NCBI RefSeq assembly: GCF_010389155.1 | Contig: NC_057769.1 | Coordinates: forward strand, 33,837,548 to 33,901,547 | From: Erigeron canadensis | Taxonomy: Eukaryota > Streptophyta > Magnoliopsida > Asterales > Asteraceae | Direction of reading: 5' to 3' | DNA: 64,000 nucleotides | Part shown: positions 1 to 64,000 of the stretch, one piece after another | Position numbering within the stretch: position 1 is the stretch's first letter | Layout: every line of letters starts with the position of its first letter | Made by a program: the position numbers and the translations under genes | Notes under the pieces: generated by a model | What the model was told of the DNA's origin: nothing | The model's input: the letters and a program-made list of their open reading frames with translations, nothing else | Databases searched by the model: none

Positions 1-1900
1 TGTCATTTTACTTTAGTACCTCATAAAGGTGATATCTGGCTGTACGTGGTGTGGTTTTTATTGAGAAAATGCTGTTTTATAAATTTTTATGTTATCCTAA
101 ATGGCAAAAATTAACTTAAAAGGTGAGATCATAAGAAAAAAAAAATTGTTGTCGAATGTTTACGTATTAAGTTGTATAGTCTCGATACCATCAACAAGAT
201 TTACAACGGATGTGACAACAACAAAAATCAAGAAATTTTTATTATTTAATCTACTTGATTATTTCAAATGTCCATCTTAAATGTTGTTTACAGTTGTCAG
301 CTAATTTTTTCTGGTGTGGGGACTGGAGAATCGCAAATATCCTAACCTAAAAAAATGATTGTATATTTGTATACTATATATCCCCTATGGGCTCCATGTA
401 AATGCCTATATTATATGTGATTATATGAATATGTGATGCTTATCATAAGCCCATTAACACAAGACCAGCTTTCAGCAAAGCTTATCATAAGCCCGATACG
501 AGTCCCACGGCCCAAGCTTCTAACTGACGAAAAAAATATAAAAAATTGTAGTGTTTCTTCCCCGAGCTTCCTATGATGCATTTTAGACTTTTTTTAGCTA
601 GAATTAGCACGGCAAATCAAAAGAAAATTATTTTTTTTCCTACTAAACCTGATATCTGAGTTAAGATATCTCTTTTGTTTGGTATTCTAATAGAGATTGT
701 GTCACTTACAATGTTTGGGCCTATGATTTCACTATAATAGAAGTTGTGTTCAAATATTCTATGAATGAAATCAAACTTCCAACATGATCATGAATCTGCT
801 TACGTCAATCAGCTAATGGTTTTCGACGTCATATACTAGCTGCCTTGAGGTTTTCACCGTTGACGCTCATTTGAAGATTTTGAGAGGCTTCACTACCTGC
901 ATCCGGGGTACCCTAGCTTTAAGTTGAAAACACCAAGAGATATAGTATTGTGCGGGAATAAAACCATAAATACTAGTTTGCTCCAAAATTTAGAGTAATC
1001 TAACTTTTATCGATTAAATGACGAAGAAGAAAATTCAAATTCTTTTCCAACATATTCCATTAAGTTATCAATTGAACTATTAATTTGGGACTAATTATTA
1101 CATGTCCGCGCATTGGCGGTGTGGTGAATGGCGACGACGGGTGGTGGTGGCAGTGATAGGTGGCGGCGGCGGTGTAATTATTAATGTAAAAGTATTTAAT
1201 GTAAAAGTTAGTGTAGTTATTTTAAGAGTCGAAAAATGTATGTTGTAATTAATTTTAAATTAGTGAATAAAAAGGATGATAGTTTGAGTAAATTAAGTTC
1301 TGTTTTAAAAATAATAGGTAGGTTCAAATGCTTTGCTCCGTATAAGGTAGATAGATAATAGATAAGCTATCAAGGTGTTATTGCATTATGAGAAACTAGA
1401 AGTAACTATAAACTCTAATACAAAACGAAACATGCATACTAAATAGATTATGTGTCACTATAACAATGATATGAAAGGAGCATGCACCAATTGGGCTAGC
1501 AGATACTACATTTCAAAGCTTGAATATCTGAAGCTCTTTTCCCTCTCTATGTTTAAAAATGTTTTTGTCATGGATATTTGCGGCAATATCTCCTTAATTT
1601 AATTAAGAACCACCAGGGCTTCAATTGGTCATGGTAACGGGTTGCCCATATATATATATATATGGACTCTCGACCTCGTACCTGATCATAGGCTTTGGTC
1701 CTTTGAACGAGCATAATAAGTAAGCCTACAATCTTGGAATCACACCAAAGACTTAACTGATGGTTTTTTTGCAAATTTACACTTTGCGTCTCCAGCCCGG
1801 CCCCAACCCCTCCCTTTCTTGAACCCATGACCTTTTATTCCAAATTGGTCTGTCATATAGCACCACAATGAAATTAGTGGAGGCATGATGTCCGTGGACC
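1..1900. repeat. Upstream block of tandem unit 1
   Basis: No gene is supported here. Stretches of this block recur, diverged, upstream of the later kinase units. Bases 1-190 match 13265-13445, bases 430-620 match 15385-15578 and 61856-61915, and bases 1480-1830 match 20985-21310 and 50590-50930. The recurring order places this as the left part of a segmental duplication unit. A GC-rich patch at 1108-1175 with GGTGG/GGCGG runs looks like a fragment of an unrelated dispersed repeat. Short open frames here show no recognisable protein and are not conserved between copies. Confidence 0.6.
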
Positions 1901-4200
1901 CAAATTAAAACTACTTCCATTTGTTAGCATAGTTATTGACTTGTTATTTTTGGCTCTACTGGAAATTTAATTTTTTACTCGTGACTTAAAAGTGTGAATT
2001 GAATCGTAAGAGTCAGGATATTTGATAATATATGACTTTATAATTATATATAAATATTTATTGTAAAAATATACTCGTAACATTTTATTGATATATTCAT
2101 CTAAAAATAGAAAAGAAAATTAAAATAATAACAAATTTAATAGCATATAATAGAGTTATATATGTTTAAAAAAAGCAAAAGGTTTTCGAATCGTGACTCA
2201 AAACATGATTCAGACCGACTTGCATAACAAAACACAAGTCATGTTATGAGTCTGGAGCAAAGACAAGTGATCCACTGAGTCGTCTCGTTGTCATTTTGTT
2301 TTGACTAGACTCGTATGAGTCAACTCGTGACTGGTATGAATTTGAAAACTATAATTGTTAGTACTTAAATCTTAATTACAAGTTATTTATTTGTTCCATT
2401 GTAACGAAGTTGTTTTTGTGTTATACACTTATACCGAGATTACACATAACGCAAGTTTTTTAATAAGAATAAAAAAAATAGCTTTGGAATAAAATGAAAT
2501 TATATTCATGGAGTTATAACACCTTATTAGTATGCTGCAAGTCTAATTTATGTATTTAGTATTTATAGAATCTATTTGTTACGAAAATGAAATTTCACCA
2601 AATGCATGGGCCAGCGCCCAGCGCAGTAGACTTTGCTATTTAGTAGGAAATTTTTTTTTTTCCTATTATTTATATATTTATATACAAGCTAGACGTTAGT
2701 TAAGTATGTACAAAACTCTTTCAAACCAAACTACTACATTTTTAAGTGATATTATATGGACTATTGACTAAACAAAACGCTTAATAAATAGAAAACCACT
2801 TTTCTTAATCTTTAATATGCAAAGACTTGTCCATAATTAAGTTCAAACATCACCAAAATCTACTCAGAGATATAAAATCCGGCATTAATATTCAATTAAT
2901 CAGTGTTCTCTCTAAGGAATTATGAAACTCGGCCGAAGAAAAAAAAAAGGACTCGAAAGATAGGTGCAATAATTATAATTATATAACTAAGATATAAAAA
3001 CGACAATTAGTGTTATATTAATAAACTTAGTAAAAGTTATTGCTCAAAAAACTAAGCAAACAATGCATAATCATACTATTGAAATAACATATCGTTTTTT
3101 AGAACAAATTGGTAATAGCAAATTGATGATTCGTGTAGTTCTCCTAGCATTCTTCATAGCAAGTTCGTTATCAACTCTTTATAATCTATAATCATACAAT
3201 TGATCGCAGATTTGCAAGCTAGCTTTAGCAGACAACATACTTTGTAAAAAGAGTACTATTTGTTTTTATCCTTAAAAGATATGTGAGTTTTTTCTTTTTG
3301 GGTTAAGTACCATGGTATAATTTTTGGATAATTGTTAAAATTTGTAATAGGTTTAGTTAAAAGCATATATATATTTTTCATATATATACATTATAAAAAT
3401 AAAAAATCAGACTCCCTAAAAAATCAGACCTTGACCGGTCGACCACCTAGTCCAATGTCTAAGCCGTCCTCGCAATTAATAATGAGCTAGTTAATATTAA
3501 AAGATAAGGTTTTGCTACGGTTTGTTATTAACGTACATAAAGTGGTAGATAAATATGGATAAGTAGTAAAACTATGAAAAACATGCATGTTTATATCTTA
3601 ACCTCCATTATCAACAAATAAGTTCAGTAGCTAGGTGTTCATGTTAAATACTTGGTCTTATTTTCATTTTATTTTGTTTGTATTAATCAACCCTGGACAC
3701 CTGCCTGTGCGATGTGGCGATATGATGACAAGGTGTGGTGGCGATGACAATGGCGGTGACAGTGGTGGTGGAGACGGGTGGTGGCGGCGCCAGAAGCGGT
3801 GACAGTGTGGTTGAATGATGTATGTTGTAAATAATTTTATTAAAGATATTATAGCTAATAAAAGTAAAACAAAATAATATTAATGAATAAAATAGAAGGG
3901 TCGTAGTTTGAATATATATCAAAGTTTTTTTTATTTTTTGAAAAATTAAAAAGAAAAAAGATGATTTATATGGTACGAGCATAGTGCTCGCGCGTTGCGG
4001 CGGCTAGAAGGTGAGGAAATATAAAAGGGAGACGGTTGTGGAGATCGAGGGAGGCAGTGGAGAAGGAGGGCGACATCGGAGGATGATAGAAGGTCGATAA
4101 AAGCGTGTAATGATTAGAGAAAATGAGACAAATGAGAGTATATAATGGTTTATGTTTAAGTATGGGTATAAAAGGTATTATGGGATTACTTAAAAAGTTG
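1901..4200. other. Intergenic, duplicated flank with repeat debris
   Basis: No gene is seen. Bases about 2370-2890 recur at 21400-21762 plus 27070-27200, at 50990-51700 and at 62880-63320, so this is part of the duplicated unit. Bases about 1925-2345, rich in GAGTC/GACTC motifs, are absent from the other copies and look like an inserted element. Bases 3700-3800 and 3966-4090 are GC-rich fragments resembling the patch at 1108-1175 and probably mark another decayed mobile element. Confidence 0.45.
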
Positions 4201-5213
4201 CTTAATGTAACACCCCAAGATTTTAAGGTAAAAGAAATTAACCCCCTTTTTATAGCTTTGACATTAAATTAATTTTCTAGTATTTTATTTTTAGTTATGG
4301 GGTTAATTTAGTTGGAACTTTAGCGGATAGCGGGTATAATACCCACATTTTTTAGAGATGGGTCGTGGCACCCATAGAAAATGTCAGCCACATCTCCTTT
4401 TTCCACCTTTACACTTCATTTTGTTCTTCCAAAAATTTCTTCATGCAACCTTCTTCCATTCCTTTCAAAATCAAGGGTTAATTCTTCAATTCAAAGGAAA
4501 GGTTATCCATAATAATCATTATCATCATCAATTTCTATCAAGTAAATTTAAAAGCTAGGGTTTGGGTGGTGAAGGGTGGTGGCCGAAAATTGAGAAGAAA
4601 AAGGGAAGGATTTGTGGATTTAAAATCTCAAGTAATTGTCTTCCATTGTTGAGGTAATAAATTTCCCCAATCTAGCTTTGTCAATTCTCTTGAAAATTAG
4701 GGTTCATGAGTGAACCAATTTGGGGGTTTTACTAGAAAAATGATTTATGGTTAATTTTCCCCAATTCCTTAGTTAACCTAGTTGTCATTGAGTTATATGA
4801 TATGTTTGATTATGAAAATAATGAGTGCATGTGATAAATTTGAGTTCTTGAGAAAAGATGAGTTTTGACTAGTCATGGAATTGTTGATGAAAATGTTAGA
4901 TTGAACTACCTAGTGTGTTTGTTAAAGAAAATGAAGCTCAATGACAAATGGGTTGGGTTTTGGGTTTAGAAAGGCTAGTGATTGAGTATGACTAGGTTGA
5001 ACTAGTCAAGTTGTGAATGTAAGCTTATGCATTTTATGTGATGATCATAGGTTGAAGCTTGTTGTGCATAATCGTTTTAGCTTTATTTTCCAAGTTGCGG
5101 AGGAGGTGAGTATTCTTGCATACCTTTATGTATACGTTGGGCCAATTACCATGAGATGTGAATGTTCCAAGCATGGTAATTGGTTCGGCGTTAAGCCCAT
5201 GTGGGGCATTGTT

Positions 5214-5304
5214 TATGAGGCCTAAGAACCTCCGGGGCCTAAGAATCCCGATAGTTGATGTAACATGAGGCCTAAGAACCTCCGGGGCCTAAGAATCCCG
5301 ATAG
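5214..5304 (+). repeat. Tandem duplication inside the solo LTR
   Basis: A motif of about 40 bp containing CCTAAGAACCTCCGGGGCC and ending AAGAATCCCGATAG occurs twice, about 50 bp apart. Within each copy the phrase GGCCTAAGAA is itself repeated. It is an internal feature of the LTR. Confidence 0.85.
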
Positions 5305-5986
5305 ATATGATTTGTTATGATTGTTTAGCTTATATGGATCCATATATGTGTTGTTAGTGTGCAAGGTGAATATGTAAATGTGACATGACGATGCCATAGG
5401 TTACATGTGAAAGTCCTTGTACTTTGCCCTCCTTTGTATCCATAGATGTATGCAAGTATATTCACTAAGCCTTTGCTTATATTTTAGTTGTTTACCCTTT
5501 TTATAGGTAGTTCCGGAAGAGGGAACTAGGATTGTTGATTTGAAAGTGTTGATTTAGAGCTTGAAGTGGTTGAAGTAAAGATTTGCAAGATTTGAAGGTA
5601 TTTAGGTCATTCATGGATGAATGACAAGCTTTTGGGTTTAGAGGCTTAGTTATCCCTCTCCTTTTGGCTCTTGGTACATTTTGGGTTGATGGTCATATTT
5701 TGTTATATTATGTAAAAGATCAGGTGTAAAGCTTTTTAGAAAAGATGTAAAGTTGCACTTTGGGCGAAAATTGTGTCAAAATGGGTAAGATGACCCGTTT
5801 ACTTGTAGAAACTTGGTTTGTATAAATGGATGGTATGGAGACTTTTGGAAATGTAGTGTTAGTTGATTTATGTCAAAACTAAGTTGCTAATCAGTTGTCG
5901 GAAGCTCGGTTTTGAGAAAAAGGGGTCGAAAGTTGTTCAATGTGTCAAAAGTACGAAACCTGAAGAGGACGGCCTTTGTGCAGAGG

Positions 5987-6026
5987 ACGGCTCTTGTGGA
6001 CGGCCTCTGCAGGACACAAGAGCCGT
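5987..6026 (+). repeat. Perfect 12-bp stem-loop in the solo LTR
   Basis: ACGGCTCTTGTG at 5987-5998 pairs exactly with CACAAGAGCCGT at 6015-6026, leaving a 16-nt loop. It sits in the 3' third of the LTR and could be an RNA hairpin of the parent element. No function is claimed. Confidence 0.7.
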
Positions 6027-6903
6027 GCTCCTCTATAATTTTTACACTTTTTTTACTGAGGCTTCGTTTGATCTTTCTGGGACCTGAAACTCATACAATA
6101 GACTTATATTAACATTCTAAGAAGGTTCAATTTGTCATTTTTCAAATTTGAGAACTTTGAATTTTGGCGAAAATTGGCCGTATTTTTCTAAGTATAATTT
6201 ATCTAATTTGCGTTTCTTTTCTTTTATGTTCATACCTTTGGGATTAAATTGAGTTGAGGCGTTTCACTTAATTTCTAAAAATAAAAAAGTCAATATACTT
6301 TATAAAGTAAGTATAGATATAGATATAAATAGATATAGATATACATAGTATAGATTACAATATCTTCCTTAAAAGAAGCCCCGCATCCGACCTCCATGAA
6401 AAAAATACAGTTCTATATAGTGATTCCATTTTTGATTATATATAATAAATTTTACTAGCTAGCTACCAATTAACCACAAATCAACGGGTAAATGTTTGAA
6501 AATTCTAAAAAGGTTTCTTTAGGGGGTGTTTGGTTCGCAGAATTCGTTGGAATTTGAAGGAATTGGAATCTGAATTTCATTCTATATCTTGTTTGATTGA
6601 CAGAATAAAATTCGGCTTCTATTCCATGACTTGTTTGGTTCGTAAGAAAATAGAATTGGAATCCTTTAAATTCCATCAAATTAAGGAATTCAAGATTCCT
6701 TGGCAAATTGGATAGAAAGTTTTGAATTCCAATGGAATTCACAATTTAACACTTTTAAAATTATTATTATGTTTTATTTAATAGATATTATATTTTTCTA
6801 TTAGTATTATTTATAATAATAATAATAATAACAATAATAAATAATAATAATAACTGTTAGTTATTATTATTATTATTGTATTAAATTATAATAATAGTTA
6901 TTA

Positions 6904-7125
6904 CTCCCTCTGTCCCACTAGAAGTGTCATGTTTTAAATTTTCAAAGTCTAACATTTGTAGCTTTGACCATAAATAATTTTATTTGTGTTAGATAATATT
7001 TGATAAAACTTATATGGATTGATTGTGTTTTATACATGTTTTTTTAATGGTATAACTTTTATCAAGTTTTATATAACACAACAAAATATATTTAAAGTCA
7101 ACGTTTAAAAATAAAGACAACAAAA
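6904..7125. mobile_element. Truncated Stowaway-like MITE
   Basis: The sequence begins ACTCCCTCTGTCCCACTAG, a terminus common to plant Tc1/mariner Stowaway MITEs. It continues with a self-complementary body (TTTGACCATAAATAATTTTATTTG, split by later changes). The opposite GGGACGGAGGGAGT end is missing; the copy stops where the 7126 repeat begins. Confidence 0.5.
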
Positions 7126-7265
7126 TATTATCCCAGGTAGTTAGCCTCTTTTTGACTATTCTTAACTTTTGTCTATTTCTAGACTATTACCCCAAGTAGT
7201 TAGTCTCTGACTATTCTCAAATTTTGTCTATTTCTAGACTATTACCCCAGGTAGTTAGTCTCTTT
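7126..7265. repeat. 55-59 bp tandem repeat, about 2.4 copies
   Basis: The motif TATTACCCCAGGTAGTTAG recurs at 7126, 7185 and 7240, and two of the copies are followed by GTCTATTTCTAGAC. Spacing is 59 and then 55 bp. It abuts the LTR fragment and may be part of it. Confidence 0.75.
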
Positions 7266-7270
7266 TGGTC

Positions 7271-7882
7271 ATTTTTTCTAAAAACGGGTTTTACACCAGA
7301 AAAGGACTCATTTAAGACCTAATTGATTATTTGGCCCCATCAATTGCCCCTTGAACGATTGTTAACAAAAAAGATCATTAGGTCACATTAAACAACCAAT
7401 CTTAATAACGAAACTCAATGAATTAACTACAAATAATTATGAACAACCCCATACATTCTCCAAACCCTAAGACCTAAATTAAATCCATGAAATTGATTTA
7501 TATAATCACAAATCAAAAAGAAATCACCTATATTACCTGTAGATGATCAAGAGGATGAGAATTCTTAACAAAACTTGCTCGAAACACTAATAAATGAAGA
7601 GATTTGATGAAGAATTGCTATGGAAGAGGGAAAGGGGCGGCTGAGGGTTTTCTCACACACAAGAATAGATGTTTTATGACAATTAGGGCAGCCTAATTGC
7701 CTTCTAACCCTTGGCCATCAACCCTTTAAGTTACACTTAGGACCTTTCATATTAATCATTTCATATTAAAATACATAAGCATTTAATCACATAATCCCAT
7801 ATAGGGTACATATACTTAACGAAACTTAACGTTGACTAACGGGAGGTCAAATAGTCAAACTTAAAAAGTTTGGGATGTTACA
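7271..7882 (-). mobile_element. LTR fragment, minus strand
   Basis: Read on the minus strand from 7882 it begins TGTAACATCCCAAAC. It proceeds through a run of CAGCCGCCCC and AAACCCTC motifs, resembling the leader part of the solo LTR at 4206-6266. The far end is not defined and no target duplication was found, so only one terminus is supported. Confidence 0.45.
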
Positions 7883-8819
7883 CGTTAATTACGACCTCTT
7901 CTTGATTTTTAAATCTTTTGATCTCGTTAATTACGACTTTTGCTTCATCGGGATCCATATGAATAGAAGTTGTACCGTTATAATTGCCGATTCCATATGA
8001 ATGTGTTGTGTGTATTTTAGGGTATAGAGAAGACAAATATTAATGTTTAATGACTTAATGTGTCTGCTTTTGATGAAGGGTATTTGTATTTATTGGAAGA
8101 TATTTATTGGGAGAGGGAAGACTAAAGGGGTGAGGACGGGCAAAAACATAAAATCACATGTCCCAAATCTTGTAAACATTTAACATGGGTGGATAATTTT
8201 TAATAAGAAGTATAGATTACTATTATTATTATTATATTAATTTAAATAGCAGTTATTATTAATATTTATAATAATTAATATTATCTCAAAAAAATAATTA
8301 CTATTAATATAAATAACAATTATTATTACAATTAATATAATAATATAATAAAAACAAAAATAATTAGTTATTAGTTATAATTGTAATAAGTATAATTATA
8401 ACAATAATAACTATTGACATAAATAATACAATAATTTAATACGAGTAACAATAATAATACTAATTATTATTTTTAATAGTATTAATTAATATAATATTAT
8501 TAAAATAATTAATATATAATAGTATTATAATTATTATTTATTAATGTTATAAATTTAATATATATTATTATTCAGCAATAAGTCAGTATTTTATATAAAT
8601 TAACTTCTATTTTATAAAAGTTTATTTTTATTTTAATCTAAAATAATTAATTAATAAATAGTTATTTATTTTATAAAATAATAATGTTAGATTCTAAAAA
8701 TTTTATTATTTTATAAATATAATTTTTATTTTATAATATTTTTTATTACTATATAAAAATTAATAATTTTTTATACACACTTATAATTTTTTAGAAATTT
8801 TTTTATAAAAATATATTTA

Positions 8820-8820
<1 letters not shown>
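7883..8820. other. Very AT-rich spacer
   Basis: Nearly pure A/T with many ATT/TAA/AAT runs. No gene, promoter or repeat unit of defined period is seen apart from the microsatellite that follows. Confidence 0.6.

Positions 8821-8823
<3 letters not shown>

Positions 8824-8851
<28 letters not shown>
8824..8851. repeat. (ATT)n microsatellite
   Basis: About nine uninterrupted ATT repeats. It is followed at 8862-8882 by a short CCATT pentamer run (ATTCCATTCCATTCC). Confidence 0.85.
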
Positions 8852-9289
8852 TATATTATGAATTCCATTCCATTCCATTCCATTTGATTCCGGCCAACCA
8901 AATAAATGCAAATTATAATTCATTAAAATTCTAATTCCATCATATTTCAATCCATTAACAGTTTTCAATTTTTTCAAATTCCAATTCTTTTAACAGATTT
9001 CAAATCCTTTAAAAATATTTTGTGAACTAAACACCCTTGGTTTTTACTAACAGGAATAGTAGGATTTTTCCACTTAATTATCTGGTTGGGTCATCCAGAC
9101 CCAAATAATATGTTTAATATAATTTTTTACTAACAATAATTTTTATAAGAATACGTGTATTAATTTGCCTTAAGACTATATTTATCAAGATCTAATTTAA
9201 AATTAACTACTGTTACTATGAAACATTTGTAATTTAATTTTTCTGATATATCTTTTTGAGTTTAATTAACCCATTAACATAGTTAGAAG

Positions 9290-9643
9290 ATAAAAATTTC
9301 TAGATGGGTGACGTAAAAAATACGCCACAATGACAACAGTTAGAACTATGAAAATGAGAAAATTAACATATGAAATAGAAAAGGAATTGAAAGCTAGGAA
9401 TACATTGTCCACCAATGAGCAGCTGGCCTTTAAATACACAAAATTAAATCAAAGACGTTAATCAGCTTAATTAAAAACAATCAAGTGGCCGGAATATATA
9501 AATACATCCCATAAGTGCTGATCATCCAGCAAGATAGAAAACACATTTAACTTTTTAATCTTGTCAAGCTTTTCCGTCGATTTGCTACTACTGCTTCATC
9601 TCATATTCCTACTCTTATTTCTTTTGTTCTAGTTTCTAGAATA
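9290..9643 (+). promoter_or_regulatory. Conserved promoter and leader of the A1 module
   Basis: This block is the closest upstream sequence shared by the three A modules (compare 28560-28933 and 52970-53295). Shared landmarks are ACGCCACAATG, AATGAGCAG.TGGCCTT, ACACAAA.TTAAAT, a TATATAAATA box at 9495-9504, and CAAG-type leader sequence ending at AATAATGTC. Conservation across copies that have otherwise diverged, together with the TATA box about 150 bp before the ATG, supports a core promoter. The transcription start is not determined. Confidence 0.6.
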
Positions 9644-10562
9644 ATGTCTTCCAATGAAGAGTTCCAACATCTCAAAATTTCATTAAAAGATCTACAAACC
9701 GCCACCAATAACTTTGCGGAAAGCAGCTGCATCGGGCATGGTGGGTTCGGAAACGTTTATAAAGGAGAAATTCTCCTATCTAATGTGCTCATCGCGGTTG
9801 CGATAAAACGTTTAGATAGGAAACATGGGTAAGGAACCACCGAGTTTCGAAAAGAAATAATGATGCTCTCTCAATATAAACATGAAAATCTTGTCTCCCT
9901 CATAGGCTATTGTGATGAGGGTCACGAGAATATTCTTGTCTACAAGTATCTATCGAATAGAAGTCTTGACTTACACCTAAATAACGTCGATCTTTCTTGG
10001 CATCAACGCCTTGTCATATGTATAAGGGCGGCAATGGGACTAGAGTATCTTCATGAGCCTATAAAAAGGAGTCAGCAAAGAGTGTTACACCGGGATATCA
10101 AAAGTGCAAATATATTATTGGATCACAATTGGAGACCTAAGATAGCTGACTTTGGTTTGTCCAAACTGGGTCCTGCTAACCAACAATTTACTTTTCTTTA
10201 TTCAAATGCAGTAGGTACAATGGGGTATTTGGATCCCTTATATGCGCTTGAAGGCTTGTTGACAAAAGAATCTGATGTCTATTCTTTTGGTGTAGTTTTG
10301 TTCGAAGTTCTTTCGGGAAAACCTGCACATGTACAAAATTATGACGGTAATCACATATCTCTGGGCCGGGGCTTTGGCACGGAAATGCTACGAAGAAAAG
10401 AATATGGATATAATTATTCACGTTGGTCTACAAAATATCATTTCTCCAAAGTGTTTAGAAACCTTTTCAGCTATAGCGTATCGGTGTTTGCAGTTAAATC
10501 GGGCGGAACGACCAACGATGCGTAAGGTCGTGGAAGAGCTTAGATTTGCACTTGACTTTCAA
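9644..10562 (+). pseudogene. Broken kinase module A1 (RLCK, CrRLK1L-like)
   Basis: This is a receptor-like cytoplasmic kinase exon, paralogous to exon 1 of the intact gene at 53296. It retains the glycine loop (GHGGFGNVY), AIK lysine, HRDIKSAN, DFGLS and DVYSFGVVLFE motifs. Two lesions break it. A TAA stops the frame at 9830-9832, where the intact copy has CAA (Gln63). A frameshift lies at about 10345-10365, after which the reading continues in another frame (KCYEEKN...VVEELRFALDFQ). The exon ends at 10562 with a phase-0 donor CAA|GTACGT. A short ATG-started N-terminal peptide or an internal start is possible but would lack a complete kinase fold. The APE-equivalent glutamate is also changed (DPLY). 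Confidence 0.85.
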
Positions 10563-11556
10563 GTACGTTTTATCTAAATCTCCTTATCATTCAATACAAG
10601 TTGGAAATTCATGCTATACGTACATATACTATATATTACTTTTATTTTTTATTTATATATCCAGCTCAATTCTAAAAGAATATAATTGTCCTCTTTGAGA
10701 GGACATAAAGAAAATCATAAGATTTATAAAACCAAAATTAATTTTGACTTTGAGTACGTGGATATATTGTTTACATGTTTGACATAGTATAGCCATGATT
10801 TTTCGTTATGCAATACTCAACATAAATAAATAAATTTGATACCATATGCCTCGGTGGCTTAGCTTTGTCGATCACCTCGATCGATCAGTTTATTTGTTCA
10901 TTTTCCTTCTTTCATTTTTTTAAATTAAATTTGTATTTAAGCCTTAAGTTAATTATATATTTTTACCCGATTTTTAACTCAACTAGATTAATATAAACCC
11001 ATGCAATATATTTGTACTTAATTAATTGTAATATATTTGTTAATTTTGTTTATGTGTTTACTACACATGGAACGCCATTAATTTGTAGCTTGTATGTGGT
11101 ATACAGCCACATTCTACGTACATGTACATAGGACAGTCTACTTATTTGCTTAACTTAGATTAGTTATCTAGACAAGAAAATAAAGAACAGAAAGTAAAGA
11201 ACAAAAACAAGAGTAGAATTTAATAACAACAGTCCATACAAGTCTAATCGTATGTATCATTGATTAAACAGTGAATACATAGTCGATATTATAACTTGAC
11301 TTACAAGTATGTAAGCGAAAATACAATTGTTAAGTTTAGACCGACTAGAAACTTGAACAATTACAAGAAATATGATAGACACTTTTCTAAGTGACACATA
11401 CTAGCTTGTGGTGACAAAAAAAAAAAATTATAGGCAGCTGTGTTGCTTTATATAGGAGAAGAAGTAGGGCAAGACAGATTGGTCTAGAAATTTGATTAAA
11501 ACAAAAACCAAATCTTAACTTAATTTCTTACATAGTTATATGTTCCAAATTGACAG
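10563..11556 (+). other. Presumed intron 1 of unit 1
   Basis: The stretch lies between the GTACGT donor of A1 and the TTGACAG acceptor of B1. It is AT-rich and holds no gene. Its first 150 bp resemble the intron starts at 32433 and 54211, which indicates shared ancestry. Bases about 11150-11350 resemble 44940-45060 (GACAAGAAAATAAAGAAC region), the sequence before B3. Confidence 0.55.
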
Positions 11557-12458
11557 AGCATTCACGAAAAGACAATGGAGAAAGCGTCGCTGAAACGAGG
11601 TCGTCCAGAAGCGACAATGCAGCAAGTTGAATTGGTAGATATAAAAGTGGCAACCAATAACTTTACATCATCGTATATTGGCGAAAGTCCTACTGACGAC
11701 CGGATATACAAAGGGGAACTTTCTATCTTCGGAGTACCTACAAAGGTAGTTATAAAGAGGTCTCCTCATGATGATTCAGGACCCAAGTCACTGAGTGATT
11801 TTTTGAAGCAAACAGGCGTTCTCTCTAAACTGCACCATCCAAATATTTTCTCAGCTCTTGGTTATTGCGACGGAGGGCAGGGAGAATATTATAGTGTATG
11901 AGTCTCCAAAGGGTAAAAGTTTATATATCAGTATATAAGACATAGTAATACAGCTTTTACTAGTCTTACGTGGATACAAAGACTTGAAATGTGCGCAGCT
12001 GCCGGTCGTGGATTAGCATACCTTCATAGTAATAACTTGGCTGACCATGCTTTCACAAGCAACTCTATTTTTTTTGATGACAAGTCGGTGGCTAAATTTG
12101 CTGATTCACGTATATGTATACCCAAATCCACAGAGTATTTCGATGCCAATGCTTATAAACCAGTCGAACTCAAGTGGCGGCCGAATGATACTGTGACGAA
12201 AGAAAGCAATGTATATTCTTTCGGCATAGTATTATTTGAAGTTCTGTATGTTATCACTTATCAGCCGAACTGATCAAAAAATCGTACGAAAAGAGGCAAC
12301 TTTATACGGATATTGATCCTGTCTTACGACAGAAGGCCAGTGTATCTTCCGTGGACAAATATTCAGCGATTGCGTATAAATGCTTGTCGGATGATTTTTC
12401 TAACCGACCTTCCATGGATGATGTCGTAAAAGAGCTTGAAGAGTTATTGAGTATCGAG
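11557..12458 (+). pseudogene. Broken pseudokinase module B1
   Basis: Second-kinase exon of unit 1. It begins right after the acceptor TTGACAG with an open frame (Ser-Ile-His-Glu-Lys-Thr-Met...) and ends at GAG|GTACGT. The domain pattern follows B5: ATNNF, YKGEL, VVIKR, LHHPN, LGYC, LAYLHSNNL, FFDDKSVAKFAD, NVYSFGIVLFEVL, RPSMDDVVKELEELLSIE. HRD and DFG are absent, as in every B module. Lesions are a frameshift near 11878-11885, a stop near 11936, and a deletion at about 12250 that removes the CGR...EEVDGV segment and shifts the frame. No MSP exons are found downstream before the SINE at 12970. Confidence 0.8.
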
Positions 12459-12969
12459 GTACGTTCTGTAGAAAAGCCCACTCATCACCCCCGCCGGAGC
12501 GGTCGGACTGGATTACAGAACCGGAAATGAGTAGTTGGATTCTACACATGCGTTTGTATTTTTCCATTTTATTGCCTTATAGGACCCATGTGTAAACACG
12601 CCAATTATTTAATTATACAAATATATAGCTAAGGTTGTATCAAATATATTTACGTGTATTAAATATGTTTAAAGGTTAAATATCTTGAATGATTTTTTAC
12701 TAATTACTCGTATTACAAATATGCATTCTAGCTAGCCTTCTTTCATTAATCTCGCCCCCTTTGTGATCACTACTTTCTATTTGTCGGGTAATTCAAGCAA
12801 ATTAACACAAGAGAGTATAATATCACAGAATGGAAACTGAATTCCGACGGATTTTGGTTACTATATATACCCATGTAATTACAGAATAGAAAATCCGACG
12901 GAGACGTTGGTATCCTTTCTCCGGCGTGAAATTCAATCATATCAATACGTAATTAAGTGTGAATATTGT
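12459..12969. other. Spacer after B1
   Basis: No gene is seen. Two similar patches with TCCGACGGA and CCGGAG motifs occur (12490-12530 and 12840-12930). I saw no MSP-like exon here, although the intact unit has one at the equivalent position. Confidence 0.4.
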
Positions 12970-13245
12970 TGAGCACTTGCCTTACAAGCAAGAGTAAGTC
13001 TTTCTATGAAGGCTTGGCTTGAGTATACCCAAATTCAAGTCTGTAGAAGTAGGGTTTACCCCTATTGATCGTCGTGCCTTCGGGTGGATTAGTAGGGGGT
13101 TTTCCCCCATCGGGTATTTGAAATAGGCATTTCTACTTCGAGGGAGCTCTCTAGCGCGGACTCAGTTAAGACAACGTATGCTAGACCTCCCGCTGTCGAA
13201 TCGCGACACGAAGTTCTTAAGCGAAATTCACCTTTAAAAAGAAAA
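12970..13245 (+). mobile_element. tRNA-derived SINE with target duplication
   Basis: A 276-bp segment is bounded by the 15-bp direct repeat AAGTGTGAATATTGT (12955-12969 and 13246-13260). It starts with a tRNA-like stretch (TGAGCACTTGCCTTACAAGC), has a degenerate B-box-like ATTCAAGTC, then a unique body, and ends in an A-rich tail just before the second repeat. Perfect target repeats plus an A-rich 3' end are diagnostic of LINE-mobilised retroposition. No coding capacity is expected or seen. The specific SINE family is not identified. Confidence 0.8.
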
Positions 13246-13264
13246 AAGTGTGAATATTGTATTA

Positions 13265-13445
13265 TGTCATTTTATCTTAGTCGACCCTCATAAAAGAAAA
13301 TTTTGGCTGTACGTGGTGCGTTTTTATTAAGATGGTTATTTTCTAATTTCATGTTATCTTAAATCGCAAAAACTTGCAAGGTGAGATCACAAAGACTTTG
13401 TGGTAGTATAACTTTTGCATATTCGTTGCAACAAGATTTATAACT
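13265..13445. repeat. Upstream block of tandem unit 2, first part
   Basis: Matches bases 1-190 with scattered differences (GTCATTTTA, GGCTGTACGTGGTG, GGTGAGATCA). It marks the left edge of the second unit. The block is separated from its continuation at 15385 by 1.9 kb of inserted DNA. Confidence 0.7.
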
Positions 13446-13845
13446 AACGAGAGCAAGTATCAATGCGTTATGGCGGTAAGATGGTAAAGGTGATAGATTA
13501 TAGAGTGTGATAGCCAAATGTCTTAGCCATACGGGCATTCGGATTTAAAAATTCGACGAAAGTATATCGAATGACATCTTTAATGAAAGAACATGAAATT
13601 TTAAGAATACCCATATAATTTTTATAATTTATCGATGTACCGGTTTTAAGATAAAAGATTTTGAATGAACTGGAAGAATAAATGATTTATGGAGGAGAGA
13701 GAAAAAAGATGATTGGTTGAGATTTGAGGAGAGCGAAAAGATGTTAGGTAATATATAATTGATATATGGGCATTTTGGTAAAGTAAATGTTGAACTTAAA
13801 ATGTGTCTGCTTTATAATATAGTATACATATACATATAGAGTGAA
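13446..13845. other. Inserted spacer, no gene seen
   Basis: The GAGA-rich patch at 13690-13745 and the ATGCGTTATGGCGG motif near 13460 resemble mobile-element debris elsewhere in the window. No coding signal. Confidence 0.35.
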
Positions 13846-14203
13846 GGGATCAAGTGAGAACCACTAAAAAATCATCTTTAAGGGCTACGCCCGTACCGTA
13901 TCAAACCGCCACCATCTCTTGGATCATCGTCCATCAAATCCATATCATTCTATATGCGTCCAGTGACAAACTGGATGAGGGGAACACCCGTACCATATCC
14001 ATACGTTTTCTTAACAAGCAACCCATACGATTTTTTACAAAAAAATTTTTTTGTTTATTTATTTATTTTTGAATGGATTTTTGTTAAAAGAAAGTTAAAA
14101 ACAAAAAAATTTTTAAAAATTGAAAAATTATAATTAAAAAAATAAAAAACCACAAAAAAGGGAGAAAAAATGAGGAAAACTAATGGTTCTCACAGTTCTA
14201 CCC
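13846..14203. mobile_element. Possible short TIR element (MITE)
   Basis: The left end GGGATCAAGTGAGAACCACT and the right end, inverted, GGGTAGAACTGTGAGAACCA share GTGAGAACCA a few bases inside. The interior is AT-rich on the right and has no conserved protein. No clear target duplication was identified, so the boundaries are approximate. Confidence 0.4.
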
Positions 14204-14988
14204 ATATTTGTAGTTTTCACGTTAACCCTATCCTAGATATAGATATAAATATTACATCAAAAAAAAAATTAATAAGTTTATTTTAATTTTACAGCGATTA
14301 AAATCAATTATTGTTTTTTAGCTCTACATTACTCTTTTATTTTGGTTGTCAATAAGACTATGACTACATTTTACTTTTAGATTTATCAATAAAAATAAGT
14401 GGAAAATGCTTTTTTGCAAGTTCGTACTATTTTGAGAGCTTGGCTATTCTTTTTACTTTATTTATAAACGTAAATAACATCATTAGGTGATGTGTGGAAA
14501 AGAAATCCGTTATGAAAAGATGTTCTATACTTCTATCTAAAGTCTAAACGCATGTAAGTTGTTCTATACTTAAGGGGGAGGGAGTGGTTTCCCCAACCCC
14601 AAAGTTCTCCAAATATCCACATCACTATCTTTCAATAAAAACTCTCCACCTCAAACTTCCCTAATTCACCCCAAATCATTCCAAAATAGTGGCGCTACTC
14701 ACCCCAACCCCAATTTCCACATCATCATTTTTATTCCCATTTATTTTTACTCTATAAATTTAAAACATTAAAAAATTTAACTAAAATTTAAACAACAAAA
14801 ATTTATATGAACAAAAAAGAAGACCCCTTTGACCATCAAAAACTTAAATGGATTACAGCAAAGCAAATTCTATTTTAGTTGCAAAGATATATCATAACTT
14901 ATGCAATAACAGTTGTACATATTTTTCATATCTATCTATATCTCTGTAACTAAAGTTTGTAGGTTTTTACTCCTTGTTCAAAAAATCT
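14204..14988. other. Spacer, no gene seen
   Basis: Contains a C-rich strand segment (14580-14730) with repeated CCCCAA and TTCCAC motifs, and otherwise AT-rich DNA. No start/stop-bounded frame of interest. Confidence 0.35.
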
Positions 14989-15190
14989 CACCTTCTTTCT
15001 GTCATCAAACAAGCCATGGATACAGTGGAAGCAACAAAGATGGTGATGTCAAGAATCCAAAAAATAGATCCAGATAACGCTTCTAAAATAATGGGTTACA
15101 TATTAATCCAAGATCAAGGTGATAACGAGTTGATTCGTCTTGCTTTTGGCCCTGAATCCCATCTTCTTTCTGTCATCAAACAAGCCAAAT
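14989..15190 (+). pseudogene. CCCH zinc-finger protein gene fragment (N-terminus)
   Basis: From the ATG at 15016 the frame reads about 55 residues ([14 protein letters not shown]..., ...NASKIMG..., ...IRLAFGPE...LLSVI). This matches the conserved N-terminal block of plant CCCH zinc-finger proteins of the AtC3H53/C3H55 type, which start with a MD-YEATRIV...LDPENASKIMG pattern and later carry an RRM and a CCCH finger. Neither later domain is present. After about 15190 the frame runs into low-complexity Pro/Thr-rich translation that resembles no protein. A 28-bp direct repeat (14989-15016 and 15160-15187) shows that the end of the fragment was also duplicated in front of its ATG. This is a captured or tandemly duplicated exon piece, not a functional gene. 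Confidence 0.7.
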
Positions 15191-15384
15191 CTGGTTGGTT
15201 GTTTCACTGCGCATGGGCCCCCACGGTTTTCTCTCTCTTCGGTGTTCGAACCCCAAATCCGCTCCCCTTTTCCCCACCCCACACCACCGGCGGCGGTGTT
15301 CCCACGCGGGGCCGCCCTTCACCAAACCCCACCCCGCTTCCACTCCCACCCCTCTAATAGTTGAAACTTTGTATGATAAATTTG

Positions 15385-15578
15385 ACATCCACCCATTAGG
15401 CCCATTAATACTAGACCAGTCTTTAGCAAGACGTATAATAAGCCGGATATGAGTCCCATGGCCCAAACTTCTAAACTGACGGAAAAATATAACTTGTAAC
15501 GATTCAGGGATTCCGTCTTTCTCCCCCAAAACATTCCTATAATGCGCATTTAGCATTAGCATCGCAAATCAAATTTTT
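15385..15578. repeat. Upstream block of tandem unit 2, second part
   Basis: Matches 435-620 and 61856-61915 plus 62606-62640 (CCATTAGGCCCATTAA, AAGCCGGATATGAGTCCC, GGCCCAAACTTCTAA). The copia at 15580 interrupts it at the right. Confidence 0.7.
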
Positions 15579-15579
15579 T

Positions 15580-16059
15580 TTTTTTAACCACGTTAGTGTG
15601 ACCGTCACTGGTATCATTCCTGATATGATAATTGACAATAACTGAAATCCCTATGTCTAAGTAAATATATGATGGGCGTATTTACTCTTAGAGACGTAGT
15701 ATAGGGTTTCCCATTAGGTGATTGTAAACTAAGAGGACTAATGGTACACGCATTAAACACCAGAAGGGTTGAATGTGTAAATACTAAAAGGTTGAATGTG
15801 TAATTACTCTCATTATAAATAGAGAGTAATTAACCCTAAGTTAAGGTTAATCCCTACACACATAAAAACCCTAATTTCGTGTGTGTAATCCTCTCTAATT
15901 CGTGCATCATGTTCCAGCCGAATTACTCATCCCATTATTACTCAATCACCTTGTTATGGGAACCTGAAATCAATAGCAATCATGCTTTATGTTCTTACAG
16001 GTTCCACAAGAAGATTGGGGATGTTTTATCACTCGAATTGAATCATGTTTATTCCAACA
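15580..16059 (+). repeat. 5' LTR of the decayed copia
   Basis: Ends in ATTCCAACA just before a primer-binding site. It aligns with the reverse complement of the LTR at 29068-29519 through blocks such as GATATGATAATTGACA, GGGCGTATTTACT and ACAGGTTCCACA. The first ten bases have drifted, so the start is approximate. Confidence 0.7.
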
Positions 16060-16061
16060 TG

Positions 16062-16074
16062 TGGTATCAGAGCC
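16062..16074 (+). other. Primer-binding site, initiator Met tRNA type
   Basis: TGGTATCAGAGCC two bases after the LTR end, complementary to the 3' end of plant initiator methionine tRNA, as is usual for copia elements. Confidence 0.8.
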
Positions 16075-16149
16075 TCATTACGAACTATAAGTCATGATTT
16101 GGTTTGAATTTGATGAATTTCACGAACTAAAAATCTGCAGTTGAAGAAC

Positions 16150-16540
16150 TTCGTGTTGACGTCATCACGAGTTCGTGCTGACGTCATCACAAACCAAAGC
16201 CTACTTCTTGCTGACGTCATCCTCGCGCTGATGTCATCTTCGTGCTGACATCATCATGGTTTCTGCAGCTCCTTCGCGCTTACGTTATCTCCGCGCTTAT
16301 GTCATCACACGAACTTCAGCTTAATTTCATACACGAGTTAATGACAACCTCGTGCTTACGTCATCACGAGTTTATGGCTACATCGTGCTGACATCATCAC
16401 GAATTTATGATATCATCGTGCTTGCGTGTACACGACTTACATGATGTCTTCGTGCCTATGTCAACACAACTTATTGATGTCTTCGTGCTTACATTATTCG
16501 TGCTTACTTTATCACGAGTTATTACTTAAGTTCATGTAAT
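16150..16540 (+). repeat. Degenerate array of TGACGTCA-type motifs in the copia leader
   Basis: About a dozen degenerate repeats of the form CGTGCTGACGTCATCACGA lie in 390 bp of the untranslated leader. Perfect TGACGTCA palindromes occur at 16157, 16179 and 16212; others are TGATGTCA, TGACATCA or TTACGTCA. TGACGTCA is the core recognised by bZIP factors (as-1/CRE type). Whether this is regulatory or only a satellite-like expansion cannot be told from sequence. Confidence 0.65.
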
Positions 16541-17129
16541 ACTAAAGATGATCTTAGCTGATGAATGTGTTCGTGCTTACTATTTTACCTTATAATTTTG
16601 TGGCTGAATTTGTCTCTAATTTTTCAAAAATAATTTTATCTGAAACATTTTTGCCATAGGACTTTAAGGGTGAAAATTTCTGGTCACGCTGACCTGGCAG
16701 CTCAATCCCAGCCAGGGGCTCTGCCTCTTGGACCTCGCCAGGGGCTGCCGCCCCTTGGACCCCGCTCCCAGGGGCGCTGCCCCCGGACCCCGTAGTGTGT
16801 GGGGGCTTAACACTAATGTACATGGTTTTATCATTTGTGCCTAAAGGTCAAATGTGATTCTCATGGTGCTATCGTTCTTTTCCTTTTGCATAAAGAACAC
16901 TAAGTATATTGATTCTGCCCAAAGGTGATTTAATATATTTTGTGTGCTTAAAGGAACATTTTTATGCATAATATACATGATTCTTGATTTTGTGCCCAAA
17001 GGTCAAAAGACAAGCGTTGTGTTGCATGACCTAATGCTCATTTGTACTTAGATATTAGTTACTTCTGCCCAAATGTGATGTTAATTTTAAGTAGAGCCTT
17101 ATGTTAACTTATTGTTTTGGTGTTTACAA

Positions 17130-17580
17130 TAGGTTTACTTATCACTGGCTTCATTAGTATAATGGTCTTAGTCTCTTTACTTTTTGGAACATTACTTTAG
17201 CCTCTTACTTATTTTAGGCATTATGTTAGTTTCATTACTTTTAGAGACATTACTTAATAAGACTTAGAAATCTAATTATGTTACTATAAGAAACATTATT
17301 ATTAGCCCTTATGTATTTAAGGCATTACTTTAGTTCCCTTATGTTTAGAGACATTACTTAGTCTGCCTTAGTTAATTAATTATGTCATTATGAGGAACAT
17401 TAATATTAGGCCTACTTAATTTTAGGCATTACTCTCGTTCCATTACTGTTAAAAGACATAACTTAGTTTGCCTTAGATAGCTAATCATGTCACTATAACT
17501 TCATTACTTATGTTAAGCCTACTTATTTTAGGTATTACTATTAGACCTACTTATTTTAGGCATTATTTTTATAATCTTCA
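17130..17580 (+). repeat. Imperfect repeats of about 110 bp in the copia leader
   Basis: The phrases TTTAGGCATTACT, GAGACATTACTTA and GCCTTAG..AATTATGTCA recur at roughly 110-bp spacing. They form several diverged copies between the LTR and gag. Confidence 0.6.
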
Positions 17581-17699
17581 TTGTTTGTATCATGAATTTA
17601 TATCCTCCTTATTTCCACTTTAGTACCTAACTTAGGCATTAAGCCACTTACTGATGCAAACTTTGCTTCATGACAAAGGTTAATTACTTCTAACTTTGG

Positions 17700-18330
17700 A
17701 GATGCTAGACCTTGACTATGTAATTCGCTATAATGAACCCACTGCTATTACTGCTATAACTCTTTTGCAGCTCAGAAAGCGAATTTTAAGAAAGTGGGAT
17801 AGGGCGAATCACTTGTCAATAATGATGGTCAAGAACTTCATCAATCATAGTATCTGAGGTAATGTATAAAGACAAGTAGCTTAAATACAAATGAAATAGC
17901 AGTATTTGTGAACACATAATGTAAATGACTGACATGACTCATAAGCTTAAGAGTCCTAAAATGGAAGTCTTTGACAATTTTCTTGTGCATTTTATAATGA
18001 CCTCATTGCTTGCTCCTTTTGACACCTTCGAAATTTACTTTAACGCTATGAAAGATAAATGGTCGATGAGTGAACTAATAGCAATGTGTGTTAAGAAAAT
18101 GGTCGCCTTAAGTTGGGCCAACCTAAAGTTGTTCACCTTACTACCACTGCTAATTCCATTAAGAGGAAAGATATAACGATAATAAGACAACAAATAAAGT
18201 TCAAAGGATAATCATGGTGCTGCTGCCTCTAGCTTTAAGTCCTTGACGAGCAATCCTAACTGCAAATTCTGATTGTGCCTAGATTGCCCTAAAATCAAGG
18301 AGTAGCTAGCTAAAGAAAGGTAACTTATTT
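17700..18330 (+). pseudogene. gag relic of the decayed copia
   Basis: The frame at 17925-18176 carries a copia gag signature (FDNFLVHFIM.SLLAPFDTF, followed by KDKWSMSELI). Flanking frames are interrupted. The cysteine-rich knuckle region near 18270 is recognisable only as a remnant. Confidence 0.6.
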
Positions 18331-18879
18331 CCTGTAATATTTGATTCTTTTATGTTTGATGTACTTATTAATACATGTGTGAGTGATTCTAGTTCTATGT
18401 TTCATGTGATTAACTCAACATAAGGATTCCATACAATCTAGAAGCTATTAAATGACCAAAGAAAGCTTAGAGTTGGAACGGTTGATCTCTTATATGTCGA
18501 AACCATGGAGACTTATGATTTACATATAAACACTTACAGGTGTATTAGACTAGTAGATACCTTATGTGTACCGAGAATTTCTCAGAACCTTGTGTCTATT
18601 TTTCTAGTCTAAGACCTTAAAAGTTATGTAATAATTCATGGTTACGACGAGATTGCCATTACTCATAATAATGAATTCCTTGGTCCTAGTTTCTTGTATG
18701 CATTGTTGGATAAGTTAGAACTAGATCATAATTTCTCACAATCTTTGTTGTCTCCTAATATTGATGACATAACTAAAACAAAGACAAAATCACCTAAATA
18801 ATTAGAGAATTCTTCCACATCTCATGAGTTCGCATGATACGACTCATAAAGAATATATGGAATATTACATTCTCTTGAC

Positions 18880-19340
18880 TTAGTGATTTTGAAACATGTA
18901 TTTAATGCTTTAAAGGCGAAATGGCTTAAGGGAATAAGAAAGGAGCCAATTCACTCTGATATTAGTGGCCCCTATCCTGCATCCATCTCAGGACATATAT
19001 CATTTATTACATTCATTAACGATTATTCGCGTTATATGCACCTAATTCTGAACTAATTGTTATGGTAGACATACTGATATTGGTCAAGCTCGTGGTTCTT
19101 TCCATAATTTTTTGAAAGGAACATGGCATAATTAACCAATACACCGTGTCAGGTTCTCCTCAACGAAATCATGTTGCTAAAAGAAGAATTAGAACCTTAA
19201 TGAACATGGTGAAAGTATGCTTACCAATACTAACTTACCTACTATCCTTTGGACTGAGGCCTTACGAACAGCCGTTCATATACTCAATAAGAGTTCCATT
19301 AGACTCTGTCCCTAAGACCCCTGGACAGAAAGGAATCTGA
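18880..19340 (+). pseudogene. Integrase relic of the decayed copia
   Basis: Fragments resemble the integrase core and its C-terminal part (GSPQRNHVAKRRIRTLMNMV; then PKTPG). Multiple stops and frame changes surround them. No catalytic triad can be assembled. Confidence 0.55.
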
Positions 19341-19789
19341 GTCTAAAATATATGAAAGTATGAGGCTGTTCTGCCAAAGCATAAATCTATAACCCTAACT
19401 TAAAGAAACTGGATCCTAAAGCCCTTACATGTTTCTTTGTATTAGTTTTACTGTCTTTCCTACACTACTAGCATTATTGACACTTAGCATGTCATATTTT
19501 TTCGAGAACTGAGAGATCAGTGGGAGCACAACAAATCATAACTTAAGATTTGCTAGAAGTACAAGAAGCGGGGGGAACCACTCGTCGGTTATTATTACTT
19601 CTTCGATAACTCCTCTTGTATCCAACGCTGCTCCTAATATCACCGATCTACCTTCTCTATCAGAATCTTAATCCTCCTAATCAGGATACTACTAATGTTA
19701 AAGCGTCTTATCAATAATGCTAAAGCATCTTCCTTACTCAACCTGAAAATCAACTCTGGAGATCATCTAGGTCACGCACGACCATAACT

Positions 19790-20690
19790 TTGATGATTTC
19801 ATAACTTATTTAACTGAAGTTGAGGACATTGGAAAGCTTACTGATCCCACCTCTTATTAAGAAGCCATTACTAGCGATCAGGCCACTTAGTGGAATGAAG
19901 TCATTATTTGAAAACTCAATTCCATATAGCATAATGACGTTTGGGACTTGGTTGAATTTCCTGAAGAATCCAAACCTGTAAGTTGTAAGTGGATCTTCAA
20001 AACCAAATTAGACCCGAATGAAAACGTCAAACGCTATAAGATTATAACTAGTTGCTAAGGGCTTTACTTAAAAGGAATGAATCGATTATCAAGAGACCTT
20101 ATCTCCTGTCTCATAAAGATTCCTTAAGGATCATCATGGTATTCGTAGCTCATTATGATTTAGAGTTACATTAGATGGATGTCAAGATCACTTTCCTGAA
20201 TGGAAACTTGCAATAAGACGTAAACATGTGAACCTGAAATTTCATAAGGTAAATAGCACATGGTTTGCAAGTTAAATAAGTCCATAAACAGGTTGAAGCA
20301 AACATCACTAAAATTGGTACCTTAAGTTTAATGAAGTCATAAAAGGACAAGACTTCCTAAAGATTCAAGTGAATTAATGCACCTATCTCAAGATCAGTGG
20401 GAGTAAATTTACAATCCTTGTTTTGCATGTGGATGATATTATACTTGCAAGTAACAACTTGGATATGTTGCGTGAGTCGAAGCGTTTATTTTCGCATAAT
20501 GTCGACATAATAGATCTTGGTGATGCCTCTTTTGTCAAAGGTATCGAAATACATCGAGACAGGCGTAATGGTGTTCTGTTTCTCTCTCAAAAGGCTTATG
20601 TTGAACACATATTAGAACGCCATAATATGCAACACTACACACCCACTATAAATCTATTAGTAAAAGGAGACATATGTGATTGTTTCCGAA
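19790..20690 (+). pseudogene. Reverse transcriptase relic of the decayed copia
   Basis: Several short frames align with the RT of the copy at 30485-31738: DIGKLTDPTSY, then CKWIFKTKLD, and the longest stretch at 20423-20773 beginning with HVDDIILASNNLDML. The VDD of the catalytic Y-x-D-D motif is present but preceded by His. Alignment ends near 20690. Confidence 0.7.
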
Positions 20691-20799
20691 GTCAAATCAT
20701 AGTCAAATCATTGACTATTCCATGCACTAATATTAGGGTTCAAAAAATTTCATTCGAAAAACTTAATTTGTGAGCGATTAAGTATTATTTTTGGGATAT

Positions 20800-21762
20800 G
20801 GTAAATTGGCGATCAAAGTTTTATTGTTCTTTGAGAAACTAGAAGTAATTATAACAAATGACATTGTAAATGTTGAAACAAACAAAAAGAGAATGGGAGA
20901 CATATATATACCTAATACAAAATGAAGTATACTAGATAGACCAAATAATTCTAGGAATTAACAATGATACCAATGGATCGAAGATGCATCAATTGGACGG
21001 GACACAACATTTCAAATTAAGCTTGAATCTCTGAGGCTCCTTTCTTTCTGCTTTCATGTTTAAAAATGCCTTTGACAAGTATAATTGTGTCGTCTTGGAC
21101 CCATTGGGGCTGCAACGGGCTTTGGAGAGGGGTTCCCCATAATGGGCTCAATATGGACAAACTTCTTGAGTACATATACGGTCATAGGCTTTGGTCTTTT
21201 GAACGAGCCTAACAAAGGCTACAAACAAGCAGACTTCACTGTGGCTTCTATATATGCAAGTACATATTTAGTGGAAACAGTTGTTCCAAACTGGTCTAAA
21301 ATATAGTGGCTCTACAATGCATTTTGGTAGATGAATAATGTCAGACCCAAAGACTACAACCGGTTGCTATTAATTACTTTAACTTGTTTGTTAGTCATAA
21401 AGTTGTCTTTGTGCTTAAATTGTGTAATCAATACCGGAATTACACATACAAGTTTTTTTATAAACTTATAAAACAACCTCGGAATATATTGAAATGATAT
21501 CCATGTAGTTAAAAACACCTTATTAAAATGCTGCTAGTTTTTTTTTTATTTATTTAGTATTATGAAAGTAATCTGTTTGTTACGAAAATGAAATTTCACC
21601 AAAATGCATGGGCCAGCATAGTAGACTAATTTGCTATGTAAAGAAAATTTAAATTCATTATATTATATATATGAGATAAGATGTTAGTTAAGTGTGTATG
21701 TGCAAACTCTTTCAAACCAAACTACATTTTTATGTAATATTGTATAGACTATTGACTGAAAC
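20800..21762. repeat. Upstream block of tandem unit 2, third part
   Basis: Resumes the duplicated unit: 20840-21310 matches 1380-1760 and 50590-50830 (CATAGGCTTTGGTC, GAACGAGC). Bases 21590-21760 match 2590-2770 (CACCAAA.TGCATGGGCCAGC). No conserved coding frame. It ends where the LTR element begins. Confidence 0.65.
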
Positions 21763-21969
21763 TATTATAAAACTAAAGAAACCAAATAATAAAGAAACAA
21801 GAGAAAATAGAGATAAAGGAGAATCGTCTTATTAATATCACCAATATAAGAGTTTATATACACACAACAATGTAGTGCTTTCCAAGAAATTAATCTCCTA
21901 ATACAATTCTAAGATCTCTAAATATCTCGTTACCATATATGGACATCCATTTAATATTTATTCATAATA
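21763..21969 (-). repeat. 3' LTR of the minus-strand element
   Basis: Left member of the LTR pair. Shared blocks with the right member include GAGAAAATAGAGATAAAGGA and AATATCACCAATATAAGAGT. Confidence 0.7.
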
Positions 21970-21999
21970 CTCCCTCTTTTTGGATGTCCATCTATTAAA

Positions 22000-24839
22000 T
22001 ACATTATGCCTCGTTAAAACCCTACTAGAGAAAACCCAGTGGGACAAAAATCTAGTGAAGGGAAAAGAGTACATAATTCTTTTGATACGCTTGGGGATGT
22101 TACCTCATTAAAAACCTTGACAGGAAAACCCAGTGGGACAAAGCCTTGCTTAAGGGAAAAAAAGTGCAACGCGTATCTTTTCTCCCTCATGATCACATCA
22201 CTTAAAATACTTATCAATCCTAAACATATTCAATGTTTGGCATATTAAGTGTCCGAATAGAATAGATCTTATTGCTTCAATATCAATGCTTCAGTGACAC
22301 TTCAAACTCAACACTATGATCATTATCTTGAAAGTCAATGGGGGCATTACAACATCATGTGACCTCATAAGCATGAGAGTCATTTATCTTTAAGATTCAT
22401 AAACCAATACAAACCTTATCTTTTACTACACATTCAATTATTCAATCATTATTGGACACTCCCTCAGAGTTCCATCGATATTCAAATCATCAAAATTGCA
22501 TGAACTTTATGTCATATCAAAAGCCGGATTTCTTTATAAGTTTCAAACATAATATTTTCTATTCTCGAGAACTTTTCACACGTGTTTCAAGCGTTTTAAA
22601 TCATGTGACATGCTTCATTCATTTTATATCTCTCAAATGAGCCCCATTCTTATTCTTTTAGACGCGAATCAAAATTTTCTCATTTTGCCAGACTTTTAAT
22701 TTAGTTGCTTCCACCAAGTTTCTTCAATCTCAAGTGCTTGGACTTCATGTCCCAAACTACTAGCGTCTTTTCATCTTTGGCCAATTATCCATATCATATC
22801 AATTTATGTGCATGCATGCTTTCAAGATCCTCACCATATATACTCTTAGCGCTATCATATTCAATCAATCTCGACGTTGTTTTATTTATATTTCGATTCC
22901 ACAATTCTCTAGACATGTTACACTCATTGAGATCTCATTATTTCCAGGTACCCGGGGTTTCTCAAAAACCTCCATGTCTAGTTTCTCATCATCAATCTCC
23001 TTTTTTGGGGACTTTGTACCTCGACTTTGACCATCTAAATTTTATGCTCCTTTTATTTTGAGGCTTTATTTTGGAATCGACTTTTCTATCACTCATTATC
23101 AATCGGAGCATAAGCAGTTCTTTGGTCAGTTCACATTGCTGGCAATTACTAATATTCTGAATGAATTATCCCACAAACTTTATGCTTATATTCATTGGTG
23201 TGAGGATCTTTGATAATTCATTCTTACTTCTTTAGCTGCTTTCCACTTTCCCTAATGTTGGGAACATCTCCCCCTAATTTTGGGAATACTACATGTCAAT
23301 GAAAAACTTAAGCCATAAACAGATATTCCAATGATGGCTTTATTGAATACGTACACCTCTTTCATGTTCCAACTCATACCCAAAATAGCCATACTAATGT
23401 CTAGTGTAATCAGACAGTTTCGAACTGAATCAAAGCATAAGCTTACACACTTCCAAGGTACGTCTATTTTCCCAACATTCTTTCCAACATTCTTTGAAGT
23501 CTCATCTTTGTGCATTGTGGTGGAGCAACTTAATCATATATTGCATATTCAAAACTCTTATGAGACATATGGGGTTTCTGACCATAAACCAATTTCAATG
23601 GGGGAGGAACACTATTGACATGATGCGAGTTCATATTATTGCATGTTAAATAACATGGCCCCAAATCACAAGTCATTCATTTTTGTTCTCAAATATTCAT
23701 TACAAAATCAATTATTATTGCCAATACAAAATGGAACTTGCTCTCAATCTTACAAGATGAGCAATAAATTACGCAAACTTCATGTTGCGACTTTGATGAC
23801 CCATTTAGACGATGCATCGATTTAAAACAATAAATGGTCAATATGGACGATGTATAGGCCTACTTACGTCTCCTTTGTATATGTTCCATTAAATTAAAAA
23901 GGTTATATTCAATCCTTATCTTTCTTAGCATATACTTTCTTATGGAGCAAATGACTTCTATTTTAATCATCACTTATAAAAATCTCTTTCACTTTTCAAT
24001 ATATTTCGCATCACCATTGACCTGGATGGTCCAACCGGTCATGCCAATTACTCGACCAATCAATATCTATTAAGTTTCGTCTAGACTCATGTGTGCTTTA
24101 GTACAAGCCACGAAATACATGATAGATATATTAGTGTATAGCGATAGCAAACAGTATACTGATAAACAATGTGATATCAATATCTAAACATTATACCATT
24201 AAATTAGCAATTAGCATATAGCATATAGCATAGAAGTGCTAAAATTGAAATTTAATAATCCATTAAATCACCACTCAGATTTAAAACTATTCATGACAAT
24301 TTGTTCTTCGTGTAATATAGTTTGCTTTCTTTTAGATGAATTAATTACTTGCGCACCTCCATTCCTCACAATTTATCATGTTTGATGAATTAAAACGAAT
24401 TAAAAGTTCAAAATATTTGGTAATCTTGTTCTGTTAATTAATGATAAGTTTATCAAGTATTAACATTACGTAGTGTCTTATATATATTACATCATGAATA
24501 AAAGTGGGCTATTGATATAAACCCATCATGTCTATAACCTTTCAAGGTATAGGAAATATATTGCATCCAGGAAAAGAAAAATAAAAAACTCAAAATTTAC
24601 CATCAAATAAAATTTAATTTTATTCTTACAGTTTGATAATTAATATAAACTCCACAATTGACCAAAACTTAACTTTGGGTATGCAATATAAATAGTCAAT
24701 TTTTCTTCGATAAAATAACTTGTATGCTAACATGAATCAATATGACATATTAAAGTGAATTTCATCTAAATAGCGACATGTATAAAAATGTTGAATACAA
24801 GTATACAACCAATCAATAATAAGTATCGGTAAAGACTTA
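22000..24839. other. Decayed interior of the minus-strand element
   Basis: AT-rich, with short frames in all six phases and no recognisable gag or pol motif on either strand. I could not support any gene. Confidence 0.4.
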
Positions 24840-25725
24840 TAGCGCTGGATGTTAATAGCAACTGTTTAATTAGTGATCGCTTTGATAGCTCGAGAGGATG
24901 GAGCTGGAAATGGCGCAGACCTCTCATCACTATACGAGAGAACGATCAGGTCCAACATCTTGTCAACTTACTCCCTACTCGGCTGGACAATGGCAACGAC
25001 AAGTGGATTTAGGATCTAAATGGTAAGTCTTCGTTTTCTGTTGCTCAAGTTCGAAACTATTTTGACAGTCATAACTCTAATAACTCTAATGTTATAAAAA
25101 CAAAATGGATTAAGCTGGTCCCCAAAAAGTTAACCTTTTTGTTTGGAGATTGAGAAGAGAAGCTATCCCCTCTACTATCAATCTTTTTTCCAGAGGTGTT
25201 GATGTGGATTCTTTTCGTTGCACTTTATGTCAAAATGGAGTGGAAACTACTGATCATTTGTTCAATCGTTGCAACTGTGCAAACGACACAAGGACCCTTC
25301 TTTGCGCATGGATTGGCTTCAAAATCCCGAGTGTGAAACCCGAAGAAGTGCTGGAGTGGAGTGATAAACTCAAAGTGGATGCAACGAATCGAAAAAGGCT
25401 CCAGGCCATTCTTTACACTTGGTGGTGGACTTTGTGGAAAGTGAGGAATAACAAGGTGCATAACAAGGTACAAGACACACCAGCTCAAGTTTTCAACGAT
25501 ATTGTCTCCATAGCTTACTTGTGAGTTCACAATCGTGACAAGAAGGATAATACGGATTGGAAGGATTGGCTTGTGTCTCCATTTAGTACTGCATAATGGC
25601 TGTTTTGTTTGGTTACTGCTGTTTTGGTTTGTTTATTTTTATAATGGTATAGTTGTAACTTAGACCTCTAGGACCTTGCTAGAATGTTCATTATTAATAA
25701 AATTATTATTTTGCTGTTAAAAAAA
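24840..25725 (+). mobile_element. 5'-truncated LINE insertion with poly(A) and 19-bp target repeats
   Basis: The 886-bp insert is flanked by AAGTATCGGTAAAGACTTA at 24821-24839 and 25726-25744 and ends in an A run (about 25719-25727, overlapping the repeat). A long target duplication, poly(A) tail and loss of the 5' end are the classic marks of target-primed reverse transcription. It lies within the minus-strand LTR element, so it is younger than that insertion. The remaining coding part is the zinc-binding C-terminal region of LINE ORF2. Confidence 0.9.
25085..25595 (+). pseudogene. LINE ORF2 C-terminal zinc-binding (zf-RVT) region
   Basis: The frame reads ...KKVNLFVWRLRREAIPS, then CTLCQNGVETTDHLFNRC, matching the zf-RVT domain at the end of plant L1 ORF2 (C-x2-C...H-x4-C spacing). 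It continues to a C-terminal WKVRN motif. There is a stop at 25522, after which homologous sequence seems to continue a little. The reverse transcriptase and endonuclease are absent because of 5' truncation. Confidence 0.8.
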
Positions 25726-25745
25726 AAGTATCGGTAAAGACTTAA

Positions 25746-26858
25746 TATCACTAACCTGAAAAAATATATATAATATTATTTTGAACATGTAAATTCTTTA
25801 GCCTTACGATATTCAAGAATTTTTTTTCATGCGATTCTAATGCTTAGATCAACACATAAACAACAAATAGCTAAACATGTATCTTAATGAGAATCATCAG
25901 ATTGATTTGAATTTTCGATCATTCTGAATAAATAATTTATTTGATCAAATTCAAAGTTGGTTTTAATTAAGAAGATCATACACTTCTTTGATCTTTTAAA
26001 CTTGTTTAATTATGAAATCCAACAAATTAAATTTATCGATACCCACCATCATATACATACTATTCTTCTTTTTTCTTTCCCTCAAGAATTTATCAGTTTA
26101 AGAAAAATAACTAATTGCTTTTACAAAAGATTTATATATCGTAATCCTTCATTAGCAACATAAAATGTTATACAAGCAAATAATGGTGATACATCAACCA
26201 CTTTATATAATCGAAATCTTAGATAAACTAATTGATCAACTAGCAAATCGGTATTAACTAATAAATCAAATAATAAAGTGGAACGTTTTACCTGAAGCGA
26301 ATGTTTTCCGCTAAAGTCGTCTGGTCTCTCACCGGATTTTGGAACTCAGCCCTACTAAACGAACGAAACAATACAAGCATCGTAACAAGAACGAAACGCA
26401 CTACTCGTAACAAACTAGAAAGCAACACCTAGCTATGACCATGACGTACTATATCTTGATCCACATCTAAGCAATTTGTTAATTCGATAATTGTAGTAAT
26501 ATTATGGGTAATAATTATCTTCTACTCAAAATCAATTAAAAAAATTATTTTTAACTCTCTGCCGAACATTCATGAAGGTTACGTTTTTAGATCGGATTTT
26601 GAAACTCAATCGTTAAAAAAAAAAAAAAAATCCTAACATTATTAGCATATAAAAGAAAAATCAAATGACTCAAGTGAGTACGTAATAGTTGTTGAAAGAT
26701 AATTAGGTCCTAAAGAATAAATGATGTATCCATTAATTGAAAATAACCAATAAGAATTAGTGAATAAAGTTTTGACACGATGTGAAACAAAAAAAATCAG
26801 TAAACCTCAAAAGTTTAGTTTGGCCAAAATTTTATTTAAACAGAACGTGCTGATAACG
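25746..26858. other. Rest of the minus-strand element interior
   Basis: AT-rich, no gene supported. Bases 26800-26858 form the leader next to the 5' LTR and the primer-binding-like sequence. Confidence 0.4.
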
Positions 26859-27069
26859 TGTTATAAAACTAAATTAAAGAAACCAAACAATAAAGAAAAA
26901 AGAGAAAATAGAGATAAAGGAGAATCGTTTTATTAATATCACCAATATAAGAGTTTATATAGATACAACAATGGAGTGCTTTCAAAGAAATTAATCTCCT
27001 AATACAATTCCAAGATCTTTAAATATCTCGTTACCATATATGGATATCCATTTAATATTTATTCATAAT
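26859..27069 (-). repeat. 5' LTR of the minus-strand element
   Basis: Right member of the pair; begins TGTTATAAAAC on the plus strand. Divergence from the left copy is several percent by eye, so the insertion is older than the copia at 34998. Confidence 0.7.
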
Positions 27070-27255
27070 AAAAACAAAATTAACAAAAAAAAAAAACCAC
27101 TTTTTTTTTTCAATCTTTAATCAATATGCAATAAATTTTCCATAATTAAGTTCCAACATTTCCAAAATCCAATCATAGATATAAAATCTGCCATATATAC
27201 CGAGCTAATTAAAATTTTTAAAAGATAAACGATTTATAAATCTGCATATATAAAC

Positions 27256-28077
27256 GGGAAGTGATTCTTACACGGATCTTTTTGATTCATACACGGAATA
27301 TGAAGATGAAATTACGGGGCCACCCTCAATTTTGTTTACCCAATGCGATAGTCAACACCACCATGATCTTCTCATTTTTTGTTTTTTTTTTTAACTCATG
27401 AGTTCTTTCATTTCATCGGTTAACAACTAACATAGTTACAAATCTAATACCCGTATATTGCATCTTAATTTTACAGGATACATGATAGAAAATAGGTATA
27501 ACAATAAAATATGAACTTTTCCTTTTTAACTACAAAATTCTTTTATGGTAATAAAATCTGATGATTATACAAGTAAAACACAAAATTGATGCAAATTAAA
27601 TAACAATGCGATAAACCTTGGATTTCACGAAGAAACATTTTGCGAAGTTCATCAACTTAAATAACAACACGATTAACTTTCGATTCCGCGATTACGTTTT
27701 TGGGTTTTGTAGATTGTTATGGTTTCTGAATGTTTTGATACTTGCGTTTATTAAGGCTTATGCGAGTTTCTCAACCTCTCTAAAGCTTATGACACGTATT
27801 TGGTGTTGTGATGATCACGATATGTGGGACTGATTGAGGATGATGATAGATTGATGATGAGATGAAGCCATGAGAAATTTTAATGGATCAAAATTGAATG
27901 GGTTGTCAACAGATCTAAAAGAAATTTGATGATTGAAAGCAGAAGAGATGACATGGTCATGGTAGAATGGGATTTAAGTTTTCTTGTCCGGTGGAATTGA
28001 CTATTAAAGGGTATTATAGGAATTAGACTAAAGTTTCCGTAAAACTATAAAAACCTTCCGTGTTAATATCACCTCCC
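27256..28077. mobile_element. Non-autonomous TIR element, 822 bp
   Basis: Termini GGGAAGTGATTCTTACACGG and, inverted, GGGAGGTGATATTAACACGG match at all but a few positions. Both ends are flanked by TAAAC (27251-27255 and 28078-28082). No transposase is encoded; the longest frame inside (27618-27833) resembles nothing and is probably incidental. The superfamily is not certain from these ends. Confidence 0.65.
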
Positions 28078-28082
28078 TAAAC

Positions 28083-28559
28083 TATATAAATAAGTAGTAA
28101 AACGAAGAATAACATGCATGCATCCTCACCTCCATTATCAACAAATTTCGCTAGTATGTTATGGAGATGGAGGGTAGCTAGCTACTAGCTAGGTGCGTAT
28201 AGTATGTTAAACTCATTATAAGCCGGCTTACCAGAGATCACTTACCTTTCTTAATCTTTTCAAGCTCTTTGATTTGCAATTAATTACTTGGTCTTTTTTT
28301 TTTTTTTTTTTTTCATTTTATTCTTTCGTTTGTCCTAATCATCATAAAAATGACTTCCATAGAAGATTTTTGACTTTTCAAAAGTACATTTGCTAGTGAT
28401 TTTCATTTCTAAATTATATATGATAAATTTTACTAATGATAACTTATCTACGAATACATGTATTTGGATTAAAACCATAATTATCAAAATTATATTTAAA
28501 ATACCCCTAATTATGCAACATTTATGATAATTGCGGGTTTATCCCTTAAACAGTTGGGA
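28083..28559. other. Spacer before A2
   Basis: Parts resemble 6360-6500 and 52080-52160 of the other units (AACATGCATG, CTCCATTATCAACA). Contains a T homopolymer at 28294-28312. No gene. Confidence 0.4.
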
Positions 28560-28933
28560 GATGAAACTTTCTAGATGAATGATCTAAAAAATACGCCACA
28601 ATGAAACAGAAAGGAAATTAACACGTTCACATTTGTCACCAATGAGCAGTGGTATTCACATACACAAAACAAATTAAAAATGTCGACTTAATTAAAAACA
28701 ACCAAGTGGCCGGAATGATGCCAAACTGAGTTAATTGTTGCTTAAAAATATTATCAGCCGCCTGCCACTTTGTGATATATAAATACATCATCTAATTGCT
28801 GATCTAGCAAGATTAAAAACACATTCAATTTTTTAAGCTTGTAAACCTCTTCAATTCCCCGTAATTGCTACTACTGCTTCTCATCTTACATTCCTTCTCT
28901 TTTTTCATTTTTTCTAATCACTAAAATATAATA
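28560..28933 (+). promoter_or_regulatory. Conserved promoter and leader of the A2 module
   Basis: Parallel to the A1 block: ATACGCCACAATG, CACCAATGAGCAG, CAAGTGGCCGGAAT, and a TATATAAATA box at 28776-28785. The leader ends at AATAATGTC. There is an extra 50-bp segment before the TATA box relative to A1. Confidence 0.6.
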
Positions 28934-29067
28934 ATGTCTTCAATTCAACAGTTCGAACATCTCAAAATCTCACTCAAAATTTTAGAATCGGCCACCAACA
29001 AATTTAGTGACACCAACTTTATCGGACGTGGTGGGTTCGGGAAAGTTTATAAAGAAGAAATTCTTCT
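28934..29067 (+). pseudogene. Broken kinase module A2, 5' part
   Basis: ATG at 28934 in the same context as the other A modules. It encodes 44 codons up to the glycine loop (IGRGGFGKVYKEEILL). It is cut at 29067 by the terminal TGTTGG of a minus-strand copia. The missing middle of the exon, equivalent to residues 46-85 of the intact copy (about 120 bp, including the catalytic AVK lysine and helix C), is not found on the other side of the element. The gene was therefore damaged by more than a simple insertion. Confidence 0.85.
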
Positions 29068-29519
29068 TGTTGGAAAAATAATGATTCGTATTATAAATAT
29101 AATGTAAAACATGATTAATAACACTAACCTGAAGATCCTGTGGAACCTGTTAGTTGATTCAGCATTCTTGCCATTGAGATTGGTTCCCAAATTAAGGTGA
29201 TTATAGGTTAGATGGGGAAGAAGAGAAAACACACACACACAAATAATGGTGGACGAAAATTAGTGATGGATTAGTTACTAATGACTTGATTATGTTATAT
29301 TTATATATATAACATTTATACTTAGCCCCATTGGTGTTTTGTGTAATGTGTATTATTAGTCTCTTTAATTCTAATCACCTAATGGGAAACCCTATATTAT
29401 GTCATTAATAGTAAATACGCCCATCGTATATTTACCGACATAAGGATTTCAATTATTTGTCAATTATCATATCGGACTGATATATGATCGGTGAAGGTCA
29501 CAACTACGTGAGTCCAACA
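29068..29519 (-). repeat. 3' LTR of the A2 copia, 452 bp
   Basis: On the plus strand it runs from TGTTGGAAAA to GTCCAACA, so the minus strand reads TGTTGGACTC...TTTTCCAACA. It is directly followed on the plus strand by TTCTCCCACTTG, the complement of the polypurine tract. Confidence 0.85.
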
Positions 29520-29532
29520 TTCTCCCACTTGA
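29520..29532 (-). other. Polypurine tract of the A2 copia
   Basis: Minus strand CAAGTGGGAGAA immediately before the LTR; the usual plus-strand primer of copia elements. Confidence 0.75.
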
Positions 29533-29845
29533 CCAAGCGATCATTTATCTATGAGTATCACAGTTAATCCGGCCGGGATAATACTCATTTTGTTTTAAAC
29601 CGAAATCATAGCCAATAAGTACAGTCGTAGAGGAGAACATCAACTCAGGACCCCCACTAGTCAAACTATGACTCAAATTTAAAACTAAATTAAGCAATGA
29701 TCAATTGACTAAGACAAATTTTATTACAGTAATGTCCATACATCATTATGCATGCTGAATGTAAATAATAGACAAACAAAATCTGAATACAGAGGAAAAT
29801 TTTATTAAATTTAATAATAATGACCATGACAAGTACAATATGCTA

Positions 29846-31763
29846 TCAAATTAAATCTTTTGTAAGCCCCATCTTCGACACGTGTCCTACGAAGATATTA
29901 GGAGGAAGACCTTTGGTCATCGGATCCGCTAGCATATCATTTGTACTTATGTACTCAATACAAAGAACATTTTCCTCAACCCGTTCGCGTACAAACAGAT
30001 ACTTTGTATCGAGGTATAGTCCAGCGCCAGTCGAACTGTTACTGTTCGAGAAAGTTACGGCAGTTGAGTTATCACAGTAAAGCTTCAATGGTCTAGAAAT
30101 AGAATTGACGATTTTAAGTCCACTCACAAGGTTCCTTAACAACATTCCATGACAAGTGGCATTGTAAACGGCAATATATTCAGCCATCATGGTGGACGTT
30201 GCAGTCAGTTTCTGTTTATGACTCCGCCAAGAGATAGGTCCGCCAGCTAACATGAAAATATATCCAGAAGTAGATTTCTTATCCCCCTTGCTTTTAGCAA
30301 AATCGGAATCAGAATATCCTACTACTTCTAAGTCATCACTCCTTCTAAAAGTTAGTTTGTAGTCTTTGGTCCCTTCCAGATATCGTAGAACCTTTTTAGC
30401 CGCTTTCCAGTGTGCCAATCCAGGATTAGACAAATAACGTCCTAGCATACCGGCGATGTAAGCGATATCTGGTCGAGTGCAGACTTAAGCATACATAATG
30501 CTCCCAACTACAGATGCATAAGGTATCATCCTCATCTGCTCCTTTTCAATCTCAGTACTCGGGGTTTGGAAAGAAACGAATACGTCTCCTTTAACTACTG
30601 GAGCTACAGTGGGCGAGCAGTCCTGCATTTTATAGCGTTCCAGAATACGGTCAATATAGGCTATTTGAGAAAGACCCAGAACACCATTACGCCTATCCCG
30701 GTGTATTTTGATACCTATGACATAAGAGGCCTCACCGAGATCTTTCATGTCAAAATTCTGCGAAAGCATGCGCTTCGTTTCATGCAGCATATCCAAGTTG
30801 TTACTTGCAAGTAGGATGTCATCTACGTACAAAACGAGGATTATGAAGTTACTCCCACTGATCTTGAGATAGGTGCATTGATCCACTGGATTCTTTAAGA
30901 AATCTTGTCCTTTCATGACTTCATCGAACTTAAGGTACCATTGACGTGACGCTTGTTTCAACCCATATATGGACTTCTTCAACTTGCAGACCATGTGCTC
31001 TTTACCTTTTGGAATGAATCCTTCAGGCTGCCACATGTATACGTCTTCTTCCAAGTCTCCATTAAGAAAAGCGGTCTTGACATCCATCTGATGTAACTCG
31101 AGATCAAAATGAGCTACTAGTGCCATGACGATCCTTAGGGAATCTTTACGAGACACAGGAGAAAAGGTCTCTTGATAATCAATTCCAGCCTTTTGAGTAT
31201 AGCCTTTTGCAACCAGTCTAGCCTTATAGCGTTCAACATTTCCATTCGAGTCTAGTTTGGTTTTGAAAACCCATTTACAGCCTGTTGGTTTGGATCCTTC
31301 AGGAAGTTCAACCAAATCCCAAACGTCGTTATGTTTCATGGAATTAAGCTCCTCAATCATGGCGTCATTCCATTTAGAGGCTTGGTTACTATTAATGGCT
31401 TCTTGATAAGAGGTAGGATCAGTAAGCTTTCCAATGTCCTCATCTTCAGCTAAGAAGGTGACATAATCATCAAAATTTGTGGCCCTTCGTTTCCTGGATG
31501 ATCTTCTAAGTTGAATTTCGGGTTCTGTAACGGAAGGTCCTTCATCATTCGCAACATCAACATTATGATTAGGAGGAGGATTCTGATTAGGAGAAGGATG
31601 ATCATTGATATTAGCAGCGTTGTGATTAGGAGAAGGTTGATCAGTGGTTTGAGCAGCGTTGGGTACAAGAGGAATTATCGGAGGACTAATAACCGACGAG
31701 TGGTTTCCCCCCGCATCTTGTACATCATGCAAATCCAAGTTATGATTTGTTGTGCTCCCACTG
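29846..31763 (-). pseudogene. copia pol fragment: reverse transcriptase and RNase H
   Basis: The upstream frame (31738 to 30485) carries a copia [55 protein letters not shown] and the catalytic LYVDDILLA, then DLGEASYVIGI. A single TAA at about 30486 separates it from RNase H (30448 to 29846: GYSDSDFA, STSGYIFMLAGG.ISW, AEYIAVYNA, LYCDNS.AV, DMLADPMTKGLP). Normal family members have Gln there, consistent with one C-to-T change. Integrase is missing through truncation. Without the 5' half and with a stop, it cannot move on its own. Confidence 0.9.
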
Positions 31764-32432
31764 ATCTCCCTTATAGGATTTTGCGACGAGAGTGGTGAGT
31801 ATATACTTGTTTATGAGTATCTATCTAAGAGAAGTCTCGACTTACATATACATAGCACCGATCTCTCTTGGCGTCAACGCCTTATCATATGCCTAAAGGC
31901 TGCAATGGGACTACAATATCTTCATGAACCTCTGGAGGGGACTAGTCAGCAAAGAGTGTTACACCGGGATATCAAAAGTGCAAATATATTACTGGATCAC
32001 AATTGGATACCTAAGATAGCAGATTTTGGTTTGTCTAAACTGGGTCCTGCTAACCGACAATTTAGTTTTCTTTTTTCAGCTGCAGTAGGTACACTGGAGT
32101 ATTGTGATCCCGAATACGAGCGTACATGCATGTTGACAAAAGAAATCGACGTCTATTCTTTTGGTGTGGTTTTGTTCGAAGTTCTTTGTGGAAGACTATG
32201 TATACTACAAAAGTATAACGATATTCGTAGATCTCTGGCGGAATTATCAAGGAAACGCTACGATGAAAATAAAATGGATACAATTATTCCTATTGGTCTA
32301 CATAATAATGTTTCTCCAGAAAGTTTTGAAAGGTTTATGGCAATAGCGTATCAATGTTTGCACTTAAACCGTACTGAACGACCAACAATGGGTAAAGTTG
32401 TGGAAGAGCTTAGATTTGCACTTGATTATCAA
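31764..32432 (+). pseudogene. Broken kinase module A2, 3' part
   Basis: Resumes the A2 exon at ISLIGFCDESGE and runs open to the phase-0 donor CAA|GTACGT at 32432. It keeps HRDIKSANILLD, DFGLSKLG, a canonical DPEY (unlike A1 and A3, which have DPLY), DVYSFGVVLFEVLCGR and the final RPTMGKVVEELRFALDYQ. It aligns without stops to the intact copy from residue 86 on. Only the transposon and its associated deletion break this module. Translation from an internal start would give a fragment lacking the N-lobe. Confidence 0.85.
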
Positions 32433-33236
32433 GTACGTTTTATCTAAATCTTTATATCTATTTAAATAAGTTGGAATTCATGCTATAAATTACTTTAGTA
32501 CATTTAATCTTTATATTAAGTTAATTTGTATAGAAAATAACTTTTTTGGAAGCTGGTAATTAGGTTATCATTCTTAAAAGAAAAATATAATCGAGATTTC
32601 TAAAACGAACCAAAAATAAATTATTTGATGTTTGGTTTGCGGATTTCATATGATTTGGAATTAGATTAAGTTAGGATTTTTGAAATTCCAGATGTATATA
32701 TGTCCTAGTTGACTTTTGTTTTGTTTTTTTTTGAACTTTGTAAATAATTTTATTTGTGTTATATAATATTTGATATATAATATTTGATACAAATAATTTT
32801 TCAATTATTATCCACACTTTTAGTTAGCGTGAATAAGTTTTAAATTTGTTCACGGGTGTTAATTATGTTGAACTAAAAAAGTGAAAAAATTAATTCACAT
32901 TGAAAATTGTGGTATTCTAAAAGTTCACAACTTTTAGTGTGAAAAAAATTCCAGTTCTATCAATATAATATAATATCTCTTATATATCTACAAATATACT
33001 AAAACAGGATTGTGTATTCTTTTAATCAACACTTGGCGTATTCCTTGCACGACATGTGTCACTTTTGGTATAATTAAAAAAAATTCTAAATTCATAATTA
33101 CCTAATTGTAATCAAATACTAATATTTCTTTAGTTTAATATAAAAAATAATATTGATCGATACTTGGCGCATTCCTTGCACGACATGTGTCACTTTGGTG
33201 TAACTAAAAAAAGAATTTTAATTCATAATTACCTAA
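32433..33236 (+). other. Presumed intron 1 of unit 2, left part
   Basis: AT-rich with no gene. It includes a tandem duplication: copy 1 at about 33024-33110 and copy 2 at about 33153-33236, sharing CTTGCACGACATGTGTCACT and TTCATAATTACCTAA. Copy 2 is split by the Helitron and resumes at 34506. Confidence 0.6.
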
Positions 33237-34505
33237 TCTTTAATATATATTAAAACAGAAACTTTAATTCAAAAAAGAAGTAATCTTAACCATTTATTGA
33301 ATTTCTATCTTTTTTATCCACCATTGGATCAGTATGATGACATCATCTTAACTCAACTTTCACTCATATACGTTTTTAGTCCTTCAACTACAAATGTTTC
33401 AACAATACATATATTAATCTAATATTCTACTTAACTAACCATATCAAAATTAATATGTATAATTTTTTGGTTATCCTCTTGATTTTCATTAATCTCATAT
33501 AACATAAATCATCTATCTTTCTTTTAACTTATTTGAATTTTATATTTGATTTTTTTATAAATCTTCTTATAGAATAATATCATCAAAAATAAAAACATTA
33601 CACATTCTTGATTTGTTACCAAACAATGATTGTTTCAAAATTATATCCTCTTTTAATTTTGTAATACTTGATTTTTTTTAACAAGTATAAGCAATTATAT
33701 GTAGAGTTTTTGATTTGTGTCAAGTAATATTATGATCAATCTTTCATTATAGTTTATTTTTCATAAATTGATTCTATTACAAATAGATAATAACAAATAA
33801 TTTTGCAGTTAATTATAGTCTAAATTAACCTTATGTTATGAAGTATAAATATATATACTTGATGATGTGTGATCAAGGTTGAAAAATATGGTTATTATAG
33901 TTTACTACTAATCATTTGAATGAACTCGACGAAGATATTTTGATAAACAATCATAATCATGATATGAAAAATGTATGAGTATTGTACATTAACTACACGT
34001 TAGCAAAATAAAGAGTAAATATTTGCTCTTAGTTCATCCTATACAATATCATGACATGTTAAATTGCTTTTGATAAAGTGGCTAACATCGATGCATCCAG
34101 GGAATCTTGAAACATCTGGGTTAAAATCGTCCTAATTTGAAAGCAGTCGTACAAGTACAACCCAAAAATCAATAAATTCGCTATGATTTTAATAAAGGAG
34201 GTTACACGCTTGTTGATCATAGGCACGAAATTAGCTTATACAAAACAAATACTATTTGTGTATCCAATTATTTTTGTGAATATTATGGATCCTTGTAACT
34301 TTGTAATTATACGTAGTCAACTACTTCCCTATGAGGCCAACCTTTTTAATTTTTAAATCAATAAATAAAAGTGCATGTTGTACAAAATATAATCATTTGT
34401 GACACTATATAGATACTAAATGACTATCATTGTGCTAGCTTTTTATACATGCATATATAATTTTGTTATAGGTTTTTTTCGCGTTTCACGCGGGTTATAA
34501 TCTAG
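33237..34505 (+). mobile_element. Non-autonomous Helitron, 1269 bp
   Basis: It begins TCTTTAATATATATTAAAAC and ends CTAG, with a 3' hairpin CGCGT-TTC-ACGCG about a dozen bases before the end. TC at the 5' end, CTRR at the 3' end, a subterminal hairpin and no target duplication define Helitrons. It sits exactly between A (33236) and T (34506). The empty site survives in the window: bases 33091-33110 read TTCATAATTACCTAATTGTA, identical to the join of 33222-33236 and 34506 on. No RepHel frame is present, so it depended on an autonomous partner. Confidence 0.9.
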
Positions 34506-34535
34506 TTGTAATCAAACACAAATCTTTAGATTGTT

Positions 34536-34561
34536 AATATATATATATATATATATATATT
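34536..34561. repeat. (AT)n microsatellite
   Basis: Uninterrupted AT dinucleotides just after the Helitron. Confidence 0.8.
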
Positions 34562-34997
34562 AAGTTTCCATATATATAATTTATAAAGAATTATAATAAT
34601 GTTAACATCAATACAGAATACAACTATTGTAAAAGATAAGATATATATGCTAAGTTTTAATAATTTAATTAAACAAATATATTATATAATTCATGGGATT
34701 TCATATAACATGTATAACGGTCTGTATCCAAACTTAGGTATTTAACAGTCACATATTCTCTATTCTTTATATAGATATTATTGTATCATCAAACATATAT
34801 AATCCGTACATCGTACGAGTATTAATACTAGTATAAAATATATAGCATTCTCCCTAGCTAGGTTAACAGTTTCCCAAACTATCCATACTATATGAAGATG
34901 TAGATATTGTAACCTTGATTTGATAACTTCAAATAATGTACTAATTAACACGCAATTAACCACTTGCTATTACGTACGTGACAGATACAAAAAGAGG

Positions 34998-35468
34998 TGT
35001 TAAGAAATATACAAGTTTATCTTTATTCTCACACCTTTTTGTTTATTGTAAGATTAATAGGTACTTAAATCTTAACGTTAAGGGACTGTTTATACAATTA
35101 TGATTGAAGAGAAGAAGTTCAAGGGCTATTCTGAAGATAATAGAAGATGAGGGGCTGTTATGAAGACACCTCAAACTGATGCAGAATATAAGCTCACAAT
35201 GAGCTGATTAGGAGTTCAGAATTCTAAGTCGTATTACACAAACATATATTTTCCTCTCAATTATCCGTTCATTATTCATATATATTCTGTATAATTTTGT
35301 ATATCACTTTGATATACAAATTCTGTTTCTGCTACTAATCATCATCTGGATGATTAAACTCTGTTCTTATTCATAATATTCAATTTGGTTGTATCAAATT
35401 CTTAAATAATAAATAATAACAATAATCATTCAGGTAATATTTTTTGGTTGATTGTTGATATTCTTTCA
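34998..35468 (+). repeat. 5' LTR of the copia in B2
   Basis: 471 bp, TG...CA ends, nine differences from the 3' copy at 43272. Confidence 0.95.
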
Positions 35469-35481
35469 TGGTATCAGAGCC
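35469..35481 (+). other. Primer-binding site of the copia in B2
   Basis: TGGTATCAGAGCC directly abuts the 5' LTR; complementary to initiator methionine tRNA. Confidence 0.9.
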
Positions 35482-36185
35482 GATCATCCGTGGTTGGTGA
35501 TTTTTGGGTGATTATCTTTACAGATTTATTTAGATCTTGGGCATATTTCACTTCGAAACCCTAGATTCTATTTCTGGCAATCTGTTCGATTAAATTGGGG
35601 TTTCTTTCTCAAAACCCTAATTATTTGTCTTCCGCTGCTGTTGTTCGTATTTGCCCTAATTTTTAGGGTTTCTTCTTTCAGATCCTGATTGATCTCTTAA
35701 CTAAGTGAATCAAGGGATAATTAGGGTTCATCTACCTTCTGCATTGATAGCACTGTTTGTCTTCTCTTCTCTTTTACTTATATTGTTTTGATTGTTGCTT
35801 CAACTATTATTTTCTTCTCGATTTCAAATTATTTATATATATATATATATATATATCATTTTTCTCATCTTTTTCTCGTAAAAAATAACCGTGCTAATAC
35901 TTGACCTGCCATCATTTGAGTGGTTAGGAATCCTGTCACTGGCACCTTTGTGAGATTAAGATTATTTTTTCAATTTTTTTTTAGTTTGAGAAGAAAATTC
36001 TGGTTGTTTGTCTGGTTAGTTGTGTTTTTTTTTGTTCTCTGTTTATCTACTTTCATATTTCTACTTTACTTGATATTTGTTGATTGTTCCTTGGTGTGCT
36101 TTTTAATTAAAATCTGTTTTAGTGTGTTATCCATCTATCTGCCTTTTCATTTGTTCTAGTTTTGTGATTGAATTTACTTAATAAA
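35482..36185 (+). other. Untranslated leader of the copia in B2
   Basis: About 700 bp between primer site and gag; T-rich, with an AT microsatellite near 35836-35857. The open frame at 35920-36159 is hydrophobic low-complexity translation and is not regarded as a gene. Confidence 0.6.
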
Positions 36186-37215
36186 ATGGTTAATACTCCA
36201 CCTGGTTCTGTTCATGGTAATACTCCTCCTCATTCTGTGCATAATGAAGAATCTGATCATGAAACTGATTTTGAAGTAACAAGGATAAGTAAACTTGATT
36301 TTGGTGATCCTTTGTAGTTGCATGCTAGTGATACTACAAGTACTCCTCTAATTGGTTTTAAATTGCTTGGTACTGAGAATTATACTGTATGGGCTTGTGC
36401 TATTGAATTAGCTTTGGAAACTAAAAACAAAATAGGTTTTATTGATGGTAGTTGTGTTAAAGATTGTGAAAATTTGATTCTTGCTAAACAATGGGATAGA
36501 TGTAATGCTGTTGTTCTAAATTGGATTCTTGGCTGTGTTTCTCAAGAACTATATCTAGGTCAAATCTATTCTAAGAATGTTGCAACTGTTTGGCAGGAAT
36601 TAAAAGATACTTATGATAAAGTAGATGGTTCTGTTACTTTTAATCTATATCAAATAATTAATTCTCTTGCTCAAAATGGTAGTAGTTTGTCTGAATACTA
36701 TCGTAAGCTATCTGCTCTTTGGAAACAATTTGATGCTATGATTAAACTGCTTGCTTGTTTTTGCAATGCTGCTAGAGATTTTCAAAAACATACTGATTTA
36801 ATGAAACTTATGCAGTTTTTAATGGGTCTTGATGATTGTTATATGTTTGTTAGAAGCAATTTGTTAACCAGGGATCCTTTACCTTCTGTGAAAACTGCAT
36901 TTTCTGTTGTTTCTAGGGAAGAATCTCATAGGGGTGGTATCACTGATAAATCTTCTCTTGGTAATGCATCTGCATTTGTTGCTAGGTCTGGGTATAATTC
37001 TAATAATCCAAAGTTTTCTAAGAATAGTTCATCTTTTGATTCTCATAAAGTATTTGATAATAATTTTGAGTTTAGGAAAACTTTTGATTCTGGTTCCAGA
37101 AATCTTAGACCTCCTAATCCTAATCTGAAATGTGCTAATTGTAATAAAATTGGTCATACTATTGAAAGGTGTTTCAAGTTAGGATACAAATTTGGGGGAA
37201 AGTTTAATAGCAACA
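36186..37215 (+). pseudogene. copia gag with one stop
   Basis: ATG at 36186 leads 43 codons to a TAG at 36315, after which the same frame continues open to the zinc knuckle (CANCNKIGHTIERC, C-x2-C-x4-H-x4-C, near 37132). The body matches the copia gag family (LLGTENYTVWACAIELAL, LKDTYDKVDGS, LMQFLMGLDDCY). Just after the knuckle the frame shifts by one around 37210-37245 into the protease frame, which may be a mutation or the normal gag-pol junction. The capsid would be produced only by readthrough or by an internal start. Confidence 0.85.
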
Positions 37216-38107
37216 ATGCAAGTGCAGTTGTTAATAAAAAATGGTTCTTGTGCTATGTCATCTGCTAGTGCTAGTTCCTCTTCTTCTCCCACTCTTACTT
37301 CTGATCAGATTTGCAAGCTTCTTAGTCTTCTTGATAATCAAGGATCATCTTCTGGGTTGTCTGCCAATATGGCAGGTATTCCTATGTGTAGTAATACTTG
37401 GTTGAATTTTAATGCTTTTATGTTCAATGCTTTTATAAAATGGATTCTGGATAGTGGTGCAAATCAGCATATGACTATGAGTGCTAAAACTCTTACAAAT
37501 TTTTTTGATGTTTCCGATTTAAATCTTAAAATTGGACATCCCAATGGCACCTGTGCAACTGTTAGACAAATTGGTAATCTTCATCTTAAAAATGGTGCAA
37601 TCTTATTTGATGTTTTAGTAGTACCTGAATATTCTGTTGACTTGATGTCTGTACATAAGCTATGTAGAGACAATAATCTGTATGTAGGTTTTGATGCTCA
37701 TACTTGCTATATTCAGGATTTACCTCAAAAGAACCTTCTGGGGACTGGTAGTGAGCAGGGTGGTTTATATGTGTATGATGATACTGCTGTTTGCTCTTCT
37801 GTGGTTTGTAATTCTGCTTGTCTTCCTTGTGAGTCTAAATTACTTTGGCATCAAAGACTTGGTCATCCTGCTGACCAAGCTCTTTCTGTGTTTAAAAAGA
37901 AACTTAACTATGGTTCTGATATTATTGGTCCTTGTGATGTGTGTCATAAAGCTAAACAAAGCAGGGAACCATTTCCATTGAGTGAACATAAGTCTATTAA
38001 ACTTGGTGATCTTATACACTTAGATGTTTGGGGTCCTTATAAAGTGGCTAGTAAAGAAGGATTCAAGTATTTTCTTACAATTGTAGATGATTTTACTAGA
38101 GCTGTTT
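37216..38107 (+). pseudogene. copia pol, protease and N-terminal integrase
   Basis: The frame carries the aspartic protease motif (WILDSGANQHMT near 37441), then the integrase zinc-binding part (LLWHQRLGHP...CDVCHKAKQ, HHCC type) and the start of the core (LIHLDVWGPYK, FLTIVDDFTRAV). It is cut at 38107 by a solo LTR inserted at the target TGTTT. The interrupted codon run resumes at 40606 with WTFMMKSK. Both aspartates of the integrase core start are visible on this side; the glutamate is on the other. Confidence 0.9.
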
Positions 38108-39002
38108 TGTGACAACTGTCATCTGAGCGTTTTCCTGGAACTACCTTTCTGGACACTTTAGTATGTATCGTTTAGGTACATAATTTGTTTAATAAGACTT
38201 TGCCATGGAATAAATGAATTTCTATTAGATTTGGGCTTCATGAGCGTTTAGACTTTAAATAAATTGTACGTGGACTCGAGAATAGGAGGAATACTAGATG
38301 TCCTGTGGAAATGCTAAATTAAGTAAAATATTTAAAATTAAATCAATTAAAGATTTAATAACTAAATATAGACATATTTATAGTCGTTAGAAAGCTATTG
38401 AAAAGTTACACTTAAATATGATGACAAAATAGATTAACGGATCACGAGTCTTCTAAAATGGTCGGGTCAAACGAGTTGTGTGAGGGTCAAAGCTGGTCAA
38501 ATCTTGGTCAAAGCTAGAGGAGGAACAAAACAAAACCCTAATATCCTAACCCTAACTCCTTACTTCTCCTCTCTCTCTCTCTCTCTATTTTGGCCGTCCC
38601 CCCCCCCTTCTCCTCTTCTTCCTCTCTTTTTGGCAGCCAAGGGCCACGAACCAAGACCCACCACCACGAACTACCACCACCACGAACCAACATCACCACC
38701 ACCACGAACCAACATCACGAACCACACGAACCAACCACACGGCCCACGAATTACACGAATAACACCACGAAACACCATCCAATCTTCACCTTCTTCTTCA
38801 TTTTCTTTGTTTTTGGGTAAGTTTTGTCTAGATAACGAATCTAATCGGTTATTCTTCTCAATAACCACGATTTTCTGCTATTTATACATATAGATTCGGT
38901 CATGTATATATATATCTATATAGATTCGAAAATTTTATCCTTGGGTATATATACAAACCGGTTTTCTTCTTCTTTTTCTCTTCTCAAATCCGAAAAGTAT
39001 AG

Positions 39003-39033
<31 letters not shown>

Positions 39034-40605
39034 TAGAACCGAACACTTCGAATCCGGAATCCATGTCCTTGTCTAAGATTAAAAATGTGTTGTTTTGGAT
39101 GATGTCGGTTAGAACTTGATTAAATCCGAAGGTTGATTTCGTTTTTGGTCTTGGAGGTCGATTAGGGTTCATAGATCCTCCAGAAACCATGAATTTCATG
39201 CGGTCAAACTTGGTCAACGCCGGTCAAAGGGGCAGATTCATAATTTGGTCAAAATTAGGGTTAGGGTATTATTTTGGGAATTTTAGTAAAAATTAAAGGT
39301 GTTAAATAAATTGAATGATATAATTAAATTATTTGAATTATTGTTTAAAGTTAAATCCTATTTCCCTTGAATAATTAAATATAAATATATAAAGAGTAAG
39401 TTAACTAGATATTCATATTATATATGTACAAAGAATTAAATTGATACGGACATTGGACTTAAATATATATTTATACGGATTTATTAAGCTGAACGGTTTC
39501 GTATATAAATTTACATATACATATATAAACACGAAATTTTTTGAGACGAAAAGACTTTATAAATAATAAATCTAAATCCTAAAGTATACAACTTTTCGAA
39601 CTTGATGAATTATATTGTGACGTTCCAATTGAACACTGACGAGAGATAAACATAAGACGTGACATTATTATTGGACAATTTATAAGAACAAAAGGACTAT
39701 TATATATAGTATGACATTTGACAAACACAACGACATTTCCTAAGACACTAGTATAGGACACGGACTTGTACAATTAAGTAAGTACTTACTGGGTGACTTG
39801 TGGACAATGTAGGACTTTTGGACAGATAGTGAGCTTATTTCAGTGTTTCTGACAGTTCGTATTCCTGTTCGTTGATATAGGATATTTGTGCTTGTGCTGC
39901 TTTCAAGTGAGTTTCGTAGCCCCTCTTTTTATAAGTTTTGGGGTGGAAAGTATACTTATTTTCAAACAGTTTTGTCGATTTCTGTTCTATGTTCAATATT
40001 GAGCCTGTGCGTATAGAGTTACTTGTGCCATTTGACGTGCTTTGATCTTGTTGTATGTGTGTGATTATGTGTGTTTGTTGTGCTTTGGACGTACTTATTG
40101 TGTGTGTTGAGACTTGAGACTTTGGACTAAGGCAGGTACCGTAAGGCCGGACTTTGAGACATTGAGACTTTGGACTTATTATGACGTAACTCTGCTCGTT
40201 GTATATTGAACTATTTCTGGTTTAGACTTAAAATAATCGACAAAAGACTTATTTCTTTGACTAGACATTTTGACTAAAACCTACGAACTCACCAATCTTT
40301 GTGTTGACACGTTTTAGTATACTTTTCAGGTACTCAGGTCAATCAGGGATAAGGACTGCTATGCTAGGCTGGACTTCGGAGATTAGTGCTCCTTATTTAT
40401 TTTCAAACTTTAAGGCTACATGCCTTGGATTATTTTCTTTATAGACATGGTTGTAATAAGCTATGTAGCACTATTATGACTTTGAACTCATGTTTTTGGA
40501 AATATATTTATTATATTCTATTTCATTTAGCAGTATCTATATAATTCCATGTCGTGCTGTACTTTTCATGACACCTCATGTTTCCGTCAACGGTAGGGTG
40601 TTACA
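38108..40605 (+). mobile_element. Solo LTR of 2498 bp nested in copia integrase
   Basis: Begins TGTGACAACTGTCA, ends GGTAGGGTGTTACA, and is flanked by TGTTT on both sides (38103-38107 and 40606-40610). Removing it and one TGTTT restores the integrase reading frame, which fixes the boundaries. No gag/pol is inside. The long LTR suits a gypsy/chromovirus-type parent. It contains CT- and AC-rich runs (38575-38790) and a (TA) microsatellite at about 39007-39031. The low-complexity frames in it are not genes. Confidence 0.95.
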
Positions 40606-43277
40606 TGTTTGGACTTTCATGATGAAATCTAAAATTGAGGTTTTTGAAACTGTAAAGTTTTTTATTACTTTATTAAAAACTCAATTTGAAGCCCAAGTTA
40701 AAATTGTTAGAAGTGACAATGGTATAGAGTTTGTTAATAAACAAATGCATAGTATGTTCACTTCTTTGGGAATTGTTCACCAGACCTCTTGTTCTTACAC
40801 TCCTCAACAAAATGGAGTGGTTGAAAGGAAACATAGACACCTTCTTAATGTTGCTAGGTCTCTTATGTTTCAGGGGGGAATACCTTTATATCTATGGAGT
40901 GATTGTGTGCTTACTGCTACTTATCTTATAAATAGAACTCCGTCCTCTGTTTTAAAGGGCAAAACTCCTTATGAACTAGTTTTTAAAACTGAACCTTCTT
41001 TAATTCATCTTAAAGTTTTTGGTTGTTTATGTTTTGCTACTAAGTTAAACAATTCTGATAAGTTTGATACAAGGGTTGAAAAGTGTGTTTTAATTGGTTA
41101 TTCTAATAGTAAAAAAGGTTATAAGCTTTTTAGTCTTGAGTCTAAATCTGTTGTTTTTTCTAGAGATGTTAAGTTTCATGAAAATATTTTTCCTTTCACA
41201 ATGAAAACTGATGGTTTCAATTCTGCTTACAAAGAAATAAATACTTTAAATTTTTTTGATAACATTGATACTACTAGTTCATTTAGTGATAATGTCCTTC
41301 CTTATGATGAAGAGGAAGACAAATCTGTTGATTTTGTTATTGGTAGTAGGCACCAGAATTCCTTTGGCAGATCTTTAAAAGAGAATACTGTTGAAGATTC
41401 TAATTCTGGCAGTCCTGCAGGATTACCAATAAATGAGAATTCTTCTTCTAGTAATTCTCCAGGATCTACTAGGAATTCTGAGATGTTAGCAACTCTAACA
41501 GGATGTGATAATGAAAATAATTCTGAGGGAAATGATGCTTATCATATTAATGAAGATGGATTAAGAAGATCTAATAGAAATACTAGTCTTTCTAATAGGC
41601 TAAAAGATTTTGAACTTGATGGAAAAGTTAAGTATGGTCTCAATAAGGTTGTTAATTATTCTAATTTGAGTTCTGGGATATATGCTTTTGTGTCAAACTT
41701 GAATAAAACTGTTGAGCCTAAAACTTTTTATGAGGCTGCAACTAATCAAAACTGGATTGAGGCTATGAATTTAGAAATGGAAGCCTTAAATGAAAATGGT
41801 ACTTGGATTATTACTGATCTTCCTCCTGATAGAACTACAATTGGTTGTAAATGGATTTATAAAATTAAGTACAAATCTTTTGGAGAAATAGAAAGATATA
41901 AGGCTAGACTTGTTGCTAAGGGTTATAGTCAAAAGAGTGGAATAGATTTTGATGAAACCTTTTCTCCAGTGGTTAAGATGGTTACCATTAGAACACTTCT
42001 TAATGTGGTTGTTTCTAATAATTGGCCTTTGTTCCAACTTGATGTGAATAATGCTTTTTTATATGGTGATCTTTATGAAGATATTTATATGGATCTTCCT
42101 CAAGGATATTTTGATAAATCTGATAAGAGAGTGTGTAAACTTGTTAAATCTCTATATGGCTTAAAAGAAGCACCTAGGCAATGGAATGCTAAACTTTGTA
42201 GTGCTTTAATTGAATATGGTTTTACTCAAAGTAAATGTGATTATTCTTTATTTGTTTAGTCTCATGATGACTGCTTTGTTGCATTACTTGTATATGTGGA
42301 TGATATTGTAGTTACTGGTAACAGTGTTAAAGAGATTAACAAAGTAAAAGAATTTTTGAGCTCTAAATTTAAAATAAAAGATCTTGGTAAACTTAAATAT
42401 TTTCTAGGTATTGAGGTTCTAGAGACTAAATGAGGTCTGTGTCTTAATCAAAGGAAGTATTGTCTTGAGTTGCTTAATGATTTTGGTTTGTTAGGTTGTA
42501 AACCTATGAATACTCCTTTGGAATTCAATTTAACCATGAAACCTTTTGATTCTAAGTCTAAACCTATTGAGAATATTTCTGTCTAACAAAAACTCATTGG
42601 AAAACTTATATATCTTACTTTGACAAGACCTGATATTTGTTATGTTGTTCAATGTTTAAGTCAATTTATGCATTCTCCTCTTGATATACATTTTCAATAT
42701 GGGTTGAGAATTCTTAGATATCTCGAGAATGATCCTGGAAAAGGGATACATATCACATCTTGTAAGTCTCTTACTTTTAAAGCATATGTTGATTCTGACT
42801 GGGCAAGGTGTCTTTCTACCAGAAAATCTGTTACTGGTTACGCTGTTTATCTGGGTGATTCTGTTGTATCTTGGAAGAGTAAAAAGCAGTCTACAGTAGC
42901 TAAGTCTTCTGCAGAAGCAGAATATAGGGCTCTAGCTGCTGTAACTTGTGAAATTATGTGGCTCTTAATTAAATTTGTTGAATGATCTTGGCTTTAGCAA
43001 AAATATGCTTCCTGTTTCTGTTTACTGTGACAGTAAATCTGCTATGCAAATAGCTTCAAATCATGTTTTTCATGAAAGGACCAAACATTTTGAGATTGAT
43101 CTTCACTTTGTGAGAGAGAAAATTACTTCTGGGATTATAAAGCCAATTAAAGTTGAATCTGCTCTTAATATAGCAGATTTATTTACAAAGAGTCTTACAT
43201 ATAAAAGTCATCAATTTCTTTGTAAAAAATTGGGTTTTCTGAACTTGTTTAAAGCTAAACTTGAGGGGGGATGTTAA
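40606..43277 (+). pseudogene. copia pol: integrase core, RT and RNase H with stops
   Basis: Continues with the integrase core ([29 protein letters not shown]) and then RT ([60 protein letters not shown]). RNase H follows ([62 protein letters not shown]). Stops fall at about 42257, 42431 and 42585, and a frameshift near 42965. The final stop at 43275-43277 lies inside the 3' LTR. Domains are complete in content but the polyprotein is broken. Confidence 0.9.
43262..43271 (+). other. Polypurine tract of the copia in B2
   Basis: TGAGGGGGGA immediately before the 3' LTR. Confidence 0.8.
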
Positions 43278-43742
43278 GAAATATACAAGTTTATCTTTAT
43301 TCTCACACCCTTTTGTTTATTGTAGGATTAATAGGTACTTAAATCTTAAAGTTAAGGGACTGTTTATACAATTATGATTGAGGAGAAGAAGTTCAAGGGC
43401 TATTCTGAAGATAATAGAAGATGAGGGGCTGTTATGAAGACACCTCAAACTGATGCAGAATATAAGCTCACAATGAGCTGATTAGGAGTTCAGAATTCTA
43501 ATTCGTATTACACAAACATATATTTTCCTCTCAATTATTCGTTCATTATTCATATATATTATGTATAATTTTGTATATCACTTTGATATACAAATTCTGT
43601 TTCTGCTACTAATCATCATCTGGATGATTAGATTCTGTTCTTATTCATAATATTCAATTTGGTTGTATCAAATTCTTAAATAATAAATAATAACAATAAT
43701 CATTCAGGTAATATTTTTTGGTTGATTGTTGATATTCTTTCA
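43272..43742 (+). repeat. 3' LTR of the copia in B2
   Basis: 471 bp; same ends as the 5' copy. Confidence 0.95.
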
Positions 43743-44651
43743 AGAAGCAATGTAGACAGTTGAATTGAAAGAGATACAAGTAGCGACATTAATGCAGAAA
43801 TTTGAATTGGAAGAGATAAAACAAGCAACCAGGAACTTTGAAATTTATAAAGGCAAAAATCATGATGGTGTACGGACATACCATGGGCACCTTTCCATCT
43901 CCGGAGAATCTACTACATTGGTAGCTATAAGGAGGTTTCCAGAGCATTCAGGACCACTGGATGATTATTTGAGATTAGTGGAGCTTCTCTCTAAACTGCA
44001 CCATCCAAATTGTCTCTCGGCCCTCGGTTATTGCTCTGAGGAAAACGAGACCATCATAGTGTATGAGTATCCACTTGGTAAAAGTTTATATGGATACATA
44101 GGGCGTCGTAATAGAGCTTATAATCCTACATGGCTACAAAGACTTCAAATATGCATAGGTGCAGCTCAAGGATTATCTTACCACCATAGTAATAACTTGT
44201 GTGCGCATGGTTTCGACGGCTCCTCTATCTTGGTTGATGACAAGTGGGTTGCAAAAATTGCTGATTCAGAGAAATACACGCAATATTCAACTGTAGTTAT
44301 AGAGATGCCGAAGCTGCTTATAAGTTCCCCGAATACTTTATTAATGGTTTTGAGACGAAAAAGAGCACTGTATATGCTTTCGGCATGGTGTTATTTGAAA
44401 TTCTGTGTGGAAGGCGTTGCAGTGAAGAGGTGGATGGCGTCATGTTATCAGCCAAACTTATCAAAGAGTTGTATGAAAAGAATAAACTTTATGAGATTAT
44501 TGATCCTGTTTTAAGAGAAGAGAAGACCAGCTCCAGTAATTTCATGGACAAATATTCAGCAATTGCATACAAATGCTTGTCCGATCATCCATGGAAACGA
44601 CCTTACATGGCTGATGTCACAAAAGAGCTTGAAGAGTTATTGAGTATTGAG

Positions 44652-45143
44652 GTAAGTTTTGTGGATTATTATTATACTGTAGTATTATCATTATTTATTA
44701 TTATTTGTAAGTCCACAAGTTTGAAACACTTACATTAACGACTAATATTAATTAGGATTGAGATTCACTAAAGTTAATATCAACTTGATAGGTAAATTAG
44801 TTGATGGATGTGAACCATTGGATTAAAAAATTATTTTTGAATCTTAACTTTTGATTTTAATTTAATGGTCAAGATTTTTCTAACTTATCTATAAAGTTAC
44901 TACAGTATAACTTTATGGAATCTCAATCCTATTAATTAACTAGACAAAATATGAAGATGAACAAGTTTGATCAGATGTATCAGTGATTAAACATTTAATA
45001 CATGGTCGGTTCACACTTGATAAATAAGAACATAAAATTAAACACTTGTTAATTAAGTTATTGACTAACAAAAAACTTTTGAAAGAGATTACAGAAAGTT
45101 GGTATATAGAGCATTCACCATGCAACTGTTTTCGCTGTAACAG
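44652..45143 (+). other. Presumed intron between B2 and B3
   Basis: Starts GTAAGT and ends GCTGTAACAG. AT-rich. Near its end is AGAGCATTCACC, a remnant of the usual B acceptor region. Confidence 0.55.
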
Positions 45144-45985
45144 ATGCAAAAAGCGAGAATACAGAAAGTTGAATTGAAAGAGATTCAAGTAGCAACCAAT
45201 AATTTCAAAATGGTATTGGCGAGACTTCTGCAGATGACACACGGACATACGAAGGGGAAATTTTCATCTCAGGAGTACGTACAAGGGTAAGTATAATGAG
45301 ATACCCTGAGCATTCAGAACTGGCGGATAATTATTTGGAATTCGTGGACCATTTCTCTAAACACCATCCAAATATTTTATCGCTTCTCGGTTATTGCTTT
45401 GAGGAAAAGGAGATCATTTTGGTGTATGAGTATCCAAAGGGTGTGAGTTTAGATCGGTATATAAGCAGCATGCGTAGTAGTAATACTACTACTAGTCTTA
45501 CGTGGCTACAAAGACTTCAAATATGCACAGGTGCAGCTCATGGATTATCTTACCTCCATAGTAATGAGCTATAAGATGCTGATTTCGAAAGCGCCTCTAT
45601 TTTTGTTGATGACAAGTTGGTTGCTAAAATTGCTGATCCAGAGATATACAGGCAATATTTAACTGGTTTGGAGGGTTTTCTATTTGGGGAGCCAACGAGC
45701 AATATACTATATTCTTTTGGGATGGTACTCTTTGAAGTGCTGTGTGGGAGGCTGTGCACCGAAGAGGTGGATGGCGTCATGTTATCACCCTACCTCCTCG
45801 GAGACTTGTATGAAAACAAGAAACTTGAGGAGATCATCGATCCTGCTCTGTTAAAAGAAGGTCAGCTCATATTCCCTAGACAGATATTCAGCAATTGCGT
45901 TTCGATGCTTGATACATGATCCACCCTACGATCCACATACTATGTATTTCGTCATAAAAGAGCTTGAAGAATTGTTAAAATCGAG
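45144..45985 (+). pseudogene. Broken pseudokinase module B3
   Basis: Starts at ATGCAAAAAGCG after CAG and follows the B pattern (VELKEIQVATNNF). A frameshift at about 45205-45215 leads into GETSADDTRTYEGE. The second frame holds MRYPEHSE, HHPNILSLLGYCFEE, LVYEYPKG and LTWLQRLQICTGAAHGLSYLHSN. A TAA at about 45571 and another frameshift near 45865 follow, and part of the activation-loop region is shortened. The end KELEELLKSR-like sequence stops at GAG|GTAAAA. DFG reads DPE and HRD is absent. Confidence 0.8.
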
Positions 45986-46642
45986 GTAAAATTAGAATTT
46001 TATTTTTTCATTTTACATTTTACGTCTTACTTATATATAACAAAAAAAATTTAAAACCAATAAATTGTCATCATCAACGTTCAATATATTGTACATAGAG
46101 TATCTGCCATTTTGACTAGTTATGACATATGTATTTAGTTACTTTGATAAGTTCCTTTAGAAAATGATTAATCCTTATCCTCTTAAGAATCATCTCAATA
46201 CCACCAAAATATATGAGAGGTGGATTCCATTAACTTTCTTTCCTAATTTTATCTCTTAGTTTTGCCACATGTAGAAGGACTTTTCATTAAGAGATTTCAT
46301 CAGAAGGATATATCATTTTCCTTTCTTTTTTTACTTGTGTAGATGTATATATATAGATATATACTATAACTGATAATATCTCTGTCTCATATGACCGATA
46401 TGTACGTGACCGACCCATTTGTACGTACGTTCATTTTCCTTGTGACATTCCTCTAAGTTAATTGTATTTATTAAGCCTTAATTAACTTTGTTGTTATACA
46501 CTATTCCGCATAACTGATCAATATCTGTCTCGATCATAGCATGCACTCCACTAGCCAGGTTAACAAATTGACTCATTTTTTTTCGGTAATTTGTAATTTC
46601 CGATTACTTTCTGAAAGTCATTGTTACGTTTCAAATTGACAG
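45986..46642 (+). other. Presumed intron between B3 and B4
   Basis: Starts GTAAAA and ends TTCAAATTGACAG, the acceptor shared with B1 and B5. No gene. Confidence 0.5.
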
Positions 46643-47580
46643 AGCATGTACCAAAAACTGCCGGTGAAACAGATACAATTAGTAGCCACAGTACAGGAAG
46701 TAAGATTGAAAGAGATAAAAGTAGCAACCGATAACTTTACATCGTATACTGGCGAAGATCATCATGGCGTACGGACATACGAAGGGGAACTAAATTCCAT
46801 TTTCAGAGTACCTACAAGGGTATATATAACAAGATTTCCTAAGCGTTCAGGACTCTCACTCAATCAGTTTTTGGAAAGGGTGGACATTCTCTTTAAACTA
46901 CAGCATCCAAATTATATGTCATTTTTTGGTTATTGTTATATCGAAAGTAAGAAGATTATAGTGTATGAGTATCCAGAGGGCCGGGTGAACGTTTAGATCA
47001 GTTGATAAGGCGTAGTCATAGTAGTAGTAATTATGCTACTACTAGTCTTACGTGGCTACAAAGACTTCAAATATGCGCAACTGCAGGTCATGGTTTATCT
47101 TACATCCATAGTAAATACATGCCAGAGGGTGGTTTTGAAAGCACGACCATTTTTGTCAATGACAAGTGGGTTGCTAAAATTGGCAACTCAGGAATATCCG
47201 CAGAATGTTCAACTGCAGATAATTCAGATAGCGGAGCCAACACTAATAGATCACCGGAATGCATTACTAATGGTAACGAGACGATTAAAGGCGATGTATA
47301 TTCTTTCGGCATGGTACTATTTGAAGTGTTGTGCGGGAGGCTGTGCACCGAAGAGGTGGATGGCGTCATGTTGTCAGCCCAACTCATCAAAGGGTCGTAT
47401 GAAAACAAGAAACTTGATGAGATCGTTGATCCTGCTCTGCTAAAAGAGGATCAGAAGGTGAGCTCATACTCCCTGGACAAATACTCAGCAATTGCGTATC
47501 GATGCTTGTCGCAAAAACCATATGAACGACCTTACATGGATGATGTCGTAAAAGAGCTTGAAGAGTTGTTGAGTATCGAG
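46643..47580 (+). pseudogene. Pseudokinase module B4, one frameshift
   Basis: Begins after TTGACAG with Ser-Met-Tyr-Gln-Lys, includes an ATG at 46646, and runs to GAG|GTAAGT at 47580. The only lesion seen is a 1-base frameshift near 46980-46986 (YPEG into GERLDQLIRR). Otherwise the domain is complete: VATDNF, YEGEL, VYITRFPKRSG, LQHPN, LTWLQRLQICATAGHGLSYIHS, FVNDKWVAKIGNSG, DVYSFGMVLFEVLCGRLCTEEVDGVMLSA, RPYMDDVVKELEELLSIE. HRD is replaced (PEGGFESTT) and DFG reads NSG, so it is a pseudokinase like its paralogues. It is the best preserved B module besides B5. Confidence 0.85.
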
Positions 47581-49490
47581 GTAAGTACCTTCTGTGGATA
47601 TATATATATATATTATTTGCTATACGTACATGGATTCCTTAATTAGTAATTAACAACTTTTTACACGCTAATATAACTCATTATAATTGACCGATATAAT
47701 TACAAACCATCTAACTGGTTAAAGAACCGTTATGACCGGCCTATAATGACTCATTACAACCCAGTAACCCATCAATAAATATAATTAGGGGTGATCAGAT
47801 ACGCACCTGATAAACCCGGAAAACCAGCATTAATGTAGTCTGGAAGAGCAATACAAGCTAGCCTAGATAACTGATCGGTTCACAATTCTTGGTCTTTTTG
47901 TAAAATATATACGATCTTTGGGCAGTTTCGGTCTTAAGTCTTAACCTTTTCAAAACCCAGAAAATAGAGAAACTGAATGAATGCACGATTTATGTTTAAG
48001 TTGAATACATCCATATGATCAGTAGATATTTTTAGGATTCATGCTCACTTTTTCTTGTTTTCATTTTGGTTCAACCCAGAAATTGAGGCTAGGCAAGCCA
48101 CTTCACAAGGAATTCAACAATCTCTCCATTAAAGACAGTGAAAAATGTGAGTTGATTAATTATATACTTATAATAGTAAAGATATGCAAGGGTGTCAGTG
48201 TGTGTGTGTTCAGATCATCTGTTCATATGTCTGTAATTCATTTCGCGATATGCTATTATTACAATTTACAAACAAATTATAAACAAAAGTTTATAAATTC
48301 GTGGGTGACCAATAGAATATGAAAAGAGAAGCACGATAGAGAAAAAGAAATTACTCCGTATGTTTTAATAACTTCACCTTAATTGACAAGTCAGTTTGTA
48401 CGTATATACTTGTTTGTAATTTGTTTGCAGCTTTAACATTTCTCGTTAAAAGAACTTTCAACTTTAATGATTTTCACGTATGTTAATTATCCCAGCTTCA
48501 ACTTTAGAACTTCTAAGGAAGCACTAGCTAGTGCATCGTCTCCTGAATGATGGACCGCAGTATGAATGAGTAAGCATCCGATTGACCAAATTCAAAATTA
48601 TCACGGCAACTTTTACTTATCAATCTCAAAATAGTCAACCTAAATGATAGTTAATAGTGTAGATCGATTGAACCCAAAACCCGACCTAGTAATACATGGT
48701 GCGGTCCTCGGGTTAGATATATGGATGAGATCAAATCCTTAGTAGGTACGGATATGGTTTAGACCATGACAACCCATACCTATAATAATGACCCGCTACA
48801 ACCCAATATATGTAACAAATTACTCGTAATTAACAATGCTTATGATCCATTATAACTAATTTATAACGTGCATGCGATGTATCTTTTTCCTTAGCCCGTA
48901 CTCATATTTAATTTCTTTTTTATTTTTTGTTACTCCATTAGAGAACGGCGACAAGAACACATTTAGACGGGTGGGAAAAAGTTGCAGAAGGAAGAAACGA
49001 ACCGACATGGAATTTGATACGAGTCATTATATTTAGGGCTAGTTTTAAGTCTTTCTATTCAGTTTTTGTTATTCAATTAAAGATGCAAAAATTTGTATGT
49101 TTTATTTATGTACGTTGTACTTTATTTATTTTAAGAGCATTTGTATTTGATGGGTTGTTGCTAGTGGGGGCTGGCTGGCACTGGGCCAGCAGGACAACTT
49201 CTTAGCATCAACATTATTTTTAGTCCATATCAATTCATAGCAGGCCCAATTTTTAAATGTTTTTAGCCCATGTCATTCTATACAGCCCAATTTTAAATTG
49301 TTATAAGCTCATTTAAAACCTTTCACGTGATTTTTAAAAGCATACAGGATTTGAGGATTTGAGTCAATGGTAATACTTTTTTTGAGTTTTCTATTTTTAA
49401 TTCTGCAAATGTTTTAGAAATATTATGTAAACTTTGTATACACAATTACACATCTTTAAATCAAATTATTTAGCATATATATTATAGGGG
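47581..49490. other. Spacer after B4
   Basis: No MSP exon like those at 59294-60414 is found. A possible short exon follows CAACCCAG at 48080 and opens Lys-Leu-Arg-Leu-Gly-Lys-Pro-Leu; it has no recognised homology and weak support. Bases 49200-49380 match 61020-61160 (TTAGTCCATATCAATTCATA), showing that the region downstream of unit 2 and of unit 3 is homologous. Confidence 0.4.
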
Positions 49491-49876
49491 GACAATCAAA
49501 TAAGAACAGTCTTAAAATAAAAACGGTGAGAACACTTAAAAAACATCATTTTGATGCATTAAAAGTCCATAAAACTAACATAGTATTTAACTAATTATCA
49601 TTATTTAAGTGTATAACAACACATTGGCCTGTCAAAATCAAGAAAATCATATTTTTTATTTTGTGCATCCATCTTGAATGCATATTCTTCAAAATGATGC
49701 ATCTACCAAAAAACGTGATATTTTCGATTTTGACGGATCAATGTGTTGTTATACACTTAAATAATGATAATTAGTTATGCACTATGTTAGTTTTATGGAC
49801 TTTTAATGCATTAAATTAATGTTTTTTAAGTGTTCTCACAAGTCTTATTTTAAGACTGTTCTCACTGGATTGTTAC
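49491..49876. mobile_element. Fold-back MITE with arms of about 190 bp
   Basis: The two halves are near-perfect inverted copies. AGAACAGTCTTAAAATAA, GTGAGAACACTTAAAAAACA, TAATTATCATTATTTAAGTG and the cores around AATGATGCATC recur inverted. The whole 386 bp could fold into one long hairpin. It has no coding capacity. Termini GACAATC and GATTGTTAC are flanked by ATTATA-type sequence; the exact target duplication is unclear. Confidence 0.85.
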
Positions 49877-49879
49877 TCA

Positions 49880-50246
49880 TTATATTATATTATATATATA
49901 TATATATATATAGGATATAGATAAAATTAAAAGGTACTTTAAGAAAAAAAGATTCGTTTTAATTTTTTTTTTTTAGTTTGTTTTTTTTCACTTTTTTTTC
50001 ACTTTTTTCATGTTCACCTTTAATTATCTAATTCCATATAAAAATTTTTTTTTTCCAAAAGGCATAGCCCGTAAGCTATAAGCGAAACCTCTTAGTCTTA
50101 GTCTATTTTAAAAATATTTTTTTCTTCTCTTAGTTTTTAATACCTTTTAATTTTATTTTTTTTTATTTTTTTTTGTCAGCTTTTATACATACAAGTTTAA
50201 CTATTTTTGTATAATTCTCCCGCGTATTACGCGGGTTATAAACTAG
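49880..50246 (+). mobile_element. Helitron-like 3' end fragment
   Basis: At 50218-50246 the sequence has a perfect 7-bp hairpin CCCGCGT-ATT-ACGCGGG followed by TTATAAACTAG and then T, nearly the same terminus as the Helitron at 33237. The 5' TC end could not be placed; the (TA) run at 49881-49912 may be at its start. The interior is T-rich with no gene. Confidence 0.55.
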
Positions 50247-50589
50247 TTTTTAATATATTCTACCTTTTTATACATAATTTGGAAATCAAAAGTACCCCAT
50301 CAAACTTTAGAGCTATGATTTTTAATACATCTTTTTGATCGACCCATTAATATCTTTTGTATTTTTATTTATTTATATTTAGTTCAATGGAATTTGCATT
50401 ATTTAAGAGTTTGGAATAATTTGTTTATATAATTTTTTTTAATATGGAAGAATCATTTTTTGTAAGTATTTACAAAATAGATATGTTTATTTATATTATA
50501 CAAAATGCAATTGGTAGAAAATGATTTAAAGTTTTTAACACGCGGCATATTTTTATAATTTTATAATTTTGCCATGAGCATCACAATTC

Positions 50590-52200
50590 TCAGGACCGGC
50601 CATGTAAATTGGGCAGGATTCTACGTTTTAAAGCATAGAATATCGGAGGTTCTTTTCCCCCTCTGTGTTTAAAAATGCTTCAAAGGATACTTTAATTGTT
50701 TAAAAAAGGTTGAATATTTCTATGCATAAATGGGATCGATATGTACAAACTTCTTGACCTCATACCTGGTCATAGGCTTTTGTCTTTTAGACCAGCCTAA
50801 CAAGTAAAACTACAAACTCAATGGAAGCACACCAAAAACTTAATGGAAGCAATTTTTGCACCCCCGATCTCTCCTCTTCTTGACCTTTATTCCAAGCTGG
50901 TCTAGCATAGTGGGCCCACATTGAAATTTGGTGGAGGAATGATGTCACTATACCCCAAAACTACAAGTATACAACCTTTTGTTATTACTTATAAGTTACG
51001 AGTATTTCTTAAATTGTTATGATTTTATTTATTTATACATGTTTTTAAAAAAAATTGTTATGAAGTTTGTCTTTGTGCTTAATTTGTTTTATAAATGACG
51101 GGATTATTACAATGAGTATGACACAAGGTTTCTTATAAAATTAGAAGAAAACGGCATTTGGAATGAATAGAAATAATATTCATCTAGCTAAAATACATAA
51201 TTAATCCAACTTCTTACATTTGTAGGAGTGAATTATTAAGGGAGGAGGGCGGGGGTAGTTGCTTATACTGCCCAGTTGAATGTTGTTACTGTGATGTCTC
51301 GAATTCTAGCTCTTAACTACGAACTCGTTGTTCAAAAAATAAAAAAAAAATCACATTATTTATATGGTGCTAGTTTTATTTATTCAATTAGTATTATAAA
51401 ATCTATCGATCTGTTACGATAATGACATTTCACCAAATGGATGGGCCGGCTCATTAGACTTTGCTATATAGTAAGTAATTAAAAAGATATTTTTGTTTAT
51501 GATAAAGGATGTTGCAGACTCTTTCAAATCAAAAAATTACAATATTCTTATGTAATGTCGTATAGACTATGACTAAAACGTGCAAGCAATTAATTAGCAG
51601 AAAACCGCTGTTTTAATCTTTAATATGCAATGACTTGTACTTACTTAAGTTCCAACATCTCTAAATTTCGTCATAAAGTTTTTGATGGCCTTAAACAGTT
51701 ATGCGAGATCAAAGTTGGAGACCTACTTCATTAACATACTCATTAAAGTAAATAACGAGAAAAAAAAAAACAAGAAAAAAAAATAGTTTGACTTATGTTG
51801 CTGAACATCTATGTAAAAACTATAGAGGTTAATGCAAAAGTTTGATAAAAGTTTTACCGCATTGCAAATTGTATAACAGTACTTCACACAAAGTTCAAAC
51901 ACTAAGCCTATTATACAGATACTGATGCTCTAGATTTTGGAGGCTCAAAGCGATTGCTTAACCTCTTAGAACTATTGAGCCGGCTGTGTCAATACTGAGT
52001 TATTAATGTTGAAAGATAAACGATTTATAGTTAGATATATATATGCATATTTTTTTGGAATGAGTAATTCATGAATGAACAAATATAGTTTACATCTAAA
52101 AAAAACATGCATGTATCTTTGCCTCCATTATCAACAGTTTTTTCTAGTCTCTTGGCTTAGATGTTAGATTAATTAAGATTTAAAGTCAACTTACTATTAA
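50590..52200. repeat. Upstream block of tandem unit 3
   Basis: Matches the unit 1 order: 50590-50930 corresponds to 1480-1860, 51050-51680 to 2390-2850, and 52080-52150 to 3580-3630. It contains no gene. Here the copia and minus-strand LTR element of unit 2 are absent, so it serves as an uninterrupted reference. Confidence 0.65.
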
Positions 52201-52248
52201 ACTGCAATTATTCCATAATTTAATGGGACGCGAAAGGTTTAGGGGTGG

Positions 52249-52293
52249 CCATGTGAGATTGTGAGTAACATCACCACATCGAATCTCACATGG
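52249..52293. repeat. Perfect 12-bp inverted repeat
   Basis: CCATGTGAGATT (52249-52260) and AATCTCACATGG (52282-52293) flank a 21-base loop. Possibly part of a small retroposon; no gene context. Confidence 0.6.
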
Positions 52294-52460
52294 TTGTTGG
52301 CAAAGGGTCAACCAAATAATTATATCGAACTTTCTCCAACTTGAGTGTATTATTTATTAAAAAAATAAAAAAATTGTTTTCAGCGAAGCCCAAATCCAAA
52401 CAATTTGATTCTGCTTAAAACTTTATTATTCAACTAAGTAACTCAATGTTTAATCACAGT

Positions 52461-52690
52461 CAAGATGGTCTAGTGGTAGCAAGGGTTTGATGTCTTGACC
52501 AAAGGTTTTAGGTTTGAATCTTACTAGTTAGTCACAACTCACAAGGATTTTCTTGATTAGGTTGTTTATATCTTAGTCTAAAGTAAAATAAAAACTTGTT
52601 CTCTTTGAATAATTTGAACAAAGAGAACCTCGTCAATTTAAAGAACCCACTGTTTAAGGGACCGTTAGCCCTCCGGTGTACAAGAATAAC
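52461..52690 (+). mobile_element. Probable tRNA-derived SINE
   Basis: A-box-like GATGGTCTAGTGGTAGCA and B-box-like GGTTTGAATCTTAC are spaced as in a tRNA. They are followed by an unrelated tail ending near GTGTACAAGAATAA. No convincing target duplication was found, so the limits are approximate. It is unrelated in body to the SINE at 12970. Confidence 0.55.
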
Positions 52691-52969
52691 ATATATCGCC
52701 TTTAATTTTTAGTGTTGTCTTTTGTTTGACTATAATTAAAGTGATCACATGTATGCCAAATACTGATGAACCTTTCTAATAACAAACGTTTTGCTAATGG
52801 ACTATCGGGAAAATCTATGTATATATGTATGTATGTATATATATAGCATGTATAAATCGATATGGAAGTCTGATGCAACACTCATGTAACTCATAAAACA
52901 ATAATAATAATAATACTCATAAAAAAGAGATAAAAATATCGACATGGCTATCCCAAAATAATACGCCAC

Positions 52970-53295
52970 AATATATATTTGACTAATTAAATTATTAAAT
53001 TAAACTATATATGAAACCAAAAGCCACAATGAAATAGATAGGAAATTAAGAACCACCAACGAGCAGTTGGCCTTCACATACACAAAGTTAAATCAACGAT
53101 ACATTGACTTAATTAAAAATAGCCAGATGGCCAGGATATATTCATACATCACTCTGATCCAGCAAGAGAGAAAACCCATTTAATTTCTCAATTAATTACC
53201 TTATCAAAGCTTTTCGATCTGTTGATCGATTTGCTCTACTGCTTCATCTTAATTATATTCCTTCTCTTCTTTCATTTGTTCCAATCTCTAGAATA
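52970..53295 (+). promoter_or_regulatory. Promoter and leader of the intact gene
   Basis: Homologous to the A1 and A2 promoter blocks (ACGAGCAGTTGGCCTTCACA, CCAGATGGCCAGGATAT, GATCCAGCAAGA). The TATATAAATA box of A1 and A2 reads TATATTCATA here (53137-53146), a weaker TATA match. The leader ends AGAATAATGTC at the start codon. Confidence 0.6.
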
Positions 53296-54210
53296 ATGTC
53301 TTCCATGACAGAGTTCCAACATCTCAAAATTTCACTCGAAGTTTTAAAATCCGCCACCAATAATTTCGCAAAAACCAACTATCTCGGGAGTGGTGGGTTC
53401 GGAAAAGTGTATAAAGGAGAAATTCTCCTATCTGGCGTGCCCACAATGATTGCTGTAAAACGTTTAGATATATCATTAGGACAAGGAACCAAAGAGTTTT
53501 GGAAAGAAATTATGTTGCTTTCTCAATACAAACATGAAAATCTTGTCTACCTTATCGGCTATTGTAATGACGGTGGTGAGAATCTCCTTGTCTACGAGTA
53601 TCTATCTAACAGAAGTCTCGACTTACACCTAAACAACGTCGATCTCTCTTGGCATCAACGCCTTATTATATGCCTGGAGGCTGCAATGGGACTACAATAT
53701 CTTCATGAACCTGTAGAGGGGAGTCACCAAAGAGTTTTACACCGAGATATCAAAAGTGCAAATATATTGTTAGATCACAATTGGAGACCTAAGATAGCTG
53801 ACTTTGGTTTGTCCAAATTTGGTCCTACTAAGGAACAATATACTTTTCTTTTTTCAAATGCAGCAGGTACAACGGGGTATTGTGATCCCTTGTATGAGCA
53901 TGAAGGCTTGTTGACAAAAGAATCTGACGTCTATTCTTTCGGTGTAGTTTTGTTCGAAATTCTTTGTGGAAGACCTGCATATATGCCAAACTATGAGGAT
54001 ATTCGCAAATATCTGAGTCCATTGTCACAGAAATGCTACAAAGAAAAGAAAATCGATACAATTATTCACATTGGTCTACGGGAAGATATTTCTCCAAAGT
54101 GTTTACAAGTGTTTTCAGCAATAGCATATCAATGTTTACAGTTAGCCCGTGCGGAACGACCAACAATGGGTAAAGTCGTGCAGCAACTTAGAGCTGCACT
54201 TTATTATCAA
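53296..54210 (+). CDS. Exon 1: active-type kinase domain A3
   Basis: The exon has 305 codons and an ATG in the same context as the other A modules. The kinase landmarks are the glycine loop G31-S-G-G-F-G36, AVK lysine 55, a helix-C glutamate near 71, HRDIKSAN at 149-156, DFG at 169-171 and DVYSFGVVLFE about residue 215. The sequence is closest to CrRLK1L/RLCK kinases but without ectodomain or membrane segment. The RD-type catalytic loop suggests a functional kinase regulated by activation-loop phosphorylation. One oddity is that the APE-equivalent position reads DPLYE instead of DPEY, so the glutamate that anchors the C-lobe is shifted or lost. The exon closes at CAA|GTAAGT, phase 0. If intron 1 were retained, translation would stop within a few codons (VSSTI). 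Confidence 0.9.
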
Positions 54211-57200
54211 GTAAGTTCTACTATCTAGATCTCCATAGCTTTCCAAACAAATTAATTAGAAGTCATTCTATACACCTACTGTATCGGATCGATTAGATCA
54301 TGAATAACCTGGGCAATACGGGAAGCAAGAATTTTGGCAATGATTTTATAAATCACCCCGATAAGACTAATTGGCCTGAAGTCATTGACAGTGAGAGGAG
54401 AATCAATCTTAGGAATGAGAGTGATGAAAGACGAGTTGCATCCAATAGGAATATCTCCATTATCAAAAAATTCCTTGATGGCCCGATATATGTCCTCCTT
54501 CATGGTGTTCCAAAAACTTTTAATAAATCCAAACGTAAATCCGTCTTTGTCACTACCACATTCCCAAACTGCTTCTTTGATCTCGTCCACACCTACAGAC
54601 TCCTCCAAAAGATGCAACTGCTCCATTGAGATCTTTTTGAATCTTTTGCTAGGACGACCAATAGGGACGATGTCATGAGAAGCAAATTTATTGATAAAGT
54701 GATTTCTGAAAACATTTTTGACGTCTTTAGGAGCCTCCAGCCAGTTACCATTATGTTTAATACCTCTCACCGCCAGTTGTTTCCTTTTCTTGTTAATTAT
54801 GCCATGATAAAATTTGGTATTTTCATCTCCTTCCACACACCATTTGTTACGACACTTTTGAATGATATCCTCCTTGTTTCTACTTTTAATATTGCGGATC
54901 TTGTCAAGAATGTCATGGCGAATATCAGCTGCGTTAGTGGTATTACTTCTGTTGTCGATCATCTGGTCGATCTTCCTTAGCTCACCATTAAGAATTTCCA
55001 GCTCCGAGTTCCTGTCTCTTTTAGCATGTTTCCACTCTTTTATCTTTTCTTTAAGACCCTTTAACTTGTTTTTAAGATTAATGATAGCAGAGGAAGATCG
55101 CTGAAAGGTACCTTGTGACCAGAATTTATTAACAACGTTGTCAAATCCCTCCTCTTCAAACCAAGAATGATACACCTTAAAAGGTATAGGTCCATAATCA
55201 GCATTAAACCTTGTAAAAAGGATGGGGTGGTGATCGGAAATAAGTCGATCCAAAGCACAAACAGAGATCGAGCCCAAGTTATTCCAAAGCGAATCAGAGA
55301 TTAAGAATCTGTCAAGTTTACTACCTTTGGAGCAAGCCTTGTCAACACGAGTAAATCTATATCCCCCCATTGGTACATCAATAAGGTTGGCATCCACAAT
55401 GAATTCATTAAACGCTATTGCATTGCTATTAGAAAAAGAAGAACCAAACCTTTCAGTAGCATTTCGAACCGAATTGAAGTCGCCAAAAATTAGATATTCA
55501 CCAGGATTTTGTGCCATGAACTCAATGATATACCTCCATAGCCTTTGTTTACCATCCTCATCTTGAGGTGCATATACGTTGACCATGTATAACTCTACTT
55601 GAGTATCAGTCCAGCTCCCCTCAACAATAAGAACATTAGAGAGTGAGATTATCTTTTTCTTACAAAAAACATTAGGATTCCAAATAGAAACAATTCCACC
55701 CGAGTGGCCATTAGCCAATAAATATGCATAATCAAATTGCATGTTGCCCCAAATTTTACGATACACAAACAAATTATCGTCATTAAGAAATGTTTCTTGT
55801 AAACCAACAAAGTTAACCCCGTGTTTCATAATGATGTTGTTAATTTTAGACAGTTTATTGGGGTCCCTCCCCCCGATCCCACAAATATTCAGAGAGAGGA
55901 TATTCATCGAGTCACATTTACCACTCGCTTCCTACTTAGGAGTTTGCTGACATCGTCAAGAGATGAAGGCATATCCAGCCCCGTAATATTGCCCATATCA
56001 GTAACTCTGGCCGGCTCTTCTTCAAAGAATGGTGTCTGTTTGGATCCTGAAGAATGAGAGGAAGGTGCAATGTTGCTGAGATTTTTCTTTTCTCTATCTG
56101 CTATATTCTTTTTAGAGGGCTCTGCTGAGTGTTTGAAACCAGGTGGACAAGAACAGGATGCACTAGGCGAGCTATTAATTAAGGGGGCTATTTGAGCTAC
56201 CCTTTTCATCGTTTGTTATTTCATTTATATTATTTTCTTCGGCTTTTTTCACTCCACCCGTCCCACCATTTTTCATAGTGTATTCTGATCCAAGATTGTC
56301 ACCCGATTGTTCCATATTGGGATTATTATTACCTGATTCTCCTTGATTGTATTTGTCCCCTAGTTGCTTCACGTTCACTTCGGGTTTTTCCTTCTTTCCA
56401 AGATATGAACAAGTATCATCAATAATGCCCGTCACCTTACAAGGATCATCGTCTTTTGACTGGGTGGCTTCCTTTGGATCCTTCACCTTAAACGCCTCTA
56501 TATCATCAAAAATCTCAATTTCATTTTCCTCTGAAGCATCAAATGAATTATTCTCTTCTACATAAGATGAACCATCTGACCCGTCTCTATCAAAGAGCTC
56601 CTCAAAATCAGGTACCCAATACGCATACTCACTAACATGTACGTCGTATAGAGTCCCATTAATCTTCACACAAATGTTGTCTTGAATTTTTCGCATATGT
56701 TTGGTAACTATGCAAACTTTCCCATTGGAAATCGATTCGCTCTTATCCATGTCAACAATATTACTTTCACCCCTTACTTGGCCAATTTTCTTAAAGGCCT
56801 TTGGAGTCCAAGCACATAAGGGTACACCAACAAGATCTAGCCAGACTACACGTTCGTCTGGTAAGAAATGTTTATCAATTGTACGATATTCAGAAAAATA
56901 CTGATTTAGTTCCACGGAATTTTTGAAAGATGCTACAGAGTTTACTTCATCTAAGTCAAACCATAACCATCTACCCCCAAGGTAAGAGATATCAAAGTTG
57001 ACAAAACCATTCAATCTTAGTATATAGTGAAGTTTGGAAATGGTTTGGATGTCTATTACCTTTGCTAAGAAAGATGAATGTTCCAATTCAAGATTCATGC
57101 AATCCTCGGTCGTGAGCTCCACAATCTTCTTAGCAGTTCTTTCGTTTGATCTTTCTTTGGAGGTGTGAATGCTTTCATTTTGATTATGTCTCACTTGTTT

Positions 57201-60200
57201 CTTCCCATTCAATGGTGGTGCTTTTTTAACAGCATCTGCATAAGAATATCTTCCATCCCCTTGGGTTGTTCCTGTTTTGGCTGATGTAGGTCGTTGAATT
57301 CGAGCCATGTCCGCAAAGAGATGGAAATTTCCCATCCAAACAGAGCGAAGATTCGATATAAGAGTGACCACATCCTTAACTCTAATATATCGAATGAACC
57401 CGAATCTGGCACCCACTTTTGATAATTTTGAAGAGACAAACACATCCACCACCGTGCCCCACTGCTCACATATACCTCGAATCTCCTGAACAGTTGCCTT
57501 CCAAGGAAGATTTGTAAGATAGATGGTTGTAGAAATTTTTTCAAGAGATTTAAAATCAGGATTTATCTTAAACCCTCGGTTGATCTCTCCTCTTGAGTAA
57601 TTTCTGTCATTATGAGTGTTGATATGCTTGCTTTTGGTCCGATCTACTCTGATCCAGCCTTCTTCTTCATCTTTTCTTCCATGGTGATGTAGATCTGTGT
57701 AGTTGTTGTCGCTGCCTGACATCTTTTTCCCCCAAACCCTTTTTTGGCTCATCCTTTGATTGAATATTTTTTCGTCCTACTGCGTTACTTTTGATTTTGT
57801 ATATCCGGTTCAATTATATGCAAACATCATAAAAATTACTGTAATTATAAAGCTGAAATTCTCTTAAAAACACTAGCAGCAACGAAAAGGTAATTATAGA
57901 TTCAATTGTCAACTTAAGCACTAATCTTGTTATCTTTTAATGGTTTTTAAAATTTAGTGAAATTTTACCCCAAACTAAATATGAGTTACTTATGAAAAGT
58001 TGTGCAGTATGGTGGGTTAGTGTGTTGATTACGTGGCATTGTGGATTGTTAAAGATAGTCTGACTACTTATGATAAACCTCATGGGAATGTATGAAAAAT
58101 CAAAACAAAATGTTCTAAACACTTGTTGTGTAATTTGATTAAATTCATGAGCTAGCCAGTTTCTAATTCCGCCCTTTCTGAAAGTCTTTTCTTATTTTAC
58201 GTTTCAAATTGACAGAGCATTTACCAAAACATAACACCGCCGGAAGGATTGTTGAAACAGATGCACGTAATGAAAATGCAGAAATTTGAATTGAAAGTGA
58301 TACAAGAAGCAACTAATAACTTTGAATTGTGTATTGCCAATGATATTCATTACGACGAACGAATATACGAAGGAGAACTGATTACAACCTTCGGAATACC
58401 TACAAGGGTATTAATAAAGAGGTATCCCGAGAAGTCGAGACGCGGTTATGATCATTATTCGAAGTTTGTGGACGTTCTCCAAAAACTACACCATCCAAAT
58501 TATATCTCTTTTCTCGGTTATTGCCATGAGAAACGGGAGCAAATTATAGTGTGGGAGTATCCAGAGCGTGGAACATTAGATCAGTATATAAGCAGAAGGC
58601 GTAGCAGTAATACTACTACTAGTCTTACGTGGCTACGTCGACTTGAAATATGCGCAGGTGTAGGTCGTGGGTTATCTTACCTCCATAGTCAAAACCTGGG
58701 CGAGGATAGTTTGAAAAGCGCCTCTATTTTTCTTGATGACAAGTGGGTTGCTAAATTTGGTGATATAGATATATCCACTCAAGGTTCAACAGGTGATAGT
58801 GCTTATAACTCCCCCGAAAGGATTCGTCATGGTGTTCATACGAGTAAAACCAATGTATATTGTTTCGGCATAATATTATTTGAAGTTCTGTGTGGGAGGC
58901 TGTGCAGCGAAGAGGTGGATGGCGTCATGTTATCGGCTGCACTCATCAAAGATTTGTATGAAAAGAAGAAACTCGATGAGATTGTTGATCCTGCTCTTTT
59001 AAGAGAAGATCAGAAGGTCAGCTCATACTCAGTGGACAAATATTCATCAATCGCATATCAATGCTTGACGGATGATTATAAAATGCGACCTTCCATGGTT
59101 GATGTCGTCAAAGAGCTTGACGAGATATTGAGTATCGAGGTAAGTCATTCATGGATTTCTGATAAACAACTTATCTTATGTTGATTTTACATCTATATTA
59201 ACTACTACATAGATTTTTAAATATTTGGTTTCAATTTTTCTCTGTTTTTAAATGTGTTTTTTCCTGCCTAACATATTAACTTGCTCCCTTTAGGGATCCG
59301 GTGATGATCACATTCAAGAAAACAGTAAGGGCGCATGTATGGGAAGGCTTCTCAGTATCGAACCCCACGAGCTTCAGTTTCCATGTAAAACTTTTAATAA
59401 TATTTAGTTCATTTCTTGAACTAGTTATTTCCACATTCAAACTCATTATCCTGCTTTCCTATATCAAATTGTGATTGTGATTAGTTTCAGTCTCATTGTG
59501 TTGTTATATATAGTTGAATTGATGAAGGAGATCTCAATTTCCCTGCTGCTAAAAAACAAAACGGATAGTCATGTAGCATTTAAGGTAACAGTAGTACTCA
59601 CTATTAGCACCACCATAAGCTTAAGATATACACTATAATGAAACATCAAACATCAAAGAGCTAAAACTTTTATGAGAAAATAACATATATACCCAAAAAT
59701 CATCACATATTTATATATATGGGAAAAGTGAATATAAGGCTATCTGGCACCTAATTTTAGGTGTGAAACCCTTTCACATAATATTTTTTTAATATATTTT
59801 GTTTAAGGAATACAATTTTGGTCCACATGAATTTTCTGGATTAAAACAATAAATATTTGAGTGTTTTACGCCTAAGTTTAGGTACCTAACAATCTTATCT
59901 AACCATCCTCTATATATATATATATATATATATATGAATTGCAGGTGAAAATTACGAAGCCAAATAAGTATTTTGTTGATCCACCTACCGGGGTTTTGTT
60001 GCCTTACACTACTAGAGATGTTACATGTTAGCTTCTGACTATTTTCAATTGCGTTTGTTTGTGTCCAGCAATTTGCTGCTGGTTAATACTCAAGTCTTCA
60101 ATTTTCAGGTACAATGAGAACTCAAAAGGAGGCACCTCAAGACATGGAATGCAGCGATAAGTTTTTGCTTCAAAGTGCAGTAGTTAGTCCTGAATTACTG

Positions 60201-60414
60201 CCAAAAGATATCAATAGAGAGCTGGTAAGTGATTTGTTTCATGATCAGATTCTTTTCACTTGATCAACTTCATAATGGAATTGAAACTTAATTCTGTACG
60301 TACCTGTAATAGTTTGAGAATAAGGAATCGAGTAATCAAGTGGAGGAATGCTTATTAAACATCCAATACGTTTCTCCCAATCCCATCAATGAACGTCCTC
60401 GTGATCCTCAGTAA
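53296..60414 (+). CDS. Tandem kinase - pseudokinase - MSP fusion protein, 7 exons, 766 aa
   Basis: Model: exons 53296-54210, 58216-59139, 59294-59384, 59514-59584, 59945-60026, 60109-60224 and 60313-60414. The total is 2301 nt with no internal stop, and intron phases are 0,0,1,0,1,0, all GT-AG. The product joins an active-looking receptor-like cytoplasmic kinase (about residues 20-300), a degenerate kinase (about 325-610) and an MSP/VAP27-like domain (about 630-755). No signal peptide or transmembrane segment is visible, so a cytosolic protein is expected. The A-B join is inferred from conserved phase-0 splice sites in three units and from the loss of a usable ATG at the B start. Two separate genes remain possible. 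Known parallels are plant tandem kinase resistance proteins (Rpg1, Yr15/WTK1) and the wheat kinase-MSP protein Snn3-D1. A role in pathogen sensing is inference. Intron 1 is enlarged by an antisense LINE. Confidence 0.8.
54276..55907 (-). pseudogene. LINE ORF2, endonuclease plus truncated reverse transcriptase
   Basis: The frame of 543 codons starts at ATG 55907. The N-terminal 230 residues form an APE-like endonuclease with its expected motifs: SLNICGIGG, a QET glutamate, YAPQDE, GDFNSV, and SDHHPI near the C-terminal catalytic His. A coiled, lysine-rich linker follows (LKNKLKGLKEKIKEWK). RT begins with FIKSFWNTMKEDI, LIPKIDSP and FRPISLIGVIYKIIAKILA, then is cut off at DLIDPIQ before the YADD motif. 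The endonuclease looks intact, but without RT catalytic residues the element cannot retrotranspose. Confidence 0.9.
55904..56209 (-). pseudogene. LINE ORF1 C-terminal tail in a shifted frame
   Basis: A frame of about 100 codons overlaps the end of the main ORF1 frame and reads a Ser/Pro-rich tail with SCSCPPGF. That motif is common near the end of plant L1 ORF1 proteins. It ends in a TGA that overlaps the ATG of ORF2 (ATGA). It is therefore best read as the displaced C-terminus of ORF1 after a frameshift near 56180-56209. Confidence 0.6.
56175..57752 (-). CDS. LINE ORF1 protein with RRM domain
   Basis: The frame of 525 codons starts at the ATG at 57752. An RRM-like RNA-binding domain lies at about residues 70-150 (IYLTNLPWKATVQEIRGICE, then GFIRYIRV), typical of one class of plant L1 ORF1 proteins. 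A conserved central block follows (WLDLVGVPLCAWTPKAFKKIGQ), then an acidic low-complexity C-terminal region. The role in the family is RNA chaperone and RNP assembly for retrotransposition. The C-terminus is probably shifted out of frame (see 55904-56209). Transcription on this strand would be antisense to the host intron. Confidence 0.85.
   Translation of the reverse strand: MSQKRVWGKKMSGSDNNYTDLHHHGRKDEEEGWIRVDRTKSKHINTHNDRNYSRGEINRGFKINPDFKSLEKISTTIYLTNLPWKATVQEIRGICEQWGTVVDVFVSSKLSKVGARFGFIRYIRVKDVVTLISNLRSVWMGNFHLFADMARIQRPTSAKTGTTQGDGRYSYADAVKKAPPLNGKKQVRHNQNESIHTSKERSNERTAKKIVELTTEDCMNLELEHSSFLAKVIDIQTISKLHYILRLNGFVNFDISYLGGRWLWFDLDEVNSVASFKNSVELNQYFSEYRTIDKHFLPDERVVWLDLVGVPLCAWTPKAFKKIGQVRGESNIVDMDKSESISNGKVCIVTKHMRKIQDNICVKINGTLYDVHVSEYAYWVPDFEELFDRDGSDGSSYVEENNSFDASEENEIEIFDDIEAFKVKDPKEATQSKDDDPCKVTGIIDDTCSYLGKKEKPEVNVKQLGDKYNQGESGNNNPNMEQSGDNLGSEYTMKNGGTGGVKKAEENNINEITNDEKGSSNSPLN
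58216..59139 (+). CDS. Exon 2: pseudokinase domain B5
   Basis: The exon has 308 codons, opening Ser-Ile-Tyr-Gln-Asn right after TTGACAG and closing at GAG|GTAAGT. The kinase scaffold is clear: VIQEATNNF, IYEGEL, VLIKR with a lysine at protein position about 373, LHHPN, LGYC, LTWLRRLEICAGVGRGLSYLHS, FLDDKWVAKFGDIDIS, NVYCFGIILFEVLCGR and RPSMVDVVKELDEIL. Catalysis is not expected. The glycine loop is replaced by NDIHYDER. HRD is EDS (468-470) and the catalytic-loop Asn is Ser. DFG is DID (488-490). If this exon were a separate gene, the first usable ATG would be 58261. All B modules in the window lack HRD and DFG, so the loss is ancestral to the duplications. Confidence 0.9.
59294..60414 (+). 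CDS. Exons 3-7: MSP (VAP27-like) domain
   Basis: Five exons encode 153 residues: 59294-59384, 59514-59584, 59945-60026, 60109-60224 and 60313-60414. The translation shows MSP landmarks in order: LLSIEPHELQFPFEL, LLLKNKTDSHVAFKVKI, NKYFVDPPTGVLLP, RTQKEAPQDMECSDKFLLQS and NQVEECLLNIQYVSPNP, then a TAA at 60412. MSP domains of VAP/VAP27 proteins bind FFAT peptides at ER contact sites. The Lys residues of FKVK and of DKFLL, at positions used for FFAT binding in VAPs, are kept, while Arg of the RYCVRP motif is replaced (KYFVDP). Unlike VAP27 there is no coiled coil or C-terminal membrane anchor. No start codon or promoter of its own is apparent, so it is read as the tail of the kinase gene. Confidence 0.85.
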
Positions 60415-61855
60415 GAGAAGCTCGGAAGAATTAAGGTCCTCTCCAAGAGTGCCCATAATAATATCCAAAGCATCGGCTATATATGATTGATGAGGTAATA
60501 TATATATATATATATTTGAACTTATATCGGTGTTATAAGCATTCTTATTAACCTTAAAAATCAATTAAGCTAGATATTAATGTTGACGAGGTTTGATAAT
60601 AGATCGATGAAGAACAAATTTGTAATTGAATCACTCAATTTTGTTGAATCAAATATACATACAATAATATATGTATACAGCTTTTAGCTTTGATGACATG
60701 AATTTGAAACTAATTAACAATCATCCTTATTAATTTTTTTTTTTTTAAACGATGTGATCTTTGTTTTTGTAAAGAGTACACAATGGTTCTGAACCAGAAC
60801 ATCCCTAAGGTTTACATAGCTGATCCTTACACTGGCTATATCACTATTTACAAATAAAATCCTACAAGTCGATATATATAAAAATAAAAGTTATGATCCC
60901 GTTACGGTATCACTCTCCATGCCACTTAATCTAGACCAAAAACCGACGTGGTCCATCATTAAAGTTGGGCCAGCAGGGCGACGAGCCAACGAGCTGTAAC
61001 ACACGCATCCGGTATCAGTTTTTTAGTCCATATCAATTCATATCAGGCCCAACTTTTAAATATTCTTAGAGGGTGATATTTTACACGGCCCCAACTCTAA
61101 ATTGCTTTTTGCTCATTTGACAACCTTTCATATTATTTTAGATTTTCAAAAGCACACAGGAAGTAATTTAGAATTTTAGATAGCTTTGGTTTATTCACTT
61201 ATTTGGTTGCAGTTTTGAAGAATATATATGTTTTATTACCATTGAATATTGGTATTCTTATTTTTTATTTTTTATCTTTTAAGAAAGGTAGTAATTCATT
61301 ATTAGTTATCTAGCTACGGCCAACTAGGTTCCATCCAAGTATAATAGTACTATAGTAGAGATGATGTTTACTTTCGAAGAAAGATCGTGTTTTCTCGTTG
61401 TACATGTTGTCCCTCTAATAAAAATCATGAACTTAATTTCCTACACCTTATTATAGAATCAATACGCTTGGATAGCTCAACAACTTCTCTAAACTTGCAC
61501 GTACACAATGATGGTGCGGAATAGCTGCAATAATCCGAGTCAAGTAACAAATTCAAGTCTATTACTTGTTTTTCCGAATTTAATTGATTTCTAATTTTAT
61601 GTCTTGTGCCGTAATTAGATAGATAAATCATATATTGCATTTATGTTCTATAGGAATCTAGGTACTATACCTTGGTATTTTTTTATTTTTTTTTAATTTG
61701 AACAATCATAGAAGATAGATTTCTAATTTCAGCTTAACTTTTTTTTGTATAAAAGTAAAAACAAAAATTATAAAGCTATTTCATTATGTTGAATTTTCAT
61801 TTAACAATATGTACAGTACATGTACATCCCATGTAAATTGTGATCTACGAAAACC
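60415..61855. other. Downstream of the intact gene
   Basis: No gene. It includes the presumed 3' UTR and a (TA) run at 60498-60512. A patch at 60960-61170 shared with 49170-49370 marks the downstream edge of the duplicated unit. A polyadenylation site was not identified with confidence. Confidence 0.45.
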
Positions 61856-61915
61856 GCCCATTAGGCCCATTAACACAAGACCAGACTTCGGTAAAGCTTC
61901 TCTGAAGCCGGATTT
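61856..61915. repeat. Upstream block of tandem unit 4, left part
   Basis: Matches 15385-15460 and 435-500 (CCCATTAACACAAGACCAG, GAAGCCGGAT). It is interrupted by the hAT-like element and continues at 62606. Confidence 0.7.
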
Positions 61916-62605
61916 TAGGGGTGAGCAAAAACCAAACCAAAAACCGAAAAAATCATGAAAACCGAACTGAAAAAACCGAAAACCGAAAAAACCAAAAACC
62001 AATGGTTTTGGTTTTCTAAAAACCGAAAGTTGTGGTTCGGTTCTGGTTTCTAATGAAAAACCGAACCATAAAACCAAACTGAACCAAAAATATATATTTT
62101 TTACTTTATTTTATATTTATATCATTTTATTATTAATTTTTGATAAATATGTTAATATATTTGCATTTTTAGATGTATATAGTAATATCATTAATATGTT
62201 TTTAGTGAAAATACACAATAAAATTAATTTGTTTTAATAATTGTATATTTAAACAACGCGAAAAAAATATAAATAGTTATATATAAAATTTGTTTGAAGT
62301 TTGTACAACTTACTTTTATGGATTTGTTGTCATTGTTGTAGTGTTATTGTTATTAATATTGTTTTGAAAACTTGTTGAAATTAATTAAGGTGTAATTATA
62401 GGGTATAAAACTTATAAACTTTTCAAGCTTAATTTGACCCAAACCATAAGTGGTTAAAAACCGACTAAAACCGAAAAACCGAACCGAATTAGACTTAAAC
62501 CGAAAAAATTGAAACCGAAACCCAATGGTTTTAGTTTTCAAAAACCGAATTATAACGGTACGGTTTCGCGCGGTTTTAGTCAAAAACCGAACCGTACTCA
62601 CCCTA
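61916..62605. mobile_element. Non-autonomous hAT-like element, 690 bp
   Basis: Termini TAGGGGTGAGCA and, inverted, TAGGGTGAGTA are flanked by the 8-bp repeats CCGGATTT (61908-61915) and CCGGATAT (62606-62613). An 8-bp duplication and GGGGTGAGCA ends fit the hAT superfamily. Subterminal regions are packed with AACCGAAAAACCG motifs in both orientations. The uninterrupted form CCGGATATGAG survives in unit 2 at about 15450. No transposase is present. Confidence 0.85.
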
Positions 62606-64000
62606 CCGGATATGTGCCCAATGGACCAAACTTCTAACTTTGTTTTTTCTTTTTTATTTAAAAGTTAACTTATACCAAACATCTTACCACAAACTTCTAA
62701 CCGATCAAAAAGTAAAAATTGTAGCATTAATTACTTTTATTTATCGCAAATACTTTTTCTTAATTAGGAGATCGAAGTATTCTTTTGGGATAATTAATTA
62801 AGATGCCCAATAAACTACAATTGTCGACAGGGGAAATTCTAGGTCCTTTGTGTTCTAATAAAATGCTCAATAGTCATCATCATATCCTTAATTTGGCTAT
62901 AACATTGTCTTTATGCTTAATCTGTTTATTCAACACCAGCTGTTATTACTACTACACATAACGCCAAGTTTTGTTTTAACTTTAAAAAACAGCCACGGAA
63001 TAATAAAAAAAATATTCGTGTACCTCGACTAACCACCTTATGAATTAATATATGCTACTAGTTTTATTCATTTAACAATTGGCATTCCCACGAAATCTAT
63101 TTGCGACAATGAAGTTTTACCAAATGAGCCACCGTAGTAGACTTTGCTATATATATTCAGTAGGTTAAGAAATTAACTTTTATTTATTTATTACAGAAGA
63201 TTCTAGTTAAGTATGTATGTGCAAACACTTTCAAACGAAACAACTGCGTACATTTTTATGTAATATATTGTATAGACTATTGACCAAAACAAAACGCAAA
63301 CAACTACGTACAATATTTTTATGGCTGGTGATTCTTTCATGGTTGGTTTTGATACATACAAAGGAAGTCTAATATAAATAGACTATTATACCTTTATCCT
63401 ATATTTACCCAATAAATTTTCACCTTTACATGTTTGACCCTTCAAAGTTCATGATCGAAAAGCACTATTCCGTCACCGTCTCATTTATTCTTTTTCACGA
63501 AACTCAAACATCCACATGCGTCATTATGTTTATCCCTTTCTCTGTTGTTTTTTTTTTTAACATCTTTCTCAGTTGTACACCATTTATATCTTGATTAGCA
63601 TTGTATACAAAATAACTTTATTTTTAATTCCTTTCTAGTATTCTAATTAACAAAAAGTCAAAATTTGTTGACAAAGTCAGTCATGTATCCATATATATAT
63701 ACATACCATATAATCTTGATTTCTAAAAAAACTGAATAACTGAAATCCAAAAACCATGGCTTCAACTATATATATAGATACATATATATACACACACATG
63801 AGACATATTCATATACATATAATAGATATGAAGAAAACGAGAACGAGGTGATCAACAGCCGGGTGTCGGACCGATGAACGGCGAACCAAAAGAACATTGA
63901 AGCTTTTGTATAGACCGGAGAAGACGAAGGGAAAGCGAGTGACATGTCTTCAAAAATAAAAATCTATATATAAAGAAAAATGTTTACTTATTGTTTTGTA
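62606..64000. repeat. Upstream block of tandem unit 4, right part
   Basis: Continues the duplicated unit: 62870-63320 matches 2380-2790 and 51050-51580 (ACATAACGCCAAGTTT, TAGACTTTGCTATATA, ATAGACTATTGACCAAAAC). After about 63340 the sequence is unrelated to the other units. No gene is seen up to the window end, so any fourth kinase unit lies beyond 64000. Confidence 0.6.

Follow-up and report, generated by a model that had tools for sequence, protein, structure and literature searches.

Does the window analysed here, the whole 64-kb stretch C9:33837548-33901547 of the 426 Mb assembly of Erigeron canadensis (horseweed), encode one protein with two kinases and a major sperm protein (MSP) domain, and where would such a protein come from? 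The sequence-only reading had claimed seven exons joined into a 2301-nt frame with GT-AG splice sites and consistent phases. This gene model, called unit III or the K1-K2-MSP gene below, was reproduced exactly, with positions counted within the window:

53296..54210, plus strand: exon 1, K1, an RD kinase of 305 aa; its end is CAA/GTAAGT, phase 0
54211..58215, plus strand: intron 1, 4005 nt
58216..59139, plus strand: exon 2, K2, a pseudokinase of 308 aa; acceptor TTTCAAATTGACAG/AGCAT, donor GAG/GTAAGT
59294..59384, plus strand: exon 3, a linker (including QENSKGACMG) and the start of the MSP
59514..59584, plus strand: exon 4, MSP
59945..60026, plus strand: exon 5, MSP
60109..60224, plus strand: exon 6, MSP
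60313..60414, plus strand: exon 7, end of the MSP and stop

The product has 766 aa without internal stops. All six introns are GT-AG, the end phases are 0,0,1,0,1,0, and the coding sequence was open in none of 2000 nucleotide shuffles. The Pfam scan of the product gave the predicted order of kinase, kinase and Motile_Sperm: two kinase stretches with 227.5 bits (cut-off 23.1) and Motile_Sperm at residues 633-735 with 81.5 bits (cut-off 25.9). Thus, the domain order is directly established. No malectin-like ectodomain was detected by Pfam in the 766-aa product, and the kinase stands at the protein start. An Rfam scan of the window gave no match.

The catalytic residues were compared directly at 13 aligned positions in 421 aligned kinase domains. 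K1 is intact at the glycine loop, the VAIK Lys, the helix-C Glu, HRD, the catalytic-loop Lys, the Asn and DFG. At the position of the APE Glu it carries Leu, a change seen in 148 of the 421 domains. From these residues K1 is apparently an active-type kinase, for which kinase activity is predicted. K2 retains the VAIK Lys, the catalytic-loop Lys and the DFG Asp; it has no glycine loop and shows the changes HRD to EDS, Asn to Ser, DFG Gly to Asp and helix-C Glu to Phe. By this comparison K2 is a pseudokinase. The earlier description as an RD kinase, a degenerate kinase and a VAP27-type MSP was thereby borne out by Pfam and the catalytic residues, as well as by the VAP27 intron positions described below. 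The identity between K1 and K2 is 31%. A fresh tandem duplication of its own K1 was excluded as the origin of K2, which lies in an older separate clade of the kinase tree.

The part of the gene from Met 58270, within exon 2, to the stop is matched at 100% identity by a public E. canadensis protein, P0003 (443 aa), whose naming style suggests a RefSeq prediction. P0003 comprises K2 and the MSP, and K1 is absent. In its structure model the pseudokinase part is mostly above 70 pLDDT; the MSP part is below 55 pLDDT, so the model is uninformative on the MSP. The solved structures nearest to the K2 model are those of the FERONIA kinase (34-35% identity), followed by an Arabidopsis receptor-like kinase (33-34%). 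Several sunflower relatives carry the name RLK-Pelle-CrRLK1L-1, others RLK-Pelle-LRR-I-1. On the basis of the relatives' names and of FERONIA as the nearest structure to the K2 model, the kinases were assigned to the CrRLK1L type.

Are K1 and K2 joined in one transcript? The sequence-only reading had proposed one gene, with splicing from 54210 to 58216. The following features bear on this point:

9644..12458, plus strand: unit I, K1-like 9644-10562 and K2-like 11557-12458, with frame breaks in both
28934..47580, plus strand: unit II, a split K1 and three K2 copies
28934-29074 and 31761-32432, plus strand: K1 pieces of unit II with a Copia element between them
43765-44651, 45102-45977 and 46643-47580, plus strand: K2 copies of unit II
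54276..57776, minus strand: LINE fragment in intron 1, comprising ORF1, which contains an RRM, and the endonuclease portion of ORF2

Both ends of intron 1 are conserved in these copies, as could be observed directly. The first 43 nt (to 54253) align with the intron after K1 of unit I and the first 62 nt (to 54272) with that of unit II; the last 21 nt (from 58195) align with the intron before K2 of unit I and the last 42 nt (from 58174) with that before the K2 copy IIc. The LINE fragment occupies about 3.5 kb of the 4005-nt intron. The remainder of about 0.5 kb is within the range of K1-K2 spacing in other genes or units (170-994 nt, with 994 nt between the two parts of unit I). No reverse-transcriptase match was obtained for the LINE fragment, and in the search for a target-site duplication no common word of at least 9 bases was found between the compared stretches. 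Since the fragment is without its 3' part, a rearrangement at intron 1 is possible.

The neighbouring genes were examined in pieces of the mapped cluster C9:33758400-33980200, where 19 proteins were compared and seven public models matched. Three of the seven (P0031, P0022 and P0005) join K1 to K2 in one gene, with an intron of phase 0 at the equivalent position (170, 605 and 661 nt, respectively). The end of exon 1 and its donor have counterparts in these three genes and in units I and II, and acceptor and donor of exon 2 are retained in other copies. Four models are without this join: P0003, P0122 (K1 alone, reading through the corresponding donor), P0012 (K2-K2-K2, 9.6 kb after P0122) and P0125 (K1 joined to a different exon). 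The K1-K2 order is also found in P0006, P0011 and P0025, for which there was no match above 96% within the mapped cluster stretch. Furthermore, P0032 has an uninterrupted 688-aa frame of K1, K2 and a charged tail resembling the tails of P0022 and P0025. Its source is 'lgn' with contigs of at most 2430 bases, probably assembled read data, and the frame corresponds to what the spliced mRNA of a relative would be expected to give.

In a tree built from 64 kinase domains, the K1 clade and the K2 clade divide in the same manner, with P0006, P0022, P0025 and P0031 on one side and P0005, P0011 and the K1-K2-MSP gene on the other. An exception is the last K2 of P0006, which sits with the set of P0005, P0011 and the K1-K2-MSP gene. 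The Erigeron K2 clade has as its sister the second kinases of P0054 and P0066, proteins of Tanacetum and Artemisia, whose first kinases fall inside a 17-row clade containing K1. Because of this placement, the linked K1-K2 pair looks older than Erigeron.

The absence of K1 from P0003 speaks against the proposed single gene, as do the three other models without the join and the LINE fragment in intron 1. There may be two genes today, if an ancestral K1-K2-MSP gene was divided by the LINE insertion, one part encoding K1 alone with the stop at 54228 and the other the pseudokinase with the MSP. That P0003 begins at Met 58270 agrees with such a split, as do exon 1, which stays open until the stop at 54228, and the neighbouring K1-only model P0122, which reads past the corresponding donor. 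However, no K1 protein of unit III was found in the best 120 of 3441 matches (about 421-1341 aa) or in the best 120 of 7549 matches (about 170-543 aa); hence, no rival K1 gene was observed among the matches listed. The exon 2 codons upstream of Met 58270 are retained in other copies in their sequence and with their acceptor, and large introns containing transposons are frequently still spliced. We regard a split into two genes as rather unlikely. The intron ends, the three neighbouring models with the join and the parallel trees favour the single gene, and K1 and K2-MSP likely form one mRNA and one protein. The open spliced frame and the kept K1-K2 intron speak for two kinase domains in one polypeptide, and P0003 speaks against them.

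The origin of the MSP can be traced by its introns. The positions and phases of the four introns between exons 3 and 7 equal those of a VAP27 gene (L008) of the E. canadensis genome, in an alignment that was read by eye and then confirmed for the frame. Since these introns are shared, the MSP is best read as acquired as genomic DNA, and for the same reason retroposition was excluded. The linker of exon 3 occupies the place of the VAP27 sequence upstream of the ATG. Beyond the exons, DNA similarity was found to other kinase genes:

59189..60580, plus strand: MSP cassette, with patchy DNA similarity, including introns, to the kinase-MSP-MSP genes of C5

This similarity starts inside intron 2 (59189). 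A genome search with 59294-60600 as query, in which 40 of 1373 candidates were scored and the places found are a lower bound, detected cassette-like DNA at no fewer than two places on C5 and three on C1, and on C315; many copies of a short repeat of intron 4 were also found. The C5 places are the genes of P0001 and P0002, E. canadensis proteins with the order kinase-MSP-MSP; genes of this order sharing the cassette were also noted on C1. Three VAP27 loci match the cassette in or near exons, and one of the three also across intron 6.

In a tree of 11 MSPs, of which three lack the first exon, a branch with 100/99 support separates the six kinase-fused MSPs from the five VAP sequences (four of E. 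canadensis and one of Striga). Thus, the common origin of the fused MSPs is a direct result, and separate capture from VAP27 for each kinase gene is not favoured. P0001 and P0002 share the cassette DNA with the K1-K2-MSP gene, introns included, but have two MSPs and a single kinase, which belongs to a clade distinct from K1 and K2. For this reason they were excluded as direct parents of the whole gene, and VAP27 was probably captured once, with the cassette passing later from one kinase lineage to another, in one direction or the other.

Is the MSP still able to work as in VAP27? Three positions, the YCVRP Arg, the FKVK Lys and the DKF Lys, matter for FFAT binding. The YCVRP Arg is kept in all five VAP sequences compared and lost in all six kinase-fused MSPs. 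All six fused MSPs retain the DKF Lys, and five retain the second FKVK Lys; the FKVK Lys is kept in the K1-K2-MSP gene. One Thr of KVKTT is changed to Ile in this gene. For the VAP27 tail with the anchor, residues 325-426 of the Striga VAP protein P0004, no match was detected in the 64-kb window. Compared with VAP27/PVA, the gene thus shares the intron positions of the MSP but has kinases in front and neither a coiled coil nor a membrane anchor detected in the window. The former suggestion of a tether to ER-membrane partners through FFAT peptides was weakened by the missing tail and the lost Arg. A related possibility is a non-immune scaffold, in which binding of the MSP to FFAT-like partners would carry the kinase to ER contact sites. 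It is compatible with an MSP score far above the Pfam cut-off and with the retained Lys of FKVK and DKF, yet neither the lack of an anchor in the window nor the changes of Arg and Thr fit to it, and it leaves the variety of domains on related kinases unexplained. Thus, a scaffold of this kind seems very improbable.

Selection was investigated by pairwise dN/dS (NG86) with copies from the mapped cluster. For K1 values of 0.27-0.56 were obtained (median 0.39, 15 pairs). For K2 the values were 0.55-0.91 (median 0.72, 21 pairs); copy ends were set by tblastn, so that a few K2 rows may include intron codons at the edges, and stop codons, such as one at the edge of P0012_K2b, were left out. With the copies of the window, some of them broken, dN/dS was 0.46-0.59 for K1 (all three pairs) and 0.70-0.93 for K2 (five pairs). 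These ratios indicate that K1 is constrained and that K2 is relaxed or diversifying; relaxation could explain the range of 0.55-0.93. Decay of the whole locus, with unit III as an expressed or silent relic among broken kinase copies, would account for the high K2 values, for the frame-broken or transposon-split units I and II and for the absent VAP27 tail. In contrast, the frame of unit III runs through 766 codons without a stop and its splice sites are good, and its K1 gave dN/dS of 0.31-0.56 against five intact K1 copies. We therefore consider a decaying locus improbable.

How does the gene compare with known systems? Rpg1, Yr15/WTK1, Sr62 and Pm24/RWT4 of wheat and barley likewise combine an apparently active and a degenerate kinase in one polypeptide. 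The horseweed gene differs by its CrRLK1L-like kinases, the MSP and a resistance role that is putative. In Lr9/WTK6-vWA, likewise, a tandem kinase precedes a captured domain that is not a kinase, and the second kinase and the vWA were suggested as decoys (PMC10260399). Single-kinase versions with the same extra domain exist in both cases; the horseweed gene has an MSP instead of the vWA, belongs to a different kinase subfamily and is without a known phenotype. Kinase and MSP in one gene are described for Snn3-D1, a kinase-MSP protein (PMC10260397), and for Sm1, an NLR with kinase and MSP (PMC9289626). Both act in plant-pathogen or plant-insect interactions; they have one kinase where the horseweed gene has two, and they were compared by domain layout. 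Snn3-D1 is absent from the four matches listed in the search that gave P0003. Because different plant families are concerned, the MSP fusions of wheat and horseweed are probably independent captures.

The likeness to tandem kinases and to kinase-MSP proteins claimed before is thus supported by domain layout. By its title, the principal survey of this protein class (Reveguk 2025) places tandem kinases across the plant kingdom. In the excerpted literature on tandem kinases and the major sperm protein, with this survey outside the scope, no tandem kinase with MSP was found. The claim that both layouts together are undescribed holds within this literature, but kinase-MSP fusions as such are known from wheat Snn3 and Sm1.

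Kinase fusions were reported as seemingly unique to Triticeae, with an integrated-decoy model put forward for them (PMC10260397), and as found specifically in cereals, where Sr62 and WTK3 require an NLR (PMC12830362). For sunflower, the broomrape-resistance interval OrDeb2 contains four CrRLK1L-1 kinases, two of which are about 660 aa long and carry an additional kinase domain without active site; the CrRLK1L-1 PANTHER family was given as 420 genes in sunflower, 245 in lettuce and 20 in Arabidopsis (PMC8866362). One- and two-kinase proteins were described for OrAnom1 (PMC10884359). Like the horseweed cluster, these genes are clustered, with a second kinase and no receptor part. Unlike for the horseweed gene, no MSP is mentioned in the excerpts of both papers (PMC8866362, PMC10884359). 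Interaction of VAP27-1 with the cell-death regulator ACD11 has been reported (PMC11980575).

Many of the related kinases listed carry non-kinase domains. The Pfam columns of the 240 best-scoring rows, mostly from Asteraceae and many of them gene predictions, were read by eye, with entries for transposons, kinase-like domains and a few uncertain cases set aside. Of these 240 proteins, 81 have one or more non-kinase domains, representing roughly 20 types in total, and PP2 is found in 34 of the 81. Among the matches listed, PF00635 is combined with a kinase only in P0001-P0003. The fusion of kinase and non-kinase domain is present in K2-MSP and also in the public model P0003. In a Pfam rescan of 20 proteins, picked mostly for having a non-kinase Pfam entry, 17 had such a domain above the cut-off: RIN4/NOI (two proteins), TIR, formin FH2, glutaredoxin, cytochrome b5, jacalin, IQ, C2, CHY zinc finger, homeodomain, PGG, starch-binding, Obg, NAF, BSK1-type TPR and MLLE. 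No non-kinase domain was detected in P0092 and P0053, and the Vta1 match of P0023 overlaps the kinase.

The explanation we prefer, and hold to be moderately probable, is that a tandem kinase of Asteraceae acquired a VAP27 MSP through exon shuffling and serves as an integrated-domain sensor. The protein would be a cytosolic member of an Asteraceae-expanded CrRLK1L-like family, with K1 as active-type kinase and K2 as pseudokinase, and the MSP would have been gained at the intron after K2. K2 and the MSP, as fast-changing or target-like parts, may be contacted by a pathogen molecule, whereupon K1 would phosphorylate a partner, perhaps a helper NLR, and defence would start. The putative pathogen sensing and role in immunity are suggested by the family and by the wheat parallels. 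The likelihoods given for this explanation and for its rivals are not mutually exclusive.

More widely, and tentatively, three proposals may be taken together. Asteraceae could possess their own class of integrated-domain immune sensors, built on cytosolic CrRLK1L-like kinases and not on NLRs. The exon following the kinase or pseudokinase could be a repeated docking place for intron-bounded pieces of effector-target genes (RIN4/NOI, VAP27 MSP, TIR, C2, BSK1-TPR, formin and jacalin). The VAP27 MSP could have been joined to kinases separately in grasses and daisies. We regard this joint reading as somewhat less likely than not.

The horseweed locus, its neighbours and its relatives present a cereal-like kinase fusion design in Asteraceae in which the route of domain capture is visible. 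They supply named candidates for tests of captured domains as decoys. The MSP, known too from Snn3 and Sm1 of wheat, is an obvious domain to begin with, and members of the kinase family sit in intervals of broomrape resistance in sunflower (PMC8866362, PMC10884359).

Two further kinase units lie upstream of the main gene, whose model joins a first kinase (K1), a pseudokinase (K2) and a VAP27-type Motile_Sperm (MSP) domain:

Window 9644-12458: unit I, a frame-broken K1/K2 pair
Window 28934-47580: unit II, a K1 interrupted by a Copia element, and three consecutive K2 copies

Within unit II, putative Copia-like polyprotein open frames were read off the sequence at window 29846-31810 (minus strand) and 36318-42259 (plus strand). 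The kinase cluster extends past the window, to C9:33910147-33977637 (loci L009-L011 and L025-L029). This region contains additional K1 sequence, K2 runs of three and of five, and K1-K2 genes with matches to the public K1-K2 proteins P0031, P0022 and P0005.

Within the main gene, intron 4 carries a short repeat (window 59707-59935); the matches listed include dozens of sequences resembling it, spread over many chromosomes. This repeat is probably a small transposable element. Compared with VAP27, the frame stops directly after the MSP domain (window 60393-60450). By eye, the next stretch of VAP27 still seems briefly similar there, but in other frames.

Other MSP loci were detected in the genome:

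C3:27355750-27364447: L001, L002 and L004, three MSP matches inside 9 kb
C1 near 37.31 and 37.33 Mb, and C315: L019, L020 and L021, additional kinase-MSP-MSP copies

The open frames of L001, L002 and L004 (261, 315 and 129 aa) each span most of the MSP domain with no intron in between, which sets them apart from VAP27. For L020 and L021 the kinase part was matched in small pieces only.

In the kinase family, the Glu of the APE motif is replaced by Leu in 148 of the 421 aligned domains, K1 among them; K1 nevertheless retains the remaining catalytic residues compared in the alignment. Related kinases with fused RIN4/NOI, TIR, formin and other domains (P0041, P0227, P0062, P0063 and others) were found across several Asteraceae species.
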